Origin: Alphaproteobacteria bacterium LSUCC0684
GTDB lineage: Bacteria > Pseudomonadota > Alphaproteobacteria > Puniceispirillales > UBA1172
Direction of reading: 5' to 3'
DNA length: 64,000 nt
Assembly: GCA_041228335.1 (NCBI GenBank)
Contig: CP166130.1
Span: forward strand, 310,001-374,000
The stretch's first letter is position 1. Each line of letters opens with the position of its first letter. Both the position numbers and the translations under genes were made by a program. Positions 1 to 64,000 of this stretch are shown one piece after another. Under the pieces are notes generated by a model. It ran no database searches. It had not been told where the DNA came from and saw only the letters and a program-made list of their open reading frames with translations.

Positions 1-326
1 TTGACATCGCGTGCATCCATGCGGGAGCCGTCATGAAAGGTCACGTCCGGGGCGAGGTCAAACGTGTAGATGCGGCCATCGCCGCTGATTTCCCATTGCC
101 GGGCAAGCCCGGGGATGATCGATCCGTCGGCGGCAAAACGTGTCAGTCCTTCGAACACATTGGCGTAAAGAACCTGATCGATCGCTCCGGCGGCGGCGCT
201 GGTCGGGTCGAGATGCGGCGGCTCAAGCTGCATGCCGAGGGTGATCGAATTCCGCGCTGCCTGGGCAGGTGCGAAACTGGCAAGAACTGCGGCTGCGATG
301 CAGCAAAGGTACCTGAAAGAGGCCAT
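1..326 (-). CDS. ABC transporter substrate-binding protein, family 5 (N-terminal part)
   Basis: Only the first 108 codons lie in the window; the gene continues past the left edge. The ATG at 326 is followed by a Sec-type signal peptide (about residues 1-23, ending in an AQA motif) and then by the typical start of peptide/nickel-type (SBP_bac_5) binding proteins. Visible hallmarks are an EPPHLDPT segment, an NVFEGLTRF segment and a VTFHDGS motif. Family members capture peptides, opines, glutathione or metal chelates in the periplasm for an ABC importer. The substrate cannot be told from this fragment, and the permease genes must lie outside the window. It is transcribed divergently from the gene at 459. 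Confidence 0.85.
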   Translation of the reverse strand, partial: MASFRYLCCIAAAVLASFAPAQAARNSITLGMQLEPPHLDPTSAAAGAIDQVLYANVFEGLTRFAADGSIIPGLARQWEISGDGRIYTFDLAPDVTFHDGSRMDARDV

Positions 327-458
327 GATCAAGTTTTCCTGTCGCTTTTTGACGCGTGGTGGATCTCAACGGTGTATTTCAATGGCGATGTCATATAACG
401 TATTACCAGAGAACAAAAGACCTTTCACCATTTTCAATGACATTGAAGGGAGATGATC

Positions 459-746
459 ATGACGTTGAAGGACTGGCATATAAGGCCGGAAAACCCGCGC
501 AGTGGCGAGCTTGGGACGGATCAGTTTCTCAAGGTTGCCGATCAGTTCATCTCGCTGGCAAATACGCGAAACAAGAAGATCGTTGCAACCGATCTGCATT
601 ACGCCATGCTTTATGCCGCCGCCCGCTACAACGCCCATGTCGGCAAGAATGTCCTTAATACGGACAACCATGACAGTTTCATCGAACACATGACGCGGCA
701 ATATGCGGATATGCTGCGTGAACACATGGCGGATCCCACGGTGTGA
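459..746 (+). CDS. DUF3144-like small protein
   Basis: A 95-residue protein. It shows the pattern FLKVADQFISLAN near the N terminus, then LHYAMLYAAARYNAHV, and ends with a QYADML segment. This resembles DUF3144 proteins, which are short, soluble and of unknown function. A GAAGGGAG ribosome-binding site at 445-452 fits the ATG at 459 better than the ATG at 453, which lies directly against it. The stop overlaps the GTG start candidate of the following cytochrome c gene by four bases, so the two are probably co-transcribed. The family assignment is from memory of the motif. Confidence 0.6.
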   Translation: MTLKDWHIRPENPRSGELGTDQFLKVADQFISLANTRNKKIVATDLHYAMLYAAARYNAHVGKNVLNTDNHDSFIEHMTRQYADMLREHMADPTV

Positions 747-1129
747 AAGCTCCGGTGATGAGACGATCTGTTACGGCACTGGGTGCTCTTCTTTTTCTCA
801 ACTGTACAAGCGGCCCGGCTGTCGCCGGCGCGGATGCGGGGCGGCAGCTTGTGCGCGAACACTGCACCCGGTGTCATGTGATCGGCGATATCAATCCCTA
901 TGGCGGGATCGGTTCAACCCCGTCTTTTGAGGCGATGAAAAATCTGCCGGACTGGCGGGCGCGGTTTGAAGTGTTTTTCATCCTGCCGCCGCATCCGTCG
1001 CTGGTCCGGATTGAAGGCGTCTCCGAAGATCGGCCCGAAAATCTGCCCGCCTTCAGTCATGAGATCGTGCTCACCCCGATGGATGTTGAAAATATCCTCG
1101 CTTATGTGGATACACTTGAAAGAAAATAA
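743..1129 (+). CDS. Exported mono-heme cytochrome c
   Basis: A 128-residue protein starting at a GTG (743) that overlaps the previous stop; an ATG at 758 is an equally possible start. A hydrophobic signal sequence (roughly residues 7-29) is followed by a single CTRCH heme-binding motif at residues 41-45. The later M/P-rich part could supply the axial methionine. It should be a periplasmic electron carrier. Its position just upstream of the formate dehydrogenase region suggests, without proving, that it takes electrons from an enzyme encoded nearby. The exact cytochrome c class is not clear. Confidence 0.8.
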   Translation: MKAPVMRRSVTALGALLFLNCTSGPAVAGADAGRQLVREHCTRCHVIGDINPYGGIGSTPSFEAMKNLPDWRARFEVFFILPPHPSLVRIEGVSEDRPENLPAFSHEIVLTPMDVENILAYVDTLERK

Positions 1130-1189
1130 ATCATTGGCATATCAGGTGTTCAACATGAACACCTTTTCTGATCCGGGAGGGGAAGACCC

Positions 1190-1402
1190 ATGCAAAAAAA
1201 TGACATGAATGACGACGCCTATACCATGGCTATTCGGAAGTTTCTGAAACAGCTCGGCGTGACAACACATCAGGAACTTGAAAAGGCCATGGCGGGCATT
1301 GAGCCGGGGGCGGAATTGCCGATCACGGCCACCATCAGCATCCCGGAGCTGAATTTCACCCATGAAGTCTCGGCGACACTGATCGGGCCGGACCGGGGCT
1401 GA
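1190..1402 (+). CDS. DUF6494 family protein
   Basis: A 70-residue protein preceded by a strong GGGAGGGGAAG ribosome-binding region. The helical N terminus (MAIRKFLKQLGVTTHQELEKA) and the beta-rich C terminus match the small DUF6494 family, which has no assigned function. It sits 17 bases upstream of the Mrp-type ATPase gene and is almost certainly in the same operon. Genes of this type recur next to formate dehydrogenase clusters in alphaproteobacteria (recollection, not searched). Confidence 0.65.
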   Translation: MQKNDMNDDAYTMAIRKFLKQLGVTTHQELEKAMAGIEPGAELPITATISIPELNFTHEVSATLIGPDRG

Positions 1403-1419
1403 TGCGGCGGCGGCGATAA

Positions 1420-2508
1420 ATGACCGATCTGACCGAAGATCTGATTCTCGCGACCCTTGCCGGGGTGATGGACCCGTCCCAGGGCAAGGATATCGTCGCC
1501 CTTGGGCTTGTCGATGGCATCACCATCAAGGACAGCAATATTGCCGTCATGCTGACGGTGCCGCCACATCGCGGCCCGGCGATGGAACCGGTACGCAAGG
1601 CCGCGGAGAATGCCGTTCTTGCCCTTGACGGGGTGACCAGCGCAACGGTGATTGTCACCGCCCATCAGGCAAGGGATATAGCCGCCACCATGGAGGAGGC
1701 CGAACCCGAAGGCCGCGAGAAGGAGCTCACCTCCTCGGTGCGCCGGTTTGTTGCCGTGGCCTCAGGCAAGGGCGGGGTCGGCAAATCCACCACCGCGGTC
1801 AACCTTGCCATCTCCCTCCGGCTCGAAGGGCTGCGGGTGGGTATTCTGGATGCCGATGTCTATGGCCCGTCCCAGCCCCGCATGCTGGGGGTGAGCGGGC
1901 GTCCCGCCGCGGCAGGCGGGGATATGGTCACGCCGCTTGAAAATTACGGCGTCAAGGTGATGTCCATGGGGTTGCTGGTGCCGGATGAAACCGCCATGAT
2001 CTGGCGCGGGCCGATGGTGCAGTCCGCGCTGACCCAGATGCTCAATGCGGTTGTGTGGGGGGAGCTTGACGTCATCATCATCGACTTGCCGCCAGGCACC
2101 GGTGATATCCAGATATCTCTTGCCCAGCAGGTCAGTCTTGCCGGCGCGGTGATCGTCTCGACCCCGCAGGATATCGCCCTGCTTGATGTGGTGAAAGCGC
2201 TGACGATGTTCCAGAAAGCCGGCGTGCCGGTGCTGGGCATGATCCAGAACATGGCAAAATGGGTCTGCCCGGATTGCGGCCGCGAAGATCATATCTTCGG
2301 CAAGGGCGGCGCGGCCCGTGAGGCGGAACGCCGGGGTCTTGAACTCTTGGGTGAAATCCCCTTATCCTTGGATATTCGCGAAGGGTCGGATTCCGGCACG
2401 CCGATTGTCGTATCGGCGCCAAAATCCCCCCAGGCCATGGAATATCGGGAAATTGCCCGGCGTCTGATGGAAATTGCCGATCTCCAGCATGCGCCGCAAC
2501 AGGGATAA
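1420..2508 (+). CDS. apbC: Mrp/ApbC/NBP35-type P-loop ATPase, Fe-S cluster carrier
   Basis: A 362-residue protein with two parts. Residues 1-90 form an MIP18/DUF59-like domain, and residues 108-355 a ParA/MinD-like P-loop domain with a deviant Walker A (SGKGGVGKSTT, about 115-125), an aspartate-rich switch (LDADVYGPSQPR) and an IDLPPGTGD Walker B-like motif. Cys283 and Cys286 form the CPDCG pair that bridges a 4Fe-4S cluster between two subunits in Mrp/ApbC proteins. Such ATPases hand Fe-S clusters to client enzymes. Here it sits among genes next to a cluster-rich formate dehydrogenase, so service to that enzyme is a reasonable inference. The next gene starts two bases after its stop. Confidence 0.93.
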   Translation: MTDLTEDLILATLAGVMDPSQGKDIVALGLVDGITIKDSNIAVMLTVPPHRGPAMEPVRKAAENAVLALDGVTSATVIVTAHQARDIAATMEEAEPEGREKELTSSVRRFVAVASGKGGVGKSTTAVNLAISLRLEGLRVGILDADVYGPSQPRMLGVSGRPAAAGGDMVTPLENYGVKVMSMGLLVPDETAMIWRGPMVQSALTQMLNAVVWGELDVIIIDLPPGTGDIQISLAQQVSLAGAVIVSTPQDIALLDVVKALTMFQKAGVPVLGMIQNMAKWVCPDCGREDHIFGKGGAAREAERRGLELLGEIPLSLDIREGSDSGTPIVVSAPKSPQAMEYREIARRLMEIADLQHAPQQG

Positions 2509-2510
2509 AT

Positions 2511-3257
2511 ATGTCACTCTATTACGAACCTGATCCGGCTGATGACAACACCGCGCCGCAACTGCCGCCGCTCCTGACCCCGCTTGAGGTGGAAAAAGAT
2601 CGTGATGTGCTGGCAAAGGCGGTTTCGGTTGCCGCCCGGGGGGAAGTCGGGGTTGTTTGCTACAGCGTTGATGCGGATCATCTCCGGATGGCGGTTACGC
2701 TCGCCCCTGAAGTGACCTCGGCTGAGGCGGTCCAGATGCATTATGTGCTGATGGTGGCGCTTGGTGATTCGATCGGGGCGCTCGCGCCGCCCGAAGTTGC
2801 CGTGACCTACAGGTTTCCGGGGGCGATCCTGCTTAATCGCGGCTATGCCGGCTGGTGCGGGATTGAGATTGATGCGGCCGGTGATGAAAACGGCTGCCCG
2901 GGCTGGATGATTGTCCATGCCTCCCTTGCCCTTCGCGGCGAGCTCACCGAAGGAGAGACAGGCACGATACCCGATGAAACAAGTCTTTCCGAAGAAGGTG
3001 GCAGCTATGTCTCCCGTACCAGATTGCTCGAATCGGTCTGCCGTCATTTTCTGGTCTGGCTCCACCGCTGGGAGGATGAAGGCTTCCGGCCGGTTCATGA
3101 TATGTGGAAGTCCCGTCTTGACGAGGCTTGCGCCACGGTTGATACCAGCCTCGAATGGATGGGCGTCGATGGCGAGGGTGCCGGGCTTGCCCGGCGCGAT
3201 GGAACGCCGGTCAGCCTTAGTCTCCTTGATCCGTCGGTCTGGTCGGCATCGTCATGA
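2511..3257 (+). CDS. Biotin/lipoate ligase-fold protein with DUF4444-type C terminus
   Basis: A 248-residue protein. The order of a leading LTPLEVEKDRDVLAKAV segment, a central beta-rich part and a C-terminal segment with EGAGLARRDG recalls the biotin/lipoate A/B ligase-like family that carries a DUF4444 domain. I do not see the classical RRxGGG lipoate-ligase signature, so it may bind a different cofactor or none. It lies between the ApbC-type gene (2-base gap) and the DUF6505 gene (4-base overlap), so translation is probably coupled. The family call rests on motif memory; the substrate is unknown. Confidence 0.6.
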   Translation: MSLYYEPDPADDNTAPQLPPLLTPLEVEKDRDVLAKAVSVAARGEVGVVCYSVDADHLRMAVTLAPEVTSAEAVQMHYVLMVALGDSIGALAPPEVAVTYRFPGAILLNRGYAGWCGIEIDAAGDENGCPGWMIVHASLALRGELTEGETGTIPDETSLSEEGGSYVSRTRLLESVCRHFLVWLHRWEDEGFRPVHDMWKSRLDEACATVDTSLEWMGVDGEGAGLARRDGTPVSLSLLDPSVWSASS

Positions 3258-3763
3258 AACTTGCCCGCACCATTCGGTTTGATCCGTCCGATCTCAACAT
3301 CTTTCCGGTTGCCGCTGACGAGGGGGAATGGGCGCTGACAGGTACCTTCACCTTCCATCATCTCACCCCGGAAGATATCACCGGCAAACTGCGCCAGGCT
3401 TTCGCCAACGGTTTTCTGGGGATATCGAGTTTCGGTTATTCCACCTTCGTCACCGTGGCATCGGTGAGCCCGGCGGATCTTGCGGAAATCCGCCAAAGCC
3501 TGATTGACCGGTTTATGCGGGATTTCGGCGCCCCGTCCCGGGAAGCGGCAGGCGCCGCCGCGGATGAGGAAATCGCCTTCATGGCTGATCTTTGCCGTGA
3601 TCATCAGAAAGGCACCCTGCTCACCGTCATGCGTGAGCTTGCCCCGGATGGTATTCATGAAAAGTTCCGGCATCTGCCCAAGGCGGAGAGTTGCGCGGAG
3701 CAGAAAATCTGGACCATGATCGAGGATGAAAACAGCACCAGCGGCGAGGAACAAAAGCCATGA
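3254..3763 (+). CDS. DUF6505 family protein
   Basis: A 169-residue soluble protein with no signal peptide. It opens with KLARTIRFDPSD and then EGEWALTGTF, the opening expected for DUF6505, and includes the FGYSTFVTVASVS beta-strand segment. Function is not known. It overlaps both neighbours by four bases (ATGA-type junctions), which places it firmly in the translationally coupled set that runs from DUF6494 to DUF6352. This constant pairing suggests a shared task with the ApbC-type ATPase. Confidence 0.65.
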   Translation: MKLARTIRFDPSDLNIFPVAADEGEWALTGTFTFHHLTPEDITGKLRQAFANGFLGISSFGYSTFVTVASVSPADLAEIRQSLIDRFMRDFGAPSREAAGAAADEEIAFMADLCRDHQKGTLLTVMRELAPDGIHEKFRHLPKAESCAEQKIWTMIEDENSTSGEEQKP

Positions 3764-4761
3764 GCGGGCAGGATTTCTGGTTCACATCAGGATGGCATCT
3801 CCTGGATCGGAACAGCGAGGGCTGGATGATTCCGAGCGAAGACTTCATGGCCGCCTATTTTACCCGGCCGGAACTCGCGCTGGTTGAGGAAAGCTGCGAT
3901 GCCGAGATAGCGCTTCATGGCAAACTCAGCAAATCGCCGTTCAGCCTTGTTGATGAAGCCGAACTTGAGGCGATTAAAGACCCGGATGTTGCGCATAATT
4001 ACCGGGCGGTATTGCGCTTCCGTGATTTCCTCAGCCGGCACGACACGCTGGAGGCCGCCTATCTGGCGGCGGCACGGGGCGCCACGGTTCAGTTTCCCCC
4101 GCTCTTCATGGAACATATGGCGCATATCATTCTGCGCAACATCCTTGATGGCGAAACCGACCCGATGAAACTGCGGGCGGCGGAGATTCTCTTTCGGGAT
4201 CAGCGCGTGTCGATTGATGACGGCCGCATCATGGTGGCCGACAGCACCACGGTTCAGCTTCAGGCCGATTATCAGCAGGCCATGGATGAAACACCCGGAG
4301 ATGCTGCCCGCAACGTCATGATCGATATCATGACCTCGGAGACCGCGGGCGAATACTGGCAGCGCCATGATCTCTTTAACATGTCGGTTGATATCGCCTT
4401 CACCCAGCCGGCGCTCGATGCGCTCTGCCGGGTGCTGGAAGACTGGATTGCCCATTTCCTGCGGATTTCAACCCGGGTTGCGCCGATGGTCAGGATCGAT
4501 GACGACAACTGGCGCTGGCATTTGGGGCTTGATGTCGATTCCACCCGTATCCTCAATGATCTCTTCCGGGGGGAGGAGGTGGAGGAAGACCGGCTCAAAC
4601 AGATTCTCTGCCTTTTTCAGCTGACCAGCGCCGAAGGGTTTGAGGCGGAGTATCTCAATGCCCCGGTCTATATGGGCCTTGCCATGAATCCGGCGGGGAT
4701 TGTCCGGGCAAAGCCGCAGAATGTGCTGGTCAATCTGCCGCTGGCGGAAAAATCATCCTGA
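3760..4761 (+). CDS. DUF6352 family protein
   Basis: A 333-residue soluble protein, the last gene of the coupled set from 1190. It begins with a FWFTSGWHLLDR motif typical of DUF6352. A middle segment PPLFMEHMAHIILRNILDGETDP and a C-terminal segment with RWHLGLDVDSTRILNDL are well conserved in my memory of the family. No catalytic motif is evident. The gene converges on the polyferredoxin gene at 4805 with only 43 bases between the stops. Those bases contain a short GC-rich inverted repeat at 4762-4775 without a T-run. Confidence 0.65.
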   Translation: MSGQDFWFTSGWHLLDRNSEGWMIPSEDFMAAYFTRPELALVEESCDAEIALHGKLSKSPFSLVDEAELEAIKDPDVAHNYRAVLRFRDFLSRHDTLEAAYLAAARGATVQFPPLFMEHMAHIILRNILDGETDPMKLRAAEILFRDQRVSIDDGRIMVADSTTVQLQADYQQAMDETPGDAARNVMIDIMTSETAGEYWQRHDLFNMSVDIAFTQPALDALCRVLEDWIAHFLRISTRVAPMVRIDDDNWRWHLGLDVDSTRILNDLFRGEEVEEDRLKQILCLFQLTSAEGFEAEYLNAPVYMGLAMNPAGIVRAKPQNVLVNLPLAEKSS

Positions 4762-4804
4762 CCGGGCAGGCCCGGACCAGACTGCCGGTGAAACGGCGTG
4801 ATCT

Positions 4805-6799
4805 TCAGTTGAGGTAATCGTCGGTGGTGCGTGGCCTCGGCCGCTCCCCCACATCCGCCATTTTTTCCTCACCGCCGAAGAGACTTTTGACACGGCAGTC
4901 CTCGCACTGCTTGAGCATGTTGAGCTTGTCTTCTCCGGTGAACATGCTGTGCCCTTCCAGTTTCGCCACAATAGCCTCGATGGACCGTTTCGTGCCGAAG
5001 AACTTGCCGCAGGACGTGCAGGCAAAGGGCTCGTCTTCAATGATGAGCTGGTTGGTCATCGCCGCATCACCGAGATTGAATTGCGGCACCAGCGTGATGA
5101 CTTTTTCCGGGCAGGTGGCAGCGCAGATGCCGCATTGCAGGCAGGCATCCTCGCGGAAGAGCAGTTGCGGCGCATCGGGATTGTCCTGCAACGCTCCCGC
5201 CGGGCAGGCCCCGACACAGGAAAGACAGATCGTGCAGTTGTCGGTATCGACGCTCACCTGGCCATAAGGGGCACCTGCCGGTAGCGGGATGATCTCCGAA
5301 GGTGCCTTGTTTGCCTTGGCCAGCCCGCGCATCGCCAGTCGCGTCATGCCGCGCGGTGTTCCGGCCGGGGCGAAGGGCGCGGGCTTGAATTTTTTCGGCA
5401 GCGCGGTGCCATAAAGATGTTCGGCCACCTTGTCCGGATCGGCATCGTCGATGATCGTGATGCGCCCTTCGGTCTCGATACCGGCACCGGCAAGCAGGGT
5501 CAGGGCAAGCTCGACCTGATCATGGACAGGCTGATTTTCATCGCTCTTGTTGGGATCAAGCAGGACAAAGACCTGCTCAAAGCCGAGCGCCACCGCCGCG
5601 ATGATCGTATCATGGCCGGTCCGTGCGACGCTGTGCAGGCCAAGCGGAATCACGCGTGCAGGCAGGCCGCGTCCATGACGTGCCAGGAGGCTGATCATTT
5701 CCTCACCATAGATTTCATCATGGAGCAGAAGAGAGGGTGTCTTGCCGCCAGCGGCCTCATAGGCATCGATCAGCGTAGCCATCCGCCCGGCGGTCTGTTC
5801 GGCGGGCGGCGTCATGGTCTGGACGGCACCTGATGGGCATGCAGCCCCGCACATCCCGCAGCCGCCGCAGATGCCGGGATCGATCGACACATGATTGCCC
5901 GCCGTGCTGATGGCGCCGGCCGGGCAGACATCAAGACATCGGCTGCAGCCGGTGATTCCGTTGCGGCTATGGGCACAGAGATCAGCATCGGTGCGAACAT
6001 AAAGGGGCTTCTCGAACTCCCCGATCAGGCTTTTTGCCTTGACCGCCAGCGCCGCATGGGAAGCGATATCATCAGGATCGGCGCGAAGATAGCCATCCCG
6101 CTTATGCGCGCCGGTGAAAAGTGGTGTCCCGCCGGTGAGGTCAATCACGATATCGCATCCTGTTTCAACCCCATCGCTTGGCGACTCGAATTTCCACGCA
6201 TCGCGGCTGTTCGGCAGCGCTTCGGCGAAATCATCAATGGTGATGCTGAAATGGGTGAAATATCCCTTGGCCGAAGTGATTCGTCCTGTCACCACCATAC
6301 CTGCCATGGCGGCGTCGGGGGCGGTGTTTTCCGGGTCCGTCAGCATCACGGTGACGCCGAGATCATCTTTCAGCATCCGGCCAAGCTCAAGAGCTTCTTC
6401 CCCCCGGCCATAGATCAGGCAGCGTCCATGGGAGATGAGCGCCATGCTGGCCGGGCCGGGCGTTCCGTGCATGGCCTCGGCGATGAGCGCCGCCATTTTC
6501 GGCGTGGCCTTGGCCGCTTCATCGGACCATCCGGCACGCTCCCGGATATTGAACACATCAGGGGCAGGCTTTCCGGCCTCTTCGGCAAGGGCCTCAAAGA
6601 CGGCGGTCTCCTGGGTGCAGGCAATGGCGACGGGGGCATCACCTTCAAGCGCGCGGAGGATGCGGTCGGTCTGGCTGCGGCAGAGGCTTGTCGCCACTTC
6701 ATCTCCGGTGCCGCCGCAGGCGTTGGCAAGGGCCTTGCCGTCAATCGGCATGGTCCCACCGCAATCGCAGATCAGTATCTCCCTGGCCTTATGTTTCAT
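4805..6799 (-). CDS. Large polyferredoxin (4Fe-4S dicluster protein) of the formate dehydrogenase region
   Basis: A 664-residue protein from the ATG at 6799, which has GGGGAA seven bases upstream; longer upstream readings lack a good site. The N terminus has a CDCGG motif. A pair of ferredoxin-type clusters lies at Cys285/288/292 and Cys311/314/317/321, and a second pair near residues 525-570 (CTICLSCVGAC and CLQCGICAATC). A CTSCG and a CEDC motif follow near the C terminus. No Tat or Sec signal is present, so it is cytoplasmic and may carry four or more clusters. It is convergent with the DUF6352 gene and divergent from the DUF3305 gene. A role in electron transfer to or maturation of formate dehydrogenase is inferred from context. 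Confidence 0.85.
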   Translation of the reverse strand: MKHKAREILICDCGGTMPIDGKALANACGGTGDEVATSLCRSQTDRILRALEGDAPVAIACTQETAVFEALAEEAGKPAPDVFNIRERAGWSDEAAKATPKMAALIAEAMHGTPGPASMALISHGRCLIYGRGEEALELGRMLKDDLGVTVMLTDPENTAPDAAMAGMVVTGRITSAKGYFTHFSITIDDFAEALPNSRDAWKFESPSDGVETGCDIVIDLTGGTPLFTGAHKRDGYLRADPDDIASHAALAVKAKSLIGEFEKPLYVRTDADLCAHSRNGITGCSRCLDVCPAGAISTAGNHVSIDPGICGGCGMCGAACPSGAVQTMTPPAEQTAGRMATLIDAYEAAGGKTPSLLLHDEIYGEEMISLLARHGRGLPARVIPLGLHSVARTGHDTIIAAVALGFEQVFVLLDPNKSDENQPVHDQVELALTLLAGAGIETEGRITIIDDADPDKVAEHLYGTALPKKFKPAPFAPAGTPRGMTRLAMRGLAKANKAPSEIIPLPAGAPYGQVSVDTDNCTICLSCVGACPAGALQDNPDAPQLLFREDACLQCGICAATCPEKVITLVPQFNLGDAAMTNQLIIEDEPFACTSCGKFFGTKRSIEAIVAKLEGHSMFTGEDKLNMLKQCEDCRVKSLFGGEEKMADVGERPRPRTTDDYLN

Positions 6800-6959
6800 C
6801 AACATTTCCCCATTACGAAACGGATTGGCAACATCTTTTCCGACCTGCAATCTTTGTTCATGGTGCTTGCTCTTCTCAGCAGATGCTAATACTGTAGAAT
6901 TATTCCAGCGAAAGGCAATGCCTGTCATCAAATCGAATTCCGGCGGCCGTCTTTCGAAG

Positions 6960-7628
6960 ATGAACAAGATCGAAATTTTCACTGCATCTGCTGACAGGAT
7001 GACTGGTCAAGGCATGGAAACATCACCACCGTCAAAGCATCTTCTTTATGGCGTTCAGGTTATCCTGTTGAAGGAGCCGGTCGATAATCCCTGGCTTGAT
7101 CATCGGTGGCGGCTGGTGGATATGGTGCTGAAAGACCTGAATGAAGGCCAGGGTGATGCACCGTTGAAGAATATTGCGGTTCTGCCGTTGCGGGAAAACA
7201 GCGGCACGGAGGAAGGTGAGCTTTTCACGGCTGAAACCGCGATTGATCTGCACCACGCCGAAGCCGAAGCCTATGCTGAAAATCTCGCCTCATCCGATCC
7301 GTCGATCTACGTGGTGCTGCGCAGTGATGAGGTCGAGGATGAAGTCTCCGAGGCCGGGATCAGGCTGGTTGAGGTCAGCCTTTCCCCGTATCACATCCAG
7401 GATTACGAAGATTGCGGCGAGGATCAGGTTGAAAAGCTTCCTCTGGCCGGGCCGATCAGTGATCTGGTGACAAAGTTTGTTGAAACCTACTATCAGCCTG
7501 AAGTGTTCAGGAAACGGCGCCGTGACCGTGTTGATACCGATGAAGTCTTTGCCGCGAGGGGCGACCCCCGGATCAATAAACCGGGTGATGTTTTCCGCAC
7601 GCCGGCCGGCAAAACAAAAGCGACCTGA
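6960..7628 (+). CDS. DUF3305 family protein
   Basis: A 222-residue protein from the ATG at 6960 (an ATG at 6918 is also in frame, but its AAAGG is too close). The core, HLLYGVQVILLKEPVDNPWLDHRWRLVDMVL followed by a beta-rich segment and SLSPYHIQDYE (split here for description), matches DUF3305. In alphaproteobacteria this family stands beside DUF3306, TorD-like chaperones and formate dehydrogenase genes, as it does here. Function is unestablished; a part in enzyme assembly is inferred. The C-terminal 50 residues are basic and poorly conserved. The DUF3306 gene starts 12 bases downstream. Confidence 0.75.
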   Translation: MNKIEIFTASADRMTGQGMETSPPSKHLLYGVQVILLKEPVDNPWLDHRWRLVDMVLKDLNEGQGDAPLKNIAVLPLRENSGTEEGELFTAETAIDLHHAEAEAYAENLASSDPSIYVVLRSDEVEDEVSEAGIRLVEVSLSPYHIQDYEDCGEDQVEKLPLAGPISDLVTKFVETYYQPEVFRKRRRDRVDTDEVFAARGDPRINKPGDVFRTPAGKTKAT

Positions 7629-7640
7629 AGGTGAGCGTGC

Positions 7641-8411
7641 ATGAGCGAGAAATCACGTCTTTCCAGATGGGCGGAACGAAAATCCAGAATCAAAAAAGGT
7701 GAACACCTTGCCGACGATTCGCCTGAAGCCAATGATGAAATTGATCCGGCCGCGGCCAGCATTGACGCCGCCGATGATGCGGATGCGGCGCTGACCGACG
7801 ATGAGCTCCTGGCCCGGCATGAACTGCCGGATCCGGCCACGATCGATGATGAGAACACGCTGGAGAAATTCCTTGATGCGGGCATACCGGACCGGCTTCG
7901 ACAGCTGGCCCTCAGGCGGCTGTGGCGGCTCAACCCGCTCTTCGGGGTGGTGGATGAAATGGTGGAATATGGCGAAGACTACACCGATGCCGCAACCGTA
8001 ATCGAAGGCATGCAGACCGCGTATCAGGTCGGCAAAGGATACCTCAGGAAAGCCGAAGACATCCTCAAGGAAGACGCCGGAGGTGAAAACGCCCCCGCCG
8101 AAGTGCCCGAAGAGGATAGGGAGCCCAGCAACGAGATCGGGAATGAGCAGGTTGATGCCACCGATGAAGACCCTGCCGTGGATGAAACAGGCCATGGCAA
8201 GGATGATGCCTCAGATGAGGCCGCCCATCCGGATTCATCCCCGGTGGCCGATCATGTCCTCAAGGATGCAGCGACATCTCCAGCAGCTGTTCCTCCCGGC
8301 CAGGGTGGGCATCCCCCTGCCACCCGGCAGGACACTTTCCCTGAAAAGACATCAGGCCCCGGCAAGACGGCATCTCTTCGTCCCCGCCGCCAGGTTTTCC
8401 GAAAGCAGTAG
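7641..8411 (+). CDS. DUF3306 family protein
   Basis: A 256-residue acidic protein. The first 20 residues are basic (SRLSRWAERKSRIKKGE), then comes a conserved core with LDAGIPDRLRQLALRRLWR and NPLFGVVDEMVEYGEDY, the hallmark of DUF3306. The second half (from about residue 145) is low-complexity, rich in Asp, Glu, Ala and Pro, and probably disordered. It follows DUF3305 by 12 bases. These two families regularly accompany formate dehydrogenase operons; their biochemical function is not known to me. Confidence 0.78.
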   Translation: MSEKSRLSRWAERKSRIKKGEHLADDSPEANDEIDPAAASIDAADDADAALTDDELLARHELPDPATIDDENTLEKFLDAGIPDRLRQLALRRLWRLNPLFGVVDEMVEYGEDYTDAATVIEGMQTAYQVGKGYLRKAEDILKEDAGGENAPAEVPEEDREPSNEIGNEQVDATDEDPAVDETGHGKDDASDEAAHPDSSPVADHVLKDAATSPAAVPPGQGGHPPATRQDTFPEKTSGPGKTASLRPRRQVFRKQ

Positions 8412-8430
8412 ATTTTAGGCTTTCTAAAAT
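8412..8430. promoter_or_regulatory. 7-bp inverted repeat upstream of the TorD-like gene
   Basis: The sequence ATTTTAG (8412-8418), a five-base spacer, then CTAAAAT (8424-8430) forms a perfect dyad one base after the DUF3306 stop and about 50 bases before the chaperone start. It could be a small hairpin or an operator for a separate promoter of the formate dehydrogenase operon. A related CTAAAACGT/ACGTTTTAG dyad occurs upstream of soeA at 54222-54258. Confidence 0.4.
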
Positions 8431-8481
8431 TAGGTCTTGTCAATCGCTCGATTAATGATAGAGTTTTAATAGGGAGAAATT

Positions 8482-9099
8482 ATGTTGAAACAAGGGTCAG
8501 TAGCACCGTTTGACATCATGACCGAAGATATGATGCGGGCCGATATCTATGATCTGATCGGCGGTATCCTGCGCAAGGAGCCGGAGGCGGATCTCGTAAA
8601 CTATGTTGCGAGTCTAGACGGCGATACAACACCCCTTGGTTCCGCGTTCTCCACCCTCGCCAAACTGGCTAAAAGCCTTGATATTTCGGCCATCCGTGAA
8701 GAATACATCTCCCTTTTCATTGGTGTCGGCCGTGGCGAGATTCTGCCTTTTGCCTCCTATTACCTGACGGGGTTCCTCAATGAGAAACCCCTTGCCAATC
8801 TGCGCGGCGACATGGCCGCCATCGGGATTTCAAGGGTTGAGGGGGTAAAAGAGCCCGAAGATCATATTGCCTCGCTCATGGATATCATGGCGGGGCTGAT
8901 CAGGGGTGATTTCGGCCGCCCGTATTCTATCGGGGAACAGGCGGCCTTTTTTCACAACCATATTTCGTCTTGGGCAAGCCTGCTGTTCCGCGATATCGAG
9001 GCGGCAAAGAGCGCGGTGTTCTATGCGCCGGTGGGAACGATTGGCAAGCTCTTCATGGATATTGAAAGCCAGGCTTTCAATATGGATGCGACAGGGTAG
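8482..9099 (+). CDS. TorD/DmsD-family molybdoenzyme chaperone
   Basis: A 205-residue protein with a GGGAG ribosome-binding site. Features of TorD-like all-helical chaperones are the opening RADIYDLIGGILRKEP, the segment YISLFIGVGRGEILPFASYYLTGFL (split for description; it corresponds to the family's Y-x-x-LF-x-G...P-Y core) and the closing EQAAFFHNHISSWASLLFRD. Such chaperones bind the Tat signal and the immature catalytic subunit of molybdoenzymes until the cofactor is inserted. The next genes encode a Tat-signal protein and the formate dehydrogenase catalytic subunit, which makes this the likely client. Confidence 0.88.
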   Translation: MLKQGSVAPFDIMTEDMMRADIYDLIGGILRKEPEADLVNYVASLDGDTTPLGSAFSTLAKLAKSLDISAIREEYISLFIGVGRGEILPFASYYLTGFLNEKPLANLRGDMAAIGISRVEGVKEPEDHIASLMDIMAGLIRGDFGRPYSIGEQAAFFHNHISSWASLLFRDIEAAKSAVFYAPVGTIGKLFMDIESQAFNMDATG

Positions 9100-9152
9100 C
9101 GAGAGGCCCCTTTCGCAATCTCGTCCTTCGGGACACAACGTTGGAGGAAGTG

Positions 9153-9347
9153 ATGAAAAACACTGAAAACAAGGACATGGTCACTGATCGTCGTGATCTC
9201 CTCAAGCTGTCGGCAGCGGGTGCTGTTGCGGCTGGGGCGGCTGCGCTGACCGGTGCCGCGTCGGCAGAGACGGAAATGAATGTCTCCGGGTCAGGCTATC
9301 GGGAAACCGAGCACGTCAAGACCTTCTACAAGACAGCTCGTTTCTAG
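9153..9347 (+). CDS. Small Tat-signal protein of formate dehydrogenase region
   Basis: A 64-residue protein from the ATG at 9153, five bases after GGAGG (9143-9147). It contains a twin-arginine motif (DRRDLLKL), a hydrophobic stretch to about residue 40 and a short mature tail ending in YRETEHVKTFYKTARF. This tail is characteristic of the tiny 'formate dehydrogenase region Tat target' proteins that precede fdhA. Its function is unknown; it may be a small periplasmic subunit. It lies 28 bases before the catalytic subunit gene. Confidence 0.82.
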   Translation: MKNTENKDMVTDRRDLLKLSAAGAVAAGAAALTGAASAETEMNVSGSGYRETEHVKTFYKTARF

Positions 9348-9375
9348 ATCTTTATACTTTAACAGGGAGAGTCCA

Positions 9376-12264
9376 ATGCTTAGAAAGAAGTCTGGGGTAG
9401 CGAAAGGCCCCCTTTCTCAATCTTTCAGCGGCAAGGCGACCGACAAGGTTGTTGACCGGCGTGCGTTTCTGCGCGGGTCAGGTCTTGCTATCGGCGGGAT
9501 CGCCGGTGCGGTGGCACTATCCGGGGCGAGCGTCAAGCCAGCCGCGGCAAATGCCGTTTCCGCTGCAACTGAAATCAAGAAATCTGTATGTACCCACTGT
9601 TCGGTCGGCTGTACCGTCATGGCAGAGGTTCAGAACGGTGTCTGGACAGGCCAGGAGCCTGGCTGGGACAGCCCGATCAATCTTGGTGCGCATTGCGCCA
9701 AGGGGGCATCTGTTCGTGAAACCGCCAGTGGTGAGCGTCGCCTGAAATACCCGATGAAACTTGTCGGCGGCAAATGGCAGCGCATGAGCTGGGATGACGC
9801 CATCAACGAGATTGGCGACAAGATGCTCGACATCCGCGAGAAGTCCGGCCCGGATTCCGTCTACTGGCTCGGTTCGGCCAAGCACAATAACGAGCAGGCC
9901 TATCTGTTCCGCAAACTCTATGCCTATTGGGGGTCAAATAACGGGGATCACCAGGCGCGGATCTGTCACTCCACCACGGTTGCAGGTGTTGCCAACACCT
10001 GGGGCTACGGGGCGATGACCAATTCATATAACGACATCCACAATTCCAAGGCGATCTTCATCATCGGGGGCAACCCTGCCGAAGCGCATCCGGTGTCGTT
10101 GATGCACGTGCTCAAGGCCAAGGAGCAGAACAACGCTCCGTTGATTGTCTGTGATCCGCGCTTCACCCGCACCGCGGCCCATGCGGATGAATATGTCCGC
10201 TTCCGTCCGGGGTCCGATGTTGGCCTGATCTGGGGCATCATGTGGCACATTTTTGAAAACGGCTGGGAAGACAAGGAATTCATCCGCCAGCGTGTTTACG
10301 GCATGGAAGACGTCAAGGCCGAGGTTGCCAAATGGACGCCGGAGGAAACCGAGCGTGTCACCGGTGTTCCGGGCTCCCAGCTTCGCCGGGTGGCCCAGCT
10401 GATGGCCAATAACCGTCCGGGCACCTTCATCTGGTGCATGGGCGGCACGCAGCACACCAACGGGAACAACAACACCCGTGCCTATTGTGCGCTGCAGCTG
10501 GCGCTTGGCAACATGGGTGTTGCCGGTGGCGGCGCCAACATCTTCCGTGGTCACGACAACGTGCAGGGCGCAACAGATATGTGCGTTCTTTCACACTCAC
10601 TGCCCGGCTATTACGGCCTGGCGGCAGGGTCATGGAAGCACTGGGCGCGTGTCTGGGGTGAAGATTACGAATGGCTGAAGGCTCGCTTTGCCGTCATCAA
10701 GGACAAGGATGGCAAGGACAAGAACCTGATGAATTCAAACGGTATTCCGGTTTCCCGCTGGATTGATGGTGTTCTTGAAAACAAAGACAACATGGACCAG
10801 CCGGATAATCTCCGGGCGATGGTGTTCTGGGGTCATGCCCCGAACTCCCAGACCCGGATGAAGGAAATGAAGGCCGCGATGGAAAAGCTGGATCTGATGG
10901 TGGTCATCGATCCATACCCGACCGTCTCGGCTGTTCTTTCCGACCGGACCGATGGGGTCTATCTGCTGCCGGCAACGACGCAGTTTGAGACCTATGGATC
11001 GGTTACCGCATCGAACCGCTCGCTGCAGTGGCGTGAAAAGGTGATTGAGCCGTCCTTCGATTCGCTCCCTGACCACACGATCATCTACAAGTTCGCCAAG
11101 AAACTGGGCTTTGCTGACCGAATGTTCCGCAACATTTCGGTCAACAACGACGAGCCGTTGATCGAAGATGTCACGCGTGAGTTCAACAGCGGTCTCTGGA
11201 CGATTGGCTATACCGGCCAGTCACCGGAGCGCCTGAAGGCCCATATGAAGTATCAGCATACGTTTGACCGGACCACGCTGCAGGCCGTTGGCGGCCCGCT
11301 TGATGGTGAATATTACGGTCTGCCCTGGCCTTGCTGGGGGACAGCTGAAATGGGGCATCCCGGCACGCCGCTGCTCTATGACACCAACAAGCCCGTTGCT
11401 GAAGGCGGTCTCTGCTTCCGTGCCCGTTTCGGGGTGGAACACGAAGGCAACAACCTGCTCGCCGAAGGCTCATATCCGGTGGGGTCCGAAATCAAGGACG
11501 GCTATCCGGAGTTTACCATGGGCATGCTCAAGAAACTGGGCTGGGATGGTGATCTTACGGCGGATGAGCGGGCGGCGATTGAAGCGGTTGCCGGGGACAA
11601 GACCAACTGGAAGGTTGATCTTTCCGGCGGTATCCAGCGTGTTGCCATCAAGCATGGCTGTGCGCCGTTCGGTAACGCCAAGGCACGGGTGAAGGTCTGG
11701 ACATTCCCGGATCCGATTCCGCTGCATCGTGAACCGCTTTACACAAGCCGTCGCGATCTGGTGGCCGATTACCCAACCTATAGTGACCGGAAACTCTATC
11801 GTCTTCCGACCATGTATGAGTCGATCCAGAAGAACGATTATTCCAAGGAGTTCCCGATCATTCTCACATCCGGCCGTCTGGTCGAATATGAAGGTGGGGG
11901 TGACGAAACCCGGTCCAACCCGTGGCTTGCTGAACTTCAGCAGGACATGTTCGTTGAGATTAATCCACGCGATGCCAACTCCCTCGATATCAGGGATGGG
12001 GACATGGTCTGGGTAAGTTCGCCTGAAGGGGCACGGATCAAGGTGATGGCTATGGTCACCGAGCGTGTGGCCAAGGGCGTGGCCTTCCTGCCATTCCACT
12101 ATGGTGGTCATCTCGAAGGTGAAGATCTCAGGTCCAGGTATCCGGAAGGGGCTGACCCTTACGTACTTGGGGAATCCGCTAACACCGCCATGACATATGG
12201 CTATGACTCAGTGACGCTGATGCAGGAAACCAAGTGTTCCCTGTGCAACATTGAGCGTGCTTAA
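9376..12264 (+). CDS. fdhA: Formate dehydrogenase catalytic (alpha) subunit, cysteine type, Tat-exported
   Basis: A 962-residue molybdo- or tungstopterin protein that oxidises formate to CO2. The Tat motif DRRAFLRGS is at residues 27-35. A proximal 4Fe-4S cluster is bound by Cys72, Cys75, Cys79 and Cys107. The metal-ligand position is Cys197 followed by His198 (motif ARICHSTTVAG), encoded by TGT at 9964, so this is a cysteine and not a selenocysteine enzyme. The C-terminal molybdopterin-binding domain (about 820-962) includes LTSGRLVEYEGGG. The start has an AGGGAGA site. The beta subunit gene follows 11 bases later; the enzyme is predicted to be periplasmic and membrane-anchored by the cytochrome b subunit at 13193. 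Confidence 0.95.
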   Translation: MLRKKSGVAKGPLSQSFSGKATDKVVDRRAFLRGSGLAIGGIAGAVALSGASVKPAAANAVSAATEIKKSVCTHCSVGCTVMAEVQNGVWTGQEPGWDSPINLGAHCAKGASVRETASGERRLKYPMKLVGGKWQRMSWDDAINEIGDKMLDIREKSGPDSVYWLGSAKHNNEQAYLFRKLYAYWGSNNGDHQARICHSTTVAGVANTWGYGAMTNSYNDIHNSKAIFIIGGNPAEAHPVSLMHVLKAKEQNNAPLIVCDPRFTRTAAHADEYVRFRPGSDVGLIWGIMWHIFENGWEDKEFIRQRVYGMEDVKAEVAKWTPEETERVTGVPGSQLRRVAQLMANNRPGTFIWCMGGTQHTNGNNNTRAYCALQLALGNMGVAGGGANIFRGHDNVQGATDMCVLSHSLPGYYGLAAGSWKHWARVWGEDYEWLKARFAVIKDKDGKDKNLMNSNGIPVSRWIDGVLENKDNMDQPDNLRAMVFWGHAPNSQTRMKEMKAAMEKLDLMVVIDPYPTVSAVLSDRTDGVYLLPATTQFETYGSVTASNRSLQWREKVIEPSFDSLPDHTIIYKFAKKLGFADRMFRNISVNNDEPLIEDVTREFNSGLWTIGYTGQSPERLKAHMKYQHTFDRTTLQAVGGPLDGEYYGLPWPCWGTAEMGHPGTPLLYDTNKPVAEGGLCFRARFGVEHEGNNLLAEGSYPVGSEIKDGYPEFTMGMLKKLGWDGDLTADERAAIEAVAGDKTNWKVDLSGGIQRVAIKHGCAPFGNAKARVKVWTFPDPIPLHREPLYTSRRDLVADYPTYSDRKLYRLPTMYESIQKNDYSKEFPIILTSGRLVEYEGGGDETRSNPWLAELQQDMFVEINPRDANSLDIRDGDMVWVSSPEGARIKVMAMVTERVAKGVAFLPFHYGGHLEGEDLRSRYPEGADPYVLGESANTAMTYGYDSVTLMQETKCSLCNIERA

Positions 12265-12275
12265 GGGAGGATGAT

Positions 12276-12869
12276 ATGGCACGTATGAAGTTCCTCTGTG
12301 ACGCTGAACGTTGCATCGAATGTAACGCTTGTGTCACCGCCTGTAAGAACGAGCATGAAGTCCCATGGGGCATCAACCGCCGCCGGGTGGTAACCATCCA
12401 GGATGGGAAGCCGGGTGAAAGGTCGATTTCCGTGGCCTGCATGCACTGTTCGGATGCACCCTGCATGGCCGTCTGCCCGGTTGACTGTTTCTATCAGACC
12501 GACCAGGGCGTTGTCCTGCACTCCAAGGATCTGTGTATCGGATGTGGCTACTGCTTTTATGCATGCCCCTTCGGTGCGCCGCAGTATCCGCAGGCAGGCA
12601 ATTACGGCTCGCGGGGCAAGATGGACAAATGCACCTTCTGTGCCGGTGGCCCGGAAGATGACATGTCCGAGTCCGAGTTCCAGAAATATGGCCGCAACCG
12701 CCTGGCTGAGGGCAAACTGCCGATCTGTGCAGAAATGTGCTCAACCAAGGCGCTGCTTGCCGGGGATGGCGACCAGGTGTCGAACATCTTCCGTGAGCGT
12801 GTTGTCGCCCGGGGCTTTGGTTCCGGTGCCTGGGGATGGGGTACAGCCTATTCCATCAAGGGCTCCTGA
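12276..12869 (+). CDS. Formate dehydrogenase iron-sulfur (beta) subunit
   Basis: A 197-residue four-cluster ferredoxin subunit of the FDH3-beta type. Cysteine motifs in order are CIECNACVTAC, CMHCSDAPCMAVC, CIGCGYCFYAC and a split CTFC...CAEMC set, giving the usual paired 4Fe-4S relay. It has no export signal and would travel through Tat bound to the alpha subunit, as known for this family. It passes electrons from the catalytic subunit to the cytochrome b subunit. An intrinsic terminator follows directly. Confidence 0.93.
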   Translation: MARMKFLCDAERCIECNACVTACKNEHEVPWGINRRRVVTIQDGKPGERSISVACMHCSDAPCMAVCPVDCFYQTDQGVVLHSKDLCIGCGYCFYACPFGAPQYPQAGNYGSRGKMDKCTFCAGGPEDDMSESEFQKYGRNRLAEGKLPICAEMCSTKALLAGDGDQVSNIFRERVVARGFGSGAWGWGTAYSIKGS

Positions 12870-12884
12870 TCCGGCGTAATCATG

Positions 12885-12917
12885 AGGCGGAACCCTTCTC
12901 GGGGTTCCGCCTTTTTC
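12885..12917 (+). terminator. Rho-independent terminator after the formate dehydrogenase beta gene
   Basis: A perfect 10-bp stem (GGCGGAACCC, 12886-12895, with GGGTTCCGCC, 12902-12911), extended by an A-T pair, has a six-base loop and is followed by a T-run. It lies 16 bases after the stop of the beta subunit, so the downstream lipoprotein and cytochrome b genes are either read through at reduced level or have their own promoter. Confidence 0.9.
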
Positions 12918-12972
12918 AAAAATTCATCCGGTGAATTCAGTTTCACCCACGATAGTGCTGAAAGTTGAAACC

Positions 12973-13173
12973 ATGCGTTATGCTTTTCACCTTCTTCTCA
13001 TGTCGGGTCTTGTGGTGACCTTGGCCGCCGGTGTCTCCGGATGCCGCAAGGAAGAGCAGAATCGAATTCTTTCCTATGAAAAAGGAACATATCTGGGAAC
13101 GCCTGATCGCAAGCTGCCGGAACAGATCGTCAGCAAGCTGGAACAGCGAAGCCGACTGCAAAGTTACTACTAA
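12973..13173 (+). CDS. Small lipoprotein in the formate dehydrogenase cluster
   Basis: A 66-residue protein from the ATG at 12973. It has a short basic start, a hydrophobic stretch and a lipobox (VSGC, with Cys at about residue 24), followed by a charged tail with KEEQN and LGTPDRKLPEQ. It is predicted to be lipid-anchored and periplasm-facing. It sits between the beta and gamma subunit genes, 19 bases upstream of the latter; similar small lipoproteins accompany other fdh clusters by recollection. Function unknown. Confidence 0.7.
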   Translation: MRYAFHLLLMSGLVVTLAAGVSGCRKEEQNRILSYEKGTYLGTPDRKLPEQIVSKLEQRSRLQSYY

Positions 13174-13192
13174 CACCCGGGAGGATCATATT

Positions 13193-14254
13193 ATGCTATT
13201 GAAAAAGCTGAGTTTCCTGTGCCTGATGCTGGTCATTGCCGCGGGAATATCTGCCGTCTCACCCGAAGCTCTCGCCCAGACGGCAGGGGAAGTGCCGGGC
13301 CAGACCCTCGGGGTTAACTCGGATGCGGATCTGTGGCGATATATCCGCGAAGGAAATGCCGGCAACGCCGCGGTCAAGAATGAACTTGCCAAGATCATGA
13401 TCCAGTCCGAAGGCGACAACTGGCGCGCGGTCCGCAACGGGCCTGTCTCGGTCTATGGCGCCACCGGCGTGATCGGGATAATCGTTCTTCTCGCCGTTTT
13501 CTATGCCTGGCGTGGCAAGATCACCATCGATAAGGGGGCTTCGGGCAAGACCATCGAACGCTTTGCCGCCCTTGATCGTTTCGCGCATTGGCTGATGGCA
13601 GGTTCGTTTGTCATTCTGGCCATTACCGGGCTCAACCTTCTATACGGCCGATATGTGCTGCTGCCGGTGATCGGGCCGGAAGCGTTCAGTGCCTTCACGA
13701 CGGCGGGCAAATATGCCCATAACTATCTTGCCTTTGCCTTCATGGCCGGGCTTGCCCTCTCGTTTGTTCGCTGGGTGCGGGATAATGTTCCCTCCAAGGT
13801 CGATATCGAATGGCTCAAGCAGGGCGGCGGTATTTTCGTCAAGGGCATGCATCCGCCGGCGCGCAAGTTCAACGCCGGCCAGAAGATCATTTTCTGGGCG
13901 GTGATGATCGGCGGGCTGTCGGTGAGCATGTCGGGCATTGCGCTCATGTTCCCGTACGAGACGGCGATGTTTGCCAAGACATTCGGCATCCTCAACAGCA
14001 TCGGCTTTGATCTGCCGACGGATCTGACTCCATTGCAGGAACAGCAGCTCAATCAGGTCTGGCACGGGATCGTCTCGCTGGTGCTGATCACCATGATCAT
14101 TGCCCATATCTATATCGGTTCGGTCGGGATGGAAGGCGCGATTGATGCGATGTATTCCGGCCAGGTTGATGAAAACTGGGCAAAAGAGCACCATGGTCTT
14201 TGGGTTGAAGAAATGAAGGGTGCCAAGAAAACCAGGCCGGGTCCGGCGGAATAA
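13193..14254 (+). CDS. Formate dehydrogenase cytochrome b556 (gamma) subunit
   Basis: A 353-residue membrane protein from the ATG at 13193 with a GGGAGG site. An N-terminal signal sequence (about 1-29) and a roughly 60-residue periplasmic segment precede a membrane helix at about residues 85-100, then four helices of the Ni/Fe-hydrogenase/formate dehydrogenase b-type family. Histidines that could bind two b hemes lie in FAALDRFAHWLM, AGKYAHNYLAF, NQVWHGIVS and IIAHIYIG. It takes electrons from the beta subunit to the quinone pool. It lies downstream of the terminator at 12885. Confidence 0.9.
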   Translation: MLLKKLSFLCLMLVIAAGISAVSPEALAQTAGEVPGQTLGVNSDADLWRYIREGNAGNAAVKNELAKIMIQSEGDNWRAVRNGPVSVYGATGVIGIIVLLAVFYAWRGKITIDKGASGKTIERFAALDRFAHWLMAGSFVILAITGLNLLYGRYVLLPVIGPEAFSAFTTAGKYAHNYLAFAFMAGLALSFVRWVRDNVPSKVDIEWLKQGGGIFVKGMHPPARKFNAGQKIIFWAVMIGGLSVSMSGIALMFPYETAMFAKTFGILNSIGFDLPTDLTPLQEQQLNQVWHGIVSLVLITMIIAHIYIGSVGMEGAIDAMYSGQVDENWAKEHHGLWVEEMKGAKKTRPGPAE

Positions 14255-14268
14255 GGGCCAGGGTCTCC

Positions 14269-15627
14269 ATGATCGGGCGTCTGTTACACGTTCTCAGGCA
14301 AGGCATGAAGGCCGCCATGGGAATATCGGCAGGCGCCCTTTTCTTTGCCGCGCCCGTATCGGCCATTGAGACCTATACCGCCCATGGCGGGCCCATCAAG
14401 GGCATGACTCTTGCCGGCAATTCGCTCTATATGGCAACCGCCAGTTTCGATTACTCGACCGTGCTCTGGTCGGTTGCGGAGATGAAGGAAATCGCCTCGC
14501 TGATCGGCCATGATGCGGGGGTCAACACGGCGGAATTCTCCCCGGACGGGAAATGGCTTGCCACCGGCGGTGATGATTACCAGATCCTGCTCTGGCGGCT
14601 GGATGAGGCCATGGCGTCTCCCGATACGGTCACGCCGCGCATCCTCAAGGGACACAAGGGCAAGATCGTTGATCTTGATTTCAGCGATGACGGCACCCGG
14701 CTTGCCAGCGCCAGCTGGGACGGGAGCATCGGGATCTGGGATCTTGCCTCGCCCGGGGGCTCCCGGTTCATCACCGGCCATGAAGGCCCGGTCAATGCCG
14801 TTGATTTTTCCGCTGACGGCGCCCATGTCTTCAGCGCCGGCTACGATGGTCATATCAGGTACTGGCGGCTGAGCGATGGGGAGTTTCTGCGCAGTTATGT
14901 CCGGAATGGCTGGGGCGTGAATGTCATGGAAGTGCTCGAAGACCGGAATATGCTGGCTTACGGCACCACCGACGGGGCGATGAAAGTCATCACCCTTGAT
15001 ACCCGCGATGAGCTGATCAGCCTAGGCGAGGACCGGGCCCCCGTGCTGTCGCTGCATCTCAATCCGGATACAGGCCAGATAGCATTTGGCAATGCCAAGG
15101 GCCGCGTGATGATCGCCGATACCTCCACCTGGACCCTGCTCAGGGATTTTCGCGCCGCCGACGGGCCGGTATGGGGGCTTGTCCTGATGCCGGATGATGG
15201 CTCGCTCATGGTGGCCGGGCTCGATGATCACCTTACCCGCTGGCAGATCAATGACTACCCGCCTGAATTTCTTTCCGAAACCGCGGGCGAGAGGCGGTTT
15301 CATCCGCCAAAGGATCTCAGCAACGGGGAGCGGCAGTTTGCCCGCAAATGCAGTGTCTGCCACACGCTCGTGGCCGATGGCAAGCGCCGTGCCGGGCCAA
15401 CGCTCTTCGGGGTGTTCGGCCGTCGCGCCGGCAGTCTTGAAGGCTATCCCTATTCGGACGCGCTGGTGAATTCCAGCATCGTCTGGAATGAGGAGACGAT
15501 CGACTTGTTGTTCCGTGACGGACCGGATAAAGTGACGCCAGGAACAAAAATGCCGATCCAGCGCATGAAGCGCAAACAGGATCGTGAAGATCTGATCAAT
15601 TTTCTGAAGCAGGCGACGCTTCAGTAG
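14269..15627 (+). CDS. WD40 beta-propeller fused to C-terminal cytochrome c
   Basis: A 452-residue exported protein. After a signal peptide (about residues 1-32) come six or seven WD40-type repeats (about 35-330), recognisable by recurring GH..VN...FSPDG...ATGGDDY...LWRL patterns. A class I cytochrome c domain follows with CSVCH at residues 361-365, a downstream GPTLFGVFGR motif and a GTKMPIQ segment that supplies the likely axial methionine. It begins 14 bases after the cytochrome b gene. A periplasmic electron acceptor or docking protein for formate dehydrogenase is inferred; the fusion itself is clear. Confidence 0.88.
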   Translation: MIGRLLHVLRQGMKAAMGISAGALFFAAPVSAIETYTAHGGPIKGMTLAGNSLYMATASFDYSTVLWSVAEMKEIASLIGHDAGVNTAEFSPDGKWLATGGDDYQILLWRLDEAMASPDTVTPRILKGHKGKIVDLDFSDDGTRLASASWDGSIGIWDLASPGGSRFITGHEGPVNAVDFSADGAHVFSAGYDGHIRYWRLSDGEFLRSYVRNGWGVNVMEVLEDRNMLAYGTTDGAMKVITLDTRDELISLGEDRAPVLSLHLNPDTGQIAFGNAKGRVMIADTSTWTLLRDFRAADGPVWGLVLMPDDGSLMVAGLDDHLTRWQINDYPPEFLSETAGERRFHPPKDLSNGERQFARKCSVCHTLVADGKRRAGPTLFGVFGRRAGSLEGYPYSDALVNSSIVWNEETIDLLFRDGPDKVTPGTKMPIQRMKRKQDREDLINFLKQATLQ

Positions 15628-15648
15628 CAACGATATCAGGAGAGTCTG

Positions 15649-15774
15649 ATGAACATGATTACGATTTCCAGCGCAGTTGCCATCGTCATTGCCGTGGTGG
15701 CGTATTTCATCCTCACCAATCTCGGGGCAGATTCGGCGAGCGTCTATTCCGGCATGGCGGTGCGGTTGAACTGA
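15649..15774 (+). CDS. 41-residue single-pass membrane peptide
   Basis: A short gene with CAGGAGA nine bases or less before the ATG. The product has one hydrophobic helix (about residues 4-24, ITISSAVAIVIAVVAYFILTN) and a polar tail ending in MAVRLN. It lies between the WD40-cytochrome c gene (21-base gap) and the protease gene. Coding is supported by the good ribosome-binding site, the clean membrane profile and the operon position. It could be a small accessory subunit of the membrane enzyme; no homology is claimed. Confidence 0.6.
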   Translation: MNMITISSAVAIVIAVVAYFILTNLGADSASVYSGMAVRLN

Positions 15775-15813
15775 TCCCGGGTTTCCGCCATGGCGCCGGG
15801 AAAGCGAAGGCCG

Positions 15814-16542
15814 ATGCCGAAGAGAACAATACGTATCTGTGGCGGATTTCTCCTCCTGCTGGTGATGCTGGGGCAACACCTCTCGCCTTCGATGGCAGAT
15901 CACGGCCCGGAAACCTGGCAAAAGGCGCATGGGGCCGTGGTGTCGGTTCTGCCCACCTGGCCGGGATATGCAAAACCGGGTTTTGGGGCGCCGCCGGGGG
16001 TTGCGCCTGAAGGCAGCGGCGTCGTGATAGATCACCAAGGTGATCACGCCTTCATCCTGACCGCCGCCCATGTGGTCTCCCGGGCGAGAGAGATTGCCGT
16101 TCGCCCCCATGACGGGAGCCTCACCGAAGCAGAGATGCTTGCCATTGATGATGAAAGGGATCTTGCGCTTCTGCGGGTCAGGATCAGCCTTGCGCCGCTA
16201 TCGCTCAACCCGGAGACACCGGAGATCGGCGGTCATGTCTGCGTCATTGCCAATGCCTTCGGATTGGGGTTGAGCTTTTCCTGCGGCGTTGTCTCGGCAA
16301 CGGGGCGTCAGGGCATGGGCTTTAACGCCATTGAGGATTTCATCCAGACCGATGCCGCCGTCAACCCCGGCGCGTCGGGGGGCGCGCTCGTCGATGAAGA
16401 GGGCAGGCTGATCGGCATGGTCGATGCCATTTTCACCAAGGAAGCCGATATTGATGCCGGCGTCAATTTCGCCGTCTCAGCCCGGATGATTGCCGAGGTA
16501 CTGGCAGGCTGGCGGCAAAACGGGATATTGCCGCATCAATAG
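15814..16542 (+). CDS. DegP/HtrA-like periplasmic trypsin-type serine protease, no PDZ domain
   Basis: A 242-residue protein from the ATG at 15814 (GAAGG upstream; an in-frame ATG at 15790 is the alternative). A signal peptide of about 28 residues is followed by a single chymotrypsin-fold domain. The triad is visible: His86 (LTAAHVV), Asp116 (DDERDLALL) and Ser188 (NPGASGGALV). There is no room for a PDZ domain, so it is about half the size of DegP. It is the last gene reading rightward in the formate dehydrogenase group and overlaps the convergent oxygenase gene by seven bases. Its client is unknown. Confidence 0.85.
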   Translation: MPKRTIRICGGFLLLLVMLGQHLSPSMADHGPETWQKAHGAVVSVLPTWPGYAKPGFGAPPGVAPEGSGVVIDHQGDHAFILTAAHVVSRAREIAVRPHDGSLTEAEMLAIDDERDLALLRVRISLAPLSLNPETPEIGGHVCVIANAFGLGLSFSCGVVSATGRQGMGFNAIEDFIQTDAAVNPGASGGALVDEEGRLIGMVDAIFTKEADIDAGVNFAVSARMIAEVLAGWRQNGILPHQ

Positions 16543-17174
16543 GGCAGGTATTCCTTGCGCCATTTCAACACCACATTGAATGAAATTGAAATGCGCGGCG
16601 CATCCACCATATTCGGATGCACGAAGTGATGCAGAAATGACGGCCATAAAAAGAGATCACCTGAGCGCGGCAGAACGCGATGTTCCGGGTCAACCTGACC
16701 ATCGCTGCGGATGGCGTTCATATTGGCCTGCGGCCGCGGATCATAAAAGCTGATCGCCCCGGGGTTGAGATCGGAGCGGAAGGTTTCGGCCTCGGCCTGA
16801 TCGGGCATCGAAACATAATAGGTTCCGCTCAGCCAGGAATGGGGATGGTTGTGCAGGTTGTGGTAATCGCCCTTCATGTTGACATTTGGCCAGGCCTGCA
16901 CCGACCAGCTCATCTCATAATCGATGCCGAGTTCGCGGGCATAATCCATGATGGCGCGGTCACAGCATTGCCGCAGCCATTGCACCGCCGGGTGATCCCA
17001 CTCGAAGAGATTGCCGTCAAGATACCGCGCCGTCATGTCGTCACGTTCGGTATTGGCCATGAGCACAAGATCAGCCAGAACCGGATTGGCGGCGTCATGG
17101 CCGGGCAGCTCGAGCGACATGAACTGCGTCGGCCAGAGCTGCCGGAATGAGGGGGTTCCTGCGGGGCTGGTCAT
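16536..17174 (-). CDS. 2OG-Fe(II) oxygenase of the TIGR02466 type
   Basis: A 212-residue protein from the ATG at 17174, with GGAG nine bases upstream. The jelly-roll motifs are a HNLHNHPHSWLSGTYYV segment (about 106-121, with metal-binding histidines), a PRSGDLFLWPS segment and HPN...R (about 186-194) that supplies the distal histidine and the arginine binding 2-oxoglutarate. The family is often called 'putative 2OG-Fe(II) oxygenase' and its substrate is not established. It stands alone, convergent with the protease gene and divergent from the sdhB-like operon. Confidence 0.82.
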   Translation of the reverse strand: MTSPAGTPSFRQLWPTQFMSLELPGHDAANPVLADLVLMANTERDDMTARYLDGNLFEWDHPAVQWLRQCCDRAIMDYARELGIDYEMSWSVQAWPNVNMKGDYHNLHNHPHSWLSGTYYVSMPDQAEAETFRSDLNPGAISFYDPRPQANMNAIRSDGQVDPEHRVLPRSGDLFLWPSFLHHFVHPNMVDAPRISISFNVVLKWRKEYLPY

Positions 17175-17307
17175 GTATCTGGTCTCCGGCAAGGGTAAGG
17201 GGTATCTCCATCCAGTCTAGATCAGCCGGGAAAGGGATCAAGAAAGAAAGCATATATTTAATAAAACTGAACTTAAAAAAAAGATTTTCGATTTTCTAAA
17301 TAGTATC

Positions 17308-17313
17308 TATACT
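17308..17313 (+). promoter_or_regulatory. Possible -10 element for the sdhB-like operon
   Basis: TATACT at 17308-17313 sits in an A/T-rich stretch directly upstream of the operon. A transcript beginning about seven bases downstream would start near 17320, which favours the second ATG (17341, with GGGAAGA upstream) as the true start of the first gene. No convincing -35 box is visible at 17-base spacing. Confidence 0.35.
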
Positions 17314-17340
17314 GGTTTCATGAACAGGGAAGATGAAAAC

Positions 17341-18045
17341 ATGTTGACCGTGCGGGTCTGGCGCGGCGCGGAAGAAGGGGAATTTCAGACCTTCCGGATT
17401 CCCGCCCGTGCGCATCAGACCGTGCTTGATGTGGTGACCGAAATCCAGCGTCGGGAAGATCCAAGTTTAAGCTATCGTTTTGCCTGCCGTGTCGGGGTTT
17501 GCGGGTCCTGCGCGATGACCGTCAATGGCCGCGCCCGCTGGACCTGCCGGACTCATATCCGCAGCCTCGGGGATGGGCCGGTCACGCTTGAGCCGCTGGC
17601 CAATATGCCGCGGATCAAGGATCTTGCCTGCGACATGACCGGCTTTTTTGACAAATGGGGTGCGGCGGGGAATGATTTCATCAGCGCCCGCAGCCGCCGG
17701 GATGCGCCGGCCCGGGTGGATCCGTCTTCACCCCGCCGCGGCGAGGTCGATGCCGCCATTGAATGCATCAATTGCGGTGTCTGCCATGCTTCCTGCGATG
17801 TGGTGAAATGGAACGCCGAATATCTCGGCCCGGCGGCGCTGAACCGCGCCTGGTCGCTGGTCAATGACGAACGCCACACCGCAAGGAAGGCAACGCTTGA
17901 GGCGGCTCTTGGCCCCGGGGGGTGCAGCAACTGCCACAGCCAGGGCAATTGCATGACCGCCTGCCCGGTCGGGCTCAGCCCGACGCGAAGCATCGCCGGC
18001 CTCAAGAAAATGAGCCTTCTTGCCATGATCGGGGTTGATCCATGA
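17341..18045 (+). CDS. Succinate dehydrogenase/fumarate reductase-like iron-sulfur subunit
   Basis: A 234-residue protein; the ATG at 17341 is preferred over 17320 because of its ribosome-binding site. The N-terminal 2Fe-2S ferredoxin domain uses Cys49, Cys54, Cys57 and Cys69 (CRVGVCGSC motif). The C-terminal helical domain has Cys142/145/148/152 and Cys195/198/204/208 for the 4Fe-4S and 3Fe-4S type clusters. It relays electrons between the flavoprotein at 18733 and the membrane anchors. Its stop overlaps the next start (ATGA). Confidence 0.9.
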   Translation: MLTVRVWRGAEEGEFQTFRIPARAHQTVLDVVTEIQRREDPSLSYRFACRVGVCGSCAMTVNGRARWTCRTHIRSLGDGPVTLEPLANMPRIKDLACDMTGFFDKWGAAGNDFISARSRRDAPARVDPSSPRRGEVDAAIECINCGVCHASCDVVKWNAEYLGPAALNRAWSLVNDERHTARKATLEAALGPGGCSNCHSQGNCMTACPVGLSPTRSIAGLKKMSLLAMIGVDP

Positions 18046-18380
18046 TCGAATCTCGTCTTTATGCCTTGCAGCGTCTCAGCGCCGTTATCATGGCGCCGCT
18101 TGTCGGGGTTCATCTTCTGACCATCCTCTACGCCGTACGTGGCGGGTTGAGCGCCGAAGAAATCCTCGCACGGACCGAAGGCGTTACCATCTGGACAGTC
18201 TTCTATGGCCTCTTTGTCGTTGCTGTTGCCATCCACGCGCCGCTGGGATTGCGGAAAATTCTGGTGGAATGGGGAAGACTGCCGCGCCGCTGGGCGGGAA
18301 GGCTTGCCGCCGTGCTTTTTGCCGGTCTCCTCATCGCTGGCGGAAGGGCGGTGCTGGCGGTCTCAGGAGTGCTGACATGA
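18042..18380 (+). CDS. Succinate dehydrogenase/fumarate reductase-like membrane anchor 1
   Basis: A 112-residue protein with three predicted membrane helices (about 12-32, 48-70 and 86-108). Histidines at the helix ends (VGVHLLT, AIHAPLG) are candidate heme b ligands, as in SdhC-type anchors. It overlaps both the sdhB-like gene and the next anchor gene by four bases. Together the two small membrane proteins would make the quinone-reactive cytochrome b of the complex. Confidence 0.82.
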   Translation: MIESRLYALQRLSAVIMAPLVGVHLLTILYAVRGGLSAEEILARTEGVTIWTVFYGLFVVAVAIHAPLGLRKILVEWGRLPRRWAGRLAAVLFAGLLIAGGRAVLAVSGVLT

Positions 18381-18733
18381 TGGCGAGCAATCACGCTTCG
18401 CCCCGCCGCAGCGCCGGATATCTTGCCTTTCTTCTGCATCGGCTTTCCGGTCTGGCGCTGGCGCTTTTTCTGCCTTTTCATTTTCTGGTCCTCGGGCTTG
18501 CGATCGAAGGTGAGGCGCGGCTCGATCGCGTCCTTGCCTGGACCGATCAGCCGCTGGTCAAATTCGCCGAATGGGGGCTGGTGGTGCTCCTGACCCTGCA
18601 TCTGATGCTGGGCCTGCGGGTGCTGCTGCTCGAATGGGCACCATGGCGGGGGGATCTGCGTTCCGGCTGGATCGGCGGCGGGATCATCCTTGCTGTTCTG
18701 GCCGGGATCGGCTTTATCCTCGGGGTTGGGTGA
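18377..18733 (+). CDS. Succinate dehydrogenase/fumarate reductase-like membrane anchor 2 (SdhC-type)
   Basis: A 118-residue protein from the ATG at 18377. It carries the SdhC-type signature AFLLHRLSGLALALFLPFH (residues about 16-34), in which the HR..G part is typical of the cytochrome b556 subunit, and a second histidine in LLTLHLMLGLRVLLLEW. Three membrane helices are predicted. Its stop (TGA) overlaps the ATG of the flavoprotein gene. Heme b and quinone binding are inferred from the family. Confidence 0.83.
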   Translation: MMASNHASPRRSAGYLAFLLHRLSGLALALFLPFHFLVLGLAIEGEARLDRVLAWTDQPLVKFAEWGLVVLLTLHLMLGLRVLLLEWAPWRGDLRSGWIGGGIILAVLAGIGFILGVG

Positions 18734-20484
18734 TGCGAATAGAACGCCATGAGATGGATATTCTGATCATCGGCACCGGCGGGGCCGGTCTCTTTGCCGC
18801 CCTGCATGCCAAACAGGCCAACCCTGAACTTGACGTGACACTTGCCGTCAAGGGGCTGGTCGGCAAATGCGGCTGCACGAGGATGGTTCAGGGCGGGTAC
18901 AATGTCGCGCTCCAGCCCGGTGACAGTATCGAACGTCACTTCATGGATACGATTGTCGGGGGGAAATGGCTGCCGCGGCAGGATCTCGCGTGGAAACTCT
19001 GCGAGACGGCGGTGGAACGCGTGCAGGAACTTGAAAATGAAATCGGCTGTTTCTTTGACCGCAACCCCGATGGCACCCTGCACCAGAAGGCTTTTGCGGG
19101 CCAGAGTTTTGATCGCACAGCGCACAAGGCTGATCTGACCGGGATTGAGATCATCAACAGGCTGATGGAAAAAGTCCGGCAGGCCGGGGTGCGACGTCTC
19201 GAAGAGCACCGGGCCATCAGGCTTGTTCCCGCGAAGGATGGCTCAGGCATTGCCGGGGTCATGCTGATTGACATGCGCGAGGGCAGTTATCGCTATGTCA
19301 GCGCCAAAGCCGTGCTGATGGCGACCGGTGCCGGGCCCACGATGTACCGGTATCACACACCTTCGGGCGACAAGACCTGCGATGGCGTGGCGATGATGCT
19401 TGATTACGGGCTCGCCTTTCGTGATATGGAGATGGTGCAGTTTCACCCGACAGGGCTTCTGGGCGGGCCGGATACCCGCATGACAGGAACGGTGCTCGAA
19501 GAGGGGCTTCGCGGTGCCGGCGGGTATCTGCTCAACGGCGAAGGTGAACGTTTCATGGCAGGATACGATCCGGCCGGGGAGCGGGCGACGCGGGATATCG
19601 TCAGCCGCGGCATCTATCAGGAAATGCGTGAAGGCAGAACGACACCGATGGGAGGCGTTTATATCAGCATGGCGCATCTGGGGCCGGAGAAGGTTGAAAA
19701 AGCGTTTCCCGGCATGGTGAAGCGTTGCCGCGATTGCGGATTTGATCTTGCCGGCGGCCGGGTGGAAGTGGTGCCGACGGCGCATTACATGATGGGCGGG
19801 GTTGAGTTCAACATCGATACATCCACCGCCATCCCCGGGCTTTTCGCCGCGGGCGAGGATTGCGGCGGCGTGCATGGCGCCAACCGTCTTGGCGGGAACG
19901 GTGTTGCCAATTCAACGGTGTTCGGCGGCATAGCCGGGGACAGCATGGCAGCTTATGTCAGGGGCGTGGCCAGGCATCGAGACCCGGATGAAGCGGAAAT
20001 CGACCGGGCGGTGGCCGAGGCCGAAGCGCCGTTCAGTCTTCCCGCTGGTGATATTTTCGCGGCCCGCGACCGTCTGGCTGAGATCATGTGGGATGATGTC
20101 GGGATCATCCGCACCCGGGCAGGTCTTGAACGCGGGATGAAAGAGATCGAAAATCTTGCTGCCGAGATTGAAAAGATGGGGGTTCCCGATGGCAGTCGTG
20201 CCTTCAATCTCACCTGGCATGACCGGCTCAACCTGCGCTCGCTTGTGCTGGCCTCGCGGGTGATTGCCGCCTCGGCGCTGGCTCGCGAAGACAGCCGCGG
20301 CGCCCATTTCCGTGAAGATCACCCCGAAGCAGGTGATCTTGACCAGACCAGATATACCAAAGTCAGGCTGGCCGATGGCAAACTTTCCCTGTCGATGGAA
20401 AAAGTTGATTTTTCCATTGTCCGGCCGGGCGAAAGCCTGATCGACGGCGCCGCCGCCACGCCACCCGGAAATGCCGCGGAGTAG
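18733..20484 (+). CDS. Succinate dehydrogenase/fumarate reductase-like flavoprotein subunit
   Basis: A 583-residue FAD protein. The dinucleotide-binding motif IIGTGGAGLFAAL is at residues 12-24. Active-site motifs follow: FHPTGL, the EGLRG loop (residues about 255-262) and PTAHYMMGG. In classical SdhA/FrdA a histidine just before the AQGG motif binds FAD covalently; here the matching segment is GKCGCTRMVQGG with Cys48 at that place, so FAD may be non-covalent. The C-terminal helical domain is present. The protein is probably cytoplasmic, on the Fe-S subunit. Substrate could be succinate/fumarate or a related dicarboxylate. Confidence 0.88.
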   Translation: MRIERHEMDILIIGTGGAGLFAALHAKQANPELDVTLAVKGLVGKCGCTRMVQGGYNVALQPGDSIERHFMDTIVGGKWLPRQDLAWKLCETAVERVQELENEIGCFFDRNPDGTLHQKAFAGQSFDRTAHKADLTGIEIINRLMEKVRQAGVRRLEEHRAIRLVPAKDGSGIAGVMLIDMREGSYRYVSAKAVLMATGAGPTMYRYHTPSGDKTCDGVAMMLDYGLAFRDMEMVQFHPTGLLGGPDTRMTGTVLEEGLRGAGGYLLNGEGERFMAGYDPAGERATRDIVSRGIYQEMREGRTTPMGGVYISMAHLGPEKVEKAFPGMVKRCRDCGFDLAGGRVEVVPTAHYMMGGVEFNIDTSTAIPGLFAAGEDCGGVHGANRLGGNGVANSTVFGGIAGDSMAAYVRGVARHRDPDEAEIDRAVAEAEAPFSLPAGDIFAARDRLAEIMWDDVGIIRTRAGLERGMKEIENLAAEIEKMGVPDGSRAFNLTWHDRLNLRSLVLASRVIAASALAREDSRGAHFREDHPEAGDLDQTRYTKVRLADGKLSLSMEKVDFSIVRPGESLIDGAAATPPGNAAE

Positions 20485-20488
20485 AGCC

Positions 20489-21418
20489 ATGACCATCACC
20501 ACCGCCACGATCGAAGAAGCTGCTTTCACCATCATGCAGAAGGCGGCGATTGATATCCCGGAAGATTATCTCGAAGGCATCAAGGGGATGGCCGAAAAGG
20601 AGGATGGCGATCTTTCCGCTTTTGTGCTCCGGGCCATGCTTGAAAATTATGAGGCCGCAACCGAAGATCGCCGCCCCATGTGCGCTGATACAGGTCTGCC
20701 CCGATACTACGTCAAGATCGGCGACAGGGCGAAGGTTGAAAGTTTCGTCGGCCTGGATCGGGGGTTGCGTGCAGCCACCGCCCGCGCCACCCGTGAGGTG
20801 CCGCTCAGGCCCAATCGCGTGCATCCCCTCTGGCGGACCGAGCATAACAACAACCTCGGCATCAATGCCCCGGAAGTCGAATGGAGTTTTGAGCCGGATG
20901 CCGACTGGATCGACATCACCACCGTGCACAAGGGCGGGCTTTTCGGCAGCGACTACCGGATGCTTTTCCCCGGTGACGGGATCGACGGCATCAAGAGATT
21001 CTTTCTCGACACGCTGATCGCTTTCGGCAAACGCGGTCTTGCCTGCCAGCCGGCGATTGTCGGTGTCGGCATCGGCGGCTCCAAGGATACCTGCATGCAG
21101 TTGGGCAAGCAGGCCGCCTGCCTGCGCGTCGTCGGTGACCGCAACCCTGACCATAAGATCGCCGAACTTGAAGGCGAGCTGATCGAGCTTGGCAATTCCA
21201 TCGGCATGGGTGCCATGGGCTTTGTCGGCTCATCGATGGTGGTGGATTGCCATATCGAGGTCGGATACACCCATACCGGCGGCATGCCGGTGAGTGTTCA
21301 TACATTCTGCCTGTCGTCACGGCGGGCAACGGCGCGCATCCATGCCGACGGAAGCATCACCTACCGAACGAATCCAGACTGGTTCACCCCCTATATGCGG
21401 CGGGAGGGCATAGAATGA
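20489..21418 (+). CDS. Class I fumarase/L-tartrate dehydratase, alpha subunit
   Basis: A 309-residue protein starting four bases after the flavoprotein stop. It corresponds to the N-terminal half of class I (Fe-S) fumarases and to TtdA. Likely 4Fe-4S ligands are the cysteines in RPMCADTG, GGSKDTCMQLGK and SVHTFCLSSRR. The family reversibly hydrates fumarate to malate, or dehydrates tartrate. Coupled to a succinate dehydrogenase-like complex, it would convert succinate to malate via fumarate. It overlaps the beta gene by four bases. Confidence 0.9.
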   Translation: MTITTATIEEAAFTIMQKAAIDIPEDYLEGIKGMAEKEDGDLSAFVLRAMLENYEAATEDRRPMCADTGLPRYYVKIGDRAKVESFVGLDRGLRAATARATREVPLRPNRVHPLWRTEHNNNLGINAPEVEWSFEPDADWIDITTVHKGGLFGSDYRMLFPGDGIDGIKRFFLDTLIAFGKRGLACQPAIVGVGIGGSKDTCMQLGKQAACLRVVGDRNPDHKIAELEGELIELGNSIGMGAMGFVGSSMVVDCHIEVGYTHTGGMPVSVHTFCLSSRRATARIHADGSITYRTNPDWFTPYMRREGIE

Positions 21419-22092
21419 CGGCAACGAAACTGACAACGCATCACCTTGATCTTCCCGCAAGGCCTGAAGATATAGCAAGGCTGAAACCCGGGGATGTCGC
21501 CTATCTCAACGGCATCGTCTATACCGCGCGGGAAGGTGTCTACAACCGCGTTCTGGGCGGCGGGGAAGATCTGCCGGTTCCGGATCTGGCCACGTTGAGC
21601 AACGTCAATTTCCATTGCTCACCGGCGGCGGCCCCCGATGGCAGGGGCGGCTATTCCATCGGCGGGGTGACGGCGACGGCATCTTTCCGGTTTTCCAAAT
21701 GGATGGCGGACTGGCTGGACCTGACCGGCACAAAACTGGTGATCGGCAAGGGTGGGATGCCGCTTTCGGATTACAAGGACATTCTTGCGCCGCGCGGGGC
21801 GGTGTATCTGACCACGGTTGGCTATGGCACCGGGGCGTTGCTCGGCCGCGGCGTCAAGGGCGTCAGCGCGGTCCACTGGCTGGATGAGCTTGGCATCGCC
21901 CAGGCCATGTGGATGTTTGAAGTTGAAAAATTCGGCCCATTCATCGTCGACAGTGACTTTGAGGGGAATTCGCTCTTTGCCCGCCAGGGTGAGATCATCA
22001 ACGCGAAACTGGCCTCGCTCTACGACGGCCTGAAGCCGCCCGCCCTGCACCGCTATGGTGAAACCGATGACCGGAAAGACGAGCTGATGTAG
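21415..22092 (+). CDS. Class I fumarase/L-tartrate dehydratase, beta subunit
   Basis: A 225-residue protein from the ATG at 21415, inside the stop of the alpha gene. It corresponds to the C-terminal half of class I fumarases (TtdB-like): the KPGDVAYLNGIVYTARE opening, GPTAS-like region replaced here by GVTATASFRF, and IGKGGMPL are typical. The alpha and beta chains together form the active site. The LysR regulator gene begins two bases later, so the whole set from 17341 to 22973 is one operon. Confidence 0.88.
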   Translation: MTATKLTTHHLDLPARPEDIARLKPGDVAYLNGIVYTAREGVYNRVLGGGEDLPVPDLATLSNVNFHCSPAAAPDGRGGYSIGGVTATASFRFSKWMADWLDLTGTKLVIGKGGMPLSDYKDILAPRGAVYLTTVGYGTGALLGRGVKGVSAVHWLDELGIAQAMWMFEVEKFGPFIVDSDFEGNSLFARQGEIINAKLASLYDGLKPPALHRYGETDDRKDELM

Positions 22093-22094
22093 TC

Positions 22095-22973
22095 ATGCCC
22101 GATATCAAGACCCTCGAAACCTTCCGCTCGGTTGTCAATCATGGCAGTTTCAATGCGGCGGCCGAAGAAATGGGTGTATCGGTCAGCACCGTCAGCCTGC
22201 AGATGCGCAACCTTGAAACCTTCGCCGGCATGCTGCTTTTTGATCGTGGACGCAAACCCCTACCCTTGACACGTGATGGGCTTGCCTATCTTGACCGGGT
22301 TGATGCCGTGCTTGAGGCGTGGTCGGTGCTGAAACCTCGAAAATCTGCCGAGCTTGAAGAAGGGCATCTTCATATGGGAACGGTGCATACCGCGCTTGCG
22401 GGGGTGATGCCGGCAGCGCTGAAATGTATTCACGCCCGTTTCCCGAAACTCATCGTCACCATCACCCCCGGCCTCAGCCATGAGCTTGAGGCCCGGCTTC
22501 TGGCCGGGCAGATGGACTGCGCCTGTCTCAGCCTGCCGGACATGCCGGTCGGTGGGCTTGAATACCGGCAGGTCATCTCCGAGCCGCTGGTGGTGATTGT
22601 TCCTGCGGATCATCCGCATACCCGGGCGCCCGAATGCCTGCGGCAGGGACCATATATCAGATTTAACCCAAGGGCACGGGTGGGCGCATTGATTGAAAAA
22701 GCCCTTCGCCGGCAGAATCTGAAACTTGCATCGGCGATGGAGATCGACACCCTTGATGGGGTGGTGGCGCTGGTGGAAAACGGGCTTGGTGTTTCGGTCA
22801 TCCCGCTTTCGCGTGCCGCCAGGCTTCCGGCATCGATCCGGGTGATGGATCTGGCCGGTGATGCCGAACGCCATCTCGGGCTGGCCTTTCCCAAAGTGGG
22901 TCGGCAGGCGCATCTGATCGAGGCCATTCATGAATGTTTCAGAACAGCCCATGATGGCGCGGTTTCGGATTGA
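22095..22973 (+). CDS. LysR-family transcriptional regulator
   Basis: A 292-residue protein. The winged helix-turn-helix is at residues 1-62 (TFRSVVNHGSFNAAAEEMGVS, split pattern A...S...L), and the rest is the periplasmic-binding-protein-like effector domain. It is translated as the last gene of the sdh-like/fumarase operon, starting two bases after the fumarase beta stop. A dicarboxylate-responsive regulator of this operon is the simplest inference. LysR proteins usually stand divergent from their targets, so the co-directional position is slightly unusual. Confidence 0.88.
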   Translation: MPDIKTLETFRSVVNHGSFNAAAEEMGVSVSTVSLQMRNLETFAGMLLFDRGRKPLPLTRDGLAYLDRVDAVLEAWSVLKPRKSAELEEGHLHMGTVHTALAGVMPAALKCIHARFPKLIVTITPGLSHELEARLLAGQMDCACLSLPDMPVGGLEYRQVISEPLVVIVPADHPHTRAPECLRQGPYIRFNPRARVGALIEKALRRQNLKLASAMEIDTLDGVVALVENGLGVSVIPLSRAARLPASIRVMDLAGDAERHLGLAFPKVGRQAHLIEAIHECFRTAHDGAVSD

Positions 22974-23018
22974 TCCTTCTTGCAATCGCAGATAGGCTTT
23001 CTCCTAAAGGGGGTCAGC

Positions 23019-23621
23019 ATGAAACCGTTTCGTGTCTATGGGATCAGCGGCGCAGGCTCGCTCATCGCCGAATATCTGCTGGCGCTGGCCGGCGCTGAAT
23101 ATGAGCTGATCTGCCTGGAAAAGGAAGAACGTGATGGTGAAGCCTTCCGGCGTATTTCACCCACCGGCCAGATTCCGGCGCTCGTGACGCCTGAAGGTGA
23201 TGCATTTTGTGAAAGCCTGGCGATCACGCTCTATCTCTTGGAACGGTTTCCCGAAACCGGGATGATCGCCCCCGGGGGAAATCCTGACCGGTTGCAATGC
23301 CTGCAGTGGCTGTCGTTTCTGTCCTCCTCGCTCTATAACGCCAATCTTCGCTATTATTATCCGGACAGATTCGGCCCCGAGGATGGCGTCAGGCCGGTGG
23401 CGCAAGCCGATCGCCGCACCATCTATGATCTGATCGAAGCCCGGAAGGAACCCTATCTTGCCGGCGAGAAGATGAGCGCGGCGGATCTCTATCTCTATAT
23501 GCTTCTCTTCTGGGATGAAACCCTTGCGGATGAACTCGCCTCACGCCCCCGGATACGGCGCATCATCGCGGACGTCGGCGCCCTGCCTGCGGTGAGGGAC
23601 GTCATGGCCCGCCAGCCCTAG
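23019..23621 (+). CDS. Glutathione S-transferase family protein
   Basis: A 200-residue protein from the ATG at 23019, with AAGGGGG six bases upstream. The thioredoxin-like N domain shows the cis-proline region TGQIPALVTPEG and the glutathione gamma-glutamyl contact ESLAITLYL. The C-terminal helical domain includes AADLYLYMLL. The first residues (YGISGAGSLIAEYLLAL) have serine or tyrosine candidates for activating glutathione. The particular substrate cannot be inferred. Confidence 0.85.
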   Translation: MKPFRVYGISGAGSLIAEYLLALAGAEYELICLEKEERDGEAFRRISPTGQIPALVTPEGDAFCESLAITLYLLERFPETGMIAPGGNPDRLQCLQWLSFLSSSLYNANLRYYYPDRFGPEDGVRPVAQADRRTIYDLIEARKEPYLAGEKMSAADLYLYMLLFWDETLADELASRPRIRRIIADVGALPAVRDVMARQP

Positions 23622-23637
23622 GGTTTTAGGCGCGGAT

Positions 23638-25236
23638 CTAGCCCAGTGTAGGCGCGGGCAGGCCAGCCATCAGGCAGTTGATCACCGTGGTGTTACCGGA
23701 TTTGAGCGATTTGGCCAGCGCCGTTGCGGCTTCATCGGCGGTTCGGGCAAGAACACCTTTTGCCCCCAGCGCCTGCGCCATCCGGTCATAGGATGTGTCA
23801 TCGTCAAGCCAGCATCCTTCGGCGCGGCTGGCGCCATATTTCTTGAGCTGGATCTCGACTTCTGCTCCCCAGCGGCGATCGTTGCCGATGATAAAGGTGA
23901 TCGGCAGGGCAAGACGCCGGGCTGTTTCGATTTCCATGAAGGAAAAACCCGCCGTCCCGTCACCCATGAACGCAATCACCCGCCGCGACGGATTGGCCAT
24001 TGCAGCCCCGATCGCCTGCGGGATGGCCCCGCCGATGACCCCTGAAAGCCCGTTGATGATCATATGCTCACCCGGCAGCACCGATTGCGCCCATTGCCCG
24101 AACTCACCGCCATCGACCACCAGCAGGGGCGGCTCTTCCCCGATGGTCATTTGGTGAATCGCATTGAGAAAATCCCAGGCCACAGGAGATGAGGCGGCTT
24201 TCGGCGGTTTCGGCCGTTCGGCAAGGGCTTTCCGGACAGTTTCAAACCATTTTTGCGGCCCCTTGATCTTGCTCTGCTGGTCCAGCAATGTCTCCGCGGC
24301 ACTGATCGGGTCGGCCATGCAGCCCCAGGAAAGCCTGCCGCTGATAAGCGTGCTTGCCTGGGCGATGGTTTCAGCTTCGGCGGCAATCAGCGCCACCCGT
24401 GCCGCCGGTATGACGTCTTCATCGCCGCTGGCGAGAGTGAAATCGATATCCTTGTCGAGAAGCAGGATGCGATCTGCCGCTTTCAGGATTTTCTTTATCT
24501 GCCCAAGCCCGGGATCATTGAGCCCGCGCGGGTTCTGCATCGTGATGACCGGGATGCGCAGGGTTTTCATCAGTCTGGCCGCGAGATCACCGGAGCGGAT
24601 GGGGTGCAGCATCGGGCTTGTCAGGATCAAGGGTGCTTCAGCCCCGTCAAGGATAGACAGGATGGAATGAACATCCGCGTTTGTAAGCGGCATGTTTTCA
24701 GGCAGAAAACTCTCATCGGACGGGGGTGACGGCAGGGTTTCCGCGGTGAGGACATCTTCGGGCAGGGCCAGATGCACGGGCCCGGGACGGCCGGATCTGG
24801 CAAGGGCGATCGCGCCGGCAATGTCGTCGGCAAGCCGGGCGGCGTTGGTGCAGCGCCAGCTCTGTTTGACAAGCCCTGACGCTACGGCGGACTGGTCAAG
24901 TTGCTGAAACGGCCCCTGGCCATCTTTCGATACCGGGCTGTCACCGCTCAAAAGAAGAACAGGCGACTGCGACTGCCGCAGCGGATAAAGCGGCCCAAGC
25001 GAGTTGGTAAATCCGGGACCGGCGGTCACAAGGGCAACACCAACCTTGCCTGAACTGCGCGCATATCCATCAGCCATCCAGACAGCACCGGCCTCGTGGC
25101 GGGTATGGATCAGGGATAAAGGCCGGTCGATTGCGGCATCGAAAATGGACATGATCTGATTGCCGGAAAGACTGAAAATAGTATCCGTTCCTGATCTCGA
25201 AATTGTATCAATCAGTTGTTCGGCAGCCGTGATCAT
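23638..25236 (-). CDS. Thiamine pyrophosphate-dependent enzyme (acetolactate synthase-like)
   Basis: A 532-residue protein from the ATG at 25236 (weak GAGAA site). It has the three-domain layout of the POX/ALS family. The N-terminal Pyr domain carries the catalytic glutamate in HTRHEAGAVWMADGYAR, then a central domain, then the C-terminal PP domain with GDGTAGFSFME and a downstream asparagine (IIGNDRRW) that bind ThDP and magnesium. It is somewhat shorter than biosynthetic acetolactate synthases and has no small-subunit partner nearby. It lacks the sequence features of sulfoacetaldehyde acetyltransferase. Substrate unknown; possibly a 2-oxoacid decarboxylase or ligase. Confidence 0.83.
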   Translation of the reverse strand: MITAAEQLIDTISRSGTDTIFSLSGNQIMSIFDAAIDRPLSLIHTRHEAGAVWMADGYARSSGKVGVALVTAGPGFTNSLGPLYPLRQSQSPVLLLSGDSPVSKDGQGPFQQLDQSAVASGLVKQSWRCTNAARLADDIAGAIALARSGRPGPVHLALPEDVLTAETLPSPPSDESFLPENMPLTNADVHSILSILDGAEAPLILTSPMLHPIRSGDLAARLMKTLRIPVITMQNPRGLNDPGLGQIKKILKAADRILLLDKDIDFTLASGDEDVIPAARVALIAAEAETIAQASTLISGRLSWGCMADPISAAETLLDQQSKIKGPQKWFETVRKALAERPKPPKAASSPVAWDFLNAIHQMTIGEEPPLLVVDGGEFGQWAQSVLPGEHMIINGLSGVIGGAIPQAIGAAMANPSRRVIAFMGDGTAGFSFMEIETARRLALPITFIIGNDRRWGAEVEIQLKKYGASRAEGCWLDDDTSYDRMAQALGAKGVLARTADEAATALAKSLKSGNTTVINCLMAGLPAPTLG

Positions 25237-25561
25237 GGATATGTGGTTCTCGCTATCAAGGTGCAAATGATTACATAAAATGGGGAGCGACAGATTAACA
25301 ATCCTTGCCCCTGACATCCATTTTTGTATACCGGAGCATCTGGAAAAGAGCAAGAAAATGAAGGAGAAAACAGAAGGTGCAGGGCAAGAAAGGGGGATTT
25401 TGCTTGCCCCGCAATCCTGGAAATAGAGCAGGCTGGATGAAATTCAAGCAAGGAGGGGCAGGCTTTTGCAGAGGCTGGTCAAACCTCGGGGATATCAATA
25501 TCATGAAAAGCCATTGCCCCCTGATGGCGGCATCACCCGCAGCAAGGAATGGAGATATCGG
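25237..25561. other. 325-bp divergent intergenic region with a leader hairpin
   Basis: No gene is supported here. The region separates the TPP enzyme (leftward) from the dehydrogenase (rightward), so it must hold both promoters. The main structure is GGGCAAG (25382-25388) paired with CTTGCCC (25403-25409) around a G-rich, 14-base loop. It would lie in the 5' leader of the dehydrogenase gene if transcription starts to its left. Confidence 0.45.
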
Positions 25562-26464
25562 ATGAAGACAGCTGATCTGCCCCGCATCGGATGTATCGGT
25601 CTTGGCATGATGGGGCGGCCCATCGCCGGTCATGTCAGCAAGGCAGGATATGAGCTGGTTCTTTACGCGCGGCGGCCCGAAATATTCAAAGATGAGCTGA
25701 AACCTCTCATCGATGCGGGCGCGAGTATCGCCGAAACCCCGGCCGATCTCGCGGCACGATCTGATATTGTTCTTCTCAACGTGATGGCAGGCCCGGATGT
25801 GCGAAACCTTACCCTTGAAGGCGAGAATGCCATCCTCACCGCCGCCCGGCCCGGCCTCATCGTGGTTGATCATTCCACCATCGATCCGGCAACGGCGCGC
25901 GACGTCCATGCCAGTCTCAGGGAATCTGGCACGGGGTTTGTCGATGCACCGGTTTCAGGCGGGGCCGTGGGGGCCGAGGCAGGCACGCTCGCCACGATGA
26001 TGGGGGGTGAGAAAGAGGATGTTGAGCGCGTTCTTCCCCTGCTTGAGCTCTACACGGCAAAGCGGATCCATATGGGGGCATCTGGCCAGGGTGCGATCAC
26101 CAAACTTTCGAATCAGATTGCCCAGGTCATCACGATACAAGGGGTGGCCGAAGCATTGCGCTTTGCCGGTGCCCACGGGGCTGATCCTGATGCCGTGCGG
26201 GACGTGCTCATGTCCGGATTTGCCAGCAGCCGGATGCTGGAATTGCTGGGCCCGAAAATGATCACCAGAGATTTCACGCCGGGGATGGAATCCCGCCTTC
26301 TGGACAAGGATATCGAGATCGCCCGCGCCTCGGCACATGCCCGGGGGCTTTCGCTGCCCGCGCTTGAACTGCTCGGGGAGCAGATTTCCTTTCTGCAGGA
26401 ATGCGGCTGGCAGAAGGAGGATATTTCCATCCTCTATGAAGCGCTGGAACTGAAAAAATCATAA
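25562..26464 (+). CDS. Beta-hydroxyacid dehydrogenase (3-hydroxyisobutyrate dehydrogenase-like)
   Basis: A 300-residue protein from the ATG at 25562 with GGAG upstream. The N-terminal Rossmann motif CIGLGMMGRPIAGHV (about residues 10-24) is characteristic. The substrate-binding motif DAPVSGGAVGAEAGTLATM (about 120-138) and the catalytic lysine in LSNQIAQV-type context follow. The family reduces or oxidises 3-hydroxyisobutyrate, tartronate semialdehyde or similar small hydroxyacids with NAD(P). The neighbouring TPP enzyme could in principle make a tartronate semialdehyde-like product (glyoxylate carboligase plus reductase), but that is speculation. Confidence 0.88.
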   Translation: MKTADLPRIGCIGLGMMGRPIAGHVSKAGYELVLYARRPEIFKDELKPLIDAGASIAETPADLAARSDIVLLNVMAGPDVRNLTLEGENAILTAARPGLIVVDHSTIDPATARDVHASLRESGTGFVDAPVSGGAVGAEAGTLATMMGGEKEDVERVLPLLELYTAKRIHMGASGQGAITKLSNQIAQVITIQGVAEALRFAGAHGADPDAVRDVLMSGFASSRMLELLGPKMITRDFTPGMESRLLDKDIEIARASAHARGLSLPALELLGEQISFLQECGWQKEDISILYEALELKKS

Positions 26465-26593
26465 GATCCCTTGTCCGGGGTGATTTTTGCACCATTTAGG
26501 GTAGGATACTGCGCGATGTTCCCGAAACGGGCCTGCGGAGTATGCGAGAGCAATGTCAAACCGCCATATGGCCGGTGTAAAGAGGATAAGTTG

Positions 26594-26806
26594 ATGTCTA
26601 AGGGTAAAGTCAAGTGGTTCAACGTCACCAAGGGTTACGGGTTTATCGAGCCTGAAGAAGGTGGTGCGGATGCATTTGTCCACATCACGGCCGTACAGGA
26701 CGCGGGCATGAAGGAACTCATCGAAGGTCAGGCCATCGAATATGAGATGATGCCATCCAAGAATGGCAAGGACTGCGCCATGAACCTCAAACTGGTTGAA
26801 GGCTGA
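26594..26806 (+). CDS. Cold-shock domain protein
   Basis: A 70-residue protein from the ATG at 26594. It carries the RNA-binding motifs of the five-stranded cold-shock domain: KGKVKWFNVTKGYGFI (RNP1, KGYGFI) and DAFVHI (RNP2). Such proteins bind single-stranded nucleic acid and melt RNA structures. About 130 bases of untranslated sequence precede it, with no gene, and could form a structured leader as in cspA. Whether it is cold-induced cannot be judged. Confidence 0.95.
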   Translation: MSKGKVKWFNVTKGYGFIEPEEGGADAFVHITAVQDAGMKELIEGQAIEYEMMPSKNGKDCAMNLKLVEG

Positions 26807-26819
26807 AGTTGAGTTGGGA

Positions 26820-27734
26820 TCAGTTGGACACCCGTGTCTTCCTGACCTCGAAAAGATAAATACCGAAGAAGACGAGGCCAAGGGCGGCCACATGGTAGAG
26901 GTGCAGGGCTTCGCCAAGGATGATGACCGCCAGAATGGCACCATAAATCGGCACCAGGTTGGTGTAGAGCCCGGCCTGGCCAGGACCGATGAGATCAACC
27001 CCCCTCATGAAGAAGACCTGCGATAGAAACGACGGCATGATCGCCACATAGAGGATGATCAGCCAGCCATCAAGATCGGGCCACAGGATACCGGTGATCT
27101 GGCCTTCGATCAGCATGAGCGGGATCGTGGTAATCCAGGCGGCGATGGCAAAATATCCCATCATGACCATACCGCCGATTTCCGGCCGGTTTCTGAGGCC
27201 GATCGTATATCCCGAATAAAAAAGGCAGGCCAGCAGCATCAGCAGATCACCTGAATTAAACGTAAGGTGAAAGAGCTGTTCCAGCGAGCCTTGTGTTACG
27301 ATCACCACCACCCCGGCAAAGGCGATAACAAGCCCGATACCCTGAATGCTGTTGATCCGGGTGCCGTATACCAGAAAGGACCCAAACAGAATCAGCCCGG
27401 GCATGGTGCTCTGGATGATGCCGAGGTTGACCGCGGTGGTGGTATGCGCGGCAATGTAGAAAAGCGCATTGAATACGGTCATGCCCAGCCCGCCCATCAG
27501 GGCGATCCAGGGCAGCCGGGCGCGTATGACGGGGAACGCGGCCTTCATCTGCCGTCCATGGGTGAAGAGCAGGATGACCACCACCACGGCCCAGCGCAGG
27601 AAGATCAGGGCCATGGGTGAGATTTCACCGACGGCAAGGCGGCTTGCGATTGTATTGCCGCCCCAGCCCAGCGTCGCCAGGCAAAGCATCAGGGGAGCGT
27701 TTGAATACGCACGATGGAGAAGAGAGCCGTTCAT
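26820..27734 (-). CDS. DMT-superfamily (EamA) transporter
   Basis: A 304-residue integral membrane protein with about ten helices arranged as two EamA repeats. Signature stretches are LGWGGNTIASRLAVGEISP near the N terminus and the internal repeat around GPGQAGLYTNLVPIYGAILA near residue 250. EamA proteins export amino acids, metabolites or drugs. It is convergent with the cold-shock gene and reads away from the region; the substrate is unknown. Confidence 0.9.
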   Translation of the reverse strand: MNGSLLHRAYSNAPLMLCLATLGWGGNTIASRLAVGEISPMALIFLRWAVVVVILLFTHGRQMKAAFPVIRARLPWIALMGGLGMTVFNALFYIAAHTTTAVNLGIIQSTMPGLILFGSFLVYGTRINSIQGIGLVIAFAGVVVIVTQGSLEQLFHLTFNSGDLLMLLACLFYSGYTIGLRNRPEIGGMVMMGYFAIAAWITTIPLMLIEGQITGILWPDLDGWLIILYVAIMPSFLSQVFFMRGVDLIGPGQAGLYTNLVPIYGAILAVIILGEALHLYHVAALGLVFFGIYLFEVRKTRVSN

Positions 27735-27771
27735 CGTAGCTGTATATACCCGTCAAGAGTAAGTTGATAGA

Positions 27772-28233
27772 TTAAAAAAGACCAAGTTCGACGCCGGCGG
27801 CAAGGGTCAGGGCCAGTTCCTCTGTTGCGGGGACAAAACTGTCCTGCCAGGCGCCATGAAGAATGAGGGGCGGGGCAACCAGCCGCCAGCGAAGACCGGT
27901 GAGGATGGCTTCGATGGCCCGGCGTGAGCCGGTGCCGTCAAGACCGGCCCGGATATAGACCGCCACGGGCAGCCCGGCCTTCACCTCAAGCAGATCATTA
28001 TACGATCTGTCAAAAAAGTCTTTTGTCGCCCCGGCCATATAGCCGATATTTTCGGTGGTGCCGATCAGAACAGCATCCGCGGCCAGAACATCACCCGCAC
28101 CGGCCTCGAGCGGCGGCTTCGTGATCAGCTCAACATCGGTCTCATCAGTGATGCGGGTAACGGCACCTTGCCGCAGCCGCAGCGTGTTCGCGGATGGGGC
28201 ATGTGAAATAAAGAGAACGGTTGGCGATGACAT
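27772..28233 (-). CDS. Flavodoxin-like NAD(P)H-dependent oxidoreductase
   Basis: A 153-residue protein. The flavodoxin fold shows VLFISHAPSANT at the phosphate-binding loop and IGTTENIGYMAGATKDFFDRSY, typical of NADPH-dependent FMN reductase/WrbA-like proteins. The second motif binds the FMN ring. The product presumably reduces flavin or a quinone. It lies 37 bases before the stop-to-start boundary with the DMT transporter gene and may share its transcript. Confidence 0.75.
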   Translation of the reverse strand: MSSPTVLFISHAPSANTLRLRQGAVTRITDETDVELITKPPLEAGAGDVLAADAVLIGTTENIGYMAGATKDFFDRSYNDLLEVKAGLPVAVYIRAGLDGTGSRRAIEAILTGLRWRLVAPPLILHGAWQDSFVPATEELALTLAAGVELGLF

Positions 28234-28326
28234 GCTTCATGATGGCCTATCCCGGACCATATCGCAATCATGGACAGGGGTGAGACTTTGTTTGCGTCGA
28301 AAACATGTATCGTGCATATTTCCCCC

Positions 28327-29847
28327 ATGTCGACGGATAAGCATTTCATGAAAATGGTTGAGCGGGCCCGGGCCGAGATGCCAGGTGAGGGTGCCGCCAT
28401 GGCCGATCAGCTTTTAAGCGCATCACGGCAGCAGCGGCTTGTTTTCTCGCTCGATGATTTTGAGGTTGATTTTTCCCGCCAGACCATCACGACCGAAGGC
28501 GTGGATATTCTTCTTGAACTTGCCTCAAGCCGCAAGGTCGAGGCCAGCCGGAATGACATGTTTGCCGGTGCGGTGATCAACCGGTCCGAGATGCGGCCGG
28601 TATTGCATACCCATCTGCGTGATCCGGAAAACCCGATGGCCCGGGCAAATGTCGATGCCATGGCCGAAATTTGCGAACGTATTCTTGCCCTTGGCATCGA
28701 AGATGTGGTCTCCATCGGTATCGGCGGCTCCGATTTAGGGCCGGCCATGGCGGTGGAAGCTTTGCGTCCCTTCCATCAGGGCCCGGACGTCCATTTCGTC
28801 AGCAATATCGACCCCGCGCATCTTGGCGACACGCTGGCGATGCTCAATCCCGCCACCACCGCCGTGCTGGCCATTTCAAAGACATTTACCACCATGGAAA
28901 CCATGGCCAATCTCAGGATGGCAAGGGACTGGCTGAAACGTGGCGGCGCCTCGCCGGATGAGCAGGTTTTTGCCATCACGTCAAATACAGGCGCTGCGCT
29001 CGGGCAGGGTATTTCCCTTTCATCGATCCTGACGATGGATGAAGGCATCGGCGGCAGGTTTTCGCTCTGGTCAGCGGTAGGTCTCGGGATCATGCTTGCC
29101 ATCGGACGGGAAGGTTTCGTTGAAATGCTGGCCGGGGCTGAGGCCATGGACCGTCATTTCGCCGCCGCCCCGGCGGAGAGCAATCTGCCGCTTCTGGCCG
29201 GACTCTTTCGTTTCTGGAACACGTCTGTTCTGGGGCGGCCGGGCCAGGCCATCATCCCCTATGATCAGCGGCTTCACCGCCTGCCTGCATGGATGCAGCA
29301 GCTGGAAATGGAATCAAACGGCAAGAGCCTTGATGCGAAGGGCCGGCCCGCCACCTTGCTGACCTCGCCCTATATTTTCGGTGAGCCCGGCAGCAATGCC
29401 CAGCATTCGTTCTTTCAGCTTCTGCATCAGGGCAGGATGATCACCCCGACGGACGTGATGGGCCCGATGCGGCCGATCAGTCTTTTGGGCAAGGATGATC
29501 CGGCGATGGAAGAACAGCATCGCCTTCTGATCATACAGATGCTGGCGCAGGCGGATGCGCTCTGTCTTGGCAGGCCGGAAGAGGGCTTTGCGGGCGGGCG
29601 TCCGGTAACGCTTCTGACCTGGGATGAGACATCACCCTTCAGCCTTGGCCGCCTGCTTGCGTATTATGAACATGTGACCGCGGTGATGGGCTGGATGCTC
29701 GGGCTGAACAGTTTTGACCAGCCCGGGGTCGAGCTTGGCAAGACGATTGCCCGCAACTACCGGAACTATCTTGAAAAAGGTGGTATGGACGATACCATCC
29801 CCGCCCATAGTCGCGCTTTCCTTGACCGTTTCACCACCAGCGATTAG
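28327..29847 (+). CDS. pgi: Glucose-6-phosphate isomerase
   Basis: A 506-residue protein from the ATG at 28327 (an upstream in-frame ATG at 28270 lacks support). It interconverts glucose 6-phosphate and fructose 6-phosphate. Visible family motifs are VSIGIGGSDLGPAMA (about 135-150), ISKTFTTMET for phosphate binding, the signature GGRFSLWSAVGL and QQLEMESNGKS containing the catalytic glutamate. At 506 residues it is a compact version compared with the roughly 550-residue E. coli enzyme. It is an orphan here, adjacent to the carnitine operon without a shared function. Confidence 0.94.
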   Translation: MSTDKHFMKMVERARAEMPGEGAAMADQLLSASRQQRLVFSLDDFEVDFSRQTITTEGVDILLELASSRKVEASRNDMFAGAVINRSEMRPVLHTHLRDPENPMARANVDAMAEICERILALGIEDVVSIGIGGSDLGPAMAVEALRPFHQGPDVHFVSNIDPAHLGDTLAMLNPATTAVLAISKTFTTMETMANLRMARDWLKRGGASPDEQVFAITSNTGAALGQGISLSSILTMDEGIGGRFSLWSAVGLGIMLAIGREGFVEMLAGAEAMDRHFAAAPAESNLPLLAGLFRFWNTSVLGRPGQAIIPYDQRLHRLPAWMQQLEMESNGKSLDAKGRPATLLTSPYIFGEPGSNAQHSFFQLLHQGRMITPTDVMGPMRPISLLGKDDPAMEEQHRLLIIQMLAQADALCLGRPEEGFAGGRPVTLLTWDETSPFSLGRLLAYYEHVTAVMGWMLGLNSFDQPGVELGKTIARNYRNYLEKGGMDDTIPAHSRAFLDRFTTSD

Positions 29848-29855
29848 CGCGGAAG

Positions 29856-29871
29856 TGAAAAATGGTTTTCA
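29856..29871. promoter_or_regulatory. TGAAAA-N4-TTTTCA dyad upstream of the carnitine operon
   Basis: TGAAAA (29856-29861) and TTTTCA (29866-29871) form a perfect 6-bp dyad about 60 bases upstream of the BKACE start, directly next to a TTGACT at 29873-29878 that could serve as a -35 box. The same half-sites recur in the promoter of the XRE-cupin gene at 42787-42857, so a shared regulator is possible. Confidence 0.4.
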
Positions 29872-29931
29872 TTTGACTGAACCTGGGGCAATGATGTTCT
29901 CTCATACTGTCCTATGGAGAAGGTCATGACG

Positions 29932-30819
29932 ATGAACACCGAAGTCTTTATTACTTGCGCGCTGACCGGTGCGGGGGACACCACCGGCAAATCCGATCTG
30001 GTGCCCGTCACGCCTGCGCAGATCGCCAATGACGCCATTGAGGCCGCCAAGGCAGGCGCGGCGATCGCCCATTGCCATGTGCGGGATCCGGAAACCGGCG
30101 CTCCAGCCCGTGATGTCGCGCTTTACCGTGAAGTGGTGGACCGTATCCGCAGCGCTGATACCGATGTGGTGATCAACCTGACCGCGGGCATGGGGGGGGA
30201 TCTGATCATCGGGTCGGCCGAAGCGCCGCTTCCTCTTCATCCATCAAGTGATATGGTCGGGGCCTCCGAAAGGACCGAACATGTCCGCACCCTCCTGCCT
30301 GAGATCTGCACCCTTGATTGCGGCACGATGAACTTCTCCCATGGCGATTATATCATGGCCAATACGCCGTCGATGCTGCGGGCCATGGCAGGCCAGATGC
30401 AGGAAGCTGGCGTGCGGCCGGAAATCGAGGTGTTCGATACAGGCCATCTTGTCCTGGCAAAGCAGCTGGTGAGCGAGGGCCTCATCGATGATCCGGTGAT
30501 GGTGCAGCTCTGCATGGGGATACCCTATGGCGCGCCTGATGATATCAACACTTTCATGTCCATGGTCAACAACATGCCTGAAGGCTGGATCTGGAGCGCC
30601 TTTTCCATCGGCCGCGGCCAGTTGCCTTATGCGGCGCTGGCACCGATCGCCGGCGGCAATGTCCGGGTCGGGCTTGAGGATAATATCTACCTCAGGCGCG
30701 GGGAGCTTGCCTCCAACGCCCAGCTGGTCGAACGTGCCGTGACCATCCTTGAAGCCATGAATATCCGTGTCATGACGCCCGAAGATGTACGGGCAAAGCT
30801 GAAATTGAAAAAACGGTGA
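29932..30819 (+). CDS. BKACE-family enzyme, likely 3-dehydrocarnitine:acetyl-CoA cleavage enzyme
   Basis: A 295-residue DUF849/BKACE protein from the ATG at 29932 (29926 is also possible; AAGG at 29920-29923). The TIM-barrel zinc site shows AHCHVRDPETG with His47 and His49, and further LDCGTMNFS and LVLAKQL motifs. BKACE enzymes condense a beta-keto acid with acetyl-CoA and cleave it to acetoacetate and a new CoA ester. The next gene is a carnitine dehydrogenase, so the likely substrate is 3-dehydrocarnitine, giving betainyl-CoA and acetoacetate. The stop is five bases before the next start. Confidence 0.88.
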   Translation: MNTEVFITCALTGAGDTTGKSDLVPVTPAQIANDAIEAAKAGAAIAHCHVRDPETGAPARDVALYREVVDRIRSADTDVVINLTAGMGGDLIIGSAEAPLPLHPSSDMVGASERTEHVRTLLPEICTLDCGTMNFSHGDYIMANTPSMLRAMAGQMQEAGVRPEIEVFDTGHLVLAKQLVSEGLIDDPVMVQLCMGIPYGAPDDINTFMSMVNNMPEGWIWSAFSIGRGQLPYAALAPIAGGNVRVGLEDNIYLRRGELASNAQLVERAVTILEAMNIRVMTPEDVRAKLKLKKR

Positions 30820-30823
30820 GGGT

Positions 30824-32311
30824 GTGATGAGAAGCGTGCGTAAGGCGGCAGCCATTGGCGGCGGGTTGATCGGCGGCGGCTGGGTGGCCCGTCTCATCCT
30901 GGCCGGGGTCGATGTTGATGTTTTTGATCCGGATCCGGAAGCGGAACGCAAGGTTGCCGCGCTCCTGACCAATGCGGAGCGGGCCATGGCCAGGCTATGG
31001 CAGGGGCAGGCGCTGGGAAGGCGCGGCCGGCTTCGCTTTGTCTCAAGCATTGCCGAGGCGGTGGACGGCGCTGATCTTATTCAGGAATCCACGCCTGAAC
31101 GTCTTGATATAAAAAAGAAGGTGCATGCTGAAATCGGTGCCGCCGCCCCCGCCGGGGCCATTATCGGCTCTTCGACATCAGGCCTTCTGCCAACGGATTT
31201 TCAGGCCGATTCCCCGAGGGCGGACCGGGTCATGGTGGCCCATCCCTATAACCCGGTCTATCTGCTGCCCGTGGTGGAGATTGTCGGCGGCGCCAGAACC
31301 TCGCCTGAGGCGATTTCCCGGGCCATGCAAGCCTATGCTGAAATCGGCATGAAACCGGTCCATATCCAGAAGGAGATCGACGCCTTTGTCGGGGATCGCC
31401 TGCTCGAAGCCATGTGGCGTGAATCTCTCTGGCTGATCAAGGAAGGCGTCGCCACGGCGGAGACCATAGATGATGTCGTCCGCTATGGCCTCGGGATGCG
31501 CTACGCGCAGATGGGCCAGTTCATGACCTATCGTCTTGGCGGCGGTGAGGCCGGCATGCGGCATTTCCTTGCCCAGTTCGGCCCGTCGCTCAAATGGCCA
31601 TGGACCAGGCTCATGGATGTGCCGGAATGGGATGATGCGCTGATCGATATGATCGCCGAACAGAGCGATGCCCAGGCAAAAGGTCTTTCGGTGGCCGAGC
31701 TTGAACAGATCCGCGACAACAACCTTGTCGACTTCCTCAAGGTGCTTCATCGCAACAACTGGGGCGCCGGCGCGCTGCTGCACAATCCGGCGAAAGCCAG
31801 CGTCGCGGATGGGGTCAATACCCTGCCGGAAGGCAGCATGCTCCAGACCTTTTCCGGCATCGTCGATGCGGACTGGACCGATTATAACGGCCATATGACC
31901 GAATTCCGCTATCTTGATGTATTCAGCACCTCGACCGATGAGCTTCTTGTCTGGATCGGGGGCGGGCCGGCCTATGCGGCTTCCGGCGCATCCTGGTATA
32001 CGATCGAAACGCATATCCGGCATCTGGATGAAGTGGCGGCAGGCAAGCCGATACGGGTTGAAACCCAGCTGGTGGATCATGATGAAAAACGGCTCCATCT
32101 CTTCCATCGGATGATCGGGGTTGAAAAGGACAATCTTCTGGCCACCGGCGAGCATATGCTGATGCATGTGGATATGGAGGCAGGCCGGGGATCAGCAATG
32201 CCTTCAGCCATGAAATCTGTCCTTGATACCATTGCCGAACGCCAGCGTGACATGCCGCGCCCCGATGCGGCTGGCGCCCGGATCGGGATCAGACGAAAAA
32301 GGCAGGATTGA
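30824..32311 (+). CDS. L-carnitine dehydrogenase fused to a betainyl-CoA thioesterase-type domain
   Basis: A 495-residue two-domain protein. Residues 1-330 are a 3-hydroxyacyl-CoA dehydrogenase-like NAD enzyme: Rossmann motif IGGGLIGGGWVA, then HPYNPVYLLPVVEIVGG and a segment RYAQMGQFMTYRLGGG typical of carnitine 3-dehydrogenases. Residues about 340-470 form a hotdog thioesterase domain (DADWTDYNGHMTEFRY). The first part would oxidise L-carnitine to 3-dehydrocarnitine; the second could hydrolyse the betainyl-CoA made by the upstream BKACE enzyme to glycine betaine. This fusion is known in carnitine degraders. The acyl-CoA dehydrogenase starts one base after its stop. Confidence 0.9.
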   Translation: MMRSVRKAAAIGGGLIGGGWVARLILAGVDVDVFDPDPEAERKVAALLTNAERAMARLWQGQALGRRGRLRFVSSIAEAVDGADLIQESTPERLDIKKKVHAEIGAAAPAGAIIGSSTSGLLPTDFQADSPRADRVMVAHPYNPVYLLPVVEIVGGARTSPEAISRAMQAYAEIGMKPVHIQKEIDAFVGDRLLEAMWRESLWLIKEGVATAETIDDVVRYGLGMRYAQMGQFMTYRLGGGEAGMRHFLAQFGPSLKWPWTRLMDVPEWDDALIDMIAEQSDAQAKGLSVAELEQIRDNNLVDFLKVLHRNNWGAGALLHNPAKASVADGVNTLPEGSMLQTFSGIVDADWTDYNGHMTEFRYLDVFSTSTDELLVWIGGGPAYAASGASWYTIETHIRHLDEVAAGKPIRVETQLVDHDEKRLHLFHRMIGVEKDNLLATGEHMLMHVDMEAGRGSAMPSAMKSVLDTIAERQRDMPRPDAAGARIGIRRKRQD

Positions 32312-32312
32312 C

Positions 32313-33473
32313 ATGAAGTTTGGACTTACCGAAGAACAGGACATGATTGTCAGCACCGTTCGGGATTTTGTCGAACGTGAAATCTATCCCCATGAAAATG
32401 AGGTGGAACGGCTTGGCCATGTGCCCGAAGAGATCGCGCAGGAGATCAGATCCAAGGTGCTGGCCATGGGGTTTTATGCCCCGAACTTCCCCGAAGAGGT
32501 CGGCGGCGGCGGGCTCAGCCATCTGGAATTTGCCTTGCTTGAGCGTGAGCTCGGGCGCGGCTCCATGGCGCTGACGCATTTCTGGGGGCGGCCGCAGAAC
32601 ATCCTCATGGCCTGTGAGGGAGAGCAGCGCGAAAAATATCTTTTTCCGGCCATTCGTGGCGAACGGATGGATGCACTGGCCATGACTGAACCTGACGCTG
32701 GCTCAGATGTCCGGGGGATGAAAACCACCGCCAGGCGCGACGGCGATGACTGGGTAGTCAACGGCACCAAGCATTTCATCTCCGGTGCCGCGCATGCCGA
32801 TTTTGTCATCGTGTTTGTTGCAACCGGCGAAGACCAGACCCCAAAAGGCCCGAAGAAGCGGATCACCTGCTTTCTGGTGGATCGCGGCCATCCTGGGTTT
32901 GAAATTCTGCCGGGGTATCGGTCGGTTTCCCATCGCGGCTATGACAACATGATTCTCAAATTTGAAGATTGCCGCCTGCCATCATCCCAGGTGCTGGGCG
33001 AAGTCGATGGCGGTTTCGAGGTCATGAACACCTGGCTTTATGCAACCCGGATCACCGTGGCGACAATGTGCGTCGGGCGGGCAAGACGTGTTTTTGATCT
33101 GGCGATGCAATACGCGGTGGACCGCAAGCAGTTCGGCCAGCAGATCGGGAAATTCCAGGGGGTGAGTTTCAAACTTGCCGATATGATAACCGAAATCGAT
33201 GCCGCCGACTGGCTCACCCTGGCTTCCGCCTGGCGCCTCGATGAAGGGCTTGAAGCCAACCGGGAGATTGCCTCGGCCAAGGTCTATGCCAGCGAGATGC
33301 TTGCCCGGGTAACCGATGAAGCCATCCAGATCCATGGCGGCATGGGGCTGATGAATGATTTTCCGCTGGAACGTTTCTGGCGTGATGCGCGGGTGGAGCG
33401 GATCTGGGACGGCACCTCCGAAATCCAGCGTCATATCATCAGCCGTGATCTTCTGCGCCGGCTGGGAGGCTAG
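32313..33473 (+). CDS. Acyl-CoA dehydrogenase (possibly for gamma-butyrobetainyl- or related CoA ester)
   Basis: A 386-residue FAD protein from the ATG at 32313. Signatures include AMTEPDAGSDVRGMKTTA, FSGA-like FISGAAHADF, RKQFGQQIGKFQ and QIHGGMGLMNDFPLERFWRDA. The usual catalytic base glutamate (EGT) is an aspartate here: Asp366 in RIWDGTSEIQR. Placement between carnitine dehydrogenase and CoA ligase/CaiD genes suggests it introduces the double bond of gamma-butyrobetainyl-CoA to make crotonobetainyl-CoA, or the reverse. It is not closely CaiA-like, so the substrate is an inference. Confidence 0.85.
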   Translation: MKFGLTEEQDMIVSTVRDFVEREIYPHENEVERLGHVPEEIAQEIRSKVLAMGFYAPNFPEEVGGGGLSHLEFALLERELGRGSMALTHFWGRPQNILMACEGEQREKYLFPAIRGERMDALAMTEPDAGSDVRGMKTTARRDGDDWVVNGTKHFISGAAHADFVIVFVATGEDQTPKGPKKRITCFLVDRGHPGFEILPGYRSVSHRGYDNMILKFEDCRLPSSQVLGEVDGGFEVMNTWLYATRITVATMCVGRARRVFDLAMQYAVDRKQFGQQIGKFQGVSFKLADMITEIDAADWLTLASAWRLDEGLEANREIASAKVYASEMLARVTDEAIQIHGGMGLMNDFPLERFWRDARVERIWDGTSEIQRHIISRDLLRRLGG

Positions 33474-33482
33474 GTATTGCCC

Positions 33483-35507
33483 ATGGTGCGGTCTGGTCTG
33501 AACCGGCTGCTTCGCCCGCGTCACATCGCCGTTCTTGGCGGCCGCTGGGCGGAGGCGGTGATTGTCTCGCTGAAGGAGATGGGGTTTGAAGGTGGCATCT
33601 GGCCGGTGCATCCTGAAAAAAAGGAGATTTCCGGCCTGCCGGTTTTCCCTGATATCGACGCGCTTCCCGAGCCGCCTGATGCCTGTTTCCTCGGGGTGAA
33701 TCGCAGCCTCACCATTGAAATGGTCGAAAAGCTCAGGTCCATGGGGGCAGGCGGAGCGGTGGCCTTTGCCTCTGGTTTTGCCGAGGTCGGGGATGGCGCG
33801 GCATTGCAAAAGCGTCTTGTCGAGGCGGCAGGTGACATGCCGGTGCTTGGCCCGAACTGTTATGGGATGATCAATTATCTCGATGGTGCCTTGCTCTGGC
33901 CGGATGTTCACGGTGGCACGCGGGTTGAGCGCGGGGTGGCCATCATCACCCAGAGCTCCAACCTTTCGATCAACCTGACCATGCAGGAAGGCGGCCTGCC
34001 CATTGCCTATATGCTGACACTTGGCAATCAGGCGATGATCGGCATGGCGGAGCTTGTCCGGGCCGTCGCCGAAGATGACCGGGTGAGCGCCATCGGGCTT
34101 CACATTGAAGGTTTCAACGATGCGGCCGGTTTTGCCGATGCCGTCCATCTGGCGAGGAAAGCCGGCAAACCGGTGATTGCCATGAAAGCCGGCGCCTCGG
34201 AAGGCGCGCGGCAGATGACGTTTTCGCATACCGCCTCGCTGGCGGGTTCCCACGCGGTTGCCGGGGCGTTTCTTGCCCGGCTTGGCGTCGGGATGGTGAA
34301 TGGCATAGAAGCCTTTCTTGCCGCGCTCGGCCTTGCCCACACGTTCGGCAGGCTTGATGAGGTGAGCATCCTTACCCTGTCCTGTTCGGGGGGTGAGGCG
34401 TCGCTGATTGCCGATACCGCCCAGCGGCACGGGATTCCCATGCCCGTGCTGGATGCCGCGGCATCGGCGCGGATTGCCGCCACGGTCAACCCGCTGGTGA
34501 CCGTCAGCAACCCGTTTGATTACCATACATTTGACTGGGGCAATCGCGAAAGGCTTGAAAAGACCTTTGCCGCCGCGATGCAGGCAGGTCAGGCCATCAG
34601 CGTGCTGATCCTTGATTTTCCCTCGACGCATCTCGGCCGCGCCGAAGACTGGCAGATCGCCCTTGATGCCTGGCTTGCGGCAAGAGATCACACCGGCTCA
34701 AGGGCGGCGGTATTGTCGTCGTTGCCGGATTGCCTGCCTCGCCGAGTGGCGGGGTGGCTGATCGAGCACGGGATCGCGCCCTTGCGGGGGTTTGACGCCT
34801 CGATGGAGGCGCTGGCGGCCCTGCGTCAGGCCAGCAGGCCTTCCTCTTTCCGGCCGACTGGAATAACGAGGCTTGACCGCCCGGAAGCACCTCTTTCCGA
34901 AACCGCGGCCAAGGAAGAGCTCAAGGCCGCGGGCGTGCCGGTGCCGGAAGGCGGGATCATGGCAAGCCTCGATGCGGCGCTTGCCTTTGCCGATGGGCAG
35001 AAGGTGGTGATGAAGCGAAGCGGTCTTGCCCATAAAACCGAAGCCGGCGGGGTTCGCCTTGGCCTGTCCGATCCTGGGGATATACGAAGGGCATGGGCTG
35101 AATTTGCCCCGCACGGGCCGGTGCTGGTCGAGGAGATGGTCGAGGATGCGCTGGCCGAAGTCTTGGTTGGCGTTGCGAGAGACCCGGTGCTTGGTCTTCA
35201 TCTCGTCATTGGAGCCGGCGGCATTGCTGCTGAAATGCTTCAGGATACGGCATTGCTGATGCTGCCGGCCTCCCGCGGGGAGGTCAGGGCCGCGCTTGAG
35301 GGGCTCCGGATGGCGCCTCTTCTTCATGGGTTTCGCGGCTCGGCGAGGGCGGATATTGATGCCCTGCTGGATCTGATTGATGCGGTCCAGCGTTTTGCCC
35401 TCAGCCATGAGGCTGATCTCATGGAGCTTGATCTCAATCCCGTGCTCGTCCGGGGTGAGGGGAAAGGTGTCCTCGCGGTTGACGCGCTGATCCGCTACGC
35501 TAGCTAG
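33483..35507 (+). CDS. ADP-forming-type acyl-CoA synthetase (fused alpha-beta), candidate crotonobetaine/carnitine CoA ligase
   Basis: A 674-residue protein from the ATG at 33483 (a TTG at 33477 is in frame). It has the acetyl-CoA synthetase (ADP/NDP-forming) layout: CoA-binding Rossmann domain (about 1-135), ligase domain (about 145-430) with the phosphohistidine motif FSHTASLAGSHAV (His about residue 249), and a C-terminal ATP-grasp domain (about 445-674) with VVMKRSGLAHKTEAGGV and GAGGIAAEMLQD. It would form an acyl-CoA from a free acid, ATP and CoA. Known carnitine systems use CaiC (AMP-forming) or CaiB transfer, so this would be an unusual replacement. It starts ten bases after the dehydrogenase stop. 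Confidence 0.88.
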   Translation: MVRSGLNRLLRPRHIAVLGGRWAEAVIVSLKEMGFEGGIWPVHPEKKEISGLPVFPDIDALPEPPDACFLGVNRSLTIEMVEKLRSMGAGGAVAFASGFAEVGDGAALQKRLVEAAGDMPVLGPNCYGMINYLDGALLWPDVHGGTRVERGVAIITQSSNLSINLTMQEGGLPIAYMLTLGNQAMIGMAELVRAVAEDDRVSAIGLHIEGFNDAAGFADAVHLARKAGKPVIAMKAGASEGARQMTFSHTASLAGSHAVAGAFLARLGVGMVNGIEAFLAALGLAHTFGRLDEVSILTLSCSGGEASLIADTAQRHGIPMPVLDAAASARIAATVNPLVTVSNPFDYHTFDWGNRERLEKTFAAAMQAGQAISVLILDFPSTHLGRAEDWQIALDAWLAARDHTGSRAAVLSSLPDCLPRRVAGWLIEHGIAPLRGFDASMEALAALRQASRPSSFRPTGITRLDRPEAPLSETAAKEELKAAGVPVPEGGIMASLDAALAFADGQKVVMKRSGLAHKTEAGGVRLGLSDPGDIRRAWAEFAPHGPVLVEEMVEDALAEVLVGVARDPVLGLHLVIGAGGIAAEMLQDTALLMLPASRGEVRAALEGLRMAPLLHGFRGSARADIDALLDLIDAVQRFALSHEADLMELDLNPVLVRGEGKGVLAVDALIRYAS

Positions 35508-35528
35508 AATACAGGATGGAGGAAAACC

Positions 35529-36311
35529 ATGTCTGATGTTATCAGGACACACCGGAATGGCGGGGTGTTTGAATTTGTTCTCGATCGCCCCAAGGCCAAC
35601 GCCATCGATCTTGCCACAAGTCGCCTGATGGGCGAAGCCTTCCGGGAATTCCGTGATGATCCGGATCTGAAGGTCGCGATTGTCAGCACCGCAGGTGACA
35701 GGTTCTTCTGCGCGGGCTGGGACCTGAAGGCGGCGGCGGATGGTGATCCCGTTGATGGCGATTACGGGGTCGGCGGTTTTGGCGGGCTGCAGGAATTGCG
35801 CGGGCTCAACAAGCCGGTGATAGCAGCGGTCAACGGCATGGCGGTGGGCGGCGGTTTTGAACTCGCCCTTTCCTGCGACATGATCTATTGCAGCGAGCAT
35901 TCCAGTTTTGCCCTGCCCGAAATCAAGGCAGGAACGCTTGCCGATGCGGCCACGATCAAACTGCCCAAACGCATCCCTTATCACATCGCCATGGAAATGC
36001 TTTTTACCGGCCGGTGGATGCAGGCCGATGAGGCTTTGCATCACGGGCTTGTCAATGCCGTGCTTCCGGCCGAAAGCCTGATGGATCATGTCCGCGGTAT
36101 CGCGGCTGATCTTGCGGCCGGCCCGCCGCTTGTCTTTGCCTCGATCAAGGAAGTGGTGCGTGAAGCCGAGGCCATGGCGTTTCAGGATATCATGAACAGG
36201 GTGACACGCCGCCAGCTTGCGACGGTCGATATTCTCTACGACAGCGAGGATAATCTCGAAGGGGCGAAAGCCTTTGCCGAAAAACGTGATCCGGTATGGA
36301 AGGGACGCTGA
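35529..36311 (+). CDS. caiD: CaiD-like carnitinyl-CoA dehydratase/crotonobetainyl-CoA hydratase
   Basis: A 260-residue crotonase-family protein. Its resemblance to E. coli CaiD is strong: DRPKANAID near the start, CAGWDLKAAA, KPVIAAVNGMAVGGGFELAL, and a near-identical C terminus FAEKRDPVWKGR. Glu111 and Glu131 stand at the two catalytic glutamates of CaiD. It hydrates crotonobetainyl-CoA to carnitinyl-CoA. The loop after Glu131 differs (AGTLADAATIK). It is the last enzyme gene of the operon beginning at 29932, with a GGAGG site. Confidence 0.9.
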   Translation: MSDVIRTHRNGGVFEFVLDRPKANAIDLATSRLMGEAFREFRDDPDLKVAIVSTAGDRFFCAGWDLKAAADGDPVDGDYGVGGFGGLQELRGLNKPVIAAVNGMAVGGGFELALSCDMIYCSEHSSFALPEIKAGTLADAATIKLPKRIPYHIAMEMLFTGRWMQADEALHHGLVNAVLPAESLMDHVRGIAADLAAGPPLVFASIKEVVREAEAMAFQDIMNRVTRRQLATVDILYDSEDNLEGAKAFAEKRDPVWKGR

Positions 36312-36337
36312 CCATGGCCTCGGGGAAAGGAGCACAG

Positions 36338-36826
36338 ATGACATCGATTTTCGCACGTTTGGCTCTTGCGGTCATGCTTGCGCTGGCAGGGTTCAGCCTG
36401 CCGTCTCTCTCCCATGCGGCAGGCAGCGGCGATAGCGGCACCACCTACACCACCAGCAAGAAATCCGATACTTTGAAGAAAGCGGAAAAAGCGATTGCCG
36501 ATGAAAGGTTCGAGGAGGCCTATGAGTTGCTTTCCGCCGAAGCCCTTCGCGACGCCGACAATGCCGATATCCATAATCTTCTCGGTTATTCGGCGCGCAA
36601 ACTGGGCCGGCTTGCCGAAAGCGAGGCACATTATTTCAAGGCGCTTTCGCTCGATCCCAAACACAAGGGCGCGCTTGAATATATGGGGGAACTCTACCTG
36701 ACCATGAACCGGCCAGATGAAGCGCTGAAACTCCTTGAGCGACTCGAAAAGATCTGCTGGCTTGGTTGCGATGAAGAAGATGAGCTGCGGGCGGCGATCA
36801 CCAAATGGAAAGAAACCAACGGGTGA
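36338..36826 (+). CDS. Exported TPR-repeat protein
   Basis: A 162-residue protein from the ATG at 36338, preceded by AAAGGAGC. A signal peptide (about residues 1-30, ending SHA) is followed by two to three tetratricopeptide repeats (about 45-145) with the usual A..LL......L..LG...L..LGR pattern. TPR domains are scaffolds for protein contacts; no specific partner can be named. It is 26 bases downstream of the caiD-like gene and may be read through from the operon without sharing its function. Confidence 0.82.
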   Translation: MTSIFARLALAVMLALAGFSLPSLSHAAGSGDSGTTYTTSKKSDTLKKAEKAIADERFEEAYELLSAEALRDADNADIHNLLGYSARKLGRLAESEAHYFKALSLDPKHKGALEYMGELYLTMNRPDEALKLLERLEKICWLGCDEEDELRAAITKWKETNG

Positions 36827-36832
36827 TCCGGA

Positions 36833-37258
36833 TCAGTCGGCATCCGGGCTGACAGCCTTGGCCGCGGCGCGAAAGGGCAGGCAGACGCAGGAATGGCGGG
36901 AAGAATAATCCTTCACCGGGGTGAAAACGCCGCAATCCTCAAGATCAGGGGCATCGCCCCTGCCGGCAAGCCAGGCTTCCATTGTTTCGGCCAGGATTGA
37001 AAGACCTGCCGCATCACGTCCGATCAGGGTTGCAAGGGCAAGCCCGGTCGCCGCTTCGCATAAGGCACAGCCATCGGCCTTGGCACCAACGGCCCTGATC
37101 GTGTTATCCGGGGCAATCCTGAGGTCAAGCCGTACCCGGTCGCCGCAGGTGGGGTTGGAGACGGTGGCATGATGATCGGCCTCATCGAGGAGGCCATGTT
37201 GCCGCGCCTCACGGGCGAAGGCGAGGATTTTTTCCTGATACAGCTTTTCTGTTTCCAT
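36833..37258 (-). CDS. SufU/NifU-like iron-sulfur cluster scaffold protein
   Basis: A 141-residue protein from the ATG at 37258. It shows NPTCGDRV and KADGCALCEAATGLA, with cysteines typical of the SufU/IscU-like family (Cys in CGD, then GC.LC), and a C-terminal cysteine pair in HSCVCLPF, roughly as in SufU. SufU proteins accept sulfur from SufS or hold zinc. It is convergent with the TPR gene (six bases apart) and divergent from pyk; the rest of a suf cluster is not in the window. Confidence 0.75.
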   Translation of the reverse strand: METEKLYQEKILAFAREARQHGLLDEADHHATVSNPTCGDRVRLDLRIAPDNTIRAVGAKADGCALCEAATGLALATLIGRDAAGLSILAETMEAWLAGRGDAPDLEDCGVFTPVKDYSSRHSCVCLPFRAAAKAVSPDAD

Positions 37259-37383
37259 TTTGTTGCTCGGATGAAACAATAATGATGTAAGATCCAATAG
37301 TTTATAGTAGTGATAGTTTTTGCGCCAACAAATACCAGGTTGTCGCAGGCGGGGAGGATTTCCCCCGCAAGGAGAACAGGAAA

Positions 37384-38805
37384 ATGGGCCTTTCGGCTTC
37401 CGCGACACGAATACTTGCCACGCTGGGGCCGGCCAGCAGTTCAGAAGAGACGATCCGGGACATGATCGCCGCCGGCGCCAATGCTTTCCGGCTGAATTTC
37501 AGCCACGGGGTGCAGGCTGACCATGCCGAGCGTGTCCGGCTGATCCGGTCTCTTGCAGAAGAATGCGGCCAGCCCATCACCATTCTTGCCGATCTTCAGG
37601 GCCCGAAGCTTAGAATTGGCAAGGTCGAAGCAGGTGTTGTCCTCAAGAAAGGGGGCAAGTTTGTTTTTGATCTGAAGGATGAAATCGGCAGTGATTCCCG
37701 CGTCATGCTTCCGCATCAGGAGATTTTTGATGCGATCCTTCCCGGCCATCGCATGCTGGTCAATGATGGCAAGCTGCAATTCACCGTCACCGGCGTGGAC
37801 AGGAATATTATCGAAACCCGGGTGGATGTTGGCGGGGCGCTGACCGACCGGAAGGGCGTCAATGTGCCGGATGTCAGCCTTGATATCTCGCCGCTGACCG
37901 AAAAGGATCGCAAGGATCTTGATTTTGCCCTGTCGCTCGGCGTGGATTGGGTGGCGCTGTCCTTCGTGCAGCGGGTGAGCGACCTTATCGAGGCACGAAG
38001 CATCATCAAGGACAAGGCGTCCATCATGGTCAAGGTTGAAAAGCCCCAGGCGCTCAGGATCATCGATGATCTCATCACCGCCGCCGACGGGGTCATGATC
38101 GCAAGGGGTGATCTCGGGGTTGAACTGCCGCCCGAACAGGTGCCCGGCGCCCAGAAGGATATCACGCGGATCTGCCGGAAAGTCGGCAAGCCTGTTGTTG
38201 TCGCAACACAGATGCTCGAATCCATGATCGACAACCCAACTCCCACCCGTGCCGAGGCATCCGATGTCGCCACGGCCGTGATGGACGGGGTGGATTGCGT
38301 CATGCTTTCGGCTGAAACCGCCTCGGGCGCGTATCCTGTTGAGGCGGTGACGATCATGCATCGCATTCTGGTGGAAACCGAGCATCGCAGCGGGTATTTC
38401 GAGAATCTTGAGATGAGCGGCGCCGATGGCCACACCACCTATCATGCCGTGGCCGAAAGCGCCACGTCGCTTGCCCAGCATATCAATGCCGCGGCAGTGG
38501 TGGCGTTTTCGTCCTCAGGGGCAACGGCGGTCCGGCTTTCCCGGGAACGGCCGCGCCTGCCGATCGTGATGATGACCCCGCGCCAGGATATCCGCCAGCG
38601 GATGAATATTCTCTGGGGGATCAACAGCATCCTCACCGAAGTGTATTCGAGTTTTGACGATGCCCTCGAAGGGATCAGCCGGCTGATGCTCGAAAATCAG
38701 ATGGGCAAACCGGGTGATCAGGTCATCGTGGTTGCCGGCACGCCTTTCGGGGTGGTTGGCACCACCAACACGATCCGCGTGCTCAGCCTCCATACCGGGC
38801 GATAA
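37384..38805 (+). CDS. pyk: Pyruvate kinase
   Basis: A 473-residue enzyme converting phosphoenolpyruvate and ADP to pyruvate and ATP. Motifs: RILATLGPASSSEETI, FRLNFSHG, ILADLQGPKLRIG, the active-site signature MVKVEKPQ with its catalytic lysine, GVMIARGDLGVELP and VATQMLESMI. The A, B and C domains are all present, and the length is normal for a bacterial type. The coding end runs 23 bases into the convergent aldolase gene. Confidence 0.95.
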   Translation: MGLSASATRILATLGPASSSEETIRDMIAAGANAFRLNFSHGVQADHAERVRLIRSLAEECGQPITILADLQGPKLRIGKVEAGVVLKKGGKFVFDLKDEIGSDSRVMLPHQEIFDAILPGHRMLVNDGKLQFTVTGVDRNIIETRVDVGGALTDRKGVNVPDVSLDISPLTEKDRKDLDFALSLGVDWVALSFVQRVSDLIEARSIIKDKASIMVKVEKPQALRIIDDLITAADGVMIARGDLGVELPPEQVPGAQKDITRICRKVGKPVVVATQMLESMIDNPTPTRAEASDVATAVMDGVDCVMLSAETASGAYPVEAVTIMHRILVETEHRSGYFENLEMSGADGHTTYHAVAESATSLAQHINAAAVVAFSSSGATAVRLSRERPRLPIVMMTPRQDIRQRMNILWGINSILTEVYSSFDDALEGISRLMLENQMGKPGDQVIVVAGTPFGVVGTTNTIRVLSLHTGR

Positions 38806-39805
38806 ACGCGGCCATCGCTTCCTTGAGGGCCTCGCAGGCGGCATCATCGATATCAAGATGCGTGACAATCCGTGTTGTGCGTCCTGCGGAAAGAATGATC
38901 CCCTGATCGGCCATGAACCCGGCCATCTCCTCCACGGCGATGCGTTCATCGAGAGTCACAAAAAGCATGTTCGTCTCCACCGCCGCCACATCGATCCGGA
39001 CGCCATCAAGGCTGGAAAGGGCGTCGGCAAGCCATTTTGCCCGGCGGTGATCTTCGGCCATGCGCGTCACATGATGGGTTAGGGCGTAAATCCCGGCGGC
39101 GGCGAGGATACCGCTCTGGCGCATCCCGCCCCCCAGCATTTTGCGGATACGCCGTGCGCTGGCGATGGTGGCCTTGTCACCGACAAGGACCGAGCCTGCA
39201 GGCGTGCCCAGCCCTTTGGAAAGGCAGATCGAAACGGTATCGCACCCTTTGACGAGCCGTGCGGCATCGACCCCGAGCGCAACCACGGCGTTCATCAACC
39301 GGGCGCCATCGCAATGCAGGCTGAGCCCGCTTTCATGGGCGGTGCTGGCCATTTCATCCATATAGGAAACCGGGTGAACGACGCCGCTCACGGTATTTTC
39401 CACCGAAAGAAGACGGCTTACCGGCGCATGGTAATCATCGGGCTTGATGGCGGCCCGGATATCATCGCTGAGCAGGGCGCCGCGATGATCCGGTCTCAGG
39501 GTATGCATGACGACCCCGCCCAGCGCGCTGGTGCCGCCCGCCTCCCAGGCCTGAATATGATATCCTTCTCCGATGATGATTTCCTCCCCGCGGCCGCAAT
39601 GGGCGAGCACGCCGGCAAGATTGGATTGGGTGCCGCTGCTCAAAAACAGCCCGGCTTCCTTGCCGAACATCTCGGCGGCCATCTCTTCAAGCCTGTTGGT
39701 GGCGGGGTCATCCCCATAGACATCATCGCCGAGTTCGGCTTCCTGTATCGCGGCCATCATCCCGGCGGTTGGCCTTGTGACGGTGTCGCTGCGGAAGTCA
39801 ATCAT
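38783..39805 (-). CDS. ltaE: Low-specificity L-threonine aldolase
   Basis: A 340-residue PLP enzyme of fold type I from the ATG at 39805. The opening DFRSDTVTRPTAGM and GDDVYGDDPATNRLE are diagnostic of threonine aldolases. The PLP lysine is Lys197 (SICLSKGLGTPAGS) and an HCDGARL motif lies at 164-170. It splits threonine or allo-threonine into glycine and acetaldehyde. It overlaps the end of pyk by 23 bases on the opposite strand. Confidence 0.93.
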   Translation of the reverse strand: MIDFRSDTVTRPTAGMMAAIQEAELGDDVYGDDPATNRLEEMAAEMFGKEAGLFLSSGTQSNLAGVLAHCGRGEEIIIGEGYHIQAWEAGGTSALGGVVMHTLRPDHRGALLSDDIRAAIKPDDYHAPVSRLLSVENTVSGVVHPVSYMDEMASTAHESGLSLHCDGARLMNAVVALGVDAARLVKGCDTVSICLSKGLGTPAGSVLVGDKATIASARRIRKMLGGGMRQSGILAAAGIYALTHHVTRMAEDHRRAKWLADALSSLDGVRIDVAAVETNMLFVTLDERIAVEEMAGFMADQGIILSAGRTTRIVTHLDIDDAACEALKEAMAAFIARYGG

Positions 39806-39867
39806 GCTGTTGGTTCGATGGCGTGTATTCTGGGCAATGCTGGGAGGGTACAAAACACTATTCCCGA

Positions 39868-40506
39868 TCAGGAGTTGGCGATGGCGGCAACGATATGGAT
39901 CCTGTCCTCAAAGCCGCCGTTGAGAGCGGTATGATACCCTCTTGTGTCGGTGAAATAAACCGATCCGTCGCAAGGCAGATGGGTGGCGTGATGATTGACG
40001 ATGAAAAGTGACCCGGGATTGGTGACAAGCGGGATATGTATCCGCGGTTCAGGGTCGCGGTGCCAGGAATTGCAACTATACACCACTTTTGAAAGCACCC
40101 GCATCCGGCCGAGCGTGAACCGCGCCTTCAGCTCATTGAAGACATCTTCAAAAGAGGTGCCCCTGAATAGGGGGTCAAGTTCGGTATAGGCGGCTTCATC
40201 CACCAGGTCTTCCATCGCGATTTCATCGCCGCCGCTTTCCATCCGGAGATAGTATCGCCCGGAAAGATCGGTTGCACCGGGATCATGGCTGCCCGGGCGG
40301 TGGTTCACCGGCAGCACCTTGAACGTGTCGCCATGAAAGGTTGCGCGCTCAAGGATGGCCTTGAGGTCAGCGTTGAGCTGGCCGATATCCACGGTCATGT
40401 CGAGTTTGCTGATACCCGGGCCGGGGACGAAACCGGCAACGCTCTCGGTGTCCGGCATGGATTGGAGCCACCGCTCAATCTTCTGTCGATCTGATGCAAC
40501 GCTCAT
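39868..40506 (-). CDS. Aspartyl/asparaginyl beta-hydroxylase-like protein
   Basis: A 212-residue protein without a signal peptide. The C-terminal half has SWHRDPEPRIHIPLVTNPG, in which His149 and Asp151 form an HxD pair. NHHATHLPCDGSVYFTDTRGYHTALNGG (split for description) provides a distal His192, and Arg202 lies in DRIHIV, matching the 2-oxoglutarate/Fe(II) binding pattern of aspartyl beta-hydroxylases. The substrate could be a protein, a free amino acid or a small metabolite. The call is by motif, not search. It is divergent from rarD. Confidence 0.65.
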   Translation of the reverse strand: MSVASDRQKIERWLQSMPDTESVAGFVPGPGISKLDMTVDIGQLNADLKAILERATFHGDTFKVLPVNHRPGSHDPGATDLSGRYYLRMESGGDEIAMEDLVDEAAYTELDPLFRGTSFEDVFNELKARFTLGRMRVLSKVVYSCNSWHRDPEPRIHIPLVTNPGSLFIVNHHATHLPCDGSVYFTDTRGYHTALNGGFEDRIHIVAAIANS

Positions 40507-40519
40507 ACTTTTTCCTTTT

Positions 40520-40532
40520 ATTTCGTGAAAAT
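40520..40532. repeat. 13-mer ATTTCGTGAAAAT shared with the XRE-cupin promoter
   Basis: ATTTCGTGAAAAT at 40520-40532 lies in the divergent promoter region between the hydroxylase-like gene and rarD. The identical 13-mer is at 42827-42839, inside the operator-like region of the XRE-cupin gene. Chance is not excluded in such A/T-rich DNA. Confidence 0.35.
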
Positions 40533-40610
40533 CATACTATCTTTACGCGCAGTCAGGCAATATGGTTTTTTAAGAAAATTTTCCCCCGCCTGCTGAGGAG
40601 TCCGGTTTTC

Positions 40611-41480
40611 GTGTATCAAGGGTTTGTTATCGGCGTCCTCGCCAGTGTTTTCTGGGGGCTGACACCTGTTTTCTTCAAGGCCATGTCTCATTTTGACCCC
40701 CTTGAGACGATGCTGCAGCGCATTTTCTGGTCGGCGGTGGTGATGTTCATCTATATCGTGCTGACCGGGCGGTATCAGCGCATGAAAGCGGCGCTGAAAT
40801 CCCGGCGCGAATCGCTCTCGGCGGTGATTGGCGGCGGCTGTATCTTCATCAACTGGTATATCTTCATCTACGCCGTCAATACGGGCCAGATCATCGAGGC
40901 AAGCCTCGGCTATTACATCTATCCCATGATGGTGGTGGCGCTCGGGGTTTTCTACCTCAAGGAAAGCCTCTCGCGGCTGGAATGGGCGTCGGTGGCGGCG
41001 GCGGCGACAGGGCTCCTTGTCAAGACGATTGGCAGCGGCGGAGTTCCGCTCATCGGCGTCACCGTGGCCATCACCTTCACCATCTACACGCTTCTGGGAA
41101 AGACGCGGCAGACAGGCCCGGTGGTGGGGCTTTTTGTCGAGGTCATCTATTACATGCCGATAGCGGCGGCAATTCTCTGGGTTATGGCCGCAAGCGGCGA
41201 GGCGGTTTTCACGAGCGGCAAGCCTGCTGATATCGGTCTTGCGCTGGCCACGGGGCTGGTGACGGTTATTCCGCTGATCCTCTATATCGCATCAGGACGG
41301 CAGATCGGCATGGCGATTGCCGGTCTTCTTTTCTATCTTGCGCCCAGCCTGCATCTGACGCTGGGGGTGCTGATCTACGATGAGCCCTTCGGCCAGCTTG
41401 ATCTGCTGGCCTTTGGTTTTCTGTGGCTTGCCGTCGTTCTGCTGGCTGTCCCGAAAATCTGGCGGCTGCGGGCGGCCTGA
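40611..41480 (+). CDS. rarD: RarD-type EamA transporter
   Basis: A 289-residue membrane protein. I place the start at the GTG at 40611, ten bases after GAGGAG, because the reading from there (YQGFVIGVLASVFWGLTPVFFK) matches the usual RarD beginning; upstream codons look like leader. About ten helices in two EamA repeats are predicted, with family motifs ETMLQRIFWS and GYYIYPMMVVALG. RarD proteins are named for chloramphenicol sensitivity, but the substrate here is unknown. Confidence 0.88.
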   Translation: MYQGFVIGVLASVFWGLTPVFFKAMSHFDPLETMLQRIFWSAVVMFIYIVLTGRYQRMKAALKSRRESLSAVIGGGCIFINWYIFIYAVNTGQIIEASLGYYIYPMMVVALGVFYLKESLSRLEWASVAAAATGLLVKTIGSGGVPLIGVTVAITFTIYTLLGKTRQTGPVVGLFVEVIYYMPIAAAILWVMAASGEAVFTSGKPADIGLALATGLVTVIPLILYIASGRQIGMAIAGLLFYLAPSLHLTLGVLIYDEPFGQLDLLAFGFLWLAVVLLAVPKIWRLRAA

Positions 41481-41486
41481 AACCCG

Positions 41487-41996
41487 CTATTCCTCGACGC
41501 TGGCCTTGATGATGCTGTCGGGGCTTGCGGGCGGCTCGCCGATATTGATCTGCTCGACGACATCCATGCCGCTTTCCACCTGTCCCCATACCGTGTACTG
41601 GCCGGTCAGGTGGCTGCAGCCGTCAAAGCAGATGAAAAACTGGCTGTCGGCGCTGTCGGGATTCATGGCCCGAGCCATGCCGACCGTGCCATAGGTATAG
41701 GCGTAATCGGAAAACTCGGCCTTGAGGTTCTGGCCGGAGCCGCCCATGCCTGTCCCGGTAGGATCACCGGTCTGCGCCATGAATCCGGCGATCACGCGAT
41801 GGAAGATGATGCCATCATAAAACCCGTCGCTGGCAAGTTCCTTGATCCGGGCCACATGGGTTGGGGCGAGTGTCTCGAGAAGGGCGATGCGCACTTCCCC
41901 TTTGGTGGTTTCCAGCACCAGCGTGCCGGCAGCGTTGGCAGTTGCAGTCATGGCGAAAAACAGAGCTCCGATGATATGGGGGAAGACAAAACGCAT
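41487..41996 (-). CDS. Exported cyclophilin-type peptidyl-prolyl isomerase
   Basis: A 169-residue protein: signal peptide (about 1-22) followed by a compact cyclophilin domain. Key motifs are YDGIIFHRVIAGFMAQTGDPTGTG, with the active-site Arg in FHRVI, then GTVGMARA and SQFFICFDG. It assists folding of periplasmic proteins at proline bonds. It is convergent with rarD, with six bases between. Confidence 0.93.
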   Translation of the reverse strand: MRFVFPHIIGALFFAMTATANAAGTLVLETTKGEVRIALLETLAPTHVARIKELASDGFYDGIIFHRVIAGFMAQTGDPTGTGMGGSGQNLKAEFSDYAYTYGTVGMARAMNPDSADSQFFICFDGCSHLTGQYTVWGQVESGMDVVEQINIGEPPASPDSIIKASVEE

Positions 41997-42090
41997 AGGA
42001 TAAATGCCTTGGGTTACGAGTAAAGATACCCTTTACTGCCAATCTTGGGGCGTATCGTCAAGCCGTCTTAATGGGCGGTGTTTAAGCGGA

Positions 42091-42711
42091 TCACGAAAGG
42101 ATACCCGGAAAGGTGTCCAGCACGCCGCTATAGACCATGTCAACGCCAACCCAGAGGATCACCGCCGCGCCGACCCAGCCGATCAACGGATATTTCCTGA
42201 GCGTCTTTGCGATAAGCGTGGCAAAGAAAATCATCATCACGATCGAAAGTACAAGCCCGATGACGATGACAAGGGGCGAATCCTTGCCCGCCGCGGCCAC
42301 GGCCAGCACGTTGTCGAGCGACAGCGACAGATCAGAAATCAGAATAAGCCAGGCTGCCTGCATCAGGGATCGGGGTTCGGCTTCGGCGGCCTCGCCATCT
42401 TCCTTCTCGCGGGAGATTTTCCTGAGCTCGTCGGCAAGTTTCCAGGTGATGTAGAGCAGCAGAACACCCCCCACGATCTTCAGCCAGGGCATCGTCAGCA
42501 ACCAGACCACCACAAGGGCAAAAATGATCCGCATGACAACCGCGGCCGCAATGCCGATGGAAATGGCCTTGCGGCGCTGTTCCGGCGGCAGACCGGCGGC
42601 GGCAATACCGATCACGATGGCGTTGTCGCCTGAAAAGATCAGGTCGATCATCACCACCTGAAAAAATGCAATCCAGCTGATGTTTTCAAAATCGAGCAGC
42701 GTTTCAACCAT
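42091..42711 (-). CDS. TerC-family membrane protein
   Basis: A 206-residue protein from the ATG at 42711. It has about six or seven helices and the two acidic TerC motifs in the membrane: DLIFSGDNAIVIG (about residues 22-34) and DLSLSLDNVLAVA (about 125-137). TerC proteins are associated with metal export (for example manganese, coupled to secreted enzymes) or tellurite resistance. The central linker is charged. It is divergent from the XRE-cupin regulator. Confidence 0.9.
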   Translation of the reverse strand: MVETLLDFENISWIAFFQVVMIDLIFSGDNAIVIGIAAAGLPPEQRRKAISIGIAAAVVMRIIFALVVVWLLTMPWLKIVGGVLLLYITWKLADELRKISREKEDGEAAEAEPRSLMQAAWLILISDLSLSLDNVLAVAAAGKDSPLVIVIGLVLSIVMMIFFATLIAKTLRKYPLIGWVGAAVILWVGVDMVYSGVLDTFPGILS

Positions 42712-42786
42712 GGCAGGGACACCCAATCATAATGCCACGTCCTTATTCCATTGATTGCCGTCAATAGCAACAGATTTAGAAAAATT

Positions 42787-42808
42787 TTTCACCCGGGGTC
42801 TGGTGAAA
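42787..42808. promoter_or_regulatory. Inverted repeat TTTCACC-N8-GGTGAAA
   Basis: A perfect 7-bp dyad (42787-42793 and 42802-42808) lies in the A/T-rich 163-bp gap between terC and the XRE-cupin gene, about 70-90 bases before the latter. With the second dyad at 42821-42857 it forms a group of five TGAAA/TTTCA half-sites, the type of arrangement expected for an autoregulated promoter. Confidence 0.5.
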
Positions 42809-42820
42809 TTTCTTGCGCCT

Positions 42821-42857
42821 TTTTCAATTTCGTGAAAATATTTTGTAAATTTTCATG
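42821..42857. promoter_or_regulatory. Clustered TTTTCA/TGAAAA half-sites before the XRE-cupin gene
   Basis: TTTTCA (42821-42826), TGAAAA (42833-42838) and TTTTCA (42850-42855) are spaced within 35 bases. The last two belong to a nearly perfect 9-bp dyad (CGTGAAAAT at 42831-42839 with ATTTTCATG at 42849-42857, one mismatch). This lies 20-50 bases before the start codon, so a bound repressor would block transcription. Confidence 0.5.
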
Positions 42858-42874
42858 AGCTGTGCGGATCATCC

Positions 42875-43462
42875 ATGCTGGATTCCCTTGATGCAAATCT
42901 GCAATTGCAACGGTCATCAGGTCAGATCGGGCAGGACATACGCGCGCTTCGTCAGGGGCGCGGCTGGACGCTGACGGATCTTGCCGGCCGCCTTCAGCGA
43001 TCGGTTGGCTGGTTGAGCCAGATGGAACGCGGCACTTCGGAGCCTTCCTTGAGCGATATCCGCCAGATCGCTGAAATTTTCGGCCTTCCCTTGAGTTTCT
43101 TTTTCGCCCATTCCCCGGTTGAGGGGGAGGCACACACGATTGTTCGCGCCGGCCACCGCCGCAAGATCACCGATGACATCATGGGCCTGACCGAGGAATT
43201 GCTGTCGCCGGATCTTGGCGGGTCTTTTGAAATGGTGCGATCTGTTTTTGCGCCCGGCTCGGCCATCACGGCGCCGGTCACCAGACCGACCGAAGAGGCG
43301 GGCTATGTCGTTTCGGGGAATCTGGAGCTGAGTGTCGGGGAGCGGAGCTACACGCTGAACCCCGGTGACAGTTTCCGTTTTTCGGGTGAGCTCATGTCCT
43401 GGAAGAACACCGGCACCGAAGATGCCGTGGTGATCTGGGTCATCGCGCCGCCAATCTACTGA
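42875..43462 (+). CDS. XRE-family regulator with C-terminal cupin domain
   Basis: A 195-residue protein. An HTH_3 domain (about 18-76: LRQGRGWTLTDLAGRLQ, VGWLSQMERG) is followed by a short linker and a beta-barrel cupin (about 110-192: GSAITAPVTRPTEEAGYVVSGNLEL). Such proteins often sense a small metabolite through the cupin and repress an adjacent catabolic operon. The two DMGDH-like genes and the MttB-family gene follow in the same direction, 31 bases on, so it probably responds to a methylated amine such as glycine betaine or dimethylglycine (inferred). Confidence 0.9.
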   Translation: MLDSLDANLQLQRSSGQIGQDIRALRQGRGWTLTDLAGRLQRSVGWLSQMERGTSEPSLSDIRQIAEIFGLPLSFFFAHSPVEGEAHTIVRAGHRRKITDDIMGLTEELLSPDLGGSFEMVRSVFAPGSAITAPVTRPTEEAGYVVSGNLELSVGERSYTLNPGDSFRFSGELMSWKNTGTEDAVVIWVIAPPIY

Positions 43463-43493
43463 TTGAACAAATTTCTGGACGAAAGAGGACATC

Positions 43494-45983
43494 ATGACAG
43501 ACAAGCAGCAGGATCAGACAAGCAAGGCCACCGGCACGCTGCCGAAGACGGCAAGAGTCGTGGTGATCGGCGGTGGATCGGTCGGGACATCGGTTCTGTA
43601 TCATCTGGCCAGGATGGGATGGACCGACTGTCTTCTCCTTGAGAAGAACGAACTCACCTCGGGCTCGACCTGGCATGCGGCGGGGAACTGCCCGAACTAT
43701 GTCGGCTCCTGGACGATCATGAAGATCCAGTCCTATTCAACCGAACTCTACCGCCGCCTTGGTGCAGAGGTGGACTATCCGATGAACTATCATGTCACGG
43801 GGGCAATTCGCCTTGCCCACAGCCGCCAGCGCATGGAAGAATTCCGCCATGTCGAGCGGATGGGCCGGCAGATGGGAATCGAATTCGAGGAAATGTCGAA
43901 CGCCGACATGCGGGAGATTTATCCCTTCCTTGAGACTCACGATCTCGAAGGCGGGCAGTGGGATCCGCTTGATGGCGATATTGACCCGGCCCAGCTGACT
44001 CAGGCGCTGGCCAAGGGCGCGCGTGATCTTGGTGCCCAGATCATCCGCTTCTGCCCGGTGACAGGTGTTGAGCGCGTCAAGGACGAATGGCTTGTCCGGA
44101 CACCGATCGGGGAGGTGCGATGCGAATATGTGGTCAATGCCGCCGGTTACCGCGCCGATGAAATCGGCAGGATGTTCGGCCGTGATGTGCCTTGTGTCTC
44201 GCTGGCGCATCAGTATCTCGTGACCGAAAGCATCCCCGAACTGACCGCGCGGGACAGGAAACTGCCGCTCCTGCGTGATCCGGATTCCTCCTATTATCTG
44301 CGCCAGGAAAAAGATGGTCTTCTGCTCGGCCCATATGAGAAAAACTGCAAGGCACACTGGATCACCGCCGATGACCCGCGCCCCGATGATTTCTCCTTCC
44401 AGCTCTGGAACGATGATCTCGAACGGCTGGAATGGTATATCGATGATGCCTGCAGGCGTGTTCCCATTCTTGGCAGTGCCGGGATAACCCGGGTTGTCAA
44501 CGGCCCCATCCCCTACGCGCCGGATGGCCTGCCGCTGATCGGCCCCATGCCCGGCGTGCCCAATGCGTTTGAATGCTGCGTCTTCACCTTCGGCATCGTT
44601 CAGGCCGGCGGCGCGGGCAAACTGATGGCGGAAATGATCATCGAGGGTGAGCCCGAAACCGACAGTTGGGCCGTCGATCCGCGCAGATTCACCGATCACG
44701 TGGACCGGGCCTATTCGATCGCCAAGGCCATTGAGACCTATTCCCATGAATACGCCATGCATTTCCCGCAGATCCAGTGGCCGGCCGGCCGCCCGGCCAA
44801 GACCTCGCCGCTTTATGAAACCCTCAAGGAAAAGGGCGCGGTTTTCGGGGCCTATGGCGGCTGGGAGCGGGCGGACTGGTTCCCCCGTCAGGGCGAAAGC
44901 GAACATATGGCGGACAGTTATGACCGCCAGCCCTGGTTTGATACGGTGGGGGCCGAATGCCGTCATGTGGCGGAACATGCCGGGGTGCTGGACCTCACCG
45001 GGTTCTCCCGCTTTGAGCTGACGGGGAGCGGCGCAAGGGATTGGCTTGAAGGTCTTGTCACCGGCCGATTGCCGAAGCCCGGGCGGATCGGGCTGATCTA
45101 TTTTGCCTCTGAAAAGGGCAAGGTGCTGACCGAAATGACGGCAACCTGTTTTGCCGAAGACAGATACTGGCTGATCACCGGCGCCGGTGCCTACTGGCAT
45201 GATCGGGACTGGCTCAACGCGCATCTGCCCGCCGATGGATCGGTCAGGCTTGAAGATATCACCCGTGATCTCGGCACCCTTCTCGTCACCGGGCCGAAGG
45301 CACCGGCCATCATGTCAGCGCTGACAGGCGCGGATATGGGCCAGCAGGCCTTCCCCTGGCTTACCCACCAGCAGATTGATGCAGGCGGCGTTCCGGCAAC
45401 AGCCATCCGGGTTTCCTTCGCCGGTGAGGCGGGGTGGGAAATCCATGTCGAGATGGCAAAGCTGAAAGCTGCGTGGGATGCGGTCTGGGAAGCCGGGGCC
45501 GGGCATGATCTCGGCTGTTTCGGCATGCTGGCCCTTGATTCGATGCGGCTTGAGAAAGGCTACCGTTCCTGGAAATCGGATCTGACATCGGATTACACGA
45601 TGCTTGAAAGCGGCCTCGGGCGCTGGGTCAATACCGGCAAGCAGGCCTTTATCGGCAAGACGGCGCTGCAGACCGAAGAGCAGCGCGGCGTCAAACGCCG
45701 CTTCGTCACGCTGACCCTTGAGGATCCGGCCGATGGTGAACCTTTTGGTGAGGCGGTCTATCTTTCGGTTATCCGGGCGGATGGCAAGGATGCCGGTCTG
45801 GTGCTTTCGGCCGGTTACGGCCATCGGACAGGCGCCTCGATCGCCTATGGCGTCGTCGATGAAACGGCTTTCCAGGGGGCGGCGCCGGAACTGGTTGTTG
45901 ATGTGCTTGGCCGCGAGAGGAAAGCCCGCCTCGTTGAAAATGGCGTTCTCTATGATGCCGCGAACTTGAAACTGAAAGGCTAG
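43494..45983 (+). CDS. Dimethylglycine dehydrogenase-like FAD protein 1
   Basis: An 829-residue protein. The N-terminal FAD-dependent DAO domain has the Rossmann motif VVIGGGSVGTSVLYHLARMGW and STWHAAG with the histidine that typically carries covalent FAD. A FAO_M linker domain follows near residue 400, then a GcvT-type folate-binding domain in the C-terminal half (about 440-829). Homologues oxidatively demethylate dimethylglycine or sarcosine and pass the methyl to tetrahydrofolate. The gene is three bases from its paralogue, so the two are co-translated and may form one complex or act in sequence. Confidence 0.9.
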   Translation: MTDKQQDQTSKATGTLPKTARVVVIGGGSVGTSVLYHLARMGWTDCLLLEKNELTSGSTWHAAGNCPNYVGSWTIMKIQSYSTELYRRLGAEVDYPMNYHVTGAIRLAHSRQRMEEFRHVERMGRQMGIEFEEMSNADMREIYPFLETHDLEGGQWDPLDGDIDPAQLTQALAKGARDLGAQIIRFCPVTGVERVKDEWLVRTPIGEVRCEYVVNAAGYRADEIGRMFGRDVPCVSLAHQYLVTESIPELTARDRKLPLLRDPDSSYYLRQEKDGLLLGPYEKNCKAHWITADDPRPDDFSFQLWNDDLERLEWYIDDACRRVPILGSAGITRVVNGPIPYAPDGLPLIGPMPGVPNAFECCVFTFGIVQAGGAGKLMAEMIIEGEPETDSWAVDPRRFTDHVDRAYSIAKAIETYSHEYAMHFPQIQWPAGRPAKTSPLYETLKEKGAVFGAYGGWERADWFPRQGESEHMADSYDRQPWFDTVGAECRHVAEHAGVLDLTGFSRFELTGSGARDWLEGLVTGRLPKPGRIGLIYFASEKGKVLTEMTATCFAEDRYWLITGAGAYWHDRDWLNAHLPADGSVRLEDITRDLGTLLVTGPKAPAIMSALTGADMGQQAFPWLTHQQIDAGGVPATAIRVSFAGEAGWEIHVEMAKLKAAWDAVWEAGAGHDLGCFGMLALDSMRLEKGYRSWKSDLTSDYTMLESGLGRWVNTGKQAFIGKTALQTEEQRGVKRRFVTLTLEDPADGEPFGEAVYLSVIRADGKDAGLVLSAGYGHRTGASIAYGVVDETAFQGAAPELVVDVLGRERKARLVENGVLYDAANLKLKG

Positions 45984-45986
45984 ATC

Positions 45987-48461
45987 ATGTCGGAGTCATT
46001 ACCCACCCATGCAAGGGTCGTCATCATCGGTGGCGGTGTTGTCGGTTGTTCGGTTGCCTATCACCTGACCAAGCTTGGCTGGACGGATGTGGTGCTGCTG
46101 GAGCGCAAACAGCTGACCTGCGGGACAACCTGGCACGCGGCCGGGCTGATCGCCCAGCTCAGGGCGACCCAGAACATGACCCGGCTGGCGAAATACTCCC
46201 AGGAGCTATATTTCAGCCTTGAAGACGAAACCGGCGTCGCCACCGGCATCAAGCGCAATGGCTCGATCACCGTGGCGCTCACCGATGAGCGGATGGAAGA
46301 GCTTCGCCGCAGCGCCGCCATGGCGCGGGCCTTCGGGGTTGAGATCACCGAGATCGATACAGCCGAGATCAGCCGCCTTTATCCCGGTCTCAACGTCGAG
46401 GATGCGGTGGGTGGTGTCTGGCTGCCGAAGGATGGCCAGGCGGATCCGGTGAACATCACCCAGGCGCTGGCCAGGGGCGCCAGGATGCGCGGCGCGACCA
46501 TCCTTCAGGGGGTGAAGGTCACGGGCATCCTGCAGGAAAACGGGCAGGCCGTTGGGGTTGAAACCGAAAGCGGCACGATCCGGTCTGAATTCGTGGTCAA
46601 TTGCGGCGGTATGTGGGCGCGTGAAATCGGGGCGATGGCCGGGGTTGCCGTGCCGCTACATGCCTGCGAGCATTTCTATATTGTGACCGAAGGGATTGAC
46701 GGGCTGCAATCCAACCTGCCGGTTCTGCGCGTGCCCGATGAATGCGCCTATTACAAGGAAGATGCGGGCAAGATCATGCTCGGGGCGTTTGAGCCGAACT
46801 CCAAGCCCTGGGGGATGGACGGCATCCCCGAAGACTTTGAATTTGACAGCCTGCCCGAAGATTTCGACCATTTCGAGCCCATCCTTGAAAAAGCCGTCAT
46901 GCGGCTGCCGGTTCTGGGGCAGGCAGGTATCCAGACATTTTTCAACGGCCCGGAAAGTTTCACCCCCGATGACCGCTATATTCTCGGCGAGGCGCCGGAG
47001 TTGCGGAATTTCTTTGTCGCGGCAGGGTTCAATTCGGTTGGTATCCAGTCCGCCGGTGGTGCCGGGATGGTGCTGGCCGAATGGATGGACAAGGGCAATG
47101 CCCCCATGGATCTATGGGATGTCGATATCCGCCGGATGCAGCCGTTCCAGACCAACCGCAGCTATCTTCATGACCGGGTGAGCGAAACCCTCGGGCTTCT
47201 TTACGCCGATCACTTCCCCTATCGGCAGTTTGAAACAGGCCGCAATATCCGCCGTTCGCCGATCCACCACCGCCTTGAAGATCAGGGCGCCTGTTTTGGT
47301 GAAGTCAATGGCTGGGAGCGGGCCAACTGGTTCCTGCCCGAAGATCAGATGGCAGCAGGCAAGGCCCCTGCCTATGAATACAGCTGGAAGCGGCAGAACT
47401 GGTTTGAGCATAACGCCGCCGAACACAAAGCCGTCCGGGAAAAGGTCGGGTTTTTCGATCTGTCGAGCTTTGGCAAGATCATGGTCGTCGGCGCCGATGC
47501 CGAAGCGGTGCTGCAACGTATTGCCGGCAACGATGTTGCCGTCGAACCGGGGCGCATCGTCTATACCCAGTTCCTCAATGCCCATGGCGGCATCGAAGCC
47601 GACGTGACCATCACGAGGCTGGATCCGGACCGCTTCATCGTCGTGACCCCGGCGGCGACAATCCGCCGGGATCTGAACTGGATCACCCGCCACATTCCCG
47701 ATGGCGCCAGCTGCATGGCCATGGATGTGACGGCGATGGAATCGGTGCTGGTGGTGATGGGGCCGGAAGCCCGGGATTTCCTTCAGCCGATGATCCCGCA
47801 GCGTCTCGACAACGTGGATTTCCCTTTCGGAACGATGCAGGAGATTGAGATCGGCTACGCAAAGGCGCGGGCCCACCGGGTCTCCTATGTGGGCGAGCTG
47901 GGATGGGAGCTTTATGTATCCGCTGACATGGCGGTTCATGTCTTTGATACGCTGATGCGGCGGGCGGAAGATCATCCTTTGAAGCTTTGCGGCCTTCATA
48001 CGCTTGACACCTGCCGGATCGAAAAAGCCTTCCGGCATTTCGGCCATGACATTTCAAGCGAAGATCACGTGCTTGAGGCGGGTCTCGGATTCGCAGCCCG
48101 GATCGGCAAACAATCCGGCCGGTTTGGCGACTTTATCGGCCGCGATGCCGTCATGCGCAAGAAGGACGAAGGGCTCAAGGCCCGGATGATGCAGTTCCGC
48201 CTCAAGGATCCGGTGCCGCTCCTCTATCACAACGAAGCGGTGATACGGGATGGCGAAATCGTCGGTTACCTGACATCGGGCAATTACGGGCATCATCTCG
48301 GCGGCGCGATCGGCATGGGTTATGTTCCCTGCCGTGATGGCGAAGACGGCGAAAGCCAGCTTGCGTCTGATTATATGATCGACGTGGCGGGAGAGAGGGT
48401 TGCAGCCGAAGTCAGTCTCAAGCCCATGTATGACCCGACCGCCGAACGGATGAAATCCTGA
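45987..48461 (+). CDS. Dimethylglycine dehydrogenase-like FAD protein 2
   Basis: An 824-residue paralogue of the preceding protein with the same order: DAO-type FAD domain with VVIIGGGVVGCSVAYHLTKLGW and TTWHAAG (FAD-linking histidine), FAO_M linker, then GcvT-like domain with a closing GNYGHHLGGAIGMGYVP. The sequence around the substrate site differs from the first (LIAQLRATQNMTRLAKYS versus NCPNYVGSWTIMKIQSYS), so the two probably act on different methylamines, for example dimethylglycine and sarcosine (inference). Confidence 0.9.
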   Translation: MSESLPTHARVVIIGGGVVGCSVAYHLTKLGWTDVVLLERKQLTCGTTWHAAGLIAQLRATQNMTRLAKYSQELYFSLEDETGVATGIKRNGSITVALTDERMEELRRSAAMARAFGVEITEIDTAEISRLYPGLNVEDAVGGVWLPKDGQADPVNITQALARGARMRGATILQGVKVTGILQENGQAVGVETESGTIRSEFVVNCGGMWAREIGAMAGVAVPLHACEHFYIVTEGIDGLQSNLPVLRVPDECAYYKEDAGKIMLGAFEPNSKPWGMDGIPEDFEFDSLPEDFDHFEPILEKAVMRLPVLGQAGIQTFFNGPESFTPDDRYILGEAPELRNFFVAAGFNSVGIQSAGGAGMVLAEWMDKGNAPMDLWDVDIRRMQPFQTNRSYLHDRVSETLGLLYADHFPYRQFETGRNIRRSPIHHRLEDQGACFGEVNGWERANWFLPEDQMAAGKAPAYEYSWKRQNWFEHNAAEHKAVREKVGFFDLSSFGKIMVVGADAEAVLQRIAGNDVAVEPGRIVYTQFLNAHGGIEADVTITRLDPDRFIVVTPAATIRRDLNWITRHIPDGASCMAMDVTAMESVLVVMGPEARDFLQPMIPQRLDNVDFPFGTMQEIEIGYAKARAHRVSYVGELGWELYVSADMAVHVFDTLMRRAEDHPLKLCGLHTLDTCRIEKAFRHFGHDISSEDHVLEAGLGFAARIGKQSGRFGDFIGRDAVMRKKDEGLKARMMQFRLKDPVPLLYHNEAVIRDGEIVGYLTSGNYGHHLGGAIGMGYVPCRDGEDGESQLASDYMIDVAGERVAAEVSLKPMYDPTAERMKS

Positions 48462-48494
48462 CCCTGAAATATCCAACGCAAGAGAGATGCTGCC

Positions 48495-50045
48495 ATGAGA
48501 GAGACACACATACTTCCCAGATCCCGCCGTGCAGGCGGGCGTGAAGCGCGCAAAAGCCTGCGGGCGGCGCCACTTGCCGATGCCTTGCGTCCGGTTCGTC
48601 CGGGGCTGATGGGCGGAACCTACCGGCCGCTTGATGCCGCCGCCGTCAACGCGGTCCAGGATACGGTCTTTCAGATTCTCGAAGAGATCGGTCTTTCCCA
48701 GGCGCCGGAATCCGGCATTCGCTACATGACCGAAGCCGGCGCAATCGCCGGAGATGATGGCCGGGTGCGTTTCCCCCGGGCGCTTGTCGAGGATACGATC
48801 GCAAGGGCGGCGCGGAACATCACCCTTCACGGCCAGGAGGAGAAGTTTGATCTCCATCTCTCCGGCACGAAAGTTCATTTCGGCACGGCCGGGGCGGCGG
48901 TGCATGTGGTTGATGTTCACGGCAACGCCTACAGGGAAAGCACGCTCAAGGATATCTACGATGCGGCGCGGATTGTTGAAAACATGGACAATATCCATTT
49001 CTTTCAGCGCCCCATGGTTGCCCGTGACGTCGTCGATGCGAAAGACCTTGATATCAACACGCTTTACGCCTGTGTTGCCGGGACCCGCAAACATGTCGGC
49101 GTGAGCTTCACCGAGGCTGAATTTGTCCCCGAAGCCATTGAAATGCTTCATAAGCTTGCCGGGTCCGAAGAAAGCTGGCGGGCCCGTCCTTTCGTTTCCA
49201 ACTCCAACTGTTTTGTGGTGCCGCCGCTAAGGTTTGCGACTGAATCCTGCCTTGTCATGGAAGAAGTGATAAAGGGCGGGATGCCGGTATTGCTGTTGTC
49301 GGCCGGGCAGGCCGGGGCCACGGCACCGGCCTCGATTGCAGGCGCGGTTGCCCAGGCGGTTGCCGAGGTGCTGGCCGGTCTTGTCTATGTCAACGCGATG
49401 GTCCCCGGGCATCCGGCGATATGCGGCACCTGGCCCTTTGTCTCCGATCTCCGAACCGGCGCGATGTCCGGCGGCTCGGGCGAGCAGGGGTTGCTGACCG
49501 CCGCCTGCGCCCAGATGATCAATCATTTTGATCTGCCTTCCGGCGCCGCATCAGGCATGGCGGATTCGAAAATGCCCGATGCCCAGTCGGGCTACGAGAA
49601 AGGGAGCACCGCCGTCATGGCCGGCCTTGCCGGGCTCAACATGGTCTATGAAAGCGCCGGCATGCATGCCTCGCTCCTTGGCTTCTGCCTTGAAAGCCTG
49701 GTGATCGATAACGACATGCTCGGCCAGTGCATGCGTTGCGTGCGCGGGGTCGAGGTGAATGAGAAGACGCTCAGCCTGCAGGTGATGAAGGATGTGTGCA
49801 TGGGCGGGCCCGGGCATTACCTCGGCCATGATGCCACCATCGGGGTGATGCAGACCGAATATGTCTATCCCCAGCTGGCGGACAGGTCCTCACCCAAGGA
49901 ATGGGAAGAACTCGGCAAGCCTGATCTCGTGGCTCAGGCATCGGCGCGCAAGGACAGTATTCTTGAAACCTTCCATCCCGGCCATATTCCGGCCGAGGTG
50001 GATGCGCTGATTCGCCAGCATCACCAGATCCTTCTTGCCCGCTAG
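48495..50045 (+). CDS. MttB-superfamily (trimethylamine methyltransferase-like) protein, non-pyrrolysine
   Basis: A 516-residue protein. The opening GLMGGTYRPLDAAAVNAVQD and the closing half with GGPGHYLGHDATI are as in trimethylamine/glycine betaine methyltransferase homologues. The gene has no in-frame stop, so the residue at the pyrrolysine position is an ordinary amino acid, as in MtgB-type enzymes. MtgB moves a methyl from glycine betaine to a corrinoid protein. No corrinoid protein or activase gene is in this operon, so its true methyl acceptor is open. It follows the second DMGDH-like gene by 33 bases and overlaps the convergent acyltransferase gene by four bases. Confidence 0.87.
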   Translation: MRETHILPRSRRAGGREARKSLRAAPLADALRPVRPGLMGGTYRPLDAAAVNAVQDTVFQILEEIGLSQAPESGIRYMTEAGAIAGDDGRVRFPRALVEDTIARAARNITLHGQEEKFDLHLSGTKVHFGTAGAAVHVVDVHGNAYRESTLKDIYDAARIVENMDNIHFFQRPMVARDVVDAKDLDINTLYACVAGTRKHVGVSFTEAEFVPEAIEMLHKLAGSEESWRARPFVSNSNCFVVPPLRFATESCLVMEEVIKGGMPVLLLSAGQAGATAPASIAGAVAQAVAEVLAGLVYVNAMVPGHPAICGTWPFVSDLRTGAMSGGSGEQGLLTAACAQMINHFDLPSGAASGMADSKMPDAQSGYEKGSTAVMAGLAGLNMVYESAGMHASLLGFCLESLVIDNDMLGQCMRCVRGVEVNEKTLSLQVMKDVCMGGPGHYLGHDATIGVMQTEYVYPQLADRSSPKEWEELGKPDLVAQASARKDSILETFHPGHIPAEVDALIRQHHQILLAR

Positions 50046-50968
50046 GACAAGAGCGCGGCAAGTGCGATCGAGGCAAGCCGTGACGATGGCGGATCGGCGC
50101 GGCTTGTCAGAATAATCGGGACTTTCCCGCCGGTCACCACCCCGGCGGCGCAGGATCCGTTGAACCAGACCATGGCCTTGAACAGAATATTGCCGGCGGT
50201 GATTTCCGGCACCACCACCGCATCGGCCTTTCCGGCCACGTCATCGCCGGCAAATCCCTTGATGGCGACAGCGTCCGGCGAGATGGCAAGATCGAAGGAA
50301 AGCGGCCCGGAGACGATGGCGTCCGGCACGTTTTCCCTCGCCCAGTCGCAGAGCTCGCGCGCTTCAAGGGAGGAGGGGATGGAGGCGATGGGTGTTTCGG
50401 TGGCGGAAAGGATGGCGATCCGCGGCGTCTCAATCCCCAGCGCGATGGCTGTGCGGGCCAGCACCTTGACCGTTTGCTGGCGGGTTTTCGTATCCGGCGT
50501 GACATTGACCGCCGCATCGCTGATCAGCAGGGGCTTGCCGCCATCGGCAGGAAACATGGCAAAGACATGAACCATGCGGGTTTCGGCGCGAATTCCGGCA
50601 TCGCGGGCGACAATGCCCCCCATGAAGACATCCGAATGCAGATGCCCTTTCATCAAGGCATCGACCTTGTTGGCGCCGGTGAGGGCGATGGCGACATCGA
50701 TGGCGCCCTGCTCACCCTTGCAGTCGTGAATTTCAATGCTGTCGAGCGACCAGCCGATGGCCTCGGCTTCGGCGCGAATCTTCACCGCTTCACCGATCAG
50801 CAGAGGTGTTGCAATTCCCTCTTCATAGGCCTGCTTTGCGGTGACTATAGGCAGCGACGCCGAGGCCCTGACCACCGCCAGCCGCATCGGTGCACCTCGT
50901 GCCTGCCGCGCCCGGATGAGGAGGTCATCCGGACAGACGGGTGATCTATCTGAAAGAAATGATGACAT
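50042..50968 (-). CDS. Phosphate acetyl/butyryltransferase family protein
   Basis: A 308-residue protein from the ATG at 50968. It matches the phosphotransacylase family (Pta/Ptb) with DALMKGHLHSDVFMGGIVAR near residue 100, a dicarboxylate-like KPLLISDAAVNVTPD and a DAVVVPEITAGNILFKAMVWF segment. It exchanges phosphate and CoA on acetyl or butyryl groups. Adjacent genes suggest acetyl phosphate from a sulfoacetaldehyde route, but no xsc gene is here. Two dyad regions lie upstream of it (50998-51026 and 51074-51101). Confidence 0.85.
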   Translation of the reverse strand: MSSFLSDRSPVCPDDLLIRARQARGAPMRLAVVRASASLPIVTAKQAYEEGIATPLLIGEAVKIRAEAEAIGWSLDSIEIHDCKGEQGAIDVAIALTGANKVDALMKGHLHSDVFMGGIVARDAGIRAETRMVHVFAMFPADGGKPLLISDAAVNVTPDTKTRQQTVKVLARTAIALGIETPRIAILSATETPIASIPSSLEARELCDWARENVPDAIVSGPLSFDLAISPDAVAIKGFAGDDVAGKADAVVVPEITAGNILFKAMVWFNGSCAAGVVTGGKVPIILTSRADPPSSRLASIALAALLS

Positions 50969-50997
50969 GCTCCCCAACCCTTCTGGACGTTACAGTA

Positions 50998-51026
50998 CCG
51001 TATTTGCCGGATCTGTACAAATACGG
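50998..51026. promoter_or_regulatory. Perfect 9-bp inverted repeat upstream of the phosphotransacylase gene
   Basis: CCGTATTTG (50998-51006) and CAAATACGG (51018-51026) are exact complements with an 11-base spacer, 30-58 bases before the start codon of the leftward gene. This could be a regulator site or a leader hairpin. Confidence 0.5.
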
Positions 51027-51073
51027 AGATCGACATGATTGAGCATGCCCAATGCCCGGTGCCATGGCATAGC

Positions 51074-51101
51074 GCCAGATTCTGGCATTTCTGGTGCCAG
51101 A
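51074..51101. promoter_or_regulatory. Paired TCTGG/CCAGA palindromes between the MocR gene and the phosphotransacylase gene
   Basis: GCCAGATTCTGGC (51074-51086, 6-bp arms) is followed by TCTGGTGCCAGA (51090-51101). The second differs by one base from the TCTGGTACCAGA palindrome at 52612-52623 in front of the MocR gene. It lies upstream of the leftward phosphotransacylase gene, suggesting that one regulator binds both sites. Confidence 0.55.
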
Positions 51102-51103
51102 AT

Positions 51104-52597
51104 TCATCGTCCGTCTGCTGCTTTCATCGCCTCCACGCTTTCGGCCAGTTTCGCAAAGCCTGGCCTGATCTCGCTGTCCCCGATCGAGGAATAGGCAAGC
51201 CTCAGGTAGTTTCGTGGCGGGTCGGCCTCACCGAAAAACGTGTCGCCCGCTTCGATGAGCACGCCCTGCTTTGCCGCATGTTCGGCAAGTTTCCGCGTAT
51301 CGAGCCAGGAAGGCCCCCTGACCCAGAAACTGGTGCCGCCGAAATGTGACCCGGTTTCCTTGAGCAGCGGGGCCTGATCAAGGGCGGATTTCAGGATCTG
51401 CCGCCGGGTTTCGAAATGCCGACGCAAGCGCCGGATCTGCGCGTCGTAATGACCAAGGGCCATGAAATAGGCGGCGGTGCGCTGGGTCTGGCCGGGCGGG
51501 TGGCGCAGCATCAGGTGACGCAAGGCCCGGGCCTCGGCAATCAACGTCTCCGATGCCACCAGATAGCCAAGCCTGAGCCCCGGAAAAAGAGATTTGGAAA
51601 AACTGCCGACATAGATCACATGGCCGCTCTCATCCAGTGATTTGAGCGCCGGCGACGGCGTCTGGAGGAAGTTCATTTCAAACTCGTAGTCATCTTCGAT
51701 GATCAGCACATCATGCCGTTGGGCCAGGCTCAGCAGATGGTTTCGCCGCTCCCGGCTCATGGTGGCGGTGGTGGGGCATTGATGGCTGGGCGTGACGATG
51801 ACGATATCCGAGGCGGCAATCACGTCATCATCAATCACGATACCGTCGTCATCAACGGGCAAACGGCGGATAAGAGGCGTTCTCTTTTTCAGCAGCTCCC
51901 TCAAATCCGGGTAGAACGGATCTTCAATCACGACCTGCCGGGTCTCATCGACAAGCAGCTGGGCAAGAAGAAAAAGCGCGTTCTGCGCCCCCATGGTGAC
52001 AAGTATCTGTTCGGGTTTGACCCGGATACCGCGGCGCGGCAGGCTGTGCGAGCAGATATAATCCACCAGAAGGGGATCATCATTGAAGCCGAAATCACCG
52101 GCGGTGATGCCGAAATCCCGCATCCCGAGCGCCTGTCTTGCGCAGTCGCGCCATTCCGAATGGCTGAAGAGATGCAGATCCGCCTGCCCATAGGTGAACG
52201 GGTAGCGGTATTCACGCCAGTTGAGCGGCTTGCTGACAATATTGAGCGGCCGGGGTGTATGGATGAATTTATCTGCCCAGGTGACCTGATCCGTTGTCTG
52301 GCTGGAATTTCCCTGTTCCTGCAGGGGCGAGACGGGGGCATCCTGACTGACGATGAAACCGGAACGGCTCACCGGTTCAATATAGCCGCTGTCGGTCAGC
52401 GCCTGATACGCCAGAATGACGGTGTTGCGTGATACATGGAGATGCTCGGAAAGCTGGCGCGTTGAAGGCAGCGCATCCCCCGGCATCATGCCGCGATTGA
52501 GGATGGCCTTGACAAAATATTCACGGATCTGTGTCTGTTTGGTGGTGCCGCTTGCCTGATCCAGCTCAAACATCCAGGAGGGCATCCCGCGCATCAT
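51104..52597 (-). CDS. MocR-family (GntR plus aminotransferase-like) transcriptional regulator, TauR-like by context
   Basis: A protein of about 497 residues from the ATG at 52597, nine bases after AGAAGGAG (in-frame ATG at 52606 is closer). The N-terminal GntR helix-turn-helix (PSTRQLSEHLHVSRNTVILAYQAL, about 44-70) is joined to a class I aminotransferase-like domain with a PLP-lysine motif VGSFSKSLFPGLRLGY. MocR regulators sense amino acids or PLP adducts. Known TauR proteins of this type control taurine catabolism genes; the adjacent aminotransferase, acyltransferase and sulfite oxidase make that role attractive, but the identification is an inference. Confidence 0.85.
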   Translation of the reverse strand: MMRGMPSWMFELDQASGTTKQTQIREYFVKAILNRGMMPGDALPSTRQLSEHLHVSRNTVILAYQALTDSGYIEPVSRSGFIVSQDAPVSPLQEQGNSSQTTDQVTWADKFIHTPRPLNIVSKPLNWREYRYPFTYGQADLHLFSHSEWRDCARQALGMRDFGITAGDFGFNDDPLLVDYICSHSLPRRGIRVKPEQILVTMGAQNALFLLAQLLVDETRQVVIEDPFYPDLRELLKKRTPLIRRLPVDDDGIVIDDDVIAASDIVIVTPSHQCPTTATMSRERRNHLLSLAQRHDVLIIEDDYEFEMNFLQTPSPALKSLDESGHVIYVGSFSKSLFPGLRLGYLVASETLIAEARALRHLMLRHPPGQTQRTAAYFMALGHYDAQIRRLRRHFETRRQILKSALDQAPLLKETGSHFGGTSFWVRGPSWLDTRKLAEHAAKQGVLIEAGDTFFGEADPPRNYLRLAYSSIGDSEIRPGFAKLAESVEAMKAADGR

Positions 52598-52611
52598 GAC
52601 TGGCATCTCCT

Positions 52612-52641
52612 TCTGGTACCAGATAAAGACATATCTGGTAC
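52612..52641. promoter_or_regulatory. MocR-type direct repeats and palindrome in the divergent promoter
   Basis: TCTGGTACCAGA (52612-52623) is a perfect 12-bp palindrome. TCTGGTAC is repeated in the same orientation at 52634-52641, exactly 22 bases (two helical turns) from the first. MocR regulators such as GabR and TauR bind spaced direct repeats, so this is a likely operator controlling the regulator and the aminotransferase. Confidence 0.6.
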
Positions 52642-52699
52642 TATCACATGGGCAATCTTGTGGCTAGCATTTTAAGGTGCAGGGTATGTATTCATGCCC

Positions 52700-52718
52700 G
52701 GGTTCCGATATGGAACCC
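52700..52718. promoter_or_regulatory. Hairpin GGGTTCC-N5-GGAACCC in the aminotransferase leader
   Basis: GGGTTCC (52700-52706) and GGAACCC (52712-52718) form a perfect 7-bp stem with a GATAT loop, 57 bases before the aminotransferase start. It could be an operator or a small leader hairpin. Confidence 0.4.
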
Positions 52719-52727
52719 CGCCATGAT

Positions 52728-52753
52728 ATGCTAACATCAAATGCTAACATCAT
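52728..52753. repeat. Two tandem copies of a 13-bp unit before the aminotransferase gene
   Basis: ATGCTAACATCAA (52728-52740) is followed without gap by ATGCTAACATCAT (52741-52753), a recent-looking tandem duplication that ends 10 bases before the GGGAG ribosome-binding site. Confidence 0.7.
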
Positions 52754-52774
52754 GTAGGGATGAGGGAGACAGCT

Positions 52775-54097
52775 ATGCCGCCGTTTGAGACAAATTCACT
52801 CGAAGAACACTGGATGCCATTTTCCGGCAACCGTGATTTCAAGGCCAACCCGAGACTTGTTGTGAAATCCGAAGGCATGTATTGCTGGGATTACAAGGGA
52901 GGCAAGCTGATCGACGGCTCATCGGGGCTGTTCTGCTGCCCGGCCGGACATGGGCGCAAGGAAATCGCCGACGCTGTTTACGCGCAGATGTGCGAGAACG
53001 ATTACACGCCGCATTTCCAGCTTGGCCACCCCGGATCCTTCGAGCTGGCCGAACGTGTCGCCCGCCTTCTGCCGGAGCCGATGAATCATGTTTTCTTCAC
53101 CAATTCCGGGTCGGAATCGGTTGATACGGCCATGAAGATCGCTCTTGCCTATCACCGCGCGCGTGGTGATGGCCAGCGGACACGTTTTGTCAGTCGTGAG
53201 CGTGCGTATCACGGCGTCAACATGGGCGGGGTATCTCTTGCCGGGATGGTGAAAAACCGGGAGACCTTCAACCTTACCCTGCCGAATATCTCGATGATCC
53301 GCCACACCTATACCGCCGATCAGTCCTTTGTCCGCGGCCAGCCGGAAACAGGTGCCGATCTCGCCGATGATCTGCAGCGCATCTGCGACAGCTATGGCGG
53401 CAGCACGATTGCGGCGGTATTTGTTGAGCCGGTGGCCGGGTCCACCGGAACGCTGGTGCCGCCGGTGGGCTATCTTGATCGCCTGCGCAAGATCTGTGAT
53501 GCCCATGGTATTCTGCTGATCTTTGATGAAGTGATCACCGGGTTCGGCCGGATGGGCACGCCGTTTGCGGCCCATAAGTTCGGCGTCACCCCGGATATTG
53601 CCACCATGGCGAAGGCCCTGACCAATGGCGCGATCCCCATGGGCGGCGTCGCCGTCAAGGATGAGATTTACGAGACCGTGACCAATGCCGCGCCTGAAAA
53701 TGCCATTGAGTTTTTCCATGGCTATACCTATTCGGCGCATCCGGCTGCCTGCGCGGCGGGGATTGCAACCCAGAAGATCTACGAAGACGAAGGTCTTTTT
53801 GAACGCGCCAACGCGATGTCCGACTATTTCCTCGATGCGATCTGGACCCTGAAAGATCATCCCATGGTCCAGGATCTCCGGGGGATCGGCATGATGGCCG
53901 GGGTTGAGGTCAAGAGCAACGGCGTCCCGGGCAGCCGCGGCCAGCAGATGCAGAAAGACATGTTCTGGAACGGAATGCACGTCAAGTTCACCGGCGATGT
54001 CGGGATCGTGGCGCCAGCCTTCATCGCCGAACGCCAGCATATCGATGAGATTGTTGATGTCTTCCGCAAGACACTGGACCAGCAACTGAACGCCTAG
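52775..54097 (+). CDS. Omega-amino acid:pyruvate aminotransferase (class III)
   Basis: A 440-residue PLP enzyme from the ATG at 52775, six bases after GGGAG. Features of class III aminotransferases are EEHWMPFSGNRDFKANPRL at the start (typical of beta-alanine/omega-amino acid:pyruvate enzymes), GHGRKEIADAVYAQ, the PLP-phosphate loop FFTNSGSESVDTAMK, LIFDEVITGFGR with its aspartate, and ATMAKALTNGAIPMGG with the PLP lysine. The substrate could be beta-alanine, taurine or hypotaurine. Its location beside a TauR-like regulator and soeABC points to a sulfonated amine. Confidence 0.88.
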   Translation: MPPFETNSLEEHWMPFSGNRDFKANPRLVVKSEGMYCWDYKGGKLIDGSSGLFCCPAGHGRKEIADAVYAQMCENDYTPHFQLGHPGSFELAERVARLLPEPMNHVFFTNSGSESVDTAMKIALAYHRARGDGQRTRFVSRERAYHGVNMGGVSLAGMVKNRETFNLTLPNISMIRHTYTADQSFVRGQPETGADLADDLQRICDSYGGSTIAAVFVEPVAGSTGTLVPPVGYLDRLRKICDAHGILLIFDEVITGFGRMGTPFAAHKFGVTPDIATMAKALTNGAIPMGGVAVKDEIYETVTNAAPENAIEFFHGYTYSAHPAACAAGIATQKIYEDEGLFERANAMSDYFLDAIWTLKDHPMVQDLRGIGMMAGVEVKSNGVPGSRGQQMQKDMFWNGMHVKFTGDVGIVAPAFIAERQHIDEIVDVFRKTLDQQLNA

Positions 54098-54138
54098 TCC
54101 AGCGCATCGGATACGCCATCCACAAGGGCATGTAATTC

Positions 54139-54171
54139 GGAAAAGGCTGGCGGAACAGATCAGCCTTTTCC
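54139..54171 (+). terminator. Terminator-like hairpin after the aminotransferase gene
   Basis: GGAAAAGGCTG (54139-54149) and CAGCCTTTTCC (54161-54171) are perfect 11-bp complements around an 11-base loop; the T-rich right arm could act in termination in this direction. Confidence 0.7.
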
Positions 54172-54221
54172 ATCCGCCCGCTACATTGATCAGCAACAAC
54201 AGGAATATATAAGAAAATCAC

Positions 54222-54258
54222 CTAAAACGTTGATTATAAATAATATTTCACGTTTTAG
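54222..54258. promoter_or_regulatory. 9-bp dyad CTAAAACGT-N19-ACGTTTTAG upstream of soeA
   Basis: The two arms (54222-54230 and 54250-54258) are exact complements separated by 19 A/T-rich bases. It resembles the ATTTTAG/CTAAAAT dyad before the formate dehydrogenase chaperone gene at 8412-8430. A possible promoter with TTGATC (54186-54191) and TATAAG (54208-54213) at 16-base spacing lies directly to the left. Confidence 0.4.
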
Positions 54259-54498
54259 CGAAGTGAATATCCATCAAAGGCATCCCGGAATTGCATTTTT
54301 CCCGAAACGAACCCATTTCGCCCGATGGCAGGGATCTCGTTGATGTTTCAGCCCGAAAACGGGGGTAAACGATGTCTTCAATCCGCGCCGTGGACATGCT
54401 AGGATCAATCGCGCGGCCCGGCCTTCCTTATGGGGGACGGTGCGACAAGACAATGGATTGCCAGGGTGGGAACCTGTCCGCCGGATGTTCATTGCGAT

Positions 54499-54530
54499 AA
54501 ATTCAGGCCCGGGGCTTCGGGCCGGAATTT
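54499..54530 (+). promoter_or_regulatory. Strong leader hairpin just upstream of the soeA start
   Basis: AAATTC (54499-54504) and GAATTT (54525-54530), together with GGCCCG (54506-54511) and CGGGCC (54518-54523), form a 12-pair stem with one A-G mismatch and a GGGCTT loop. It ends eight bases before AGGGGAG of the ribosome-binding site, where it could affect translation of soeA. Confidence 0.5.
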
Positions 54531-54544
54531 GCGTGTTAGGGGAG

Positions 54545-57439
54545 ATGAATTTGCAAGCGCCAGACAAGAAATACCTCAACCAGCCATTTGTTGAACTGAA
54601 TACAAATCCGGGCGACGACGTCAAAACCACCACCTGTTACATGTGCGCCTGCCGTTGTGGGATCAAGGTCTACCTCAAGAATGGTGAGGTCAGGTATATC
54701 GAAGGCAACCGAGATCACCCGGTCAACAAGGGGGTGCTTTGCGGCAAGGGTGCATCGGGGATCATGCAGCATGTCTCGCCGGCACGGCTGACCGCGCCGC
54801 TCAAACGTGTCGGCCCGCGGGGATCCGGCGAATTTGAGGAAATTTCATGGGAAGAGGCGCTCCGGCTTGCAACCACCTGGATGAGCGAGGTGCGGTCAAA
54901 AGACCCGAGAAAACTGGCATTCTTCACCGGCCGTGACCAGAGTCAGGCGCTGACGGGCTGGTGGGCGAGCCAGTTCGGAACCCCGAATTTTGCGGCCCAT
55001 GGCGGTTTCTGTTCGGTCAATATGGCTGCCGCGGGCCTCTATACCTTTGGCGGGTCGTTCTGGGAATTTGGTGAGCCTGACTGGGACCTGACCGAATATT
55101 TCATGCTCTGGGGCGTGGCCGAGGATCATTCATCCAACCCCATCAAGAAAGCCCTGGGCAAGCTGAAAAAACGTGGCGCCAAGGTGGTTGCGGTCAATCC
55201 CGTCCGCACCGGATATGGGGCCATCGCCGATGAATGGCTTGGCCTGCGCCCCGGAACGGACGGGCTTTTTGCCTCCGCGCTTATCCATGAGCTGATGAAA
55301 GCTGGCCGCATCGATATCGACTATCTTCTGCGCTATACCAACGTGCACTGGCTGGTGATCCGGAACCCCGGCAAAGCCAATGACGGGCTTATCCTGCGTG
55401 ATGGTGATAACAAACCCCTGGCCTATGATAAGAACAGCAAATCCTTCAGGGACGCTCAGGATATCAAGATAAAACCTGCCCTCCACGGGGAGTTCAAATC
55501 CCCTTCAGGCGAGATGGTGGTGCCGGTGATGTCCCTTATTACCGAGCGTTTCCTTGATCCGAAATACAGCCCTGAAAATGTCTCAGGCGATGTCGGGCTT
55601 CCCGCCGAGACGATCAAGCGCATTGCCGCGGAGATTGCCGAAGCTGCGTTCGACAGGGAAATCACCATCAAGCAGGAATGGACGGACTGGGCTGGCCGCA
55701 ACCACAAGACGATGACGGGTCGGCCGGTATCCTTCCATGCCATGCGCGGCATCTCGGCCCATTCCAACGGTTTCAACACCTGCCGCATCATCCATCTCCT
55801 GCAGATACTGATAGGTTCCATCGACTGCCCCGGCGGCTTCCGTTACAAGCCGCCTTACCCCAAAACAATCCCGCCCGGCATCAGGCCTGCCGGCAAGGAA
55901 GGCCAGGTCAAGCCAAACACGCCTCTGCCCGGCCCGCCCCTTGGCTTTGTGACTGGGCCGGAAGATCTGCTGGTGGACGGGAAAGGCGCGCCCTTGCGCA
56001 TTGACAAAGGGTATTCCTGGGATGCACCGGTTTCCGCCCATGGGCTGATGCATATGGTCATTAACAATGCCGGTCTGGAAGATCCGTATGATATCGATCT
56101 TCTCTTCATGTATATGGCGAATATGGGGTGGAATTCCTCCATGAATGTGGGCGGCACCCTCGATCACCTGACCGCCATGAAGCCCGGCGGGGATGAATAC
56201 GTGATCCCCAAGATCATCTATTCCGATGCCTTCTATTCGGAAACGGTTCCCTACGCTGATCTTATTCTGCCTGACACAACCTATCTTGAGCGCTGGGACT
56301 GCATTTCCATGCTCGACCGTCCGATTTCGGAGCCGGATTCCGCGAATGACGCCATCCGCCAGCCGGTGGTTGAACCAAATCGCAATGTCCGCCCGTTCCA
56401 GACAGTGCTGCTTGATCTGGGCCACCGGCTTGGTCTGCCCGGCATGACGAACGAGGATGGAACGGCGAAATATCCAGGCGGATATGCTGATTACATTGTC
56501 AATCATGAACGCAGCCCGGGGATCGGGCCGCTCACGGGCTGGCGCGGCAAGGATGGCAAATCCTATGGCGTGGGTGAGGTCAATCCAGATCAGCTCCAGC
56601 GCTATATTGAAAACGGATGTTTTCACAGCCATGAGCTGCCCGCCGGTATGCGCTATTACAAACACGCCAACAAGGAATATCTGGACTGGGCCAAATCCGT
56701 AGGTTTCAACGGTTCAACAGATCAGATCGTCTTTGAACTCTACAGCGAGACATTGCAGAAATTCCGTCTTGCTGCGGCAGGGCATGGCGATATCATTCCC
56801 CCTGAAACCCATCGCGAAAGGATCAAGACCTATTTTGATCCGCTCCCCTTCTGGTACCCGACCTTTGAAGGAACCCGGATAGAAATCGATGACTATCCTT
56901 TCCATGCCATCACCCAGCGCCCCATGCATATGTACCATTCCTGGGGCTCGCAGAATGCCTGGCTCAGGCAGATCACCAACGTGAACCGTCTTTACATGAA
57001 CCGGGAGCGGGGTGAGGCTCTTGGCCTTGCCGATGATGACTGGGTCTGGATCAGCAGTCATATCGGCCGCGTCAAATGCCAGATTGCGCTGATGGACGGA
57101 TGCAACCCGGATACGCTCTGGACATGGAACGCCATTGGCAAACGTGGCGGGGCCTGGGGGCTTGATAAGGATGCCCCTGAAATGAAACAGGCGTTTCTGC
57201 TCAACCACCTGATCTCCGAACTTCTGCCGGAACGCGAAGGCGGATACCGTTTCAGCAACAGCGATCCGGTGACAGGGCAGGCGGCATGGTATGATCTCAG
57301 GGTGAATATCACCAAAGCTCTGCCGGAAGAAGCTGGCACATCAGCGCCGTATTTTGAGCCGTTTGAATCTCGCCACGCGGGCGAAATTCCAGCCGAACTT
57401 GCCTATGGACTTCAGTTTCAGAAGGGGGGCGCGAAATGA
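54545..57439 (+). CDS. soeA: Cytoplasmic sulfite dehydrogenase, molybdopterin subunit SoeA
   Basis: A 964-residue DMSO reductase-family protein. The ATG at 54545 directly abuts AGGGGAG (54538-54544); a TTG at 54551 has better spacing. No Tat or Sec signal is present, in line with a cytoplasmic enzyme. The 4Fe-4S ligands are Cys31, Cys34, Cys38 and Cys66 (CYMCACRC...GVLCGKGASG). Cys157 (HGGFCSVNM) is the likely molybdenum ligand. In known SoeABC systems sulfite is oxidised to sulfate with electrons passing to quinone. The downstream soeB and soeC genes make this the best reading, although polysulfide/thiosulfate reductase-type enzymes are related. Confidence 0.87.
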   Translation: MNLQAPDKKYLNQPFVELNTNPGDDVKTTTCYMCACRCGIKVYLKNGEVRYIEGNRDHPVNKGVLCGKGASGIMQHVSPARLTAPLKRVGPRGSGEFEEISWEEALRLATTWMSEVRSKDPRKLAFFTGRDQSQALTGWWASQFGTPNFAAHGGFCSVNMAAAGLYTFGGSFWEFGEPDWDLTEYFMLWGVAEDHSSNPIKKALGKLKKRGAKVVAVNPVRTGYGAIADEWLGLRPGTDGLFASALIHELMKAGRIDIDYLLRYTNVHWLVIRNPGKANDGLILRDGDNKPLAYDKNSKSFRDAQDIKIKPALHGEFKSPSGEMVVPVMSLITERFLDPKYSPENVSGDVGLPAETIKRIAAEIAEAAFDREITIKQEWTDWAGRNHKTMTGRPVSFHAMRGISAHSNGFNTCRIIHLLQILIGSIDCPGGFRYKPPYPKTIPPGIRPAGKEGQVKPNTPLPGPPLGFVTGPEDLLVDGKGAPLRIDKGYSWDAPVSAHGLMHMVINNAGLEDPYDIDLLFMYMANMGWNSSMNVGGTLDHLTAMKPGGDEYVIPKIIYSDAFYSETVPYADLILPDTTYLERWDCISMLDRPISEPDSANDAIRQPVVEPNRNVRPFQTVLLDLGHRLGLPGMTNEDGTAKYPGGYADYIVNHERSPGIGPLTGWRGKDGKSYGVGEVNPDQLQRYIENGCFHSHELPAGMRYYKHANKEYLDWAKSVGFNGSTDQIVFELYSETLQKFRLAAAGHGDIIPPETHRERIKTYFDPLPFWYPTFEGTRIEIDDYPFHAITQRPMHMYHSWGSQNAWLRQITNVNRLYMNRERGEALGLADDDWVWISSHIGRVKCQIALMDGCNPDTLWTWNAIGKRGGAWGLDKDAPEMKQAFLLNHLISELLPEREGGYRFSNSDPVTGQAAWYDLRVNITKALPEEAGTSAPYFEPFESRHAGEIPAELAYGLQFQKGGAK

Positions 57440-58185
57440 CAACGCTTCCCGAGAAAACAGATAAAAAACTGGGGCTGGTCATCGATCTTGATACATGCGT
57501 CGGATGCCAGGGTTGCGTGACAAGCTGCAAGGAATGGAACACGTCGGGCTATTCGGCGCCGCTGACAGATCTGGATCCCTATGGCAAGGACCCGACCGGC
57601 GCCTGGCTCAACCGTGTCCATGGATTTGAAATCACCGATGCGGTGGCCAGCCGGACGGTTCATTTCCCGCGCTCATGTCTGCATTGCGAAGAGCCGGACT
57701 GCGTGACGGTCTGCCCGACCGGGGCAAGTTATAAACGCGCCGAAGATGGCATTGTCCTTGTCAACCCGGATACATGTATCGGCTGCAAACTCTGCTCCTG
57801 GGCCTGCCCTTATGGAGCGCGTGAATACGACATGTCCCACGGCGTGATGAAGAAATGCACCCTTTGTGTTGATCGCATCTACAATGAAAACCTTGACCCT
57901 GAAGATCGCCAGCCAGCCTGCGTGCGGGCCTGCCCGACCGGGGCGCGGCATTTCGGTGACCTCGGGGATGCCGACAGCGATGTCTCAAAGCTGGTGGCCG
58001 AACGTGGCGGGTTCAATCTGCTCGAGGAATTCGGGTATAAACCCGTCAATAAATATCTGCCGCCCCGGAAAAAACGTGATCATGTCACCTCACCGCCTGT
58101 TGCCCTGGAAGAGGTGGGCAATGGCACCGATGGCAGCATGAGCGAGAAGTTTTTTGCCTGGGCCGATAAAGTGCTGAGTGGCTGA
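57436..58185 (+). CDS. soeB: Sulfite dehydrogenase iron-sulfur subunit SoeB
   Basis: A 249-residue ferredoxin-type subunit that overlaps the soeA stop by four bases. Four cysteine groups are visible: CVGCQGCVTSC near the start, CLHCEEPDC...C, CIGCKLCSWAC and CTLC with CVRAC, enough for four 4Fe-4S clusters. The extended C-terminal tail is typical of the SoeB/PsrB type. It carries electrons from SoeA to the membrane anchor. No signal peptide, so on the cytoplasmic face. Confidence 0.88.
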   Translation: MTTLPEKTDKKLGLVIDLDTCVGCQGCVTSCKEWNTSGYSAPLTDLDPYGKDPTGAWLNRVHGFEITDAVASRTVHFPRSCLHCEEPDCVTVCPTGASYKRAEDGIVLVNPDTCIGCKLCSWACPYGAREYDMSHGVMKKCTLCVDRIYNENLDPEDRQPACVRACPTGARHFGDLGDADSDVSKLVAERGGFNLLEEFGYKPVNKYLPPRKKRDHVTSPPVALEEVGNGTDGSMSEKFFAWADKVLSG

Positions 58186-58223
58186 AACTGGCCTGATAAG
58201 ATATCCATGCTTGGGGAATAGAA

Positions 58224-59150
58224 ATGCATCCAGCTTATTCAGTTATCATTTTCACGACCATATCCGGTCTGGGATATGGGCTCTTGCTGCTGACGGCCCT
58301 TGGCCAGAGCTTTGGCTTGCTGGAAGTGAATTCAGCCTTCATGCTTGTGCTTCTGGGGATTTCGATGGCGCTGGTGACCATCGGCCTTTTTTCCTCCATG
58401 ACACATCTCGGCCATCCGGAAAGGGCATGGCGGGCCATCTCTCAATGGCGCAGCTCCTGGCTTTCGCGCGAAGGCCTCTTTGCGCTCTTGACCTATATCC
58501 CGGTGGGGTTGCTGGGGCTTAGCTATGTTTTTGAGGCCGCGGTTGAATACAGGCCATTGCTCGGGGTTGCGTCGGCAATTCTTGCCTTGATCACGGTCTA
58601 TTGCACCGGGATGATCTACGCCAGCCTCAGAACAATCCGTGCCTGGTATCAGCCGCTGACCACCCCGATCTATATCGTGCTTTCCCTGCTTAGCGGAGCG
58701 TTGCTCCTGCAGGTTCTGCTTACCCTTGGCGGCGTAGCGAACGGTGAGGTCATGAAACTGGCCATGCTTCTTTGTGCCATCGCGCTGATGCTGAAACTCC
58801 TTTACTGGAAGAAAATCGATGAAGCGCCTTACGATTATACGGTTCAGCAGGCGCTGGGTTTTCCGAATGCGGTCAAGATCAGGCAGGTTGAACCCGCGCA
58901 TACACAGGCAAATTTCGTCATGCGGGAAATGGGATACAAGGTTGCCCGGGCCAACAGCGCTAAACTGCGCCGGTTGATGGTCATGCTCGGCTTTGTGCTG
59001 CCGTTTTCATGCTTGCTTGCAGCGCTTCTTTTGCCTGCCCAGGTGATACCGCTGATGGTGCTGCTTCTTGTCGGGCATGTGATCGGGCTGATGGTTGAAC
59101 GCTGGCTCTTTTTCGCCGAAGCCGAGCATGTCGTTAACCTCTACTATTGA
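58224..59150 (+). CDS. soeC: Sulfite dehydrogenase membrane anchor SoeC (DmsC family)
   Basis: A 308-residue integral membrane protein with eight predicted helices and the DmsC-type start MHPAYSVIIFTTISGLGYGLLLL, followed by the SSMTHLGHPERAWRAISQWRSSWLSREG motif (split for description). It should anchor SoeAB and pass electrons to quinone. The gap from soeB is 38 bases. Length and order fit known SoeC proteins. Confidence 0.87.
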   Translation: MHPAYSVIIFTTISGLGYGLLLLTALGQSFGLLEVNSAFMLVLLGISMALVTIGLFSSMTHLGHPERAWRAISQWRSSWLSREGLFALLTYIPVGLLGLSYVFEAAVEYRPLLGVASAILALITVYCTGMIYASLRTIRAWYQPLTTPIYIVLSLLSGALLLQVLLTLGGVANGEVMKLAMLLCAIALMLKLLYWKKIDEAPYDYTVQQALGFPNAVKIRQVEPAHTQANFVMREMGYKVARANSAKLRRLMVMLGFVLPFSCLLAALLLPAQVIPLMVLLLVGHVIGLMVERWLFFAEAEHVVNLYY

Positions 59151-59177
59151 ATGGAGACCTTGTCCGGCTGGCTTTTT

Positions 59178-59939
59178 TCAGAGCGTCACTTTTTCCGTAT
59201 GCCCGTCTACCGTCATCGCCATGCCGGAAACGTTGCGCGCGGCAGGCGAAGCCAGAAAAAGTGCCATATTGGCCACGTCTTCCGCGGTGACAAATCGCCG
59301 AAGCGAGGCGCAGTCCGCATAACCCTGCCGCAGGTCTTCTTCAGATATGCCTCTGGCTTTCGCTTCATTGGCGATGACCCGGTCCATCCGGTCACCTTCA
59401 ACAGACCCAGGGCAGATGGCATTGACCCGGATATTATGTGGCCCGAGCTCCATGGCCAAAGTCTTTGTCAGGCCGATGATGCCCCATTTTGCCGCGGCGT
59501 AAGGTGAACGGTAAGGATACCCGAACAATCCTGCGGTAGATGACGTCAGGGTGATGACGCCATCAGCCTGGCTTTTCATCCATGGAGTGGCAAGGCTGGT
59601 GGCAAGGAAGGCGCCATCAAGGTTGACGGCAAGACATCGCCGCCAGTCCTCAAGGCGGACATCTTCAATCGCCGCGGTCGGCCCGGCGATGCCGGCATTT
59701 GCCATGACAACATCGAGCCGCCCCCAACGTGAACGAAGATCGGCATAGACATCCCGCATGGCTTCTTCGCACGAGGCATCGGCTTCATAGGTAAGCAAGC
59801 CCGGCAGGGATGCACTGGCCGTGGCAAGGGCGGCTTCATCCATATCGGTTACGGCGACCGTTGCGCCATCCGCCATGAAGGTCTTTGCCATGGCAAGACC
59901 AAGGCCAGACCCGCCAGCCGTAATGAATACATGTCGCAT
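59178..59939 (-). CDS. SDR-family oxidoreductase
   Basis: A 253-residue protein from the ATG at 59939, with GAGGAGAAG upstream. The classical short-chain dehydrogenase motifs are the cofactor loop TAGGSGLGLAMAK, ANAGIAGPT (NAG motif), TLTSSTAGL with the catalytic serine and YRSPYAAAKW with Tyr and Lys. The coenzyme is probably NAD given the acidic residue after strand 2 (VTDMDEAAL). The substrate is unknown. It follows the quinone oxidoreductase-like gene by 11 bases in the same direction. Confidence 0.92.
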   Translation of the reverse strand: MRHVFITAGGSGLGLAMAKTFMADGATVAVTDMDEAALATASASLPGLLTYEADASCEEAMRDVYADLRSRWGRLDVVMANAGIAGPTAAIEDVRLEDWRRCLAVNLDGAFLATSLATPWMKSQADGVITLTSSTAGLFGYPYRSPYAAAKWGIIGLTKTLAMELGPHNIRVNAICPGSVEGDRMDRVIANEAKARGISEEDLRQGYADCASLRRFVTAEDVANMALFLASPAARNVSGMAMTVDGHTEKVTL

Positions 59940-59950
59940 CGTGCTTCTCC

Positions 59951-60940
59951 TCAAGCAAGTGACAGGATAACCGAGCCGCTCTTTGATGACGCCTCAACCA
60001 TTTCATGGGCCTCAGCGATCTGATCAAGCGGGAAAGTTGCGGCAATATTTTCGGTCAGGCTGCCATCTTCGAGCAATTTGGCCATGCAGTCGGTGGCGGC
60101 GTTGCGTGTTTGCCGGTCCAGCAGATAAACAAGGAGCATGTGAACGGTAATGTTCTTGAACATGAAATCATAAAAGGGCAGGGTTGGCGTGCGTTCCAGG
60201 GCTGATCCATAGGCGGCGATGCTGCCGTTCACGGCCATCACCTGCCCGAGCATGGCGACGTTAACGCCAAACTCTGCCTCGATGGCGTGATCTATCCCGC
60301 CGCTTAGATCGAGGATAGCTTCGGTCAGGTTTGCCTCCCGATAGTCAAGAACATGATCTGCCCCTGCCTTCTTGGCGGTGCTCCTGCTCAATTCTGATGA
60401 TGCAGTGGTGATGATGGTTGCAGCACCCAGCGCGCGTGCTGTCTCTATCGCGTAACGCCCGACCACGCCGCCACCGCCACTGACAAGGACTCGTTTGCCT
60501 TCGACCACTGGTGCCCGGGTGACAGCATGCACCGCCGTCATGGCTGGAATGCCAAGGCATGCCCCATGGGCAAAGCTAACCCGATCGGGAAGGCGGCGTA
60601 CCTGCTCGGCAGGAATGACGAGCATTTCCGCGGCCGTACCAAAGGCACGCTTGAAACCGGCATTAAAGACATAGACGCGATCACCTGCGGCAAGACCCTT
60701 GACCGCATCACCAGCCGCTTCGATCACCCCGGCACCATCGCTATGGGGGATCACCTCGGGATATGGCATGGTCATGCCGCCAAGGCTCTGGCCTGCGCGC
60801 ATTTTCACGTCCGAAGGGTTGATGCCTGATGTATGAATCCGGATCAATACATCATCTGCTCCCATCTGGGGCACGGCCACGTCTTCAATATGGAGAACTG
60901 AACGGGCCTCGCCCTTTTCACGATAGAGACCTGCTTTCAT
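59951..60940 (-). CDS. Zinc-type/quinone oxidoreductase-like dehydrogenase (MDR family)
   Basis: A 329-residue protein from the ATG at 60940, with GAGGG six bases upstream. The MDR fold shows IHTSGINPSDVKMRAGQ at the substrate site, HSDGAGVI in place of the zinc-ligand CHE..G motif, and the NADPH loop VSGGGGVVGRYAIETAR. The lack of zinc ligands is like NADPH:quinone reductase (Qor). Reduced substrate is unknown. It shares a promoter region with the desaturase gene at 61077. Confidence 0.9.
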   Translation of the reverse strand: MKAGLYREKGEARSVLHIEDVAVPQMGADDVLIRIHTSGINPSDVKMRAGQSLGGMTMPYPEVIPHSDGAGVIEAAGDAVKGLAAGDRVYVFNAGFKRAFGTAAEMLVIPAEQVRRLPDRVSFAHGACLGIPAMTAVHAVTRAPVVEGKRVLVSGGGGVVGRYAIETARALGAATIITTASSELSRSTAKKAGADHVLDYREANLTEAILDLSGGIDHAIEAEFGVNVAMLGQVMAVNGSIAAYGSALERTPTLPFYDFMFKNITVHMLLVYLLDRQTRNAATDCMAKLLEDGSLTENIAATFPLDQIAEAHEMVEASSKSGSVILSLA

Positions 60941-60996
60941 TGATACCCTCACTTCAAGACGCCGGAAATAAAGATGATGAGACCACGCCAGGATGA

Positions 60997-61008
60997 TCTT
61001 GCGCAAGA
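60997..61008. promoter_or_regulatory. Perfect 12-bp palindrome TCTTGCGCAAGA between divergent genes
   Basis: TCTTGCGCAAGA (60997-61008) is centred in the 136-bp gap between the leftward oxidoreductase and rightward desaturase genes, a typical place for a shared repressor operator. Confidence 0.5.
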
Positions 61009-61076
61009 GGATTGTTTCGTGATTGAATACATCAACCATTACAAACCCGGTCCCGCATATTGTGGAGAAATGACAT

Positions 61077-62057
61077 ATGGAAGAGGTATTTTCCCGCCGG
61101 AAGATCGTTACCCCGGCTGAACTCAAGGAGTTGAATGAACGGTCTGACCTTATGGGCATGCTCCAGATGTGCAGCCATCTTGGCCTGATCGTGGCGTTAG
61201 GATATGCGCACAGCCTTGCCTTGGGCAGCTGGTGGGTGCTTTTGACAGGTTTCTGCCTTGGTGTTGCGGTGAACTTCCTTTATGCCGCCCAACATGAGCT
61301 TTCGCACTGGACGGTATTCCGCACAAAATGGCTCAATGAATTTTTTGGCCGCCTGATTGGCTTCTTCATGCTCTTCCCTCGTGATTATGACTTGATCATG
61401 CACTACTCGCATCATCGCTATACCCAGGATTGGGACAAGGATGGTGAACTGGTACGAGAGCCCTACACCCTTGCTACCTTTCTTCTTTGGATGTCAGGGC
61501 TGACCTACTGGCGCAATCGTGTTGTCGGTATTGTTCGTCGTGCTCGCGGCATCATTATTGAGCCCTATATCCATGCCAATGAAGAAGCAAAGGTTACCCG
61601 CGAATCACGCTGGCATCTGGTGGGATATGCCGCCATACTCGCGGCCTCCCTTTATCTCGAAACCTGGGCCGCGGTCACGTTCTGGCTCCTGCCGATGCTG
61701 CTGACCAAGCCTGTGCACCAGCTTCAGAACACGATTGAGCATCTGGGGCTGTCACATAACGACGATATTCTTAACAACACCAGATCAACCCGCACCAATG
61801 CCATCATGCGCTGGCTCTGCTGGCAGATGCCTTACCACACGGCACATCACAGTTTCCCATCAGTCCCCTTCTGGAAACTGCGGCGGCTCAACGACAAGAT
61901 CGAGAATGTCTGCGGGGAAGTTCATCGCATGGGCTGGATTGAATTTCAGATTGAAGCTATTCGCAAGCTCCGCCAGCAGGATGAGAGTTTCTTCCCGATG
62001 AACGAAGTCTGGATCGTTCCGACATCTGGCGGTCGCCAGGTCAGGCTTGAGGCGTAA
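61077..62057 (+). CDS. Membrane fatty acid desaturase-like enzyme
   Basis: A 326-residue di-iron membrane protein. The three histidine boxes are HELSH (residues 73-77), HYSHHRYTQ (109-117) and HTAHH (254-258), with an additional NTIEHLGLSH segment near 222. These bind the oxo-bridged diiron site of membrane desaturases, hydroxylases and ketolases. Four or so membrane helices are predicted. Substrate is uncertain: acyl chain, terpenoid or another hydrophobic compound. The following TIM-barrel gene starts seven bases after its stop. Confidence 0.88.
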   Translation: MEEVFSRRKIVTPAELKELNERSDLMGMLQMCSHLGLIVALGYAHSLALGSWWVLLTGFCLGVAVNFLYAAQHELSHWTVFRTKWLNEFFGRLIGFFMLFPRDYDLIMHYSHHRYTQDWDKDGELVREPYTLATFLLWMSGLTYWRNRVVGIVRRARGIIIEPYIHANEEAKVTRESRWHLVGYAAILAASLYLETWAAVTFWLLPMLLTKPVHQLQNTIEHLGLSHNDDILNNTRSTRTNAIMRWLCWQMPYHTAHHSFPSVPFWKLRRLNDKIENVCGEVHRMGWIEFQIEAIRKLRQQDESFFPMNEVWIVPTSGGRQVRLEA

Positions 62058-62064
62058 ACCTGCC

Positions 62065-62910
62065 ATGGCACGGCGGCTCAAGGTTTTCACCTCGCTCTGG
62101 TCGATGATGCCGCATGACGATACCGGCATTGTTCTGCCCTATGAAGATATCTGCCGAATGGTTGCCGAAGCGGGATATGATGGGATGGCCATTGATCTTG
62201 GTGCCGGTGACGTTGCCCAGGCAAGGGAAGTCCAGCCCATCATGGCACGTCATGGATTGACGCCCCTTATTGTGGCCTTTCCCAAGACAGTTGCGTCCCT
62301 GCATGAAACATTGGTGATGGCGAAAGATTTCGGCTCACCATTTGTCGACGTGATAGGGCAGGTATTTCCGCTTACCGTCGATGGCATGATCCCGGTTATC
62401 CGGCAGTGGATCGAAATGGCTGACAGGGTAGGTATCCCTGTTCAGTTTGAAACGCACCGGAACTGCATCACCAATGATCTGTTTTCAACCTTATCGCTCA
62501 TTGATGCTGTGCCGGAGATGCGGCTTTGCGCTGATCTTTCCCATTATGTCGTCGACCGGGAGTTCAAGCATCCGCTCCAACCGGAGGAAATGGCCCTCAT
62601 AAGCCGTGTCCTCCATCGTTCGGACAGTTTCCAGGGGCGTGTTGCCAGCCGTCAGCAGATACAGTTGCAGCTTGATTTTCCCCAGCATCAGAAATGGGTC
62701 GAGTTGTTCCGCGGGTGGTGGAAAGAAGGACTTTCGAGTTGGCGGGCACGTAATCCCGAAGGGGAGTGTGTTTTTCTCTGTGAGCTTGGCCCGCCGGAAT
62801 ACGCCATGACCGATGCTAATGGCCGGGAGATGTCAAACCGGTGGCTTGAAGCCCTGATCATTCGGAACTGGATTCTTGAGATTTGGCAGGAATTAGGCGG
62901 AGATGCCTGA
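62065..62910 (+). CDS. Sugar phosphate isomerase/epimerase-type TIM-barrel protein
   Basis: A 281-residue protein from the ATG at 62065. It shows a xylose isomerase-like TIM barrel: AEAGYDGMAIDLGAG, EMADRVGIPVQFETHRNCI with an ETH metal motif near residue 135, LCADLSHYVV (ADxSH) near 165 and a late FLCELGPPEY. These acidic and histidine residues usually bind a divalent metal. Catalysed reaction unknown. It is co-transcribed with the desaturase gene, an unusual pairing. Confidence 0.8.
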   Translation: MARRLKVFTSLWSMMPHDDTGIVLPYEDICRMVAEAGYDGMAIDLGAGDVAQAREVQPIMARHGLTPLIVAFPKTVASLHETLVMAKDFGSPFVDVIGQVFPLTVDGMIPVIRQWIEMADRVGIPVQFETHRNCITNDLFSTLSLIDAVPEMRLCADLSHYVVDREFKHPLQPEEMALISRVLHRSDSFQGRVASRQQIQLQLDFPQHQKWVELFRGWWKEGLSSWRARNPEGECVFLCELGPPEYAMTDANGREMSNRWLEALIIRNWILEIWQELGGDA

Positions 62911-62942
62911 GCTTTCATTCTTGCAAAAGAGAAAGCAGGGCC

Positions 62943-64000
62943 TTACGCCATCATCCGTCCGAGTGGGCCCAGTCTTACCCCTTTGCGAAGTTTGCGGAAA
63001 GGAATGCTCTCCAGCTCACACGGGGTGAGACCCGGCGCCTTTGTGTTGAGAACAATGGTGCTGACGGCATCAAAATCTGCCCGGAAATGCACGGTACTCT
63101 TAACCACGATGATTGAAGCCTCCTCGGGCCTGACACCGATATGGGTGAAAATTGCCTGATCCAGGCATTGGCATCTCGTGCTGGAAACAACAACTCTTAC
63201 ATCGGCTTTCGTTTCCGCAATGCGCAGAAGAGCAGATGGACCAGCTTCGGCTACACTTCCGGCATACATCTCACCAGTGAAGGCAAAGCGGCCATCGCTT
63301 AACGCAAGGACTTCGACATATGTCTCAAATTGTTTGGCAAGAGGACCTGCTTTCCCGCCAAGCGCGGTACGAAATACAGCGCCAACCCCTTTTTCATGAG
63401 CTTGAAGCGCAACTTCAGGGTCATTAAGCATGCCAAGGATAACACCTTGCGCTTCAGCATCAACCAGCGCTTCGAGAATGCCGGTTGTATCGGACGTGCT
63501 GCCAGCACCGGGGTTGTCCTGCACATCTGCAAGAATAACGGGTGTCTTTTCTCGTGTGTTGATCTTAATGGCCGTTTCCACGGCATCGGCTGGATTGAAG
63601 AGAGAGACATCAAGTTGCGGCTCAGCATCCTCGAGATCTTTAAAAAGGTGGTTAGCGATCATCGCCGCTTCCTGTTCGGTTGTGGCGTAAGCAAGGATGG
63701 AAGGGCCGGCGTCATGGATATCGGCTGCCGGAAAACCGGTTGCAAGTTCCGCCCAGGATTGGGGTGGAGAGCTCATGGTTTTCACCTTGTCATAAATTGT
63801 CCGGAGTGGGTCTGCGCCGGTGTATTGGGCATGTAGGGGGATGAGATAAGATGACTGCCGGAAAGCCGGAAAAACCCTGCCGCCATCCATCAGATACCCG
63901 AGTACCTCAAAAGCCCGGTTGCCTGTTTCGGCCATGTCGAGATGAGGGTAGCTCCGGTACATGGTGATGGCACAAGCATGCTTAACCATCTTTTCCGTTA
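62943..64000 (-). CDS. M81/MlrC-type metallopeptidase family protein (C-terminal part)
   Basis: About 352 residues are visible; the reading frame stays open to the right edge, so the N terminus lies outside. Full MlrC proteins have about 490 residues. Characteristic stretches are HLDMAETGNRAFEVL, VILADVQDNPGAGSTSDTT and SVAEAGPSALLRI. The family was named from microcystin degradation but most members act on unknown peptides or amides. It is convergent with the TIM-barrel gene. The call is by motif only. Confidence 0.83.
   Translation of the reverse strand, partial: TEKMVKHACAITMYRSYPHLDMAETGNRAFEVLGYLMDGGRVFPAFRQSSYLIPLHAQYTGADPLRTIYDKVKTMSSPPQSWAELATGFPAADIHDAGPSILAYATTEQEAAMIANHLFKDLEDAEPQLDVSLFNPADAVETAIKINTREKTPVILADVQDNPGAGSTSDTTGILEALVDAEAQGVILGMLNDPEVALQAHEKGVGAVFRTALGGKAGPLAKQFETYVEVLALSDGRFAFTGEMYAGSVAEAGPSALLRIAETKADVRVVVSSTRCQCLDQAIFTHIGVRPEEASIIVVKSTVHFRADFDAVSTIVLNTKAPGLTPCELESIPFRKLRKGVRLGPLGRMMA

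Follow-up and report, generated by a model that had tools for sequence, protein, structure and literature searches.

The window, that is, the whole stretch of DNA analysed (64,000 nucleotides; positions 310,001 to 374,000 of contig CP166130.1 of Alphaproteobacteria bacterium LSUCC0684), contains five close genes on the plus strand. The first (29914–30819; 301 aa) encodes a BKACE protein, a probable 3-dehydrocarnitine cleavage enzyme of the CdhC type (Pfam PF05853, 334.7 bits). The second (30824–32311; 495 aa) encodes an L-carnitine 3-dehydrogenase (CDH) fused to a 4HBT thioesterase; it was matched by NCBIfam model NF005716 at 712.1 bits, above the cut-off of 592, and by the Pfam families 3HCDH_N, 3HCDH, and 4HBT_2. 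An acyl-CoA dehydrogenase (ACAD) follows (32313–33473; 386 aa; Pfam Acyl-CoA_dh), probably a gamma-butyrobetainyl-CoA dehydrogenase, and 9 bases separate its end from the ATG of the ligase gene (33483–35507; 674 aa) that is the subject of this report. The last gene (35529–36311; 260 aa) encodes a crotonase, a probable CaiD-like crotonobetainyl-CoA hydratase, for which the CaiD model NF002936 was the top NCBIfam match (319.7 bits, below the cut-off of 500). The ligase thus lies between an ACAD and a near-CaiD hydratase, as a preliminary description of this DNA had stated. A phosphoglucose isomerase gene (28270–29847) and a gene for a TPR protein (36296–36826) flank the operon; scans for promoters and terminators gave results at chance level only.

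The ligase reading frame is intact, running from the ATG at 33483 to a stop ending at 35507 with no internal stop. The preliminary description of the product as a fused alpha-beta NDP-forming ligase with CoA-binding and ATP-grasp parts was borne out by three Pfam domains, each over its cut-off and all on the plus strand: CoA_binding_2 (PF13380; residues 13–130, 33519–33872), Succ_CoA_lig (PF13607; residues 151–282, 33933–34328), and ATP-grasp_5 (PF13549; residues 468–671, 34884–35495). The predicted phosphohistidine, previously placed at about residue 249, is exactly H249 (codon 34227–34229, plus strand); it lies within the Succ_CoA_lig domain, aligns with His292 of the lyase DddX, and does not vary in either of two alignments, of 15 and 36 ligases. 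The predicted structure had a pLDDT of 91.7. By its domains, H249, and fold, the protein is a predicted member of the NDP-forming acyl-CoA synthetase (ACD) superfamily. Its Pfam domains are of the ACD type, and the CaiC model NF005947 was absent among its NCBIfam matches up to E 0.001.

Relationship to the carnitine cluster of Sinorhizobium meliloti

The preliminary description started from the premise that known carnitine-CoA systems activate their substrate with CaiC or CaiB, and put forward the ligase as a different activation route. In the available text of PMC2131755 and PMC8364193, CaiC (AMP-forming) and CaiB (a CoA-transferase) of Escherichia coli, along with BbuB/C of Emergencia timonensis, form CoA esters of trimethylammonium acids; they play the same role as the window ligase but belong to unrelated protein families with unrelated chemistry. 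The premise proved too narrow, because BcoAB of S. meliloti is described in the accessible part of PMC8364193 as a gamma-butyrobetaine:CoA ligase that uses ATP and CoA to form gamma-butyrobetainyl-CoA, and was employed there preparatively. With that enzyme already in print, the claim of novelty fails.

The carnitine cluster of S. meliloti Ak57 has the order BKACE, carnitine 3-dehydrogenase, ACAD, ligase, caiD, ABC transporter. The window proteins are 69% (BKACE), 51% (CDH), 76% (ACAD), and 70% (crotonase) identical to their Ak57 counterparts, and the ligase is 49% identical in its alpha part and 43% in its beta part. The ligase is one fused chain in the window but two open reading frames (480 and 228 aa) in Ak57, where the two-part form may be natural or may reflect a frameshift; the ligase stretch of Sinorhizobium sp. 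C101 stays open over 677 codons. The settings also differ, since genes for a GlxA-type regulator and an ABC transporter adjoin the Ak57 cluster, in place of the isomerase and TPR genes beside the window operon. In an 85-row tree built by a quick method, in which Ak57 was placed by its alpha reading frame, the window, Rhizobium, and Sinorhizobium ligases fell within a 53-row clade with an SH-aLRT of 100. Judged by alignment and gene order, the window ligase is an ortholog of the S. meliloti carnitine-cluster ligase. We take the latter to be BcoAB, by orthology and by exclusion, since it is the sole CoA-activating candidate found in that cluster. The activation route is then already represented by BcoAB and is not new in kind; the same gene order and an orthologous ligase occur in S. 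meliloti.

Bazire et al. are said to have described, in 2019, five enzymes that carry gamma-butyrobetaine to glycine betaine in seven steps in S. meliloti. A double role as dehydrogenase and thioesterase is given for the S. meliloti carnitine dehydrogenase SM2011_c01638 in the available part of PMC12482172. Our literature search, with partial coverage of subscription papers, returned no carnitine ligase of the ADP-forming type among the matches listed, and within the same partial coverage nothing that joined carnitine, ADP-forming, and crotonobetaine.

Conservation of the gene setting

Each of the 12 family genomes searched, LSUCC0684 included, gave a ligase match. In the 11 others the gene adjoined ACAD and CDH in every case, with BKACE at the locus in 10 and the crotonase in 8, the contig ending in the remainder; a setting repeated this consistently is not a matter of chance. 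Across a class-wide sample of 385 genomes, CDH (NF005716, E 1e-120) was present in 42 and the ligase profile (E 1e-130) in 43. When the ligase cut was placed at 780 bits or above (32 genomes), a value set after the list had been viewed, CDH occurred in 23 of the 32 ligase genomes as compared to 19 of the 353 without the ligase, these being related genomes and the counts uncorrected for kinship. Nine of the 32 lacked CDH at the threshold used, which counts against the carnitine-pathway reading; in two of the nine (G390 and G116) a dehydrogenase match lies beside the ligase (loci L113 and L114). Nineteen of the 42 CDH genomes had no ligase at the 780-bit cut. This likewise counts against the reading, but it is also what a ligase dedicated to gamma-butyrobetaine rather than carnitine would lead one to expect.

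Gene order was compared at 40 of the 44 class-wide CDH places, the others being the one in the window itself, two in G176, and one in G085. The full order BKACE-CDH-ACAD-ligase-ECH, for which the preliminary description had recommended a search in other genomes, was found at 7 of the 40 loci, and CDH-ACAD-ligase at one further (L066); a BKACE (49–72% identical) was present at 36. The five-gene order also occurs in the window's family, in Rhizobium leguminosarum CB782, and in S. meliloti Ak57. Elsewhere, for example at L103–L106 (four genomes from a single family), the ACAD-ligase-crotonase trio is found away from BKACE and CDH. Among the matches listed for a single Roseobacter-like ligase query, a biased set of 53 named loci, an ACAD preceded the ligase by no more than 700 bases in 51, a crotonase followed it by no more than 1,200 bases in 47, and both flanked it in 46; BKACE or CDH was at the locus in 28. 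Some of these 53 named loci, among the matches listed, are labelled Gammaproteobacteria.

The setting is not uniform, and the following loci count against the reading. Four loci of one family among the 32 (L121, L122, L125, and L126) had no ACAD or crotonase match beside the ligase, and their ligases have Cys at position 390 and Ala at 380; with these partners missing and these residues changed, they may differ in function. At L116, a crotonase lies beside the ligase without an ACAD.

Other candidates for CoA activation

The genome of LSUCC0684 is one contig of 2.70 Mb, with an estimated completeness of 100%. Within the operon the NDP-forming ligase is the sole CoA-activating candidate, as had been proposed, and genome-wide no CaiB, CaiC, or BCCT protein (the CaiT family) scored above its curated cut-off. 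A clear caiB or caiC elsewhere in the genome had been named beforehand as a finding that would speak against the ligase, and the search for one was negative. The CaiB model was listed for four of the six class III CoA-transferases, at 163.2 bits at best against a cut-off of 413, and its matches to the remaining two were weaker than E 1e-30; one of these transferases scored above cut-off as a formyl-CoA transferase. For the 11 AMP-binding proteins, all of which were scanned, the CaiC model was listed for three, the best at 245.6 bits against a cut-off of 651, and because the best 25 families were retained per protein, the other CaiC scores are at most 254 bits.

These 17 proteins (6 CoA-transferases and 11 AMP-binding proteins) were also searched against 145 loci. 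Matches of at least 60 bits occurred in 10 of the 145, and none of the 17 matched the S. meliloti locus L221 at E 1e-3. A same-strand AMP-binding gene lies near the cluster in L055 and L195, and a CaiB-type gene in L194; these activator genes count against the ligase reading.

Could the ligase mainly activate crotonobetaine or carnitine in the manner of CaiC, with the ACAD reducing crotonobetainyl-CoA like CaiA? In favor of this, CaiD is the best match of the crotonase, and since ADP-forming ligases work reversibly, crotonobetaine could be a side substrate. Even so, we consider this quite unlikely. With its dehydrogenase-thioesterase fusion and BKACE, the operon is equipped to oxidize carnitine further, the ACAD reached just 177.7 bits with the CaiA model (cut-off 540), no BCCT transporter was found in the genome, and BcoAB, the presumed counterpart, is named a gamma-butyrobetaine:CoA ligase in the available text of PMC8364193. 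Activation of carnitine would moreover reverse the thioesterase step; because the thioesterase domain would release free L-carnitine, such activation would be futile.

Solved relatives and the putative substrate site

The nearest solved structure, both by sequence and by Foldseek (TM 0.87), is DddX (PDB 7cm9); VIA-align gave a tie in Z between DddX (37.0, spanning 652 residues) and 2csu (36.3, spanning 417). DddX and the window ligase share ACD domain order, fold, and the phosphohistidine residue at about 25% identity. According to the accessible portion of PMC8163506, DddX is an ACD enzyme and an ATP-dependent DMSP lyase that forms DMSP-CoA via His292, the H292A mutant being inactive; its substrate is a zwitterionic onium acid, the CoA ester of which is then split by DddX itself. 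From docking and mutants, the same text proposes that the sulfonium sits between Trp391 and Phe435 and that Glu432 is the cleavage base.

Of the 85 tree rows, 61 make up the main ligase group, the groups having been drawn after the tree was viewed, and candidate substrate-site residues were followed through these 61. The codon of W139 (33897–33899, plus strand) specifies a candidate aromatic that is W in 61 of 61 rows; Tyr181 of DddX lies in an insertion directly before it. Codons 347–352 (34521–34538, plus strand) encode a conserved loop, Y347-H-T-F-D-W352, that stands in place of Ile390-Trp391 of DddX, with Y347 kept in 60 and W352 in all 61 rows. Trp391 aligns with H348, adjacent to Y347 and near W352; as it does not face Y347 itself, we claim only that Trp391 occupies the same loop. 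W390 (34650–34652, plus strand) aligns with Phe435, which like Trp391 is a cation-pi residue of DddX, and is W in 58 of 61 rows. Y347 is lost in three fast-evolving relatives (L204, L206, and L210).

Five distant ACD ligases have L, N, Y, Y, T at position 139; V, I, C, V, A at 347; L, P, T, F, Y at 352; and A, A, L, G, H at 390. As aligned, the aromatic set is conserved in the main group and mostly lost in these five. Five intermediate ligases retain W352 in every case and an aromatic at 390 in four, with an aromatic at 139 in one and at 347 in one. The archaeal ADP-forming 4-hydroxybutyrate- and 3-hydroxypropionate-CoA ligases (PDB 8wzu and 9y43) belong to the same family and mechanism class; 8wzu, as read from alignments, has N, I, and A facing W139, Y347, and W390, and the NCBIfam models for these ligases gave 188.3 and 179.9 bits on the window ligase against cut-offs of 1300. 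The candidate aromatics, together with the variable residue in place of Glu432, would suit an enzyme that binds a quaternary ammonium acid and activates it without cleaving it.

A general ADP-forming ligase for acetate or other short-chain acids, present in the operon merely to handle acetate or acetoacetate, is very unlikely. Relatives of the protein carry the database annotation 'acetate--CoA ligase family protein' and the acetate ligase alpha model TIGR02717 does match, but at 202 bits it is far below its cut-off of 567, and separate acetate- and acetoacetate-CoA ligases above cut-off are present in the genome. The ligase also keeps ACAD and crotonase as neighbors at L103–L106, away from BKACE and CDH, and DddX does not use acetate or propionate, as stated in the available part of PMC8163506. 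Very unlikely, too, is a DddX-like ATP-dependent lyase that cleaves its own onium-acyl-CoA product and releases trimethylamine or dimethyl sulfide, in spite of DddX being the closest solved structure, since its base Glu432 faces A387 in a variable column and is not conserved, and since a separate ACAD and hydratase, needless for a lyase, follow in the operon.

Proposed pathway

We conclude, with a probability of about 0.85, that the product of this gene is a gamma-butyrobetaine:CoA ligase of the ADP-forming type, orthologous to the S. meliloti carnitine-cluster ligase. The enzyme families, domain order, phosphohistidine, operon, synteny, and orthology on which this conclusion draws were read from the sequence itself. 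The preliminary description had left the substrate among carnitine, crotonobetaine, and gamma-butyrobetaine. The conserved synteny and the aromatic residues suggest that it is a trimethylammonium acid. Gamma-butyrobetaine is the most likely one, in that it would be the substrate needing ligase, ACAD, and hydratase alike; L-carnitine, the free product of the thioesterase step, is an unlikely substrate.

For LSUCC0684 we infer the substrate, the nucleotide product, and all catalytic steps as follows. ATP would phosphorylate H249, from which the phosphate would move to the gamma-butyrobetaine carboxylate; its displacement by CoA would give gamma-butyrobetainyl-CoA, ADP, and Pi. The ACAD would then oxidize gamma-butyrobetainyl-CoA to crotonobetainyl-CoA, which the CaiD-like crotonase would hydrate. 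From the resulting L-carnitinyl-CoA, the thioesterase domain of the fusion protein would release free L-carnitine. Carnitine would be oxidized to 3-dehydrocarnitine, which BKACE would convert with acetyl-CoA to betainyl-CoA and acetoacetate; finally, the thioesterase would yield glycine betaine from betainyl-CoA. In the best reading, the ligase is the entry step through which gamma-butyrobetaine becomes carnitine and, later, glycine betaine. The operon is real, intact, and conserved, and the pathway is largely a known one.

A second operon and wider significance

A parallel operon in the same genome contains genes for a ligase, an ACAD, a BKACE, a 3-hydroxyacyl dehydrogenase, a crotonase, and a luciferase-like monooxygenase; in relatives it also includes an ABC transporter, an acetoacetate-CoA ligase, and an aldehyde dehydrogenase. 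The ligase of this second operon keeps the aromatic residues. It is possible, and we suggest it tentatively, that the carnitine-operon ligase is one branch of a wider ACD group activating onium acids via a shared aromatic pocket, and that a second branch, represented by the second operon, applies the same logic of activation, oxidation, and cleavage to another acid of the betaine or sulfonium type. The second operon is the more open question and a better lead than the ligase of the carnitine operon.

The assignment gives a more apt name to a protein entered in databases as an 'acetate--CoA ligase family protein', and the conserved residues suggest a signature that could serve to recognize onium-acid ligases. 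Carnitine and gamma-butyrobetaine are bacterial nutrients, and ADP-forming ligases spend one high-energy phosphate per activation where AMP-forming ligases spend two. The operon would allow LSUCC0684 to convert carnitine and gamma-butyrobetaine to glycine betaine at the cost of one high-energy phosphate per activation.

A parallel operon in the same genome

A second operon of similar content was observed outside the window, at about 1.701-1.709 Mb on contig C1 of the LSUCC0684 genome. It encodes a paralogous ligase, an ACAD (acyl-CoA dehydrogenase), a BKACE (the family of the window operon's probable 3-dehydrocarnitine cleavage enzyme), a 3-hydroxyacyl dehydrogenase without a thioesterase, a crotonase, and a luciferase-like monooxygenase; an AraC-type regulator, listed after BKACE, lies on the opposite strand. 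The two ligases are 38-40% identical. Of the aromatic residues proposed to line the substrate site of the window ligase, W139, Y347, and W352 are retained in the group containing the paralog, and position 390 is Tyr in all six members (6/6). Parasedimentitalea marina and Aminobacter sp. SR38 each have an operon that resembles this second one and encodes an ABC transporter; that of Aminobacter sp. SR38 additionally includes an acetoacetate-CoA ligase and an aldehyde dehydrogenase.

Variation among related clusters

In the stretch where acyl-CoA dehydrogenases usually carry their catalytic Glu, the window ACAD has Asp, within the motif W365-D366-G-T-S-E-I-Q (33405-33428). Among 102 matches of at least 57% identity, which may include duplicates, WDGTSEIQ occurred in 79, WEGTSEIQ in 21, and WDGTTEIQ in one; the motif was not covered in the remaining match.

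Three clusters resemble the window operon apart from an additional gene on the cluster strand: an AMP-binding gene directly upstream of BKACE (L055, 11991-13532) or directly after the crotonase (L195, 9961-11904), or a CaiB-type gene upstream of the ACAD (L194, 640-1818). These genes may encode either second activators or acetoacetate enzymes.

The ligase itself also varied. In the carnitine cluster of S. meliloti Ak57 (L221), the ligase at 9989-12051 reads as separate alpha and beta parts on ORFs of 480 and 228 aa that overlap, through either natural splitting or an error in the sequence; the gene table has no CDS entry there. At locus L056, an isolated stretch directly after the carnitine dehydrogenase (11274-11561) is 51% identical to the beta part (beta query residues 87-182); neither the alpha part nor an ACAD was matched at this locus, and the stretch is possibly a ligase remnant.

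Possible fates of the products

Window positions 42875-50042 encode an HTH-cupin regulator, two DAO/GCV_T proteins, both dimethylglycine- or sarcosine-dehydrogenase-like, and an MTTB-family methyltransferase. These genes possibly provide the next step for glycine betaine from the ligase operon, for which MtgB (PMC12478193) offers a comparison. The genome holds four BKACE copies (C1:1272727, 1704457, 339944, and 1148879) and an acetoacetate-CoA ligase (C1:51468) scoring over the cut-off, which could use the acetoacetate released by BKACE.
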